The translations under genes were made by a program, and so were the position numbers. Below the pieces are notes generated by a model. That model worked only from the letters and a program-made list of their open reading frames with translations. It did no database searches and was not told the origin of the DNA. A stretch of DNA of 39,343 nucleotides from NCBI GenBank assembly GCA_030685015.1, contig JAUXWS010000059.1, positions 151,052 to 190,394 of the forward strand, written 5' to 3'. How positions within the stretch are numbered: the first letter of the stretch is position 1; each line of letters opens with the position of its first letter. Shown piece after piece: positions 1 through 39,343 of this stretch. This stretch comes from a bacterium (GTDB lineage Bacteria; CAIWAD01).

Positions 1-57
1 CGCCACCCCATCATTTCCCTTGCTCCGCCCCGCCGCCTTTCCCTTCTTGTCGTCCGT

Positions 58-2499
58 ATGACACCACGAACCTTCATCCTGCCCGTGCTGCTGTTCATCC
101 TGTGCTTCACAGGCCCTGCCGCTGCCGCCATCCTGGAGGTTCCTGCCGGGCATGCCACCATTCAGGCGGCCCTGGATTCCTCGGCGGGCGGCGACACAGT
201 GCGCGTGGCGCGGGGCATCTGGGCCGAGCATCTCGTGGGACCCACCCACAGTGTCAGCTTGCTTTCCCACTACCCCTTCACGGGAGATACGCTGGATGTG
301 CAAGAGACGGTGCTGGATGGCCAGGGGAGCGGAACCATCCTGCGCGTGCGCGGCATCCTGCCGGATTCCCTCGTGCTGTGCGGATTCACGCTGGCCCATG
401 GCTTCGGCGTGGGCTACACGGGCGGGGCCCTGCAGCTGGAACCGGATGTCGCCCTCCATGTGTCCCACTGCCACTTTGAGGACAACCAGGGCGATCACCA
501 TGGCGCCGTCCTATGGACAGAAGGCGTGCTGCCAAACACGCGGGTCCGCCTGGACCACGTGACCTTGCACGACAATGCCCGCTCAGAGCAGCTGGACCCC
601 ATAAATTTCGGCATATACATCAAGACGGTTGAACCGGTGTGGATCTCGGACCTGAGCGTCTTGGCCATCGACAGCGGCTTCAATGCTGGGATACTTGTCA
701 ACAGGGCCGATACCTTGACCCTGAAGCGGGTGCGCGTTTCAGGCGCTCATGGCTTTCGCATTGGGGTGAGCAATGGCAACGTGCTGCTCATCGACTCCCT
801 GATCATGCGCGACATGCGGGTTGGAACCACCTATCTGCGCGCCGCGCAGGTGCAGGCCAAGCGCTTGCACTTCCTGGGGCTGGAGATGTGGGGTCAAACA
901 GGCATCAGATTGTGGGGCGACAGCTCCATCACGGTCGACTCCCTGGCCGTGCGGGGCTGCTGGACTCATGTGCCGCACTCAACAAGTCTCAGTGTGTTCA
1001 ACTTGCTGGTATTGGGCTGCATCAATGCCACCAGCACCCATCATTCGCGGCTCTCCCACTTCCAGTTCGTCGACAACCTGGGGGGCGACACCCTGGCCAT
1101 TCCCGGGCACAACATGATCACTGGCTTGTTCACGATTATCAATGCACGGGTAGAAGATGGTCTCGTCGCCGGCAATGTGATGCACCTGTGGGCCGCAACC
1201 CCAACAAGCATGGCAGCTGCAAACTATCCACTTATGTGGCTGCAGTACACAAGTGACCTTGATTCGGCGCGGGTGACACGCTGCGTCTTCGAGAACAACC
1301 TGGTGCTGGACCACGATGTCTATAGTCTGAACCCGACTGATTCACAACCCAACAACGACGGCCGCTCGCTGGGAGTCACCGTCAGTGGCAACGCCCAGAT
1401 GCATGTGCGACGCCTGGAGATCGACCACCTGCTCTTCCGCAATGAGCGCCAGCCTAATCATGTGCCGGAGGTGAGCGCAATCATGACCATGAGTGTGGGC
1501 TCGGCCTTTGAGGTCGACGCGCCGAGCAGCTTGGTGGAGATGATCCACATCCACGACATCGTGATGGACGGCATCGACGACGGTGGCATGTATCTGGGTC
1601 TTGGCGCCACGACGAACGTGGTGGAGCGTGTGACTTTGCGCGATGTGAAGCGCATGGGCATCTTCGCCGGCCAGACACAGGCCCAAGATCATCAGATTCG
1701 CAACATCTTTGTTGACGGGGTGGTGGAGCAGGACATGTATCTGTCCTATCCCTATGCCTGGAGTATGCAATCGGCTCTGTTGATCACGGACGCCTTTGTC
1801 ACATCAAACATCACCGTGGTGAACAGCAACCTGACGAACCTCCTATGCACATATGGCCCTTCGACGGGCATCCTGACGGCGAACAACACCTACACCTACT
1901 TCAACAATCCCTCCGGCGCCATCTACGGCAACCCGAGCTTTGCCTACTCGTTCGCGGACCAGACCTTGCCCGGCACCGGCAATCTGACGGGCAGCGATCC
2001 GCACTTCGACAATCTGCTGGGTGCGCCCTGGCTGGCCGCCGACTCGCCCTGCATCGACGCCGGCCATCCCGCCTCGGCCCTCCGAGACCGTCAGGACCCG
2101 GACAACCCCGGTTTCGCCTTGTGGCCCAGCCAGGGCACCCGGCGCAATGACATGGGCTTCACGGGCGGTCCCGGCGCAGCGGTTCTTGACACGGCCTGGG
2201 TGGCCCTGCCCCGCTGGGAGCCGCGCACCGAGCCCCAGGCCTTCACCCTGGGCGCGCCCTGGCCCAACCCATTCAACCCGGTGACACGCATCCCCGTCAC
2301 GCTTCTGCGTCCCATGCCCGTCCGCCTCGTTGTGCACAACCTGCTGGGGCAGCAGGTGGCCGTGCTGGTGGATGGCATCCTGCCGGCGGGCACGCACCAC
2401 CTGCCCTTCCACGCCGGCCACCTGGCCAGCGGGGTCTACCTGGTCACGCTGGAAGCGGCGGGGCGGGCGCAGACGAGGACGGTGACGCTGCTGCGGTAA
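58..2499 (+). CDS. Secreted parallel beta-helix repeat protein with C-terminal FlgD-like/T9SS-type sorting domain
   Basis: The 813-residue product begins with a clear signal peptide (hydrophobic residues about 5-23, ending near AAAA). The body carries degenerate repeats of the right-handed beta-helix type: 'ATIQAALDSSAGGDTVRVARG' style opening, then many short V-x-N/D turns such as 'HFEDNQGDHHGAV'. The last 90 or so residues hold the 'PWPNPFNPVTRIPVTL' box, 'LVVHNLLGQQVAVLV' and 'GVYLVTLEA', the hallmark of C-terminal sorting domains of the FCB group, so the protein is probably delivered to the cell surface or released. The substrate or ligand is not evident, and no catalytic motif could be assigned. 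No good Shine-Dalgarno precedes the ATG at 58, but the signal peptide fixes that start. Confidence 0.85.
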   Translation: MTPRTFILPVLLFILCFTGPAAAAILEVPAGHATIQAALDSSAGGDTVRVARGIWAEHLVGPTHSVSLLSHYPFTGDTLDVQETVLDGQGSGTILRVRGILPDSLVLCGFTLAHGFGVGYTGGALQLEPDVALHVSHCHFEDNQGDHHGAVLWTEGVLPNTRVRLDHVTLHDNARSEQLDPINFGIYIKTVEPVWISDLSVLAIDSGFNAGILVNRADTLTLKRVRVSGAHGFRIGVSNGNVLLIDSLIMRDMRVGTTYLRAAQVQAKRLHFLGLEMWGQTGIRLWGDSSITVDSLAVRGCWTHVPHSTSLSVFNLLVLGCINATSTHHSRLSHFQFVDNLGGDTLAIPGHNMITGLFTIINARVEDGLVAGNVMHLWAATPTSMAAANYPLMWLQYTSDLDSARVTRCVFENNLVLDHDVYSLNPTDSQPNNDGRSLGVTVSGNAQMHVRRLEIDHLLFRNERQPNHVPEVSAIMTMSVGSAFEVDAPSSLVEMIHIHDIVMDGIDDGGMYLGLGATTNVVERVTLRDVKRMGIFAGQTQAQDHQIRNIFVDGVVEQDMYLSYPYAWSMQSALLITDAFVTSNITVVNSNLTNLLCTYGPSTGILTANNTYTYFNNPSGAIYGNPSFAYSFADQTLPGTGNLTGSDPHFDNLLGAPWLAADSPCIDAGHPASALRDRQDPDNPGFALWPSQGTRRNDMGFTGGPGAAVLDTAWVALPRWEPRTEPQAFTLGAPWPNPFNPVTRIPVTLLRPMPVRLVVHNLLGQQVAVLVDGILPAGTHHLPFHAGHLASGVYLVTLEAAGRAQTRTVTLLR

Positions 2500-2507
2500 G
2501 GCGGGGC

Positions 2508-2552
2508 GGACAGTCCTCCCGGGACAGTTTCCTCCCGGGACAGTCTCCTCCC
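2508..2552. repeat. Tandem 16-bp repeats with GGGACAGT core
   Basis: Three successive units of the form (g)ggacagtYtcctccc lie at 2508-2520, 2521-2536 and 2537-2552. A fourth GGGACAGT at 2553 leads into the palindrome that follows. The array sits directly after the stop codon of the beta-helix gene. There are no spacers, so it is not a CRISPR. Confidence 0.8.
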
Positions 2553-2553
2553 G

Positions 2554-2585
2554 GGACAGTCTGTGGACTGTCCGCAGACTGTCCC
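2554..2585. repeat. 32-bp near-palindromic dispersed repeat (copy 1)
   Basis: The element starts ggacagtctg and ends cagactgtccc; its arms pair over 10 bp and then continue through ggac/gtcc in the middle, with one T/G mismatch. An exact copy lies at 39311-39342. A REP-like intergenic element or bidirectional terminator is the simplest reading. The rest of the gap up to 2826 shows no gene, tRNA or convincing promoter that I can see. Confidence 0.85.
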
Positions 2586-2826
2586 CTGCCCATCCGGGCG
2601 CACAGATCATCCCTCTCACAGCCCGCAACCGCCGTCACTCCTCGGCCGGGGTCGAGGCGCCTGGACACCCGCCTGCCGCAGGGTCGCCGCGTCCAGGGTC
2701 CGTCGCGGGTGGATGGTACACTCCATGGCCTGGGCCAGGGGGAGGGCCGGGGCGGGGGGAATGAGGGCCGCTCCCGCCGCGTCAGACGCGTGTCCTACTT
2801 TCGCGGTCAGGAGCAAGGAGTTTTCC

Positions 2827-4098
2827 GTGGTGCGCATGGTCAAACGAGTCCTCTGGTGGATGCTGCCGGTCCTGGCGCTGGCGGCGGGGTGGTGGTACTG
2901 GCAGGGGTGGACGGCGGGCGAGGCCCCCCAGTGGCGCCTGGTGGAGGTGAGCCGCGGGGACGTCACGGCCACGGTGGGGGCCACCGGCACCCTGGGCGCC
3001 ATCCGCACGGTGGAGGTGGGCACCCAGGTCTCGGGCCAGATCGTCGAGCTGAAGGCCGACTTCAACGACCGCGTGCGCCAGGGCCAGCTCATCGCCCGCC
3101 TGGACGACACCCTGCTCGAGCAGGCCGTGCGCCAGGCCGAGGCGGACCTGGTGCGGGCCGAGGCGGACTTGGTCTACAAGCGCTATCTGCTGGAGCAGGC
3201 GGAGACCCTGCGCGCCGCCGCCAGCCTGGCCGAGAGCGATTTGCGGGCGGCCGCCCTGGCCGTCGCCCAGGCCGAGGCCACGCGCATTTCGGCCGATGCC
3301 GGACTGGACCGCGCCCGCCGCAACCTGTCCTATGCCGAGATCGTGGCGCCCATCAGCGGCATCGTCATCAACCGCAACGTGGAACTGGGACAGACTGTGG
3401 CGGCCAGTTTGCAGGCGCCGCAGCTTTTTCTCATCGCGGAAAGCCTGGAGCGCATGCAGATCCTGGCCTCGGTGGACGAGAGCGACATCGGGCGGGTGCG
3501 GGAAGGTCAGCTGGTGGAGTTCACCGTCCAGGCCTGGCCGGAGCGCCGCTTCGGCGGGAAGGTGCGCCAGATCCGCATGCAGCCCGCCACGAGCGAGAAC
3601 GTGGTCAATTACACGGCGGTGGTGGAGGTGGACAACCCCGGCGGCGTGCTCATGCCGGGCATGACCGCCACCCTTGATTTCATCGTGGACCGGGCCGCGG
3701 AGGTCTTGCTCGTGCCCAACGCCGCCCTGCGCTTCCGCCCCTCCGAGGAGCTGCTGGCCCAGCTGCGGCAGGAGCGCCAGGCCCGCCGGGACAGCAGCGC
3801 GGTCCCGGGAGATGCGCGGCGGGACAGCGCGGGTGGCGGACAGCGTCAGCCGGGCATGGCCCGCGGCGGCGTGACCGATGGCAGTGTGTTGTGGGTGCTT
3901 GTCGAGGGACGTCCCCGGCCGCTCCGCATCAAGACGGGCCTGACCGACGGCAGCCGGACGGAGGTGAGCGGCGAAGGCCTGGCGGTGGGCCTTCAGGTGA
4001 TCGCCGGCCAGTTGAGCAGCGGCGCCGCGACGGGAACGGCCAGTCCCTTCCAGACGCAGCAGGCCGCCCAGCCGGGACCGCCGCGGGGAGGCTTCTGA
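2827..4098 (+). CDS. MacA/HlyD-type periplasmic adaptor subunit of an ABC efflux system
   Basis: This 423-residue adaptor has an N-terminal membrane anchor (about residues 8-25, LWWMLPVLALAAGWWYW). It is followed by a lipoyl-like half ('GTLGAIRTVEVGTQVSGQIV'), an alpha-helical coiled-coil hairpin rich in A/E/L (about 95-170), the second lipoyl half ('APISGIVINRNVELGQTV') and beta-barrel and membrane-proximal domains ('VPNAALRFRP'). I chose GTG 2827 (or GTG 2830) because AAGGAG at 2815-2820 lies just upstream. The open frame runs back to an ATG at 2563, but that extension begins inside the palindromic repeat and is unlike any adaptor. A low-complexity stretch of R/D/S/G (about 320-350) is inserted late. 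The ATPase and permease follow immediately. A TolC-type outer-membrane partner is not in this window. Confidence 0.88.
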   Translation: MVRMVKRVLWWMLPVLALAAGWWYWQGWTAGEAPQWRLVEVSRGDVTATVGATGTLGAIRTVEVGTQVSGQIVELKADFNDRVRQGQLIARLDDTLLEQAVRQAEADLVRAEADLVYKRYLLEQAETLRAAASLAESDLRAAALAVAQAEATRISADAGLDRARRNLSYAEIVAPISGIVINRNVELGQTVAASLQAPQLFLIAESLERMQILASVDESDIGRVREGQLVEFTVQAWPERRFGGKVRQIRMQPATSENVVNYTAVVEVDNPGGVLMPGMTATLDFIVDRAAEVLLVPNAALRFRPSEELLAQLRQERQARRDSSAVPGDARRDSAGGGQRQPGMARGGVTDGSVLWVLVEGRPRPLRIKTGLTDGSRTEVSGEGLAVGLQVIAGQLSSGAATGTASPFQTQQAAQPGPPRGGF

Positions 4099-4100
4099 AG

Positions 4101-4849
4101 ATGGACGGCGCCCCCCGGCCGGTGATCCAGGTGGAGGCCCTGGCCCGCACCTATACCACGGGCAGCACGGCCGTGCAGGCCTTGCGCGGCGTGGATCTGG
4201 AGGTGCGGCCAGGCGAGATGCTGGCGATCATGGGCGCCTCGGGCAGCGGCAAGTCCACCCTGATGAACCTGCTGGGATGTCTTGACTCGCCCAGCGCCGG
4301 CCGTTATTGGCTGGACGGCGTGCGGGTGGACGTGCTGGGGCGCAACGAGCTGGCCGACATCCGCAACACGCGCATCGGCTTCGTTTTCCAGGGCTTCAAC
4401 CTGCTGGCCCGCACCAGCGCCCTGGACAACGTGGAGCTTCCCCTTCTTTACAACCATCACGGGCGGCGCATGAACCGCAAACGCGTGGCCATGGAGGCGC
4501 TGGCGAGCGTGGGCCTGGCCGACCGCATCCACCACGAGCCGAGCGAGTTGTCGGGCGGTCAGCAGCAGCGCGTGGCCATCGCGCGCGCCCTCGTCATGAA
4601 ACCCGCCATCCTGCTTGCCGACGAGCCCACGGGCAACCTGGACAGCCGCACCTCGCTGGAGGTGATGGCCCTCTTCCAGCAGCTCAACCGGGAGGGCGTG
4701 ACCATCCTGCTCGTCACCCATGAGCATGACATCGCCCAATGCGCCACCCGCCTGGTCGAACTGCGTGATGGCCTCATCCTGCGCGACCTGCCGGTGACGG
4801 ATCGGCGCGACGCCGAGGCGGAGTTGCGCGCGGTGGGAGAAATCGTGGC

Positions 4850-4853
<4 letters not shown>
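4101..4853 (+). CDS. MacB-type ABC transporter ATP-binding protein
   Basis: The 250-residue ATPase carries Walker A 'GASGSGKST' (about residues 44-52), Q-loop 'FVFQGFNLL', signature 'ELSGGQQQRVAIARAL', Walker B 'ILLADEPTGNLDS' and switch histidine 'LLVTHEHD'. This is the MacB/LolD/FtsE class that energises tripartite efflux or lipoprotein-release permeases. The start at ATG 4101 has GGGGAG at 4085-4090 and lies 2 nt after the adaptor stop; the frame is open further upstream, but only in the shadow of that gene. Its stop overlaps the permease start as ATGA (4850-4853), implying translational coupling. Substrates of such systems include antibiotics, lipopeptides and siderophores; none is indicated here. 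Confidence 0.93.
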
Positions 4854-6067
<1,214 letters not shown>

Positions 6068-6240
6068 GGTATTCGAGACGAAATTGGTCCATTCTTTCCA
6101 GTCAGCAAGATTTTACCCGCCCAGCCCAGCCTGCTGAACGCCCAACTTGTTGGAATGCAAATACTTACCTGCATGTGCTTGACTTCCGGGAGCCATTCGT
6201 CACGTTTATGTCGATTCACACCAACCCCCCCGGAGGATCC

Positions 6241-7413
6241 ATGCGCAACTCGTTTCAGGCCGTAGGCCTCTTCGTCGTCTGTGCCCTTGCCTTTGCTTCT
6301 CCCCAACAGGTCCAGGATCTCACCATCACGCCCAGCTGGGCGGGGACCATCCTGGTCTGGTCGCCTGTCAACCTGGATGTCCAGGGTCAGCCCATCATCG
6401 GCGTGTCCTATGATGTTCATCGCCACAGCGGTCCCTATTTCCTGCCCAATGCGAACACGCACCTGGGCAACACGCCGAACACCTTCTTCCAGGACGTGGA
6501 GGCGGCCAGCGAGGCCTTCTACCGCGTGGTGGTGCGAGGTTATCCCATTCCCCAGCCCGACCTGGTGACGGTGCCGGCCGGCAGCTACCTCCAGGGCGAG
6601 GACCAGATGGCCATGCCGGTCCATGTCACGCTTCTGACGAACGCCTTCGCCCTCGGACGGCGCGAGGTGACGAACGGGGAGTACCTGCTGGCCGCGCAGT
6701 GGGCCCTTGACCAGGGCCGGGCCACGCTCGTGGACGGCGACCTGATGTCCAACGGCAAGGCCCTGCTCATGACGTCGGACCCGGCCTGCGAGATCACGCA
6801 CGGGGAGGATGGCCTGGCCTTCCGCTCCAGCACCCTCGCCACCCAGGCCTATCCCAATGGCTACGACCCGACCCATCACCCGGTCAAGATGGTCACCTGG
6901 CGCGGCACCGCCTCCTATTGTGACTGGCTCTCCCTCATGAGCGGCCTCGATCCCTATTACCAGGACGACTTCGACACCCTGCCGGACGGGCGCGATCCTT
7001 ACGCCGCGACAGGTTATCGGCTGCCCACCGAGGCGGAGTGGGAATACGCGGGGCAGCACGACAACGACCGCATCTACCCCTGGGGCAACCAGAACCCCAA
7101 TTGCACGCGGACCATCTACTCAAGCTGCCTGACCTGGACGATGCCGGTGGGCAGCAAGCCCACGGGTGTCAGCGCCCTGGGCCTGCTCGACATGGCGGGC
7201 AACGTCTACGAGTGGTGCAACGATTGGTCCGGCGACTACGCGGAGGAGACTGTGACCAATCCGGTGGGCGCGCTCTCGGGGGTCCAGCGCATCGTGCGCG
7301 GCGGCGGGTGGACCAGCTTGTCCAACCAGCTGCGGCTCTCCCAGCGTTACCACAACGAACCGCTGAACTATTACCACGGGCTGGGCTTCCGGGTCTGCCG
7401 GACGCTGCCTTAG
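6241..7413 (+). CDS. Secreted SUMF1/formylglycine-generating-enzyme-fold protein
   Basis: The 390-residue product has a signal peptide (about 1-20, 'AVGLFVVCALAFASP'). A short beta-rich, fibronectin-III-like segment follows (about 24-105), then a SUMF1/FGE-sulfatase domain recognised by 'VPAGSYLQGED', 'RREVTNGEYL', 'GYRLPTEAEWEYAGQ', 'YPWGNQNP', 'GLLDMAGNVYEWCNDW' and 'RIVRGGGW'. The paired cysteines that perform formylglycine chemistry in true FGE are not visible near the C-terminus, so a ligand-binding or structural role is more likely than sulfatase activation. The start ATG 6241 has GGAGG at 6232-6236; the frame opens earlier, but only the 6241 start gives a signal peptide at the terminus. 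The 173-nt leader is AT-richer than its surroundings. Confidence 0.85.
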   Translation: MRNSFQAVGLFVVCALAFASPQQVQDLTITPSWAGTILVWSPVNLDVQGQPIIGVSYDVHRHSGPYFLPNANTHLGNTPNTFFQDVEAASEAFYRVVVRGYPIPQPDLVTVPAGSYLQGEDQMAMPVHVTLLTNAFALGRREVTNGEYLLAAQWALDQGRATLVDGDLMSNGKALLMTSDPACEITHGEDGLAFRSSTLATQAYPNGYDPTHHPVKMVTWRGTASYCDWLSLMSGLDPYYQDDFDTLPDGRDPYAATGYRLPTEAEWEYAGQHDNDRIYPWGNQNPNCTRTIYSSCLTWTMPVGSKPTGVSALGLLDMAGNVYEWCNDWSGDYAEETVTNPVGALSGVQRIVRGGGWTSLSNQLRLSQRYHNEPLNYYHGLGFRVCRTLP

Positions 7414-7417
7414 GGGG

Positions 7418-7442
7418 GCTTTCGCCCCAACAGGGCGAAAGC
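7418..7442. terminator. Terminator-like hairpin after the SUMF1-fold gene
   Basis: A perfect 10-bp stem (7418-7427 with 7433-7442, gctttcgccc/gggcgaaagc) closes a 5-nt loop, starting 5 nt after the stop codon. There is no T-tract, so it may stabilise the 3' end or act with Rho rather than as a classical intrinsic terminator. Confidence 0.55.
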
Positions 7443-7465
7443 GCCAGGTCCACAGGTGGCGGACA

Positions 7466-7732
7466 TTGTCGCGGCGGGATGAGTGCCGGTTCTGGGCCAC
7501 CCACTCCGGCGCCAAACTGGACCTGCTGGTGGTGCGCGGCCAAGCCCGGTGGGGTTTCGAAATCAAGCGCACCAGTTCCCCCCGCCTGACGCGCTCCCTG
7601 GCTTCGGCACGGGAGACGCTGCACCTGGACCGGGCCTTCCTGGTCCACGTCGGCGAGCACAGCTTCCCCCTGGCGGAAGGTTTGCAGGCCCTGGCCTTTC
7701 ACCGCTTGGAGATGGAACTGCAACGCTTGTAG
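7466..7732 (+). pseudogene. C-terminal remnant of a DUF4143-family ATPase
   Basis: About 88 residues match only the tail of the DUF4143 ATPase family: 'WATHSGAKLDLLVVRG', 'WGFEIKRTSSPRLTRSL', 'FLVHVGEHSFPLAEGLQAL'. The same blocks occur in order in the intact minus-strand gene at 7828-9027 ('GGGAELDLLLVWPSG', 'WAVEIKRSLAPRPTRGF', 'YPGSEAYPLGEGVEV'). No AAA domain or Walker motif precedes it, the only in-frame start is a TTG without a ribosome-binding site, and the coding frame runs straight into the upstream hairpin. It is therefore a decayed fragment of a second copy, convergent with the intact one. Expression as a small protein cannot be excluded. Confidence 0.75.
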
Positions 7733-7827
7733 CGGATTCAGCCTTGTCATCGGCAGCCGCTGCTCGCCACCCGTGCGGCAACAAGTCGAGCTGGCAATCG
7801 CACAGTTGAGGTTGAAAACTCGACACG

Positions 7828-9027
7828 TCATGTTTGGATTTCAGCCCCTGGTTCTGTTCCACATCCACCACGGGTCAGTCGTCGCATGAGGTCCACCAAT
7901 GAGACGACCTCCACACCTTCGCCCAGCGGATAGGCCTCGCTGCCCGGGTAAACGATGAAGCGGCCCTCCGGCTGAAGGTCCGCACAACTGGAATGGAAAC
8001 CCCGGGTGGGCCGAGGCGCCAAGCTGCGTTTGATCTCCACCGCCCACTTGCGGCCGCTGGGCCAAACCAGCAGGAGGTCCAGCTCCGCGCCACCGCCGGT
8101 CCTGAAGTGGTAGGCCTGCACGCCCTCCGGAACCGCCGACAGCAGATTTTCCACCACGTGGCCTTCCCAGGACGCCCCGGCCACGGGGTGTCCCAGCACG
8201 GCGTCGCGATCCCCCAGCCCCAGCAGGGCGTGGACCCAGCCGCTGTCCCGCCAGTAGAGCCTGGGCGATTTGACCAGCCGCTTGCCGGTGTTGGCATGCC
8301 AGGCCGGCAGACGGCGCAGCAGGAGCAGGTCCACCATCAGGTCCAGGCACGAGTTGATCGTCCGCACATCCATGCCCAGACTGCGGGCCAGGGTGGCCGC
8401 GTTGTGCAGCCCGCCTTGCTGGTGGGCGAGCATGGTCCAAAGGCGACGCAGCGTCTCGGCGGGCAGGCGGCTGCCGAAGCGCGGGATCTCGTGTTCCAGG
8501 TAGCTGCGCAGGAAACTCTGCCGCCAACGCAGGCTGGCGGCGTCACTGGCGGCCAGGAAGCTTGACGGGTAACCGCCGCGGATCCACAGCGGCTCGTCCG
8601 GATCCGCCTGGGTCTCCAGGGCGGTGAAGGGACCCAGCTCCATGTAGGAAATCCGGCCGGCCAGGGACTCCCCGGCGCGGCTGAGCAGGTCCAGGGAGGC
8701 CGACCCCAACAGCAGGTAACGGCCCGCGCCGTGGCCTTCCCGCCGCGCCCGGTCGATGAGCCCGCGCAGCACGGGAAAAAGGTCGGGCGTCCGATGCACC
8801 TCGTCCAGGATCACCAGACGGGAAAGGTGGCCGGCCAAATACAGTTCAGGCTGGGCCAGCCGGCCGCGGTCGGCCTCCGATTCCAGATCCAGGTACAGGG
8901 CGTCACGTTCCCGGGCCAGTTCCAGGGCCAGGGTGGTCTTGCCCACTTGGCGGGGGCCCAGCAAGGCCACGGCCGGCGCCTCGTTCAGGCGTTCACGCAG
9001 GATGGCTAGCAGCGTTCGTATCTTCAT
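7828..9027 (-). CDS. AAA-family ATPase with C-terminal DUF4143 domain
   Basis: The 399-residue protein has an N-terminal AAA-type domain with Walker A 'GPRQVGKTTLA' (about 24-34) and Walker B 'LVILDEVHRTPDL', a 'LLLGSASLDLL' sensor strand, then the DUF4143 region. The latter contains a PD-(D/E)xK-like 'AELDLLLV...WAVEIKRS' arrangement. Family members are widespread accessory ATPases, often proposed to be toxin-antitoxin- or defence-related, without a settled function. The start is uncertain: ATG 9027 gives the usual short lead-in (MKIRTLL), while ATG 9054 and TTG 9063 are also in frame; none has a clear ribosome-binding site. An inverted repeat at 9031-9062 covers the alternative starts and may be an operator. 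Its only relative here is the remnant at 7466-7732. Confidence 0.85.
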   Translation of the reverse strand: MKIRTLLAILRERLNEAPAVALLGPRQVGKTTLALELARERDALYLDLESEADRGRLAQPELYLAGHLSRLVILDEVHRTPDLFPVLRGLIDRARREGHGAGRYLLLGSASLDLLSRAGESLAGRISYMELGPFTALETQADPDEPLWIRGGYPSSFLAASDAASLRWRQSFLRSYLEHEIPRFGSRLPAETLRRLWTMLAHQQGGLHNAATLARSLGMDVRTINSCLDLMVDLLLLRRLPAWHANTGKRLVKSPRLYWRDSGWVHALLGLGDRDAVLGHPVAGASWEGHVVENLLSAVPEGVQAYHFRTGGGAELDLLLVWPSGRKWAVEIKRSLAPRPTRGFHSSCADLQPEGRFIVYPGSEAYPLGEGVEVVSLVDLMRRLTRGGCGTEPGAEIQT

Positions 9028-9030
9028 GTG

Positions 9031-9062
9031 TGCAAATCTGACATCACGATGCATGATTTGCA
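9031..9062. promoter_or_regulatory. Inverted repeat TGCAAATC-N16-GATTTGCA upstream of the DUF4143 ATPase gene
   Basis: Perfect 8-bp arms at 9031-9038 and 9055-9062 flank a 16-bp centre containing a smaller palindrome around atgcat. The site abuts the 5' end of the minus-strand ATPase gene and is clearly AT-richer than the flanking DNA, which fits binding by a dimeric regulator. Function is inferred from position and symmetry only. Confidence 0.45.
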
Positions 9063-9161
9063 AGGATAAATTCTTGATCTTCCAGGCGGAAGCCGGGCCG
9101 GTGCCTGGACGCGTCGGGAAAACGCCCGTCAGACTGCCGAAACGATCCAGGGAGAGTGAGG

Positions 9162-9830
9162 ATGATCAAGGCACTGTTCTGGGACAACGACGGCATCCTG
9201 GTGGACACGGAGCGCCTCTACTTCCAGGCCACCCGGGAGTCGCTGGGTTCGGTGGGCATCGACCTCAGCCCGGCGCAGTACCTGGAGTGGTTCATGGTCC
9301 AGGGCTGCGGCGCCTGGCACCTTGCGGAGGAACGGGGTCTCGCGCCCGAGGCCGTCGAGGCCTTGCGCCGGGAGCGCAACGAGCGCTACCACGAGCTGCT
9401 GCGCCGGGAGGACCTGGTCATCCCCGGCGTGCGGGAGGTGCTGGAAACGTTGTTCGGCAGGTTCACCATGGGGATCGTCACCAGCTCCGAGAGGGAGCCC
9501 TTTGAGATCATCCACCGCCGGGCGGGGCTGCTACCCTTCTTCCAGTTCGTCCTGGCCCATGGCGACTTCACCCATAGCAAGCCCCACCCCGAGCCGTACC
9601 TGCGGGCGCTGGAACGCAGCGGCTTCCGCCAGGACGAGTGCCTGGTCATCGAGGACACGGAGCGCGGCCTCGCCGCTGCCACGGCCGCCGGCCTGCGCTG
9701 CGTGGTGGTGCCCACGGAACTCGCACGCGGCTGCGCCTTCCACGGAGCGTGGCGCGTCCTGGAGATCCTTGCAGATCTCCTCGACCTCCTGCCTGACTCC
9801 GCCGACGCGGAGCGGCCCTGCGACACCTGA
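9162..9830 (+). CDS. HAD-superfamily hydrolase (phosphoglucomutase/phosphatase-like)
   Basis: The 222-residue protein has HAD motif I 'FWDNDGILVDTE' (residues 6-17; the nucleophile and acid/base are the two Asp of DND), motif II 'IVTSSEREP', motif III Lys in 'HSKPHPEPYLRAL', and motif IV 'CLVIEDTERGLAAATAAG'. The alpha-helical cap between motifs I and II is of the beta-phosphoglucomutase/phosphoglycolate-phosphatase subclass (C1). The substrate is probably a small phosphorylated metabolite; it cannot be named from sequence. ATG 9162 is preferred over GTG 9156 because GGAG at 9151-9154 then has correct spacing. It stands alone between the divergent ATPase gene and icmF. Confidence 0.88.
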   Translation: MIKALFWDNDGILVDTERLYFQATRESLGSVGIDLSPAQYLEWFMVQGCGAWHLAEERGLAPEAVEALRRERNERYHELLRREDLVIPGVREVLETLFGRFTMGIVTSSEREPFEIIHRRAGLLPFFQFVLAHGDFTHSKPHPEPYLRALERSGFRQDECLVIEDTERGLAAATAAGLRCVVVPTELARGCAFHGAWRVLEILADLLDLLPDSADAERPCDT

Positions 9831-9937
9831 GGCCGGGCAGCATGCTCCCTTCCCGCTGGTGCGAACCTGGCCTCCGGAGGGTGAAAGCCGCGCTGTGGTA
9901 GATTCTGGCCAAAGGGTCCAATCCGCGAGTTCACACC

Positions 9938-12900
9938 ATGTCCAAGCGACACACGCTTCAGCATCCCGTCCGTGTGGTCACCGCCGCCAGCCTCTACGAC
10001 GGCCATGACGCCGCCATCAACATCATGCGGCGGGTGTTCCAGGCCGCCGGCGCCGAGGTCATCCACCTGGGACACAATCGCAGCGTGCTGGAGATTGTGC
10101 GGGCCGCCGTGCAGGAGGATGCCCAGGCCGTGGCCGTCTCCAGCTACCAGGGCGGCCACGTCCTCTTCTTCAAATACATGAAGGAGTTGCTGGCGCAGCG
10201 GGGCGCCGGCCATGTGAAGATCTTCGGCGGGGGCGGCGGTGTCATCGTCCGGGCGGAGATCGAAGAGCTGCACGCCGCCGGCATTGATCGCATCTTCAGC
10301 CCCCAGGATGGCACCGAACTGGGTCTGGAGGGCATGATCGACCTCGCCCTCGCCCTGAGCGATTACGATCCCGCCTCCTTGCCGATGGCGGACCTGGAGG
10401 CCCGCGTCCTGGCCCGCGACGAGGCGGCCCTGGGCCGGGCCCTCACCCTCTGCGAAAGAGGCGCGGCCGGGGCCACGCCCCGACCTGAACTTGTCCAGCT
10501 TCTCGCGGCGGGCCGAGCCTCGTGCACACCGGTTGTCGGCATCACGGGAACGGGCGGCTCCGGCAAGAGCAGCCTCACCGATGAGATCCTCCGGCACTTT
10601 CAGGCCGCTTTCCCGGACAAGAGCGCGGCCGTGGTGAGCGTGGACCCCACCAAGCGCAAGAGCGGCGGGGCCCTGCTGGGGGACCGCATCCGCGTCAACA
10701 GCCTGACAGGGGAGAGGGTTCTCCTGCGGAGCCTGGCCACGCGCGGCAGCGGCAGCGAGTTGTCGGCCGCCACCGGCGACGCCGTCGCCCTGCTCAAGGC
10801 GGCCGGCTACGATCTGGTGCTGCTCGAGACCAGCGGCATCGGCCAGGGCAGCTCCGCGGTGGTGGACCTGGCCGACTTCTCGATCTACGCCATGACCGCC
10901 GAGTATGGCGCGGCCAGCCAACTCGAGAAGATCGACATGATCGACTTTGCCGACATGGTCGTGCTCAACAAGTACGAGAAGCGGGGCAGCGAGGACGCCC
11001 TGCGCGACGTGCGCCGCCAGTACCGCCGCGCCCACTCCATTTCCTGGGAGGTGCCGGACGAGGATCTGCCGGTGTTCGGCACGGTGGCCAGCCGCTTTGA
11101 CTGCAACGGCACCAACTGGTTCTTCGACCGCTTGATGGAGGCCCTGGAATCGCGCTTCGGCGGCGGCTTTGCCCATGCGCCCTTGGCGCGGGACGCCCAT
11201 GTGCTGCGTCGCCAGCTCATCCCCGAGGAGCGCACCACCTACCTGGCCGAGATCGCCCGCAGCGTCCGTGACTACAAGTCCCGCGTGGCGCGGGACGCCG
11301 AGCTGCTGCGCCGTCGCGCCCACCTGGCCTCCGCCATCGAGGAGCTGGACGGCGGACACGCCGCCCTGGAGCTTTCGGCCCGTCGGGCCGACCTCGAGCG
11401 CCAACTCCACCCCGCCACCCTGCCCGCCCTGGAGGAGTACCGCGCCACCGCCGCCTGCTACACGGGCGATGTCTACGAGTACACCGTGCGTGGCCAGGTC
11501 CACCGGCAGGACCTGACCCGCGGGAGCCTGTCCGGCACCCGCGTCCCGCGCGTGGCCCTGCCCCGCCTCAGCGACGAGGGCGATCTTTACCGCTTCGTGG
11601 CCCTGGAGAACCTGCCCGGCTTCTTCCCCTACACGGCGGGCGTCTTCCCCTTCAAGCGCCAGGGCGAGGATCCCACCCGCCAGTTCGCCGGCGAGGGTCC
11701 GCCCGAGCGCACCAACCGCCGCTTCCATTACTTGTCCAGGGACAGCGGGGCCAAGCGTCTGTCCACCGCCTTCGACAGCGTCACGCTCTATGGCGAGGAC
11801 CCCGACGAACGTCCCGACATCTTCGGCAAGGTGGGCGAGAGCGGCGTCTCCATCTGCACGCTGGATGACATGAAGCGCCTCTACGCCGGCTTCGACCTCT
11901 CCGCGCCCAACACCAGCGTCTCCATGACGATCAACGGGCCGGCCCCCATGATCCTGGCCATGTATCTCAACACGGCCATCGACTTCGCCGTGGACAGGTT
12001 CCAGGCGGAACAGGGTCGCGCCCCCAACGCCGTGGAGCGCGCCGAGCTGCGCCGCCTCACGCTCTCCAGCGTGCGCGGCACGGTGCAGGCGGACATCCTC
12101 AAGGAGGACCAGGCCCAGAACACCTGCATCTTCTCCACCGAGTTCGCCCTCAAACTGATGGGCGACATCCAGGAGTGGTTCATCGCCCAGCAGGTGCGCA
12201 ACTACTACAGCGTGTCCATCAGCGGCTACCACATCGCCGAGGCGGGGGCCAACCCCATCTCCCAGCTGGCCTTCACCCTGGCCAACGGCTTCACCTACGT
12301 GGAGTACTACCTGAGCCGCGGGATGGCGGTGGACGATTTCGCGCCCAACCTCTCCTTTTTCTTCAGCAATGGACTGGACCCGGAGTACAGCGTGATCGGC
12401 CGCGTGGCGCGCCGCATCTGGGCCGTGGCCATGCGCGAGGTCTACCGCGGCAATGAGCGCAGCCAGAAGCTCAAGTACCACATCCAGACCAGCGGCCGCA
12501 GCCTGCACGCCCAGGAGATGGATTTCAACGACATCCGCACCACGCTGCAGGCGCTGCTGGCCGTTTACGACAACTGCAACAGCCTGCACACCAACGCCTA
12601 CGACGAGGCGGTGACCACCCCCACCGAGGAGAGCGTGCGTCGCGCCCTGGCCATCCAGCTCATTGTCAACCACGAGTTCGGTGTGACGAAGAACGAGAAT
12701 CCGCTCCAGGGCTCCTTCCTCATGGAGGATCTGACGGAGCTGGTGGAGGAAGCCGTTCTTGCCGAGTTCGTCCGGCTGAGCGAGCGCGGTGGCGTGCTGG
12801 GCGCGATGGAGACCCAGTACCAGCGGAGCCGCATCCAGGAAGAGTCCATGCTCTATGAGTTGAAGAAGCAGTCCGGCGAGCTGCCCATCATGGGCGTGAA

Positions 12901-13174
12901 CACCTTCCTGCGGCCCGGCGGCGACGAGGTGCCGGCGCACATGGAGCTGGCCCGGGCCAGCGACGAGGAGAAGGCGGGCCAGGTGACACGCCTGCGGGAC
13001 TTCCAGGCCGCCCACGCCGCGGAAGCCGGCCCGGCCCTGGCGCGGCTCAAGGCGGTGGCGGCGGCGGGCGGCAACATCTTCGACGAGCTGATGGAGACGG
13101 TCCGCGTGGCCAGCCTGGGGCAGATCACGCGCGCCCTCTTCGAGGTGGGGGGCCAGTACCGGCGCAACATGTAG
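9938..13174 (+). CDS. icmF: Fused isobutyryl-CoA mutase (B12 domain, G-protein chaperone and mutase in one chain)
   Basis: The 1078-residue protein has the full IcmF order. An N-terminal cobalamin-binding domain (about 1-140) has 'DGHDAAINIMRR', 'SSYQGGH' and 'FGGGGGVI'. A MeaB/ArgK-like GTPase (about 190-420) has P-loop 'GITGTGGSGKSS', 'VVSVDPTKRKSGGALLGDRIR' and 'VVLNKYEKRGSEDAL'. The TIM-barrel mutase (about 540-1078) has 'PYTAGVFPFKRQGEDPTRQF', 'GKVGESGVSICTLDDM' and 'EAGANPISQLAFTLANGF'. It interconverts isobutyryl-CoA and n-butyryl-CoA using adenosylcobalamin, with the GTPase loading and protecting the cofactor. The F in VFPF and the Q in NPISQ agree with isobutyryl rather than methylmalonyl specificity, as known for the family. 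Length is normal. No strong ribosome-binding site is seen at ATG 9938. Confidence 0.96.
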   Translation: MSKRHTLQHPVRVVTAASLYDGHDAAINIMRRVFQAAGAEVIHLGHNRSVLEIVRAAVQEDAQAVAVSSYQGGHVLFFKYMKELLAQRGAGHVKIFGGGGGVIVRAEIEELHAAGIDRIFSPQDGTELGLEGMIDLALALSDYDPASLPMADLEARVLARDEAALGRALTLCERGAAGATPRPELVQLLAAGRASCTPVVGITGTGGSGKSSLTDEILRHFQAAFPDKSAAVVSVDPTKRKSGGALLGDRIRVNSLTGERVLLRSLATRGSGSELSAATGDAVALLKAAGYDLVLLETSGIGQGSSAVVDLADFSIYAMTAEYGAASQLEKIDMIDFADMVVLNKYEKRGSEDALRDVRRQYRRAHSISWEVPDEDLPVFGTVASRFDCNGTNWFFDRLMEALESRFGGGFAHAPLARDAHVLRRQLIPEERTTYLAEIARSVRDYKSRVARDAELLRRRAHLASAIEELDGGHAALELSARRADLERQLHPATLPALEEYRATAACYTGDVYEYTVRGQVHRQDLTRGSLSGTRVPRVALPRLSDEGDLYRFVALENLPGFFPYTAGVFPFKRQGEDPTRQFAGEGPPERTNRRFHYLSRDSGAKRLSTAFDSVTLYGEDPDERPDIFGKVGESGVSICTLDDMKRLYAGFDLSAPNTSVSMTINGPAPMILAMYLNTAIDFAVDRFQAEQGRAPNAVERAELRRLTLSSVRGTVQADILKEDQAQNTCIFSTEFALKLMGDIQEWFIAQQVRNYYSVSISGYHIAEAGANPISQLAFTLANGFTYVEYYLSRGMAVDDFAPNLSFFFSNGLDPEYSVIGRVARRIWAVAMREVYRGNERSQKLKYHIQTSGRSLHAQEMDFNDIRTTLQALLAVYDNCNSLHTNAYDEAVTTPTEESVRRALAIQLIVNHEFGVTKNENPLQGSFLMEDLTELVEEAVLAEFVRLSERGGVLGAMETQYQRSRIQEESMLYELKKQSGELPIMGVNTFLRPGGDEVPAHMELARASDEEKAGQVTRLRDFQAAHAAEAGPALARLKAVAAAGGNIFDELMETVRVASLGQITRALFEVGGQYRRNM

Positions 13175-13243
13175 CGTCCCCCTTCCGACATTGGCGCCGT
13201 TTTTCCGGTGGCGCCGTCACTCCTTCCTCGCCACCTTGGCGCC

Positions 13244-14362
13244 ATGCAAGCAGTCACCCTTCCTCCCCTTGATGAGATGTGGCGGGCCTTCGCTGGCCGC
13301 GACAGCAGCTACGACGGCATCTTCCTGGCCGCCGTGCGCACCACCGGGATCTTCTGCCGGCCGGGTTGCCCAGCCCGGACACCCCGGCGCGAGCACGTGG
13401 AGTTCTTCGCCCATGCCCGGGACGCGCTCTTCTCCGGTTACCGGCCCTGCCTGCGCTGCCGACCGCTGGAGGCCGCGGGCGCGCCGCCGGCGGACATTGG
13501 CGCCCTTCTCCAGCATGTGGAGGCGGACCCCGGTCGACGCTGGCGGGCGTCGGATCTGCGCGACCTGGGCCTGCATCCCGACCGTGTGCGGCGCTGGTTC
13601 CAGCAGCATCACGGCATGAGTTTCCACGCCTACGCCCGTGCCCGCCGGCTCGGCGGCGCGCTGGCGGCCATCCGGGAGGGGGGGACCGTGACACGCAGCG
13701 CATTCGACGCCGGCTACGAATCGCTCAGCGGCTTCAGCGAAGCCCTGCGCAAAGTGGCCGGGACGGGTCCGACGGCGGCGGCAGGGAGGCGGATCATCCA
13801 CCTGCGACGCTTGGACAGTCCGCTGGGGCCGCTCCTGGCCGGCGCCGTGGATGAGGGACTCTGCTTGCTGGAGTTCGCCGGGCGCCGCATGCTGGAAGGT
13901 CAGCTGGCCACCCTCGCCCGGCACTTGCAGGCCATCTTCCTGCCTGGACCCCACCCCCTGCTCGACCAGGTCGAGGGGGAGCTGGCGGCCTACTTCGCCG
14001 GTGGCGGCGCGGGCTTCGCCACGCCCCTGCTCCTGCCGGGAACCGCTTTCCAGCGCCTGGTGTGGGACAAGCTGCGCCGCATCGAGCCCGGCACGACCAT
14101 CAGTTACGGCGAACTGGCGGCACGAATCGGCCGGCCCTCCGCCTCGCGGGCGGTGGCCCGGGCCAACGGCGACAACCGGGTGGCCATCCTTGTTCCCTGC
14201 CACCGCGTCATCGGTGCCGACGGCCGCCTCACCGGCTACGGTGGTGGCCTCTGGCGCAAGCAGCGCCTGCTGGAGCTGGAGGGGCCAGGAGCCGGACTCT
14301 CCGCTCCGGCGGGTCAGCCGGCCGGCCGGGACGAAAGGGCCAGCCAGCGCAGGACGGTGTAG
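13244..14362 (+). CDS. ada: Bifunctional Ada: DNA methylphosphotriester sensor / AraC regulator / O6-methylguanine-DNA methyltransferase
   Basis: The 372-residue protein has the zinc-thiolate methyl-acceptor domain with all four cysteines ('GIFCRPGCPA' and 'YRPCLRCRPL', about residues 38-72). An AraC-type helix-turn-helix region follows (about 85-180, 'DLRDLGLHPDRVRRWFQQHH' and 'SAFDAGYESLSGFSEAL'), then the C-terminal alkyltransferase domain with active-site 'ILVPCHRVIGADG' and 'ISYGELAARIGRP'. It repairs O6-methylguanine in a suicide reaction and, when methylated on the N-terminal Cys, activates adaptive-response genes. ATG 13244 puts the sequence in register with known Ada proteins; a GTG at 13208 in frame is less likely. 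Three GGCGCC motifs lie just upstream (13190-13243). The 3' end overlaps the convergent gene by 49 nt. Confidence 0.95.
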   Translation: MQAVTLPPLDEMWRAFAGRDSSYDGIFLAAVRTTGIFCRPGCPARTPRREHVEFFAHARDALFSGYRPCLRCRPLEAAGAPPADIGALLQHVEADPGRRWRASDLRDLGLHPDRVRRWFQQHHGMSFHAYARARRLGGALAAIREGGTVTRSAFDAGYESLSGFSEALRKVAGTGPTAAAGRRIIHLRRLDSPLGPLLAGAVDEGLCLLEFAGRRMLEGQLATLARHLQAIFLPGPHPLLDQVEGELAAYFAGGGAGFATPLLLPGTAFQRLVWDKLRRIEPGTTISYGELAARIGRPSASRAVARANGDNRVAILVPCHRVIGADGRLTGYGGGLWRKQRLLELEGPGAGLSAPAGQPAGRDERASQRRTV

Positions 14363-14691
14363 ACCGAGCCGGCCACGAAAAGGCTGCCGAAGATGAGCTT
14401 GTTGTGGCGGGCCAGCCACTCGGGCAGATGGATGTCGAAGTTGTCCCGGCGGTCCTGTGTGTGTCGGGCCGCCACGTCGGTGAGCGGACAACGCCAGCGG
14501 TTGAGCAGCAGCACCAGGGTCTCACCCAGCACGCATCCGATGCAGAGCAGGGCCAAGCCCAGCCGCCCGGTGGCCGCGGCCAGTGGAATGGCCGCAACGC
14601 AGGTGGCGAAGAAAGCCCACACCACCGTGTGCAGCAGCTTGATCCGGCGCAAGGACCGCGCTCGATCCTCTGGTGAGACGCCTGCCGACAC
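14314..14691 (-). CDS. Small membrane protein, DUF2784-like
   Basis: The 125-residue protein has three or four hydrophobic helices (about 17-40, 43-62, 100-118) and a conserved-looking 'NRWRCPLTDVAARHTQDRR' followed by 'NFDIHLPEWLARHNKLIFG'. The W-x-CPLT block and overall layout resemble DUF2784-type membrane proteins of unknown function; I hold the assignment loosely. GTG 14691 is the predicted start. It lies 9 nt downstream of the lipoprotein gene on the same strand, so the two are probably cotranscribed. Its 3' end overlaps ada (convergent, 49 nt). Confidence 0.65.
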   Translation of the reverse strand: MSAGVSPEDRARSLRRIKLLHTVVWAFFATCVAAIPLAAATGRLGLALLCIGCVLGETLVLLLNRWRCPLTDVAARHTQDRRDNFDIHLPEWLARHNKLIFGSLFVAGSVYTVLRWLALSSRPAG

Positions 14692-14700
14692 GCGGGGCGT

Positions 14701-15282
14701 CTACTTGCGCACCATCACCGTCGGATCGCCGAACAGCCCCGGATCCAGCAGGCGCCCGGCGAGGAAGGCCGCCATTTCGGCGCGGCTGCCCGTGAAAATC
14801 CAGCGGTCCTCCCGCCGGTCCAGCGGCGGATGTCCACCCAGGGCCAGCACGTTTTCCAGGGACTCGGGCCGCAGCGAACTAAGGCGCAGGGTGTCCCCGT
14901 CCACACTCCAAAGATGCAGGCCATGCATGGGCAGCAGGTACCAGCCGGCCGGACCCTCGTCCCAGGCGCCGGGCGCGGGCGACAGGTCCAGGAATCCCTG
15001 GCCGCCCACGTGGAAGCTGGCGGCGGCGAACTCGCTGGTGCGGCCCTTCTCCCGGTAGAGCAGGCGCAGGGTGTCGCCCGTGGCCATGAAAACCCAGCTC
15101 TCCTCATCCTCCGCATCCTGCCAGACACCCAGCAGGGCGGGGTCGGCCCCGCCGGCGCCCGCCTCATACCAGGGCTGGATGGAGTAGATGCACCCTCCCA
15201 ACAGAAGCGTCAGCAGCCAGATGGCGGGCCACAGCTTGCGGATGAGGCCGCTCTTCCTTTGGTTGATCCCATGCTGATCCAT
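14701..15282 (-). CDS. Predicted lipoprotein of unknown function
   Basis: The 193-residue protein has a basic N-terminus, a hydrophobic segment (about 17-30) and lipobox LLGGC with the lipidated Cys at residue 31. The mature part reads like a small beta-barrel or calycin-like domain ('LLGVWQDAEDEESWVFMATG', 'TLRLLYREKG', 'GQGFLDLSP', 'GWYLLPMHGLHLWSVDGDTL'), a pattern common in uncharacterised secreted proteins that begin 'xxGxWxxxxxx'. ATG 15282 is supported by GAGGAGG about 9 nt upstream on the minus strand. The start overlaps that of the divergent gene at 15271. Role unknown. Confidence 0.7.
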   Translation of the reverse strand: MDQHGINQRKSGLIRKLWPAIWLLTLLLGGCIYSIQPWYEAGAGGADPALLGVWQDAEDEESWVFMATGDTLRLLYREKGRTSEFAAASFHVGGQGFLDLSPAPGAWDEGPAGWYLLPMHGLHLWSVDGDTLRLSSLRPESLENVLALGGHPPLDRREDRWIFTGSRAEMAAFLAGRLLDPGLFGDPTVMVRK

Positions 15283-15747
15283 CGGTTCATCCTCCTCTTC
15301 GTCCTGTTGCTTGCCCCCCTCGTGTCCGGGGACGAGGGTCAAAGCACGCCCTCGCCGGAGGGCGCTTCGCCAACCTTCCGCTATGATGCGGCGGTGGCCT
15401 CCTTCAACGCGGGACGCCACCAGGCCGCGGGGCGGGATTTCGAGGCCCTGCTGCGCGACCCGGCCCTGCCCGACGACCTGCGCGACAACTGCATGTACTG
15501 GCTGGGGGAGTCCCACTACGCGCGTCGACAGTGGCTGGACGCCCTCGCCTGCTTCCAGAAGGTGTTGGAGCACGTCCAATCCAACAAGGAGGAGGATGCC
15601 CGCCTGAAGATCGCCCTCTGCTGGCTCAACCTGGGAGACACGGGTCGCGCCTGCCGGGAGGCCCGCGCCCTGGTGGAGCGCTTCCCGGATTGCGAGGCGG
15701 CGCCCCGCGCCCGTCGCCTGCTGGAGCGTTGCCCGCGCAGTGATTGA
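15271..15747 (+). CDS. Exported TPR-like protein (YbgF/CpoB-type tail)
   Basis: The 158-residue protein has a signal peptide (about 1-19, 'MLIHRFILLFVLLLAPLVSG') and then three tetratricopeptide-like helix pairs: 'YDAAVASFNAGRHQAAGRDF', 'YWLGESHYARRQWLDALACF' and 'ALCWLNLGDTGRACREARAL', ending 'FPDCEAAPRARRLLERC'. This matches the C-terminal TPR half of Tol-Pal-associated proteins, without the coiled-coil half. The start codon overlaps the 5' end of the divergent lipoprotein gene, and no good ribosome-binding site is visible. It overlaps the M23 gene by 8 nt, so the two are likely coupled and work in the envelope. Confidence 0.75.
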   Translation: MLIHRFILLFVLLLAPLVSGDEGQSTPSPEGASPTFRYDAAVASFNAGRHQAAGRDFEALLRDPALPDDLRDNCMYWLGESHYARRQWLDALACFQKVLEHVQSNKEEDARLKIALCWLNLGDTGRACREARALVERFPDCEAAPRARRLLERCPRSD

Positions 15748-17851
15748 GCAGGCTCCGCCCCCGCGCGTCCCTGGATGCCGCCCTGCCCTCGGCGGCAATC
15801 CCGCCCGCCCCCTGCTCGTGTTGTCGGCCGCTCTCCTGGGCCTGCTGCTGCTGGCCGGCCCTTTGCTGCACCAGGGCGACAGCGGCGAGGCGGCGGGTTC
15901 GCCGGAACCACCCCGTCCTGCCATCGTCATCGCGCCCATCGGGCCTTTGCTGGCGGAGCGCACCCGCTTCACCGCCGGATTCGGCGAGCCGCGCAGCCTG
16001 CGCCTGCATGCCGGCGTGGACTTCTCCACCAACCAGCGCACGGGCATGCCCGTGCTGGCGCCGGCCGGGGGCTGGCTCTCGCGCATCGCCGCCGACTACA
16101 CGGGTTATGGCCTGCAGCTCATGCTGACCGACTCCCTGGGCCGCCGCCACCTCTTCGCCCATTTGAAGGCCTTTCGCGCGGACGTGGAGGCGGAGCTGGA
16201 GCGCCTGCGCCAGGAAAGCGGCCTCTACCCGCAGCTCCTGCATCCCCACCCCGGCGCCTTCCCGGTACGTGGCGGCGAGGTGATCGCCTGGAGCGGCGAC
16301 ACGGGCATCGGCTCCGCCCATCTGCATTATGAGCTGCGCTCCACCGACGAGGACCGCTGCTGGAATCCCCTCCGCCACGGGATGGCTCTGCCCGACAACC
16401 TGCCCCCCGCCATCGAGGGGCTGGCCCTGGTCCCGCTGATGGTCGGCTCCCGCGTGGAGGGAGGACTCTTCCCGCACCGCCTGGCGCCGCTCCAGTCAGG
16501 CTCCGGGCGCTACCAGGCGCCCGACACGTTGGACTGCCAGGGAGCGGTGGGGCTTGCCCTCCAGGTCATCGACCGCCTGCCCGGCACGGGAGGCCGCCTG
16601 CCCGTCTGGAGGGTGGCGCTGGTGGAGGAGGGCGACACCCTCTTCAACATCCGCCTGGATTCCTTTCCCCTGGACCACAACCCGCAGAGCGGACGCCTCT
16701 TCCACCGATGGTTGAAGTGGGAGAGCGGGCAGCACCACATGCGGCTCTGGGGAGATGGCGGTGGACTGGGCTTGTGGGACCAGGCGGCGGGCGACGGCGT
16801 CCTGCGCCCCGATCCGACCCGCCCCCTGCGTCACCTGGAGATCCTGGTCTGGGACGCCGCGGAGAACCCGGCCCGGCTCAACCTGCTGCTCCGGCAGCGA
16901 CCCGGCCGCCCGCTGGATCCCGTCTTCTCGGCCGGACGGGCCGGCGGCCAGGCTGGAGAGAAGGAGAAGGCGGCCTGGTCCCTGTTCCCCTTGCCGGATG
17001 GCCTGCATCTGCGCCTGGCGCCGCTGCCGGCCTCGGCCGCCGCGCGATGCCCCGTGCTGGTGGCCGGAGCGGACACGCTGCGCGCATGGGGCCAGTGGCG
17101 CGCTCGCGGCTGGGAATGGGCGCTGGACAAAGGGGAGGAAGCCCGCGCCCTGGCCCACGGCCAATTGGAAGTGGGGGACCGGCGGGATCTGCCGACGCTG
17201 GCGCTGCGGGGATTGCGCCTGGAACCTGATCGGGCGGTCCGCTGGCGACACCCGGATGGCGGCCTGGGCATCGTGGCCGACAGCGCAACAGTGGAGCAAT
17301 CCACCCTGCTCCTCGTCAACGGTTGGCGTGACGCCCGGCGACCCTTCACCCTGGATCCCCCCCACCTGCAACTGGAGCGGCCCCTGACGCTGGAGCTGGA
17401 GTTGGAAGCCTGGCCGGCTGACGACTGGGCGGAGCTGGCTCTTTTCCAGGCGGGAGCGAAGGGACAGCCGGCCTCCCTCGTCGCGGGAGGGGGCGGGCGC
17501 GAACGCAACCTGTTCAGGACGACGGTGGGGCGCACGGGCGACTATGTCCTCCACGCGGACCGGAGCGGCCCTGCCGTCACGCTGCACAAGCCGGGTACGA
17601 AGTCCGGCCGCCATCCGACCCGGCCCACCCTCGTCTGGACCATCGGGGACGACCCGTCCGGCATTGCCAACGTGGAGCTGCGCGAGGGCGGACGGCGCCA
17701 CTATCCGCATTATGAACCGGATACGCGGCGGGTGGAGTTCAGGCCGGATCGGCCCTGGGATCCGGGCGAGCATGAAGTGGAGCTGCGCGTGCGGGATCGC
17801 TCCGGCAACGAGACCATCCTGTCGTCCACCATCCGGATCGCCAAGCCCTGA
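15740..17851 (+). CDS. M23-family (LytM-fold) exported or membrane-anchored protein
   Basis: The 703-residue protein has an N-terminal hydrophobic anchor (about 23-44, 'LLVLSAALLGLLLLAGPLL'). An M23/LytM domain follows (about 70-210) with zinc-ligand motifs 'LHAGVDF' (HxxxD) and 'SAHLHYEL' (HxH), and the 'SRIAADYTGYGLQLML' core. The middle 350 residues are unassigned beta-rich sequence. The C-terminus (about 605-700) looks like an Ig-like domain ('LVWTIGDDPSGIANVELREG', 'WDPGEHEVELRVRDRSGNE'). M23 enzymes cut peptidoglycan cross-links; the metal ligands are present, so activity is plausible, although many such proteins are regulators. GTG 15740 overlaps the preceding stop. Confidence 0.85.
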   Translation: MIEQAPPPRVPGCRPALGGNPARPLLVLSAALLGLLLLAGPLLHQGDSGEAAGSPEPPRPAIVIAPIGPLLAERTRFTAGFGEPRSLRLHAGVDFSTNQRTGMPVLAPAGGWLSRIAADYTGYGLQLMLTDSLGRRHLFAHLKAFRADVEAELERLRQESGLYPQLLHPHPGAFPVRGGEVIAWSGDTGIGSAHLHYELRSTDEDRCWNPLRHGMALPDNLPPAIEGLALVPLMVGSRVEGGLFPHRLAPLQSGSGRYQAPDTLDCQGAVGLALQVIDRLPGTGGRLPVWRVALVEEGDTLFNIRLDSFPLDHNPQSGRLFHRWLKWESGQHHMRLWGDGGGLGLWDQAAGDGVLRPDPTRPLRHLEILVWDAAENPARLNLLLRQRPGRPLDPVFSAGRAGGQAGEKEKAAWSLFPLPDGLHLRLAPLPASAAARCPVLVAGADTLRAWGQWRARGWEWALDKGEEARALAHGQLEVGDRRDLPTLALRGLRLEPDRAVRWRHPDGGLGIVADSATVEQSTLLLVNGWRDARRPFTLDPPHLQLERPLTLELELEAWPADDWAELALFQAGAKGQPASLVAGGGGRERNLFRTTVGRTGDYVLHADRSGPAVTLHKPGTKSGRHPTRPTLVWTIGDDPSGIANVELREGGRRHYPHYEPDTRRVEFRPDRPWDPGEHEVELRVRDRSGNETILSSTIRIAKP

Positions 17852-17877
17852 TCCTGGCAAGGCGCAACTGATCGGCG

Positions 17878-17922
17878 ATTGTCACTTGACTCTCTGCGGA
17901 TTCGAGTTATATTGTCAAAGTG
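17878..17922 (+). promoter_or_regulatory. Sigma70-type promoter of the multiheme cytochrome operon, with flanking repeats
   Basis: TTGACT (17886-17891) and TATATT (17908-17913) are separated by 16 nt in a locally AT-rich stretch of an otherwise GC-rich window, making this the best promoter I can see. ATTGTCA occurs twice as a direct repeat (17878-17884 and 17911-17917), and CACTTGAC/GTCAAAGTG form an imperfect inverted pair around the promoter, which could be an operator. The 190-nt leader to the first gene includes a possible nested hairpin at 18005-18041. No c-di-GMP riboswitch core is visible. Confidence 0.6.
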
Positions 17923-18102
17923 CTAACAGTTTTGAATCTGAACCGCCCCGAGATTGTGGCAGAACAGTTCAATACTATAGCCCAATCTGTCGATGGAAGG
18001 GTCGGCGTGACAGGATCGCAGGGGCGCTGGACGCCTCACGCGCCAACAGGAACCACCTTGTCTCGCTACATTCTGTTAGCCAAGTAACACCAGGAAGGTG
18101 TC

Positions 18103-19662
18103 ATGGCAATGCACTCCACAGCAGGCGGTTCTTGGCGCATCCTTGTTGCCGTGCTGGCCATGGTGATGCTGCAAGGCTGCGAGCGCATCAGTCCAGTGGG
18201 GCGGGATCCCGCCCTGGGCGCTGATGCCGTTGTCCTCACCTGCGAGAGCTGTCATACCACCCGCTCCTACCTGCGCCGGCTGGCCCTGGAAGAGGAGAGC
18301 GGCGGCGGTGGGGGCGGTGGCTGAGGCGGCTCGGTGGCTCCGTTGGAGCCATTCGAGAAGGTGTTCATCAACGCCGCCAGCTACGCCGAGGTGGATCCCC
18401 GCCACGCGGCCATCGGCTGCGTCACCTGCCACGGCGGCACGGAGCCGGTGGTGGCCGCCAGCGAGGCGCGGGACGACCTTTGGGTGGCCATGGCGTCCGC
18501 CCACGAGTTCACGGTGGAATACACGGGCAACGGCACCGTCATCCGGCGCAAGCCGGCGGTCAAGGGCGTGGTGCGCGATCCCTCCGCCCAGGCCGAGCTG
18601 AACTGCAATGGAGCGGGATGCCACTCCACCATCGTGGAGCTGAACGCCACCTCCATGCACACGCAGCTCTGGGGAGAGAAACACAAGGTGGCCCTGCGCG
18701 CCGGCTACGAGCGCTTCGAGGACTGCCCGCAGCTGCTCAAGGACGGCTACAACGGCGAGTGCACCAGCTGCCACACCACGTGCGGCCAGTGCCATGTCTC
18801 GCGGCCCAACTCCGTGCACGGCGGCCTCCTGGAGAGTCACCGTTTCAAGCGCACGCCGGAGATCGAGAACAACTGCACGGCCTGCCACGGCAGCCGCGTG
18901 GGCAACGACTTCACCGGCCACCTGGAGGGCAACCAGCCCGACGTCCATTACGACCTGGGCTATGACTGCTTCTTCTGTCACCGGGAGAACCTGCATGGGG
19001 ATGGGCGGATGGACTACACCACCCGCTATGAAGTGGCAGGCCTGCCGCAGTGTGTCAATTGCCACCAGCTGGCGTCCGACGACAACCTCTTCCACGAATA
19101 CCATTGGCCCAGCGGCAATTCCATCGAAGAGGGCCTTTCCTGCCACGTCTGCCACAGCCAGCCCTACACCAATTGTCTCAACTGCCATGCGGGCGGGGTG
19201 TGGAGCAGCGGCAATCCCGAGGGCTACGCCGAGTACGGCGACTTCCGCATCGGGCGCAACACGGGGCAGTGGCCCAACCATCCCGTCTCCAAGGAGGAGT
19301 GGGTGACGGTGCGTCACATCCCGGTCATCAAGGACGGATTCCGGGAGTGGGGCTGGCCCGTCCTGGACAACTGGGTCGCCTTCGAGACCTGGGAGTACGC
19401 CAGCCCGCACAACATCCAGCGCTACACGCCGCAGACGGAGATCGCGCTGGTCAATCCCGCCTATTCCATGGCCGACTGCTGGATGAACTGCCATGTGCAG
19501 GGTCCGCACGAGACGGTGAACGCCGGTCGCTTCCTGTGGTTGAGCCATTTGGACAGCCTGAAGCACCACGTGACCGGCCTGGAGGACGCGGACGAATACG
19601 TGCGGGCCAACCGGCGGGTGGCGGTGGATGACAGCATCAGCCGTTATTGGAACCGCCACTAA
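18103..19662 (+). CDS. Multiheme cytochrome c lipoprotein (11 hemes) with in-frame TGA, candidate selenoprotein, ExtKL-like
   Basis: Read through the TGA at 18322-18324 (codon 74), this is a 519-residue protein with lipobox LQGC (Cys26). Its heme sites are CESCH (47), then CVTCH, CNGAGCH (CX4CH), CTSCH, CGQCH, CTACH, CFFCH, CVNCH, CHVCH, CLNCH and CWMNCH (CX3CH). The TGA lies in a glycine run (seven Gly before it, GGS after it) and the frame is unbroken on both sides. A restart at GTG 18334 would give a cytochrome with no export signal, which could not acquire hemes. A hairpin with a 3-nt loop starting with G (18333-18353) begins just after the TGA, resembling a bacterial SECIS. The ribosome-binding site GGAAGG is at 18093-18098. 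The Geobacter ext locus has, as I recall, a comparable extK/extL pair. Nonsense mutation or sequencing error remains possible. Confidence 0.7.
18333..18353 (+). promoter_or_regulatory. SECIS-like hairpin downstream of the in-frame TGA
   Basis: Arms 18333-18341 and 18345-18353 can form nine pairs (seven Watson-Crick plus two G-T at the base) around the loop GTT at 18342-18344. Seventeen nucleotides separate the TGA from the loop, and the first loop base is G. Both agree with the published bacterial SECIS consensus as I remember it (loop 16-37 nt from UGA, G in the first two loop positions). In GC-rich DNA such hairpins also arise by chance. Confidence 0.4.
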
Positions 19663-19719
19663 GGGTCTGCCGGGCTTGGGCATGCCGCTGGTTGAGTGAA
19701 ATTGATTGAAGGAGCGCAT

Positions 19720-20925
19720 GTGGGACGACACATTCACCTGTGTGCGATGGTTTTCGCCAGCGGGCTGCTGCTAGGCCTTGGCTGCTCAGATGACGAAGAC
19801 GCCAACGCCAGGCCTCAAATCCAATCCCTGACGGCCAGCAACTTGAATCCGGCCCCGGCGGAGACGATCACCTTGACCTGTGAGGCGACGGATGCCGACG
19901 GCGACGAGTTGTCCTACGCCTGGCGGGCCAACGGACTCCCTTTCGGGGCCGATGCCGCCCAGGTCCAGTGGCAAGCGCCGGCGTCCAGCGGCCTGGTCAC
20001 AGTGTCGGTCACGGTGTCGGACGGCATCGACACGGCCAGTCGCTCACTTCCGATCCAGGTCGGGCAGAACGAGTTCGCCCTGCTCACGGGCGTGACCGAT
20101 CCCTCCTTTCCGGCCTGGAACGTCGATTGGCTCAAGGAGCCGACCTACGTCTACAACCATCAGGCGCAGCTCTTCATCGTTGATCTGCGCAGCTCGCTCG
20201 CCTACGCCAACGGCCACATCACGGGCGCCCGCAACACCAGCGTGGCCAACCTGGCCGCCTATGTCGCCGCCAACAACTCGGGGGGAGATGAGATCGCCCT
20301 GGTCTGCGACACAGGCCAGATCGCCGCCTTCGCCGCCATGGGCTTGCGCATGCTGGGGCACGACGCCTTCTGCATGAAATGGGGCATGGCCGGGTGGAAC
20401 GATCTGCTGGCAGGGCCGTGGGATTCCGGCATCAGCAATCAATACGCGAACATCATGTCCAACAGCGCCAGCCCGAACCTGCCCGTCAACAACTGGCCGA
20501 CCCTGGCCACCGGGTTGTCCAGCGGACAAGCCATCCTGCAGGCGCGCGTGGCGGCCATCTTCGCCGAGGGGTTCGGGAACAACGTGATCAACGCCTATGA
20601 AGTGATGGACAGCCCTGGCACCTATCACATCCACAACTACTGGGTGACCCAGGACTACGAGGATGTCGGACACATCGCCGGCAGCTACCAGTTGACACCG
20701 GGCGCCGTCACCACGGCCACCGCCCTGTCCGCCCTGCACCCCACTCAAATCAACGTCTTGTACTGCTGGACAGGCCATACCAGCGCATTCGTCGGCTTCT
20801 ACCTCAATGTCTTGGGGTACGACCTTCTGAGCATGCGGTTCGGGGCCAACGCCCTCATGCATGACGACCTGCCCCGGGAGCGGTGGGTGCATCAAGGGCA
20901 CAACTTCCCGACGGTCACCAACTGA
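19720..20925 (+). CDS. Lipoprotein with Ig-like domain and two rhodanese-like domains (ExtH-like)
   Basis: The 401-residue protein has lipobox LGLGC (Cys22) and a PKD/cadherin-like beta domain (about 30-115, 'CEATDADGDELSYAWRANG'). Two rhodanese-like domains follow. The first (about 135-225) reads 'LFIVDLRSSLAYANGHITGA' with active-loop Cys in 'LVCDTGQIAAF'; the second (about 285-390) reads 'DVGHIAGSYQLTPGA' with 'VLYCWTGHTSAF'. Both keep a cysteine at the loop position, so sulfur or selenium transfer chemistry is possible. GTG 19720 is chosen because AAGGAG at 19709-19714 precedes it; a GTG at 19696 in frame lacks that signal. Rhodanese lipoproteins accompany porin-cytochrome genes in Geobacter ext loci (recollection). 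Location is probably the outer membrane. Confidence 0.85.
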   Translation: MGRHIHLCAMVFASGLLLGLGCSDDEDANARPQIQSLTASNLNPAPAETITLTCEATDADGDELSYAWRANGLPFGADAAQVQWQAPASSGLVTVSVTVSDGIDTASRSLPIQVGQNEFALLTGVTDPSFPAWNVDWLKEPTYVYNHQAQLFIVDLRSSLAYANGHITGARNTSVANLAAYVAANNSGGDEIALVCDTGQIAAFAAMGLRMLGHDAFCMKWGMAGWNDLLAGPWDSGISNQYANIMSNSASPNLPVNNWPTLATGLSSGQAILQARVAAIFAEGFGNNVINAYEVMDSPGTYHIHNYWVTQDYEDVGHIAGSYQLTPGAVTTATALSALHPTQINVLYCWTGHTSAFVGFYLNVLGYDLLSMRFGANALMHDDLPRERWVHQGHNFPTVTN

Positions 20926-20975
20926 CCAGGCCGGGGCCGTGGCGTGACGTCGCCAATAGATGACGCGGGGAGACC

Positions 20976-21908
20976 TTGACCTTCTCCGATCTTTCTTGGA
21001 CGAAGCGGGCGGCGCTGGTGGCAGCGCTGCTTGTCGGCCTCATGTATGCGACGACAGGGATCGCTCCCGCCGCCGATCCCGGCAAGTCCTCCTGCGGGCT
21101 GTGCCTGCCCCTTTCGACCGCTCGCGCCGAGGCGCCGCCGCCGCCGGTCCACCATCATGTGAGCATCCCCGGCAAGGTCAACCCGCACGGGCGGAGCGGC
21201 CGCTGCGCCTCCTGCCACCTGCCCGGCCGCGAACCGGCGGCCGAGAGCTGGCGTCCCGGCGCCTGCCTGGAATGCCATGACGCCCAGGCCCACCTGCGGG
21301 CGATCCATCCCACGGACTTCGCGGGGGACAGCCCGAAAGCGCCTGCCTTCGCCGGGGCGCCCCTGCAGGATGGCCGCTCCACCTGCCTGACCTGCCATGC
21401 CGTCCACTGCGCCCCGGAGACCAGGCACCGCGTCTCGCGGGAGAACCGCAGCATGCTGCGCGGCGGCCCCTGGCCCCGGGAGACGGATTTCTGCTACCAG
21501 TGCCACGACCGCGGCCTCTACCAACCGGTCAATCCCCATCTTGCCGGAGCGGAGGGCCGGGTCTGCTGGTACTGCCATGTTGGCAGCGGAGGGACGGGCC
21601 CCGTCCCGGGCACCGACCTGCAGTTGCTGCAGGGCGAGCTGTGCCTGAAGTGCCACAAGGACGTCAAGCACGAGCGGGAGCACATGGGCCGCTCGGTGCT
21701 GCACAACCGGCTGAAGATGGACACGGCCGCCGCGCTGGCGAGCTTCCAGGCCGGGAGTGGCGTCGTGCTGCCCCTGGATCCCGAGGGCCGGGTGGCCTGC
21801 GCCACCTGCCACAGCCCCAATCCCGCCTGCTCGCGGGGCGCACCGCCGGCCTCGAAGCTGCTGCGGGCAGCCAAGGAACGGATCTGTTATGCCTGTCATG
21901 ACTTGTAG
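20976..21908 (+). CDS. Octaheme c-type cytochrome, periplasmic
   Basis: The 310-residue protein has an N-terminal signal/anchor helix (about 10-32, 'AALVAALLVGLMYATTGIA') and eight CXXCH sites in order: CASCH, CLECH, CLTCH, CYQCH, CWYCH, CLKCH, CATCH and CYACH. Extra histidines (VHHHV, AVHCAPETRH, KHEREH) could supply distal ligands. TTG 20976 is the predicted start, with GGGGAG at 20967-20972. The last heme site is five residues from the C-terminus, and the gene overlaps the next by 20 nt. It is probably a soluble or weakly anchored electron carrier between the inner-membrane modules and the outer-membrane conduit. The spacing of sites is not that of a characterised octaheme reductase I can name. 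Confidence 0.85.
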   Translation: MTFSDLSWTKRAALVAALLVGLMYATTGIAPAADPGKSSCGLCLPLSTARAEAPPPPVHHHVSIPGKVNPHGRSGRCASCHLPGREPAAESWRPGACLECHDAQAHLRAIHPTDFAGDSPKAPAFAGAPLQDGRSTCLTCHAVHCAPETRHRVSRENRSMLRGGPWPRETDFCYQCHDRGLYQPVNPHLAGAEGRVCWYCHVGSGGTGPVPGTDLQLLQGELCLKCHKDVKHEREHMGRSVLHNRLKMDTAAALASFQAGSGVVLPLDPEGRVACATCHSPNPACSRGAPPASKLLRAAKERICYACHDL

Positions 21909-22929
21909 TCGACCGCGGGTCCGTCCGGGCTGCCGGCTTTTGCCCATGCTGCTCGTACTGGCGGCAACGGTGACAGCCCATGCCCGCCTGGCGGACTCCG
22001 AGAACTGCGAGCTGTGCCACGGTCTGCCGCTGCTGGCACGCCTCGACGAAGGGGGCCAGCTGCGGCTCTTCGAGGTCAGCGCCACCATGGTGCAGCACTC
22101 TTCGCACCGCGGCATCGGCTGCCGGGACTGTCACAGCGACATCGACGCCTTTCCCCACCCCGAGCGCGTCCAGCCTGTGGATTGCGGCAAGACCTGTCAC
22201 GTCAACCGGCCCTTCGAACTGACCGTCTTCTCCCACCGCGCCGAGGTGGAAGCGCTGGCCCTCAGTATCCACGGCCGCAACGACAAGGAGAACGAGGAGA
22301 CCAACGCCGCCAAGCCCACCTGCAAGTACTGCCACGGCAGCCACCTGATGGCCCAGCCATCCCAGCGGGTGCAGGAGCAGGCGCGGCACTGTGCCAGTTG
22401 CCACGACGGCAACTCCCTGGAGAGCGTCATCGAGCATGTGGACCGCCACACCTCCCACCGCAGCGCCGAGAACTCGATCAACATCGTCAAGCTCTGCGCC
22501 AGCTGCCATGGGGACGCCACCCTGATGGAGAGCGTCAATTTGAGCAGCACGCAGGTGGCGGGGTTCCAGCATCACTTCCACGGCAAGGCGATGCGGCGCG
22601 GTCTGGACGGAGTGGCCAATTGCGCCGATTGCCACACCAGCCACCTGGTGTTGCCCCAGGACGACCCGGCGTCCACCCTCTCGACGGCGAACATCCGCCA
22701 GACATGCGGCACCGTCAATTGCCACGTCAATCCCAGCCTCGAATTCGCCCGCTCGGCCATTCATTCGCAGCCCACGATGAAAAGCAATCCCGTCGTCTAC
22801 GCCGTGAGCTGGGGATTCATCCTGCTCACGGCCATCACCATGGCCCTGCTTTTCAGCCACATCCTGCTGGATTTTGGCCGCTGGCTGCACGACCGCTTCA
22901 CGACGGGAGGGCGCCATGAGGGTAAGTGA
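21889..22929 (+). CDS. Octaheme c-type cytochrome with C-terminal membrane anchor (split module, part 1)
   Basis: The 346-residue protein has a signal peptide (about 12-32) and eight heme sites: CELCH, CRDCH, CGKTCH (CX3CH), CKYCH, CASCH, CASCH, CADCH and CGTVNCH (CX4CH). A transmembrane helix closes it (about 300-328, 'VYAVSWGFILLTAITMALLF'). The order of site types, with CX3CH third and CX4CH eighth, is identical in the N-terminal part of the fused gene at 24504-27080. The start is ATG 21889 or 21898; AAGGAA at 21873-21878 suits the former. It overlaps both neighbours (20 nt before, 14 nt after). With the next two genes it looks like a quinol-to-cytochrome module of the CbcL general type. 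Confidence 0.88.
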   Translation: MPVMTCSRPRVRPGCRLLPMLLVLAATVTAHARLADSENCELCHGLPLLARLDEGGQLRLFEVSATMVQHSSHRGIGCRDCHSDIDAFPHPERVQPVDCGKTCHVNRPFELTVFSHRAEVEALALSIHGRNDKENEETNAAKPTCKYCHGSHLMAQPSQRVQEQARHCASCHDGNSLESVIEHVDRHTSHRSAENSINIVKLCASCHGDATLMESVNLSSTQVAGFQHHFHGKAMRRGLDGVANCADCHTSHLVLPQDDPASTLSTANIRQTCGTVNCHVNPSLEFARSAIHSQPTMKSNPVVYAVSWGFILLTAITMALLFSHILLDFGRWLHDRFTTGGRHEGK

Positions 22930-23704
22930 CCGCATCCGCGTCATCGGCGAACGCCGCGAGTATCTGCGCTTCACCACTTCGCAACGCCTGCAGCACGTCT
23001 TCATGTTCGTGCCCTTCACCGTCCTGGTGGTGACGGGCTTTCCCATCAAGTTCCCTGACAGCTCTTTCTGGACCTGGGTGGTGGACGTGTTCGGGGGAAT
23101 TGGAAACATCCGCAGCCTGCACCGCATCGCCGCGGTGGTGATGATCGTCGACTTCTGCTTCCATGTCGTCTATATGCTGTTCAACATCGTTCGCAACCGC
23201 ACGAGAGTGAAGGACATGCATCTGCTGCCCGACCGGCAGGACCTGCGCGACATCCGGGACAACCTGCGCCACTTCCTGTTCCTCACGGACGAGCGGCCGC
23301 GCTTCCGCCGCTTTTCCTACCTGGAGAAGTTCGACTACTGGGCGGTCTTCTGGGGCATGTTCATCATGGCCGGCAGCGGACTCATCCTCTGGCATCCGGA
23401 GGAGGCGGGGCGCTGGCTGCCCGCCTCGGCGATCCAGATCGCTTACGTGGCGCACAGCGACGAGGCGCTCCTCGCCTTCCTCGCCATCGTCATCTGGCAC
23501 TTCTACAACGTGCACTTCAATCCCCGCGTCTGGCCGGCCAACAAAGTGTGGTACAAGGGCGCCCTGTCCGAGGAGCGCATGCGGGAGGAGCACCCCCGGG
23601 AGCTTGAGGAGATTCTCGAACAACTGAAGCGGGGCCGGCAGCGGCGGCACGACGATGTGGGCGATGGTCAAGGGCCACAGGACGGCCGGGACGGTGGGGC
23701 ATGA
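22916..23704 (+). CDS. b-type cytochrome, inner-membrane quinol-oxidising subunit (split module, part 2)
   Basis: The 262-residue integral membrane protein has four predicted helices: about 20-40 'VFMFVPFTVLVVTGFPI', 60-88 'HRIAAVVMIVDFCFHVVYML', 138-158 'WAVFWGMFIMAGSGLILW' and 175-200 'SDEALLAFLAIVIWHFYNVH'. Histidines in the helices (LQH, LHR, FHV, AHS, WHF) are candidates for two b hemes, as in the formate dehydrogenase gamma/cytochrome b561 family. GGGAGG at 22905-22910 precedes ATG 22916. The gene overlaps both neighbours, and its homologue is the central part of the 24504-27080 fusion. The charged C-terminal tail is low-complexity. Confidence 0.87.
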   Translation: MRVSDRIRVIGERREYLRFTTSQRLQHVFMFVPFTVLVVTGFPIKFPDSSFWTWVVDVFGGIGNIRSLHRIAAVVMIVDFCFHVVYMLFNIVRNRTRVKDMHLLPDRQDLRDIRDNLRHFLFLTDERPRFRRFSYLEKFDYWAVFWGMFIMAGSGLILWHPEEAGRWLPASAIQIAYVAHSDEALLAFLAIVIWHFYNVHFNPRVWPANKVWYKGALSEERMREEHPRELEEILEQLKRGRQRRHDDVGDGQGPQDGRDGGA

Positions 23705-24504
23705 ACACCAGAGCCGTGGGACGGATCCTTTACGCCCTGGCCGTGTTCGCCGTGGGCAGCGCCATTTCCATCCTCTTGGTGCGATGGGCGAATCAGCCCC
23801 ACCGCGCGGACGAGGAGGCGGCCCCGGACAAGCGCCAGTTCGCCGACCACATCCGCCAGTTGGAGAGCTGGTTCGAGGATTACCGCAACCAGGAGCGGCA
23901 CTTCCACACCATCGAGATCCACCCCCTGCTTCCTCTGGGACAGCAAGAGGCCTGCCTGACCTGCCATCCCCTCTTCCCGCACACCAAGGATGCCAAGCGC
24001 CGGGCCTTCTACAACCAGCACTCCCACTTCCTCAGCTGCCTGGCCTGCCACCTGGACGACGAATCGAGGGGAAGGACGCGCCTGGAGTGGACCACCTTCG
24101 GGGTTGAGAACTCGATCACGGCCCGCGGCCCCTACGGACTGGAACGTCTGGAGAACGGCGGTCTGACGGGCGCGGGGAACTATATAAGCCGGATGGTGCC
24201 TGTGCTGTCCGCAGGTGGAAGCTCCACGCTGCTCTTCACTCCCTACGACGACAAGCGCTACCAGGCCTTCCGCGCCGACGCCGAGGGCGGACTTGAGATC
24301 GATGAGGCCGAATTCCGGGAGTTCGCCGAGGAGCATGTGGGCGACAAGCCGCTGGCCTGCCTGTCTTGTCATGCCCCGGAGACGGAGTTCCCCTGGAGCC
24401 CCCTCGGCTTCAGCCAGGGCCGCATCCACGAGTTGACACACTCCGCCGCGGTGGGCATGGTGGAGAACTACGAGCCATTCCACTTCCCGATCCTGGAGGA
24501 CTGA
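23701..24504 (+). CDS. Triheme c-type cytochrome with N-terminal membrane anchor (split module, part 3)
   Basis: The 267-residue protein has an uncleaved N-terminal helix (about 7-28, 'ILYALAVFAVGSAISILLV') and three heme sites: CLTCH, CLACH and CLSCH. Several histidines occur around the first two ('HPLLPL', 'FPHTKD', 'NQHSHFLS'). The blocks 'NQHSHFLSCLACH', 'GAGNYIS' and 'PLGFSQGRIHELTHSAAVG' align with 'NLHSRFMSCEGCH', 'GLGNYTS' and 'ALGFDEGRIRQLRSSAITA' in the C-terminus of the fused gene. The start overlaps the cytochrome b stop (ATGA at 23701-23704), and the stop overlaps the next start. It probably passes electrons from the b subunit to the periplasm. Confidence 0.86.
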   Translation: MNTRAVGRILYALAVFAVGSAISILLVRWANQPHRADEEAAPDKRQFADHIRQLESWFEDYRNQERHFHTIEIHPLLPLGQQEACLTCHPLFPHTKDAKRRAFYNQHSHFLSCLACHLDDESRGRTRLEWTTFGVENSITARGPYGLERLENGGLTGAGNYISRMVPVLSAGGSSTLLFTPYDDKRYQAFRADAEGGLEIDEAEFREFAEEHVGDKPLACLSCHAPETEFPWSPLGFSQGRIHELTHSAAVGMVENYEPFHFPILED

Positions 24505-27080
24505 TGAGCCGCGTGCCCATCCCCATCCTGCTCCTGGCCCTGCTGTTGGCGGGGCTGGCCCGTGCCCAGGACACGCGGTTCGATCCGGAGAACTGCCTTT
24601 ACTGCCACGGCAAGCCGTGGATGGCGGTGCTGGATTCGGCGGGGGTCCGCAACTTCCACATCGACGAGAACGTCCACCGGGAGTCCGTCCATGGGCGCTT
24701 CGCCTGCCGGCAGTGCCATGTGGACATCGACCAGGTGCCGCACCGCACGCCTGTGCAGAAGGTGAACTGCGCCGTCGCCTGCCATGTGATCGACCCCTAC
24801 ACGGGCAGGGACTTCAGCCATCTCCAGATGGCCCAGGATCTGGCCAACTCCGTGCACGGCAAGTCGGGCAAGGGTGCCCTCGACCACCGCAAGCCGGTCT
24901 GCAAGGACTGCCACGTCAATTCCATCTACTGGCAGAAGCTGCCGAGCAACCTGGAGCGGGCCAGGAACAAGTGCCTGGCCTGCCACGAGAACTACAACGA
25001 GCTCGAGGGGGACTTCAAACACCTGGCCCTGCACATCAGCGAGAGCGAGTACTGGCGCACCCAGAAAAACTTCGAGGCCTGCATCCGCTGCCACACGGAC
25101 AACGAACTGGTGTCGGACAGCCTGGCCACCCTGCTCATTGACGGGACGATGGTCTCCAGCTTCCTCAAGTCCTTCCACGGGCGCGGCTTCAGTTTCGGTG
25201 ACCGCCGCAGCCCGGTGTGCGCGGACTGCCACGGCTACCACAAGGTGCTGAGCCACACGGACGAGCGATCCATGATCCACTCGTCCAACCTGCGGCAAAC
25301 CTGCAGCGCCACGGGCTGCCACGACGGCGCCACCGTCGCCTTCGCCACGGCCGGCTCCATGCACGACCTTTACCAGGGCGTCAAGGTGCACGTGTTGGTG
25401 TGGGTGAAGCGGGTGTACATCTGGCTCATCGTGCTCACCATCGGCGGCATGATGCTGCACAACCTGCTGGACTGGTGGTCCTGGCGCCGCCATCGCAAGG
25501 CCCACGCCGCAGCCGCGGCGAAGGCGGAGCAGGCGGGGGCGGTGCGCCGCGTCTTCCGGCGCTTGACGCCCGCGGAGCGCATCTCCCACGTCATCATGTT
25601 CGTCAGTTTCACGCTGCTCGCCCTCACCGGCGTCATCCTGTGGATTCCACCGGAGCGCTTCGGCACGCTGACGCACTGGGTGTATTTCATGCCGGTGCGC
25701 GACTGGAGCCACCGGGTGGCGGCCATCATGCTGACGCTGGTCAGCGTCTACCACGTGGGCTACGCCCTCTTCACCCGGCGCGGGCGCGCCTTGCTGGGGA
25801 CCATGCTGCCTGGTCCCTCCGACATCCGCCTCTTCTTCCACAACCTGGCCTTCATGCTGGGCAGGCGGAAGGACAGGCCCCCCTTCGGTTTCTTCAATTA
25901 CAGCGAGAAGATGGAGTACTGGGCCTTCGCCTGGGGCTCCCTCGTCATGACCGCCACCGGCATCATCCTGTGGTGGGAGCACCTGGGCAGCAAGTTCATC
26001 GTGGATCTTGCCCGCCTGGTCCACTCCCTGGAAGCGATCCTGGCCGTGGCGGCCATCGTCGTCTGGCACTTCTGGAATGTCCACTGGAAGCCGGCCCGCT
26101 GGCCCATGAGCGAAGTGTGGATCGACGGCAGGATGGGCGAGGAGGACATGGAGGAGGAACACGGCGCGCTGATGGCGGCGGACGCCGTGACGACCCACGG
26201 ATCGATTCTCATGCAGGAGGTGACGGGAACACCGGAGCGCCGCCGCCACACCCGCAAGGTGCTGGCCCGCACCCTGGGCTGGTCTTTTCTCACGTTGACC
26301 ATTCTCACCTGCGCGGCGATGGTCTGGTCCTTCCGTCTCTACCTCGGCTTGGGTGGAAGGGACTCCGACACCATGGTCGCCCAGTGGCTGAAGCGTCCCC
26401 TGGCCGACAAGGAGGCCGCCCTCGCCGATCCCACCTACCCGCTGCGGGTGGCCCACGAGGACGTGGACTGGCGGCACCGCCGCTTCCACGACCAGCAACC
26501 GGTGGTGGTGGAGGACAGCCAGTTGCGCCGCAGCGAGTGCCTGCTTTGCCACTCCCTGCTGCCGCATCAGGGGAATGTCAAGACCCGGTCCTACATCAAT
26601 CTGCACAGCCGCTTCATGTCCTGCGAGGGCTGCCACGCGCATCCCGTGGATCGGCAGCCTTCCAACTGGGCCTGGCTGGACCTGCGCCGCAACCCCGCCG
26701 GTCAACCGGACCTGCCCTACAAACTACTGTCGGAGCCCGCGGGCACGGGTCTGGGAAATTACACAAGCCTTCTGGGCCTGAAAGTGGATGGCGCCCACCT
26801 CTTTGCCGACCTGGACAGCGAGCGGGCCCGCGAGTACCTGGGCGGCACGGCGCCCATGACCCAGGCCCGCATGAAAGAGACGAAGGACCGCTTCCACGAC
26901 CGCATCCGGGCGGAACCGGGGTCCGGCGCCCAGTGCAGCGAGTGCCACGCCGCCGAGGGAGGCCTCCTCGACTACCAAGCCCTGGGCTTTGATGAAGGCA
27001 GAATCCGCCAACTGCGCAGCAGCGCCATAACCGCGAGCGTGACCGACAATGAAATCTTCTATCTGCCGCCGGCCTACTGA
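24504..27080 (+). CDS. Fused inner-membrane cytochrome: octaheme c domain + b-type cytochrome + triheme c domain
   Basis: This 858-residue single chain repeats the preceding three genes in order. It has a signal peptide (1-21). Eight c-hemes follow (about 31-272: CLYCH, CRQCH, CAVACH, CKDCH, CLACH, CIRCH, CADCH, CSATGCH), then an anchor helix (about 300-322). The b-type cytochrome domain spans about 350-545 (histidines in ISHVIM, WSHRVAAI, YHVGYAL, LVHSLEAI, VVWHFWNVH). A further helix (about 590-612) precedes three c-hemes (CLLCH about 680, CEGCH about 707, CSECH about 811). By family knowledge, CbcL-type proteins combine a multiheme domain with a b-type domain and oxidise menaquinol; the extra triheme C-terminus is unusual. 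ATG 24504 overlaps the previous stop (TGATG). GGAGGA lies at 24495-24500. Confidence 0.9.
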   Translation: MSRVPIPILLLALLLAGLARAQDTRFDPENCLYCHGKPWMAVLDSAGVRNFHIDENVHRESVHGRFACRQCHVDIDQVPHRTPVQKVNCAVACHVIDPYTGRDFSHLQMAQDLANSVHGKSGKGALDHRKPVCKDCHVNSIYWQKLPSNLERARNKCLACHENYNELEGDFKHLALHISESEYWRTQKNFEACIRCHTDNELVSDSLATLLIDGTMVSSFLKSFHGRGFSFGDRRSPVCADCHGYHKVLSHTDERSMIHSSNLRQTCSATGCHDGATVAFATAGSMHDLYQGVKVHVLVWVKRVYIWLIVLTIGGMMLHNLLDWWSWRRHRKAHAAAAAKAEQAGAVRRVFRRLTPAERISHVIMFVSFTLLALTGVILWIPPERFGTLTHWVYFMPVRDWSHRVAAIMLTLVSVYHVGYALFTRRGRALLGTMLPGPSDIRLFFHNLAFMLGRRKDRPPFGFFNYSEKMEYWAFAWGSLVMTATGIILWWEHLGSKFIVDLARLVHSLEAILAVAAIVVWHFWNVHWKPARWPMSEVWIDGRMGEEDMEEEHGALMAADAVTTHGSILMQEVTGTPERRRHTRKVLARTLGWSFLTLTILTCAAMVWSFRLYLGLGGRDSDTMVAQWLKRPLADKEAALADPTYPLRVAHEDVDWRHRRFHDQQPVVVEDSQLRRSECLLCHSLLPHQGNVKTRSYINLHSRFMSCEGCHAHPVDRQPSNWAWLDLRRNPAGQPDLPYKLLSEPAGTGLGNYTSLLGLKVDGAHLFADLDSERAREYLGGTAPMTQARMKETKDRFHDRIRAEPGSGAQCSECHAAEGGLLDYQALGFDEGRIRQLRSSAITASVTDNEIFYLPPAY

Positions 27081-28002
27081 GCGCCGGACATCGCTTCACC
27101 TTGTCGCCCTGGTGCTGGCCGCCCTCATGGTGCGCGTCGCGGCGGCCGTCGAGGTGCGTGTTCTCCAGAACCTGTCGGCGGGGACGACTTATCCCACCGA
27201 TCTGGCGGCGGACGCCCGCGCCAACGCCTATGTGGTGGACGGACTCAACAAGCGAGTCGTCGTGCTGAGTCCGCAGGGCCAGGTCCTGCGCGAGATCACA
27301 CACGAGGCCTTCGTCAATCCGGTGGGCAACGACGTCTGGCAGGACCGTCTCTACGTCAGCGATCCGGAGGCGGGCGCCATCTTCATCATGACCCTGGACG
27401 GCCGCCTCCTGCAGACCATCGAGATGCCCGGAAACTGCGATCCGGTGGACGTGCTGGCCCTGGAGGACAAGCTGGTGGTGTCGGACAACGACAACCATCG
27501 CCTGCTCTTCATCAGCTACGACGGCGCGCTGCTCAAGGCGATCGGGCGTGGCGCCGAACAGGTCCGTCCCATGCGCCGCATGGCCGGTATGACCCTGCCC
27601 GACGGCCGGCCCGGCGACCGGGTCGAGGAGTTCAAGTTTCCCGGCATCCTCTCCCGGCACCAGAACGGCTTCATGGTGATCGATGTGCTGGGCGGCCGCA
27701 TCCAGGCCTACACGCGGCTGGGGAACTTCGACCGGATGGTGGGCAGCTTCGGTACCGATGGCGACCGCCTCTACCGGCCCAAGGGTGCCTGCGCCTGCTG
27801 GAACGGCAAGGGCCTGCTCATCACGGACAGCTACATGGGCATGGTCCATGCCTATGACGAGTTCGCCCAAAGCCAGGGCCTGCTCACCCTGAAAGGCCAG
27901 CCCTGGCGGCTGGAGGGTCCCACGGCCATCGTCTGCTGCGGCGAATCCTGGTGGATCGTGGACAGCAAGGCGAGCCGCATCCTGCGCTTCGACATTCCTT
28001 GA
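27049..28002 (+). CDS. Secreted NHL-repeat beta-propeller protein
   Basis: The 317-residue protein has an N-terminal signal segment (about 15-33, 'SLHLVALVLAALMVRVAAA') and then NHL/SMP30-like blades such as 'YPTDLAADARANAYVVDGLN', 'DRLYVSDPEAGAIFIM', 'DKLVVSDNDNHRLLFIS' and 'GKGLLITDSYMGMVHAYDEF'. The sequence has cysteines (CAC, CC) but no CXXCH, so it is not a cytochrome. The gene overlaps the fused cytochrome gene by 32 nt and precedes the 18-heme gene by 19 nt, so its product probably acts in the same envelope complex, for example as an assembly platform. That role is inference from position only. Confidence 0.83.
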   Translation: MKSSICRRPTERRTSLHLVALVLAALMVRVAAAVEVRVLQNLSAGTTYPTDLAADARANAYVVDGLNKRVVVLSPQGQVLREITHEAFVNPVGNDVWQDRLYVSDPEAGAIFIMTLDGRLLQTIEMPGNCDPVDVLALEDKLVVSDNDNHRLLFISYDGALLKAIGRGAEQVRPMRRMAGMTLPDGRPGDRVEEFKFPGILSRHQNGFMVIDVLGGRIQAYTRLGNFDRMVGSFGTDGDRLYRPKGACACWNGKGLLITDSYMGMVHAYDEFAQSQGLLTLKGQPWRLEGPTAIVCCGESWWIVDSKASRILRFDIP

Positions 28003-28021
28003 GGTGGTGGAGGCAGTGACC

Positions 28022-30199
28022 ATGATCGGCCGAGCATCCTCCCGCCGCGCCCCGCTGCTGCTGGTGGCCGTGCTGCCGGCCCTGCTGGCGCAGGGGAATC
28101 CGGCGGCGGCCCAGCTCAAGATGGACCGCTCCAAGGAATGCGTGATCTGCCACATCTCGTGGGGCGAGGGCTATGAGAAAATGGCCCGCCTCCTGCCGCC
28201 GGTGGACCATCCCATTGTCATCGACGGCCGGGAAGCCCGCGTCTCCACCCAGGACATGTGCTGGTCCTGTCACGACGGCTACGTGGGGGATTCCCGCCGC
28301 TTTTTCCAAAAGGACGATCCGCACTTCCGACCGCCCGGCAACCCGGCGGCGGTGGCGGCCAGCGGCCTGCCGCGCGACCTGAACGGCGAGATCTATTGTG
28401 GGACCTGCCACACGCCGCACATCCACAAGATGGAGCGCGAGTTCGTCTACGTGCCCTTCCTGCGCGCTGAGGCGAACAACTCCGCCCTCTGTCTCAGGTG
28501 CCATTCCGACCGCGGCCGCCGCGGCACGGACCACCCCTTGCGCGTGCCACTGGAGGAGGGACTGCCCGCCGCGCTGGCCGGCCGCCATGTCTCGACCACC
28601 CAGGTGGAATGCATGACCTGCCACGACATGCACAGTCCGCACAAGGCCCGTCTGATGGAGGGCAACGACCGGACCCAGCTCTGCCGCAGCTGCCACGAGT
28701 CCAGCTTCGCCATCCTGCAGAGCGACCACCACCTCGCCCTCTCCCACCCGGACCTGCCCATCGGCGACTCGCGCAAGACGGCGGGCGCAGCGGACGCCTG
28801 CGCCGCCTGCCACCTCAGCCATGGCGGGCGCGGGCCAGCCATGTGGGCCTGGCCGTTGCCCGGAACGCGCAACGGCAACCAGGTCGTGCAGAACGGCGTG
28901 GACGCCCGCTGCCTCAGTTGTCACCAGGACAAGGGCGCGGCGGGGGCGATGAGCTGGGTGGGGCACGGCCATCCGCTGAACAAGCCGGTGCGCGAGCAGG
29001 ATCTGGCCTTGCCTCTGCGGGCCGGTGGCATGAGCTGCACCACCTGCCACGACCCCCACGCCTGGAGCGCCCTGCCCGAGCACGCCCCCGGCCCCGGCAA
29101 CGAGGAGGGAACGGCCCTCACCAGCTTCCTGCGATTGCCCGATGACGAGAACGGCCGTCTCTGCATCAATTGCCACCGCAGCCAGGCGCAGACGCTTGTC
29201 TCGGACCACAACTCCTTCAACTGGAGCGAGCCGAGCCGCGGACAGTGCACGTCCTGCCACAACACGCACGCACCCAAGGCTTTCAGCGACAACCACGCCA
29301 CGCCCGGCGTCTCGGAGTTCACCAGCCTCTGCCTCTCCTGCCACGGCGGAACGGGCCGCCACGGCGCCACACCGCTGGGCCGGCACGGTCATCCCCTGGG
29401 CGTGGCCCTGACGGGGAGCAAGGAGCTGCCCGCCTTCCGCAGCGACAACCTGCGGCCCTGGAGGCCGGGCCAGGCGGAACCGGCCGACGCCCGGCTCCTG
29501 GTCGGCTGCGAGTCCTGCCACGATCCGCACCGCTGGAATCCCGCCGGTCCGCCCTCCTGGCAGGGACCCAACGCCCGGGGCGACGACGCCAGCTCCTTCC
29601 TCCACGTGATCAACACCGGAGCCCAGCTCTGCGCCGCCTGCCACCCGCATGAGACCCAGGTGCTGGGCAGCGCCCACGACCTCAGCGCCCGGCGACCGGG
29701 CGAGAGCGCCTGCCGCGCCTGCCACACCACACACCGCGCCGTCTCCGATTGGGCCATCATCGCCAGCAGCCTGAGCGACGGCGAGATGGCGCAGGTGGCT
29801 GACGCCACGCCGGCGGGCAGCTTGGAGCGCAACCCTGGGAACTGGTCACCCGGGGCCCGCCACTGCCTCTCCTGCCACCGCGGGAACGGAGCCAGCCAAC
29901 GCGTTCCCGAAGCCTGGGGCCACCCCCAGAAGTACACGACCCTGGTGGGCAATGTGCGGCCGGACGGCCGCGCCATGCCTCTCTTCGATCATGAGGGCCG
30001 GACCCAAGGCGCCATCGGCCACGTTGACTGCACCAGCTGCCACAACCCGCACGTGGCCCATCCGGCGACCGGCGGCGAGCATGCGCCCGACTTCCTGCGC
30101 CAGGAGACAAGCGAAGCCATCTGCTCCGATTGCCATGGAGACAAGGCGCTGTGGAAGTACCGCTACTATCATTCGAGCGACAAACGGGTGCTGCCATGA
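28022..30199 (+). CDS. 18-heme c-type cytochrome (paired CXXCH type)
   Basis: The 725-residue secreted protein has a signal peptide (about 1-30, 'APLLLVAVLPALLAQG') and eighteen CXXCH motifs from CVICH near residue 41 to CSDCH near the end. Several sit in the 'CxxCHDPH/CHNPH' context typical of the doubled-CXXCH family (CTTCHDPH, CESCHDPH, CTSCHNPH). No transmembrane helix follows the signal. This size and density suits a wire-like extracellular or outer-membrane-associated cytochrome. ATG 28022 follows GGAGG (28009-28013) at good spacing; an in-frame GTG at 28004 adds six residues and is less likely. It is coupled to the NHL lipoprotein by ATGA. Confidence 0.9.
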   Translation: MIGRASSRRAPLLLVAVLPALLAQGNPAAAQLKMDRSKECVICHISWGEGYEKMARLLPPVDHPIVIDGREARVSTQDMCWSCHDGYVGDSRRFFQKDDPHFRPPGNPAAVAASGLPRDLNGEIYCGTCHTPHIHKMEREFVYVPFLRAEANNSALCLRCHSDRGRRGTDHPLRVPLEEGLPAALAGRHVSTTQVECMTCHDMHSPHKARLMEGNDRTQLCRSCHESSFAILQSDHHLALSHPDLPIGDSRKTAGAADACAACHLSHGGRGPAMWAWPLPGTRNGNQVVQNGVDARCLSCHQDKGAAGAMSWVGHGHPLNKPVREQDLALPLRAGGMSCTTCHDPHAWSALPEHAPGPGNEEGTALTSFLRLPDDENGRLCINCHRSQAQTLVSDHNSFNWSEPSRGQCTSCHNTHAPKAFSDNHATPGVSEFTSLCLSCHGGTGRHGATPLGRHGHPLGVALTGSKELPAFRSDNLRPWRPGQAEPADARLLVGCESCHDPHRWNPAGPPSWQGPNARGDDASSFLHVINTGAQLCAACHPHETQVLGSAHDLSARRPGESACRACHTTHRAVSDWAIIASSLSDGEMAQVADATPAGSLERNPGNWSPGARHCLSCHRGNGASQRVPEAWGHPQKYTTLVGNVRPDGRAMPLFDHEGRTQGAIGHVDCTSCHNPHVAHPATGGEHAPDFLRQETSEAICSDCHGDKALWKYRYYHSSDKRVLP

Positions 30200-31227
30200 C
30201 GCGGCCGCTGGTCATGATCCTGCTGACAGCCCTGCTGGCGGCGGGCTGCGCCACCGTGCGCCACGAGGGCCCCCGCGCCCTGGTGGCCGACGGCCGCGAC
30301 ACGCTCTTCCTGCATGAGGGCGACCTCTTGGCCCAAGTCCGCTCGGTCGAGGGGCTGGGCCTCAAGGCGCTGCGCTGGGTGACAGGCAGCTGCGTCACGG
30401 CCTCCATCGGGCGCCCGACGGACGTGGCGGTGGACGGTGAGGGGCGGGTGCTGGTCTGCGACGGCGACCTGTCCCGCGTGGTGCGGCTCAGCCCGGAGGG
30501 CTGCTCGCCCCGTCCCTTCGAGGTGTTCAGCGCCCCTGAGTTCGCCACGCCCACCGGCGTCGAGGTCTTTCCGGCCGGCATCGCCGTGGCCGACGCCGGC
30601 CGCGCCAAGGTCTTCCTGCTGTCCAGCGGGACGGGTCGCTTGGCCGGCGAGCTGAGCACCCCGGAGGGCTGGTCGCGCCCCGGACAGATGCACTGGGACG
30701 GCAGCCGCCTGCGCGTGGTCGACGGCGGCCGCCATGTGGTGGAGAGCTTCGACGCCCAGGGCCACTGGCTGGGCACCCTGGGGCGTGAGGGCGGCGGCCC
30801 CGGCGAGTTCCTGCATCCCGTGGCCGTGGCCGTCGATCCCGATGGGCAGGTGTGGGTGCTGGACGCCCTCAACCACCGCGTCCAATCCTTCACACCGGAG
30901 GGCCGCCATCTGCTGAGCTTCGGCGTCTACGACCATGCGCCGGGCGGTTTCATGTTCCCCAAGGGCTTGGCCTTCGACGAGGACGGCAACCTCTACGTCA
31001 GCGACGCCGGCTTCAGCCGCATCCAGGTCTTCAGCCGCACGGGGGCGCTGCTCTACTGGTTCGGCGGCCCCGGCCGCGAGGGGGACCGCTTCCTCATGCC
31101 CGGCGCCCTTTGCGCCCGCGGCAATCGCATCTACATCGCCGACCAGTACAACCGGCGCATCCAGGTCTACCGCTACCTGCCCTACCTCGCCGGCGAGGGG
31201 CTGGACGTGGGGGAGGCGCGGCCATGA
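30196..31227 (+). CDS. NHL-repeat beta-propeller lipoprotein
   Basis: The 343-residue protein has lipobox LAAGC (Cys18) and about six NHL blades. The clearest are 'RPTDVAVDGEGRVLVCDGDL', 'HPVAVAVDPDGQVWVLDALN', 'FPKGLAFDEDGNLYVSDAGF' and 'MPGALCARGNRIYIADQYN', each ending in 'xRIQVF/Y' strands. The product should be a lipid-anchored propeller in the outer membrane or periplasm. It lies between the 18-heme gene (ATGA overlap) and the beta-barrel gene (ATGA overlap), the tightest coupling in the operon, which suggests a part in building or stabilising the porin-cytochrome conduit (inference). Confidence 0.88.
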   Translation: MTRPLVMILLTALLAAGCATVRHEGPRALVADGRDTLFLHEGDLLAQVRSVEGLGLKALRWVTGSCVTASIGRPTDVAVDGEGRVLVCDGDLSRVVRLSPEGCSPRPFEVFSAPEFATPTGVEVFPAGIAVADAGRAKVFLLSSGTGRLAGELSTPEGWSRPGQMHWDGSRLRVVDGGRHVVESFDAQGHWLGTLGREGGGPGEFLHPVAVAVDPDGQVWVLDALNHRVQSFTPEGRHLLSFGVYDHAPGGFMFPKGLAFDEDGNLYVSDAGFSRIQVFSRTGALLYWFGGPGREGDRFLMPGALCARGNRIYIADQYNRRIQVYRYLPYLAGEGLDVGEARP

Positions 31228-33008
31228 TCACACGCCTCCTCTGCCGCATGCTGCTCGTCTGCTGCCTGGGCACGGTCGCGGGGGCCGCCTGGCAACCCGC
31301 CGCCTGGCCGCGCGTCCCCGCCTATCAGCCCAGTCGCGCCTTCACGCTGGACGGCTGGATCGACCACACCAGCACCTGGGTGAGCGACAGCAGCTACGCC
31401 GGCGCGTTCAACGAGGACCTCAGCCTGCACACGGCGCGGCTGGTCGTGGGCGCCCACGGCCGCCTGTCGCCGGCCGGCCGGGTCCGCTACCTGGTGCGGA
31501 CAGGCGCCACCCTGGCGCAGAACAGCCTGCACGAGCAACGGATCTACACGCCCGAGTTGCAGACCGATCTGGGCTGGACGCCGTGGTCGCGTCTCGAGCT
31601 GGGCCTCTTCGGACGCTACGGCTGGCGGCGCCCCAACGCCTTCCTGGTGGACAGCCTGCGCCTGCGCGATCTCATCCTGGGCGCCCGTCTCGCATCCCAT
31701 CCCACGGATCACACCGAGCTGTCGGTGGTGGCGGGCAACCGTCGCGTCCTCAATGAGCACGACGAATCCGACCATCGCTTCCTGCGCGCCGAACTGGAGC
31801 AGCGCCTGCCCGCCTGGAACCAGTTCATGCTGCGGGCCTGGGGCGAGAGCACCTGGTTCGGCCTGGCCGACAGCCTGGACTTCGACCTGCAACGCAGCCT
31901 GGCCGGCCTCAGCTTGGCCGGCGAAGTGCCCGGCGGCGTCCATCTGCACAGCAGCACGGCCCTGGTGCAGCGGAAGGGGGTCCGGCGGGTGCTGGGGCAG
32001 AACCGCGTGCGCTCGCAGCTGGGCTCCCATCGCCTGGCCGCCAACCTGGGGGCTGACTTCACCGAGCTGGACGAGCGCAATGTCACGCGCCACCACGCCG
32101 ACGCCTCCTGGCGCTGGATGCCGCTCACGGCCGTGGGCACCGAGCTGCGCCTCTCCACCGAGCGTGTCCAGCTGGACGATGTGGACCACAGCCACCGGCG
32201 CGACGCGCTGGCCCTGGCCGTGTGGGATTGGAAGCCCCTGGCCGGCCCCGCCGCCCGGCTGGAGGAGCAGGAGGCCCATCGCAGCTGGTCGCAGCCCCTG
32301 CGCCGCGCCCTCTGGTTGAAGCGCGCCACCACGCTGCGCGGCGAGCTGGGCGGCGGCTGGGCTGAAACGCGCCAGTATGGCAAGGGCATCACGGGGCGAG
32401 GCAGCCTGGAGCTGCTCACGCCGGTGGAGCCCCTGCCCTGGCTGGGGCTCAGCTTCCGCGAGCTGGTGCGGGGTGATCTCTTCCGCATCCAGGACCTGGA
32501 GGTGGTGCCCCTTGGCGTGGACCAGCTCCAGAAGGAAGTGGACAACATCCTGGGCTTCGGCACCACCCTGCTTCCGCACGGCACCATCCAGGGCGGGCAT
32601 CGCATCGAGTGGCGCCGCCACGTGGGCAGCACGCTGGTCTACAGCGGCGACACCCTGCGCAACACCCTGCACAACGAGCTGTGGATGAAGTGGCGGCGGC
32701 CCCGCCTGCAGGCCCAGGCCTCGGGCATGGTGATCCACCATCTGGTGGAGGAGGATCCGGTCGGACTGGAGCACCGCCTCTCGCTGCACCTGCGCTGGCA
32801 GCCGGTCAGGCTGGCCTCCCTCAACGTGCGCGGCGTGTGGCGGCCCGAGCATGACCCGCTGCCCGAACGCATGTGGCTGCGCTCCTTTGTCGAGTTCGAG
32901 ATGAACAAGCTGACCCTGAGCACCGACCTGCGCTTCGTGGGCGATCCCGCCCACTTCGGCGATAGGGACACGGAGGCTTGGGTACATGTGGTGCGGAGGC
33001 TCTGGTGA
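31224..33008 (+). CDS. Outer-membrane beta-barrel, putative porin of a porin-cytochrome conduit (ExtI-like role)
   Basis: The 594-residue protein has a signal peptide (about 1-21). The body is mostly alternating amphipathic strands with charged turns, for example 'ARLVVGAHGRLSPAGRVRYL', 'TDHTELSVVAGNRRVL', 'LQAQASGMVIHHLV' and 'LTLSTDLRFVGDP', ending in the aromatic-terminal strand 'WVHVVRRLW' typical of barrels. There is no heme motif. Its size would allow a barrel of twenty or more strands, comparable to sheath proteins such as MtrB/PioB or the Geobacter porins, though I see no family-specific motif. Position between 18- and 12-heme cytochromes supports a conduit sheath. Confidence 0.75.
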   Translation: MITRLLCRMLLVCCLGTVAGAAWQPAAWPRVPAYQPSRAFTLDGWIDHTSTWVSDSSYAGAFNEDLSLHTARLVVGAHGRLSPAGRVRYLVRTGATLAQNSLHEQRIYTPELQTDLGWTPWSRLELGLFGRYGWRRPNAFLVDSLRLRDLILGARLASHPTDHTELSVVAGNRRVLNEHDESDHRFLRAELEQRLPAWNQFMLRAWGESTWFGLADSLDFDLQRSLAGLSLAGEVPGGVHLHSSTALVQRKGVRRVLGQNRVRSQLGSHRLAANLGADFTELDERNVTRHHADASWRWMPLTAVGTELRLSTERVQLDDVDHSHRRDALALAVWDWKPLAGPAARLEEQEAHRSWSQPLRRALWLKRATTLRGELGGGWAETRQYGKGITGRGSLELLTPVEPLPWLGLSFRELVRGDLFRIQDLEVVPLGVDQLQKEVDNILGFGTTLLPHGTIQGGHRIEWRRHVGSTLVYSGDTLRNTLHNELWMKWRRPRLQAQASGMVIHHLVEEDPVGLEHRLSLHLRWQPVRLASLNVRGVWRPEHDPLPERMWLRSFVEFEMNKLTLSTDLRFVGDPAHFGDRDTEAWVHVVRRLW

Positions 33009-34663
33009 TGCGCTTGCGACGCGTGCTTCTGCTGGCCCTGCCCACTGTGGCGCTGCCGGCGCTGGTGATGCTGGCCGGGGCCGACGGCCGGGCCACCCAG
33101 CCCGTCAACCTGTCGCGCGTGCAGGCCTCGCCCCACAACCTGACGCACTGGCACGACGGCATGGCGCCCGACCCGTCCATGGAGCGCCAGCTCTGCCGCG
33201 TCTGCCATGGTCCCCGCGTCCATGAGCAGCTCATCCCGCTGTGGGACCGCACCCTGCCCCGCGGCCCCTTCGAGCTGGGCGCCCACCTGGACGACGATGA
33301 GCCGGGCTTCCCGGCCGACCCTGGCAGCCAGCTCTGCCTGGCCTGCCACGACGGCGGCATCGCCCGCGCCTTCCCCGTGGATCCCGCCGAGCACATCAGC
33401 CGCGAGACGGACCTGGGCGAGCGGGCGGAAGTGGCGCCCACCCACATGAACACGCATCTCTTCAGCTTCAATTGGAGCAACCGGGAGCTGGTGCGGCCGG
33501 ACAGCCTGGCCACGGGCATGACCCTGCGCGGCGACCGCATCCGCTGCTCCACCTGCCACGATCCCCACGACAACACGCGGGGCAATTTCCTCAGGGTGGG
33601 CGCCGCCGGGGGCGAGATCTGCCTCACCTGCCACCGGTTGGAGAGCTGGTCCCACTCGGTACATGCCAATCCCGACGACCCGCTCTACGCCGAGATGCAG
33701 GACTTGTCCTGCTATCAGTGCCACTCAATCCACGCCTCGCCGCCCCAGCCGGGCCTCTTGCTGGCCGAGGAGAACAGCCTTTGCTTCCGCTGCCATGACG
33801 CCAGCGTGGACGGCCCGCGCGAGATCGCCTCACCGCAGAATCTGAAGCGGGAGTTCGACAAGCTCTTTACCCACCCCGTCAGCCTGCACACCGGTTCCGG
33901 CTTTATCCGCCCCGACGAGTCCGGCTTCGTGGGCTTCCTGGCCGGCAGCCGCGAGAACCGCGCCGTGCGCTGTTCGGACTGCCACAATCCCCATGCCGCC
34001 TCCGCCCAGTCCACCGTGCGCACCCTGCCATCCAGCATGGAGGGCGTGAGCGGCATCAGCCGCCTGGGCATGGTCAAGCCCTTCGCCGATTTCGAGTACG
34101 AGGTCTGCCTCAAGTGCCACGGCTTCACCAGCAGCACGCTGCCCGGCCAGCGCGACGTGGCCCGCGACTTCGACCTGGGCAACCGCTCCCATCACGCCGT
34201 GATGGGTCCCGGGCTCAACCCCGAGGTGCCCAGCCTCAAGCCCGGGTGGAGTCCCCTGGACCAGCTCACCTGCTCCGATTGCCACGGCAACGACGATCCG
34301 CACGGTCCGCAGGGACCGCACGGCTCGAACATCGAGCACCTGCTCAAGGCGCCTTTCAATCCGTCGCCCTATCTCAGCGGCGCCGCCGAGGAGAACGGCC
34401 TCTGCTTCAGCTGCCACCGGGAGAACTGGTTCACCAGCGGTCAGGGCTGGCGCTGGCACCGCCTGCACATCCTGCAGGGCGGCTATTCCTGCGCCGCCTG
34501 CCATGACCCCCACGGCTCGCCGGACCAGCCCGGCCTGCTGCGGCTGGACAAGCCGTGGATCGCGCCGCTGAACGGCGTGCTCAAGGTGGAGCGTTCCTCC
34601 CTCTCCCTGGGCAACTGCACGCTCAGTTGCCACGGCCACCCGCACCGGAGCGCCGCCTATTGA
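33008..34663 (+). CDS. 12-heme c-type cytochrome (paired CXXCH type)
   Basis: The 551-residue secreted protein has a signal peptide (about 1-24, 'VLLLALPTVALPALVMLAG') and twelve heme sites: CRVCH, CLACH, CSTCH, CLTCH, CYQCH, CFRCH, CSDCH, CLKCH, CSDCH, CFSCH, CAACH and a terminal CTLSCH (CX3CH). CHDPH and CHNPH contexts again mark the doubled-CXXCH family. ATG 33008 overlaps the porin stop (TGATG) with GGAGG at 32995-32999. It is probably the partner cytochrome that threads or docks on the porin. It is the last heme gene; two hairpins follow within 50 nt. Confidence 0.9.
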   Translation: MRLRRVLLLALPTVALPALVMLAGADGRATQPVNLSRVQASPHNLTHWHDGMAPDPSMERQLCRVCHGPRVHEQLIPLWDRTLPRGPFELGAHLDDDEPGFPADPGSQLCLACHDGGIARAFPVDPAEHISRETDLGERAEVAPTHMNTHLFSFNWSNRELVRPDSLATGMTLRGDRIRCSTCHDPHDNTRGNFLRVGAAGGEICLTCHRLESWSHSVHANPDDPLYAEMQDLSCYQCHSIHASPPQPGLLLAEENSLCFRCHDASVDGPREIASPQNLKREFDKLFTHPVSLHTGSGFIRPDESGFVGFLAGSRENRAVRCSDCHNPHAASAQSTVRTLPSSMEGVSGISRLGMVKPFADFEYEVCLKCHGFTSSTLPGQRDVARDFDLGNRSHHAVMGPGLNPEVPSLKPGWSPLDQLTCSDCHGNDDPHGPQGPHGSNIEHLLKAPFNPSPYLSGAAEENGLCFSCHRENWFTSGQGWRWHRLHILQGGYSCAACHDPHGSPDQPGLLRLDKPWIAPLNGVLKVERSSLSLGNCTLSCHGHPHRSAAY

Positions 34664-34671
34664 AATCCGCC

Positions 34672-34711
34672 GGCCAGGTGTGACCTTGGCCACCCCGGCC
34701 CCCGGCCGGGG
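34672..34711 (+). terminator. Two consecutive hairpins at the end of the cytochrome operon
   Basis: The first hairpin uses ggccaggt (34672-34679) against accttggcc (34683-34691) with one bulge. The second is a perfect 8-bp stem, ccccggcc (34693-34700) with ggccgggg (34704-34711), loop ccc. Neither has a T-tract, so partial termination or 3'-end protection is more likely than strong intrinsic termination. Confidence 0.4.
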
Positions 34712-34767
34712 CGATGAAGACCGCGAAGCGGCCAAGTTTGATAGGCTGCCAGTGGGTGGGGGAAACC

Positions 34768-35220
34768 ATGCAACTGATCCTGGTTCGCCGGCGCATGCTG
34801 CTCCTGCAGGCGGGAGGCTTCCTCGTCCTCATCGCCGTGCTCTGGATGAATGAAGTGCTCGATCTTCCCCACCGCCTCTTCGGCGCCGCGGCCACGCCGG
34901 TCAACTGGGTGGAAGGGCTGATCGAATCGGCGCTGGTCCTGGCCTGCGCCGCCCTGGTGACGGCGCCGTCCCATCGGCTGCTGCGCTGCCTCCGCCTCCG
35001 CCTCCTTCAGGGCATTCTGCCCGTCTGCGCCAACTGCCATCGCATCCGCGACGAGCGGGGCCGTTGGGAGCGCATCGAGTCCTATGTGCGCGACCACAGC
35101 GAGGCCGAGTTCAGCCACGGCATCTGTCCGGATTGCATGCGGGTCCTCTATCCGGAGATCCCTGCCTCGCCGCAGGGGCCGGACCCGGCCTCGCCCACCA
35201 TCGGCCCGGGAGGTTGCTGA
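34768..35220 (+). CDS. Small membrane protein with C-terminal CxxC...FSHGICPDC motif
   Basis: The 150-residue protein has two hydrophobic helices (about 11-28 and 52-70). The C-terminal region reads 'LPVCANCHRIRDERGRWERI', then 'SHGICPDCMRVLYPE'. That tail is a recurrent module at the C-terminus of bacterial histidine kinases, response regulators and cyclases (usually ICASCKKIRD...FSHGICPDC), probably a small metal-binding knuckle. CANCH also matches a heme motif by chance; given the module and the lack of an export signal I do not count it as a cytochrome. ATG 34768 is preferred; an ATG at 34714 in frame would add 18 residues. No sensor or output domain is attached, which is unusual. It overlaps the following gene. 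Confidence 0.7.
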   Translation: MQLILVRRRMLLLQAGGFLVLIAVLWMNEVLDLPHRLFGAAATPVNWVEGLIESALVLACAALVTAPSHRLLRCLRLRLLQGILPVCANCHRIRDERGRWERIESYVRDHSEAEFSHGICPDCMRVLYPEIPASPQGPDPASPTIGPGGC

Positions 35221-36071
35221 TGCGCTGGATCGCCCTGCTCCTCGTCCTGGTGTCCGGATGTTGGGCCGATCTTCCGGCCCGTCCCGGCGACTCCCCGCCC
35301 GCTCCCCCCGATTCCCTCCAACTGCTGGTGCTGACCGACGGCTCGCGGCTGGTGGGCCGGGTGGAGCAGGAGACGGCGGAGCGGCTCTGGTTCCGCACCA
35401 GCGCCGGCGTGCTGGTGGAAGTGGAGACGGGACAGGTCAGCCGCCTGGAGCCCCTTGCCTCGGACCAACCGCACGCGGAGCTTGGCCCGACCGGCGGCAC
35501 GCGCCTCTTCTTCGCCCCCACCGGCCGCTCTCTGCGGCGGGGCGAGAGCACCCTGGGTGTCTATGAGGTGCTGCTGCCTTTCGCGCAGTATGGCCTCACC
35601 GACTGGTTCGCCCTGGGTGGCGGCACGCCGCTCATCTTTGGCAGCGGCATCGAGCACCCTGTCTGGCTCACGCCGCGCTTCCAGCTGGTGCGTCGAGCGG
35701 ACCTGGGCGTGGCCGTGGGCGTCATGCACCTGCTCCTGATGGGGAAGAGCGACGCCGGCATTGTCTACGCCGTGGGCACAAGGGACTGGCAGGGTCGGGC
35801 CCTCACCCTGGGCTTCGGCTATCCCTATGGCGTGGAGGGGGACCGGGGCCTCGCCCTGGCCGGTGGCGAGTGGCCCCTCTCGCCGCGCCTGACGCTGATC
35901 ACGGAGAACTACGGCACCTTGGATGGAGGCCTGGCCAGCCTGGGCCTGCGCTTTCGCAGCGGGGCCCTGTCCGCCGATCTGGGCATGGCCGCGCCCATCT
36001 CCAGCAGCGACTTCTTCGCCTTCCCCCTGGTCAACTTCGTTTGGAGCACCGGCCGCCGGGGCGGCACATGA
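35220..36071 (+). CDS. Predicted lipoprotein, possibly outer-membrane associated
   Basis: The 283-residue protein has lipobox VSGC (Cys14). A small SH3/Sm-like beta segment follows (about 35-75, 'LQLLVLTDGSRLVGRVEQET', 'LVEVETGQVSRLEPL'), resembling domains that begin many uncharacterised envelope proteins. The remaining 190 residues are glycine-rich amphipathic strands ('FALGGGTPLIFG', 'LGVAVGVMHLLLMG', 'LTLGFGYPYGV') and end in 'VNFVWS' strands, suggesting a beta-barrel-like fold. Start and stop overlap both neighbours (TGATG, ATGA). Function unknown. Confidence 0.7.
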   Translation: MRWIALLLVLVSGCWADLPARPGDSPPAPPDSLQLLVLTDGSRLVGRVEQETAERLWFRTSAGVLVEVETGQVSRLEPLASDQPHAELGPTGGTRLFFAPTGRSLRRGESTLGVYEVLLPFAQYGLTDWFALGGGTPLIFGSGIEHPVWLTPRFQLVRRADLGVAVGVMHLLLMGKSDAGIVYAVGTRDWQGRALTLGFGYPYGVEGDRGLALAGGEWPLSPRLTLITENYGTLDGGLASLGLRFRSGALSADLGMAAPISSSDFFAFPLVNFVWSTGRRGGT

Positions 36072-36613
36072 CAGGTGTGCAAGGACGCACGGAGGATGGA
36101 CGGCCGGCCTGGCTGCTGTCGGTACGACGCCGGGAATGGGTGGTGGTGGACGAGGAAACGCAGGCCCGCCTCATCAAGGAGCGGCACCGCTTCTGGCAAA
36201 AGGGCCTCTACCTGCTGATCATCCTGCTGGTGCTCAATCCGCTGGTCGACTACCTGTTCTCGTTGCGCACGACCCCCTGGCTGGCGCTGTTGCTGGCGCA
36301 CCTCCATCTGCTGCAGGAGAACCGCGCCTGGACCCGCCTGCTGCAGGGCGCGGGGCGGCTCCAACAGGGCGGCGTCGTGCCGGTGGCCCGGCCCCGTGAA
36401 GCCTTCTGGCAGCTTCTCTCCTTCGTGCCCCTGCTGCTCGCCCTGCCCGTCGTCTTCCTGGACTGGAGCCCGGGCGGGATGGGACCCCGCCCCTTCCTGC
36501 TTCTCATGCTCCTTTTCTGGGTCCTGATCGCCCTGGAGATCCACCAGGTACGCGGCGTGCGCGCTTTGGACGACGAAGAAGACGGCAGAGGAAACGCCCC
36601 GCCTCAAACTTGA
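36068..36613 (+). CDS. Four-helix membrane protein, paralogue A of a local family
   Basis: The 181-residue protein opens with 'DGRPAWLLSVRRREWVVVDE' (about 10-29). Two hydrophobic helices follow (about 45-62 and 69-85), then a central 'RLLQGAGRLQQGGVVPVARP' (about 93-112), two more helices (about 118-135 and 142-160) and an acidic tail. The opening and central blocks recur in the genes at 36950 and 37541. I do not recognise the family. It is coupled to the upstream lipoprotein gene by ATGA. Confidence 0.7.
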   Translation: MTGVQGRTEDGRPAWLLSVRRREWVVVDEETQARLIKERHRFWQKGLYLLIILLVLNPLVDYLFSLRTTPWLALLLAHLHLLQENRAWTRLLQGAGRLQQGGVVPVARPREAFWQLLSFVPLLLALPVVFLDWSPGGMGPRPFLLLMLLFWVLIALEIHQVRGVRALDDEEDGRGNAPPQT

Positions 36614-36848
36614 AGGAATACGACGTGACCAAGCGGCAGTCGATCAGCGGCGAGGCCGATGGTCGACATTTGAACGGCATCCATGCCGCTCACAGAGGCG
36701 ATCAAGGCCGGTTACGGCGACCAGGACAACGAAGGCGGCGCCGACAAGAGCGCCTCCGACCTTCGTCTTCTCCTGACCTGGAAATTGTTGGAGTCACCAC
36801 TCCGGCCAAGTCCGACAGGCTGCGAGGTCAGCCCAACCCTGAAGGTGT
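36614..36848. other. Intergenic region without a recognisable gene
   Basis: This 235-nt stretch follows paralogue A and ends at the terminator at 36849. I see no open frame with a plausible start, no tRNA fold and no clear promoter. A TGTATACT extended -10-like sequence lies just after the terminator (36877-36884) without a matching -35, and could serve paralogue B. Confidence 0.5.
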
Positions 36849-36877
36849 GGAGCCGGTCCCGGACCGGCTCCGCTTTT
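36849..36877 (+). terminator. Intrinsic terminator
   Basis: A perfect 10-bp GC-rich stem (36849-36858 with 36862-36871, ggagccggtc/gaccggctcc) closes a 3-nt loop and is followed by GC and TTTT (36874-36877). It is the best Rho-independent terminator in the window and separates paralogue A from paralogue B. Confidence 0.8.
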
Positions 36878-36949
36878 GTATACTCGGCGGCGACAGGCGG
36901 ATGCGACCGGGATCCACGTCCGGGACATGCCTCAGCAAGGGAAAGGGCC

Positions 36950-37504
36950 ATGTATCACGTCAAGGGTTATGCGCCGGATGGACGCCACGCCTGGCTGCTC
37001 TCCCTGCGGCGCGGCGAGTGGGTGGCGGTGGATGAAAGCCAGCACCGGCTGCTCAAACGCTATGAGCGGAGAGACAGGATCATCCGACCACTTCTCACGC
37101 CTCTGGTGATCGGACTCATATATTTCCCCTTGGTGTACTGGACGGCCCTTGGGGCGCACCATCTTCTCGTGTTTGGCTTGGCCTTCGGTCTGGCGCAGAC
37201 GGTTCATGAGGCTCTGTGGTGGCGCCGGCTGCGCGCCGCCGGGGAGCGGATCCAGGGCGGCGTGCGCTTCCTGACGCCTCTTGGCCATGGTCCCGGCTGG
37301 CGCAACCACCTGAAGGCCTGGTGGCCGCTGGCGCTGATGTTGTTTTTCGTCACCGTGGTGTGTCTTGTCGGCTGGACATCGGATGAAGGTCGCCTGTTTC
37401 CCCTGGCCATGACGGTGCTGTTCTTCGCCATTGCGGTCCAAATGATCCTATCACGACAATGGATGTGGCGCCTGCTGGCCGAGCGGCCGCAGGCGGACAC
37501 CTGA
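36950..37504 (+). CDS. Four-helix membrane protein, paralogue B of the same local family
   Basis: The 184-residue protein has 'APDGRHAWLLSLRRGEWVAV' near the start (about 8-27), helices at about 45-65, 67-83, 120-138 and 146-166, and the central 'RRLRAAGERIQGGVRFLTP' block (about 90-108). Arrangement and spacing match paralogues A and C. ATG 36950 has AAAGGG at 36942-36947 upstream; the open frame extends back through the terminator, so an earlier start is not credible. No enzymatic motif is visible. Confidence 0.72.
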   Translation: MYHVKGYAPDGRHAWLLSLRRGEWVAVDESQHRLLKRYERRDRIIRPLLTPLVIGLIYFPLVYWTALGAHHLLVFGLAFGLAQTVHEALWWRRLRAAGERIQGGVRFLTPLGHGPGWRNHLKAWWPLALMLFFVTVVCLVGWTSDEGRLFPLAMTVLFFAIAVQMILSRQWMWRLLAERPQADT

Positions 37505-37540
37505 CCGCTCCTGCGCGGTCCCCGGCTGGGAGCATGGCCC

Positions 37541-38140
37541 ATGGAATGGGTGACAGGAAAGGCCTTCGACGGGCGCCATGCCTGGCTGCTCTCGGCGCGG
37601 CGGGGGGAGTGGGTGCTGGTGGACTCCCTCACGCACTACAAGACCAAATGGAGCCTGCGCCGGCAGGGGTGGCTGCTGGTCCTGGCCGGCCTCATGCTCT
37701 ATCTCGGAGTCTCGCTTGGCGCACTTTACTTCCTGGAAACTGACGGCATGGCGGTGGCCGCGCTTTTCGTGTGGCTGGGCCCTTTCGTTCCTGTCTGGTG
37801 GACGAGGCGGTGGCGCCGGCGCCTGGTCGCATCGGGTGAGCGCCACCGGGGCGCTGTATCGTGGCAACCCTCGATTCCCCAGGCCGGGAAGTGGATTGAG
37901 GCCCTGCTGCTGGTATTGATGGGTCTTTGCCTCTTCTTCTTTTTCGCCAGCCTGGGCCGTGCCCGGCCTGCCATCATCCTCCTGACGGCAGGTGTGACCC
38001 TGAACATGCTGGTCGTGGGCGTCTCGATGATCCTGCAGCGGCGCTGGTTGAAGCGTCTGGCCGAGGTCTCTCCTCCGCCCTTCGATCCGGCGGGGTCGGC
38101 CGGTGGCTCCGTTCAGGCCGCGGACCCCCATGCCCGCTGA
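37541..38140 (+). CDS. Four-helix membrane protein, paralogue C of the same local family
   Basis: The 199-residue protein has 'FDGRHAWLLSARRGEWVLVD' (about 9-28), helices at about 42-62, 68-85, 122-140 and 146-165, and the central 'RRLVASGERHRGAVSWQPS' block (about 95-113). ATG 37541 is preceded by GGGAG (37528-37532). Its 3' end overlaps the MFS transporter start by 11 nt, so the two may be coexpressed. The product is unrecognised; the shared cytoplasmic 'GRHAWLLS-RRGEWV' segment could be an interaction site. Confidence 0.72.
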   Translation: MEWVTGKAFDGRHAWLLSARRGEWVLVDSLTHYKTKWSLRRQGWLLVLAGLMLYLGVSLGALYFLETDGMAVAALFVWLGPFVPVWWTRRWRRRLVASGERHRGAVSWQPSIPQAGKWIEALLLVLMGLCLFFFFASLGRARPAIILLTAGVTLNMLVVGVSMILQRRWLKRLAEVSPPPFDPAGSAGGSVQAADPHAR

Positions 38141-39293
38141 ACGCGGGTTGCCCTCGCATCCAACCCGCCTCTTCACGCTGCTCGGTGCGGCCAGTTTGAC
38201 GGTGATGGCGGGCGCCACCATCGCCCCCGCCCTTGGCCTCATGCATGGGCGGTTCGCCGCCGCCGACCCCACCTACGTCAAGCTGGTGCTCACCCTGCCA
38301 GGCCTGTTCACGGCCACGGCCGCGCCGCTCGCCGGCTGGCTGGCGGACCGCCACGGTCGACGTCCGGTGCTGCTGGCCGGGCTGCTGCTCTACACCCTGG
38401 CCGGCACGCAGGGCCTGTGGGCGGGGTCGCTGCCCGCGCTGCTGGCGGGGCGGGCCCTGCTGGGGGTGGCGGTGGGCCTCATCATGACCTGTTCCACCAC
38501 CCTGGTCCTCGAGTACTGGCAGGGGGAGGAGCAGCGCCGGGTGTTGGGCTGGCAGAACGCCTTCATGTCCTTCGGCGGCGTCGCCTTCCAGATTATGGGC
38601 GGCATTCTGGCCGAGGCCCTGGGCTGGCGCGGCCCCTTCTGGGTCTACGCCCTGCCCCTGCCATTGGCGGCCCTGGCCTGGTGGCAGCTGCCCGAGCCGG
38701 CCCGGCACCAGCAACGCGGACCCGCCCCGGACCAGGCCACCCGGCGCCGCCTGCGCGGTTTCCTCGCCCTGCTGGGCGCCCTCGCCTTCATCCACATGGT
38801 GGTCTTCTACTACACGCCCGTGCAGACGCCCTTCCTCCTGCTCGGCATGGGCATCCAGGCGCCCACGGCCGTTGCCGTGGCGGTTTCCGTGGCCACCCTC
38901 TGCGCCGGTCTCGCCTCGCTGCAGTACGCACGGCTGCGTCGCCGCCTGCGAATCGGGCCCTCATTCGCCCTCGCGTTCGGCTTGGTGGGCGCCGGTTATG
39001 GCCTCGTCTCTGTGGACGCCAGCTACACCCTCATTGTGGTTGGCCTTTCCATCGCTTCCGTGGGCTTCGGGCTGGCGCGCCCCAACTTCACCGCCTGGCT
39101 GAACCAGCATGTGGACGCCCGGGGGCGGGCGCGGGCAGTGGCGGTCATGTCCAGCTCCATCTTCCTGGGCCAGTTCTGCACGCCTTTTCTTTCGGCCCCG
39201 CTCATTGGGGCGGTGGGATTGCCGGGCGCTTTCCTGGCCAGCGGCCTGCTGCTGGCGGGGTTGGGGGCATGGTTGTGGTGGCGGGAGGGGTGA
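38130..39293 (+). CDS. Major facilitator superfamily transporter
   Basis: The 387-residue protein has about twelve hydrophobic helices and MFS motif A between helices 2 and 3 ('GWLADRHGRRPVLLAG'), with 'GRALLGVAVGLIMTCSTTLV' and 'YWQGEEQRRVLGWQNAFMS' following as in drug:proton antiporters of the DHA1 type. The loop between halves contains 'PEPARHQQRGPAPDQATRRR'. The substrate cannot be told from sequence. ATG 38130 is the likely start, overlapping paralogue C; an in-frame GTG at 38103 is possible. No clear ribosome-binding site is seen, consistent with translational coupling. Confidence 0.88.
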   Translation: MPAERGLPSHPTRLFTLLGAASLTVMAGATIAPALGLMHGRFAAADPTYVKLVLTLPGLFTATAAPLAGWLADRHGRRPVLLAGLLLYTLAGTQGLWAGSLPALLAGRALLGVAVGLIMTCSTTLVLEYWQGEEQRRVLGWQNAFMSFGGVAFQIMGGILAEALGWRGPFWVYALPLPLAALAWWQLPEPARHQQRGPAPDQATRRRLRGFLALLGALAFIHMVVFYYTPVQTPFLLLGMGIQAPTAVAVAVSVATLCAGLASLQYARLRRRLRIGPSFALAFGLVGAGYGLVSVDASYTLIVVGLSIASVGFGLARPNFTAWLNQHVDARGRARAVAVMSSSIFLGQFCTPFLSAPLIGAVGLPGAFLASGLLLAGLGAWLWWREG

Positions 39294-39310
39294 AGGGGGT
39301 GCCACCGCGC

Positions 39311-39342
39311 GGACAGTCTGTGGACTGTCCGCAGACTGTCCC
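39311..39342. repeat. 32-bp near-palindromic dispersed repeat (copy 2)
   Basis: The element is identical over 32 bp to 2554-2585 and lies 18 nt after the MFS transporter stop, again immediately downstream of a gene. The window ends one base later, so its full extent on this side is unknown. Confidence 0.85.
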
Positions 39343-39343
39343 T

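Follow-up and report, generated by a model that had tools for sequence, protein, structure and literature searches.

An eleven-heme cytochrome family, distinct from ExtKL, that very probably contains selenocysteine

The cytochrome gene and its surroundings

The window, by which we mean the whole 39,343-nucleotide stretch of bacterial DNA analysed here, carries a frame of 519 codons, if its single TGA is counted as selenocysteine (Sec), that starts at ATG 18103, ends at TAA 19660–19662 and contains no stop other than that TGA (Table 1). The frame encodes, in order, an LQGC motif ending at Cys26, a CESCH heme site (residues 47–51), seven glycine codons, the TGA and then GGC GGC TCG, which places the TGA between heme sites 1 and 2, with one heme site before it and ten after it. 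Nine of the heme sites are of the CX2CH type; the other two are CX4CH (CNGAGCH, residues 168–174) and CX3CH (CWMNCH, residues 459–464). Since both are ordinary CX2CH sites in several homologs, eleven is a fair count. A cysteine matching Cys26 is found in most homologs, while those in genomes G035, G318, G279 and G142 apparently carry plain signal peptides, again judged by eye.

Table 1. Features of the selenocytochrome candidate gene and of the genes that follow it in the window.
Feature	Position	Strand	Evidence
11-heme c-type cytochrome gene, very likely Sec-containing	18103..19662	+	same TGA in 16 homologs; dN/dS <1 on both sides
Lipoprotein-type signal peptide ending at Cys26 (LQGC; lipobox-like, LAMVMLQGC)	18103..18180	+	read by eye, no signal-peptide program
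Heme site 1, CESCH, 5' of the TGA; invariant across the family	18241..18255	+	sequence, alignment
Gly-rich linker with predicted Sec, GGGGGGG-U-GG; family motif G-x-G-U-[GA]-[GA]	18301..18330	+	sequence, alignment
In-frame TGA, very likely the selenocysteine codon, residue 74	18322..18324	+	frame, homolog alignment, dN/dS
Bacterial SECIS-like stem-loop, 9 pairs (two G-U), loop GTT at 18342–18344, 17 nt after the TGA	18333..18353	+	folding, synonymous recoding p=0.0005, covariation
Downstream portion with ten heme sites; a stand-alone GTG ORF would have no export signal	18334..19662	+	frame reading
Tandem-rhodanese lipoprotein-like gene, Cys loops CDTGQIA and CWTGHTS	19759..20925	+	PF00581 3.6e-16
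8-heme c-type cytochrome, kept in near relatives	20976..21908	+	domain search, neighbourhood comparison
Further multiheme cytochrome	21829..22929	+	domain search
b561-type membrane cytochrome b; electrons likely enter or leave here on the quinone side	22916..23704	+	PF01292 5.1e-14
Small multiheme c-type cytochrome	23701..24504	+	domain search
Multiheme c/cytochrome b561 fusion, with more hemes besides	24504..27080	+	domain search, neighbourhood comparison

The hallmarks of a multiheme c-type cytochrome, namely multiple CXnCH sites together with an export signal, are therefore met, the motifs by counting and the signal peptide by eye. From comparison, and without chemical proof of Sec, the product is very likely an exported 11-heme c-type cytochrome, probably anchored by lipid, that carries one Sec at codon 74. 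The original prediction had described a polyglycine linker interrupted by an in-frame TGA, ten more heme sites without another stop, a total of eleven hemes, a lipoprotein signal and a downstream part lacking an export signal of its own. All of these points held when the frame was re-read, with the qualifications that two heme sites are non-canonical in the window and that the lipoprotein signal is a lipobox-like LQGC recognised by eye.

The rhodanese gene that follows, which has a Cys in each of its two active-site loops, has an alternative upstream GTG start at 19696 in the list of open reading frames. A fusion related to the multiheme c/cytochrome b561 protein also adjoins the homologs in G108 and G347. 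Further upstream lies a long frame (9938–13174) that, by eye, resembles a fused B12-dependent acyl-CoA mutase and G-protein chaperone, adjoined by one that likewise resembles an Ada-type methyltransferase (13208–14362).

Conservation of the in-frame TGA and of a downstream hairpin

Homologs were collected by a search of 60 relatives followed by a profile search of 386 genomes. This yielded 16 linker-bearing homologs from 12 families, with 30–78% identity to the window protein, in at least four phyla: that of the window (G000–G004), that of G108 and G244, that of G035 and one or more others. When the phyla around G108 and G035 were searched, no additional matching genomes came up; the search around G309 returned linker-less forms only. 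Exactly one in-gene TGA, always in the same alignment column and in the context G-x-G-U-[GA]-[GA], is present in all 16 full-length linker-bearing homologs; the search rows of G347 and G108 show extra stops, which fall outside the gene body. Cysteine was not seen at the Sec position in any homolog examined, and neither TAA nor TAG ever occupies the TGA column among the homologs. The dN/dS ratio is about 0.2–0.4 before the TGA and 0.14–0.35 after it, which indicates purifying selection on both flanks. The conservation of this position is more than chance, and a general criterion for bacterial selenoproteins, a conserved in-frame TGA with selection on both sides, is met.

A second criterion is a hairpin just 3' of the TGA with a G in its apical loop. 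In the window this hairpin reads GGTGGCTCC-GTT-GGAGCCATT, and the originally predicted three-nucleotide loop beginning with G, 17 nt past the TGA, held. A comparable hairpin, with its apical loop 16–17 nt past the TGA and a G among the first two loop positions, is present in 15 of the 16 homologs, the lone exception being G258, for which no good hairpin was found under the criterion used. In a control where genes were recoded synonymously with their own codon usage, the hairpin was unexpected in 15 of 16 (p from 0.0002 to 0.02); the combined p value (Fisher) is 7e-19, although four of the sequences are close relatives and so not independent. Across the alignment, 80.4% of stem cells are paired, compared to 58.6% in shuffled and 42.9–50.9% in slid controls, and the stem covariation score is 0.565 against 0.188 for shuffled alignments (0 of 500 as high) and at most 0.25 for slid ones. 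An Rfam scan of the stretch gave no meaningful match. Sequence comparison thus establishes the SECIS layout as real and covarying.

These data bear on two other explanations. The first is that an ordinary cytochrome gene has suffered a GGA-to-TGA nonsense mutation, or a sequencing or assembly error; in its favour, the TGA is one base away from the glycine codon GGA and sits within a glycine run. However, the same TGA recurs in independent assemblies (L032, L033, L034) and in unrelated genomes down to about 30% identity, selection remains purifying 3' of it, and the hairpin is kept by covariation. This explanation, which the original prediction had itself put forward as the simple alternative, failed and can be dismissed almost completely. 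Glycine codons at this place in homologs would have refuted the prediction; the linker-bearing homologs carry TGA instead.

The second is that the locus comprises two genes with coupled translation, one for a short lipoprotein with a single heme and one for a protein with ten hemes, an option that Fujita et al. (2007) left open for GSU2937/GSU2936 of Geobacter. In its favour, several homologs share with the window an in-frame GTG at the fourth codon past the TGA. Against it, most homologs have no ATG start near the TGA; G279 and G142 lack any start codon in the 25 codons that follow it, and in G035 the first comes no earlier than codon 16. Maturation of cytochrome c takes place in the periplasm and needs an export signal, and the downstream part has none. 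Furthermore, the GxGU[GA][GA] motif extends across the stop, which is never TAA or TAG, and the linker-less form in family f22 is one uninterrupted frame. We consider two separate genes very improbable, and read the locus as a single gene.

Selenocysteine machinery and the linker-less clade

The genome of the window encodes SelB (291 bits, above the curated cut-off), SelA (479 bits) and a tRNA-Sec(UCA), the latter scored at 59.3 bits by Rfam (gathering threshold 47) and called tRNA-SeC (tca) by ARAGORN. The joint presence of SelA, SelB and tRNA-Sec, a further criterion for selenoproteins, is thus met; a lack of SelB and tRNA-Sec would have counted as refutation.

The same data address genome-wide reassignment of TGA, for example to glycine as in code 25, a possibility raised by the location of the TGA within a glycine run. 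On the other side, neighbouring genes in the window, such as that at 15740–17851, terminate normally in TGA, as do the homologous genes in several relatives, a genuine tRNA-Sec(UCA) is present together with SelA and SelB, and the TGA keeps a conserved position beside a SECIS. Reassignment is, in our judgement, next to ruled out.

Among the 18 genomes with a homolog, SelB is above cut-off in 14, and each of the 16 genomes with the Sec form has it above cut-off or at least in fragmentary form. Gaps among the latter are few: G001 has SelA and a SelB fragment, G004 (67% complete) has a C-terminal part of SelB but neither SelA nor full SelB was found there, and SelA was not found in G035 (86% complete). 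The two genomes whose homolog lacks the TGA (G024 and G309, 95–99% complete) have no SelA and no SelB above cut-off, and are exactly the two that remain of the 18 once those with SelB above cut-off or in fragmentary form are set aside. In the G309 homolog the TGA and the entire Gly-U linker are absent; in that of G024 the TGA is absent (of the two, only G309 retains the N-terminus).

In the linker-less version the whole GxGUGG segment is missing and is not replaced by cysteine. Five more loci without the linker (L105, L106, L107, L109 and L110) occur in the phylum of G309; SelA and SelB were not searched in these genomes. In the G309 copy, at least, heme site 10 is gone as well (YKNTYDYISMYSG).

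In a tree, one branch with full support sets the Sec-less forms apart from the rest. The tree has no resolved root, and loss of Sec in this clade, as opposed to gain elsewhere, is likely without being shown.

We conclude that Sec is very likely inserted at the TGA. The comparative support is strong, yet there are no peptide, 75Se or mutant data, and the selenocysteine interpretation stands as supported, not chemically demonstrated. Insertion would proceed by the SelA/SelB/tRNA-Sec route through the hairpin.

Relation to ExtKL, the rhodanese neighbour and possible chemistry

Selenocysteine is known mostly from thiol-redox folds, and the only studied family of multiheme selenocytochromes is ExtKL of Geobacter (GSU2937+GSU2936; NCBIfam NF040886), a predicted selenocytochrome (PMC1914089, PMC5877670, PMC6148476, PMC13188914), to which one listed octaheme can be added. 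The proposal that ExtKL is a selenoprotein dates from 2007 and was made without a detectable SECIS (PMC1914089). Its gene clusters with those for the rhodanese ExtH, the porin ExtI and the multihemes ExtM/N (PMC5877670, PMC6148476); deletion of extI impairs selenite and tellurite reduction (PMC5877670), and the cluster also serves Fe(III) and Mn(IV) reduction (PMC6148476). An inventory from 2026, covering 119 prokaryotic selenoprotein families and subfamilies, includes ExtKL and the Sec-annotated octaheme TIGR04315 (PMC13188914); none of its entries fits the 11-heme family.

The two families share a multiheme c-type architecture, a conserved in-frame TGA, the absence of a cysteine form in either, and a cluster layout in which a rhodanese lipoprotein (ExtH) is joined by a porin (ExtI) and additional multihemes. 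They differ in that Sec in ExtKL follows five hemes and precedes a C-terminal domain free of heme motifs, whereas in the window protein it comes after heme 1 of 11; and a SECIS was not found for ExtKL, whereas the 11-heme family has a clear, covarying one. No member of our homolog set (A1) matches NF040886 (cut-off 250 bits), even at an E value of 10, and a search of 145 and 386 genomes with this model found no true ExtKL member above cut-off. Given the lack of NF040886 matches, and Sec following heme 1, not heme 5, we treat the 11-heme proteins as a separate family. The statement in the original prediction that extK and extL are treated as one gene is right (PMC6148476, PMC5877670, PMC1914089); the window gene itself is not ExtKL and has its Sec elsewhere.

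Other resemblances are weak. The best family member, from G035, scores 47.7 bits with the ExtM model (NF040943, cut-off 800) and 39.3 bits with the DmsE-type model (TIGR03508, cut-off 192), and distant members match the GSU2203 multiheme (NF041028) far below its cut-off of 325; no Sec is given for these cytochromes in PMC13188914. TIGR04315, the tetrathionate reductase family octaheme, is likewise multiheme with a GenBank-annotated Sec (PMC13188914), but no A1 member matches it. A glycine context for Sec is shared with YeeE/YedE (GUxSG) and selenobacteriocin (SGUG) (PMC13188914), for which we claim no kinship in sequence or hemes. The window protein itself has no match with the ExtM model or any other NCBIfam model, and a profile search against the PDB returned no relative (best E 0.015). 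Hence, with multiheme selenocytochromes as a kind already predicted, the 11-heme family is very probably distinct from ExtKL and so far undescribed, and its core description as a Sec-containing 11-heme cytochrome is held with the same confidence, short of chemical proof. Standard gene calling would split or truncate such genes, and these cytochromes have probably been missed or mis-annotated.

A rhodanese gene adjoins all 16 Sec-form genes. The ExtKL feature of a rhodanese in the cluster is thus met by the window, but its rhodanese is not above the cut-off of the ExtH model. At the one Sec-less locus examined, in G309, no rhodanese was found in the roughly 9 kb flanking the linker-less gene on each side. 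The neighbours belong to several subtypes (short in G318, another subtype in G035, G142 and G279), and the partner may therefore have been replaced instead of strictly inherited. A partnership between rhodanese and selenocytochrome is likely, on gene neighbourhood only. Taken together, the clear SECIS, the Sec-less clade (in the genomes tested, without Sec machinery) and the constant rhodanese make it possible to test what selenium does in envelope electron transfer.

In the mechanism we propose, the glycine-flanked selenol would be a mobile redox arm that attacks a persulfide (sulfane sulfur) held by the rhodanese, or a species derived from selenium or tellurium oxyanions. Electrons would pass between the resulting Se-S or Se-Se centre and the heme chain, and the multiheme and b-type cytochromes of the operon would carry them onward to the quinone pool or bring them from it. 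This chemistry is inferred from gene neighbourhood only, and we judge the balance to tip slightly against it. An AlphaFold model built with four sequences (pLDDT 30) was too poor to place Sec relative to the hemes.

It remains possible, though less likely in our judgement, that the same selenoprotein uses its selenolate as an axial heme ligand or switch, not as a mobile sulfur or selenium group. Only eight non-motif histidines are invariant for eleven heme motifs (alignment A4), so some sites may be without a histidine sixth ligand, and an open or selenium-ligated heme is still a live option; Sec also lies between the first two hemes. On the other hand, distal ligands can be poorly conserved, the Sec stands in a glycine-rich, presumably floppy stretch, and the universal rhodanese neighbour suggests sulfur chemistry. 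Another possibility, likewise less favoured, is an analogue of ExtKL in metal or selenite/tellurite reduction, where the selenol would reduce Se(IV) or Te(IV) and the rhodanese take the product. The neighbourhood of rhodanese, barrel and multihemes resembles Geobacter extHIJKLMN, one neighbouring rhodanese (G142) gives a sub-cut-off match (1.1e-19) to the ExtH model, and the extI phenotype points the same way; against this, no direct phenotype is available for any 11-heme family member, and the ext cluster also handles Fe(III) and Mn(IV). Keeping to the mobile selenol, a bolder reading, which we offer as speculation marginally more apt to be wrong than right, would make this a widespread selenoprotein family in which a glycine-arm selenol between two hemes, together with the rhodanese, forms a heme-wired S/Se/Te oxidoreductase, with ExtKL an independent solution to the same problem.

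Clusters in G108, G201, G244 and G347 also contain a putative beta-barrel gene and an 11–12-heme cytochrome. The neighbouring rhodanese is internally duplicated in G002 (L032:7594–9429) and G244 (L086:6547–8559), with four CxxGxx[AS] loops. Further downstream, the window encodes an 18-heme cytochrome (28004–30196) and an 11-heme doubled-CXXCH protein (32978–34660), with a long putative beta-barrel frame (30963–33005) between them; the region 28004–34660 may be a second electron conduit.
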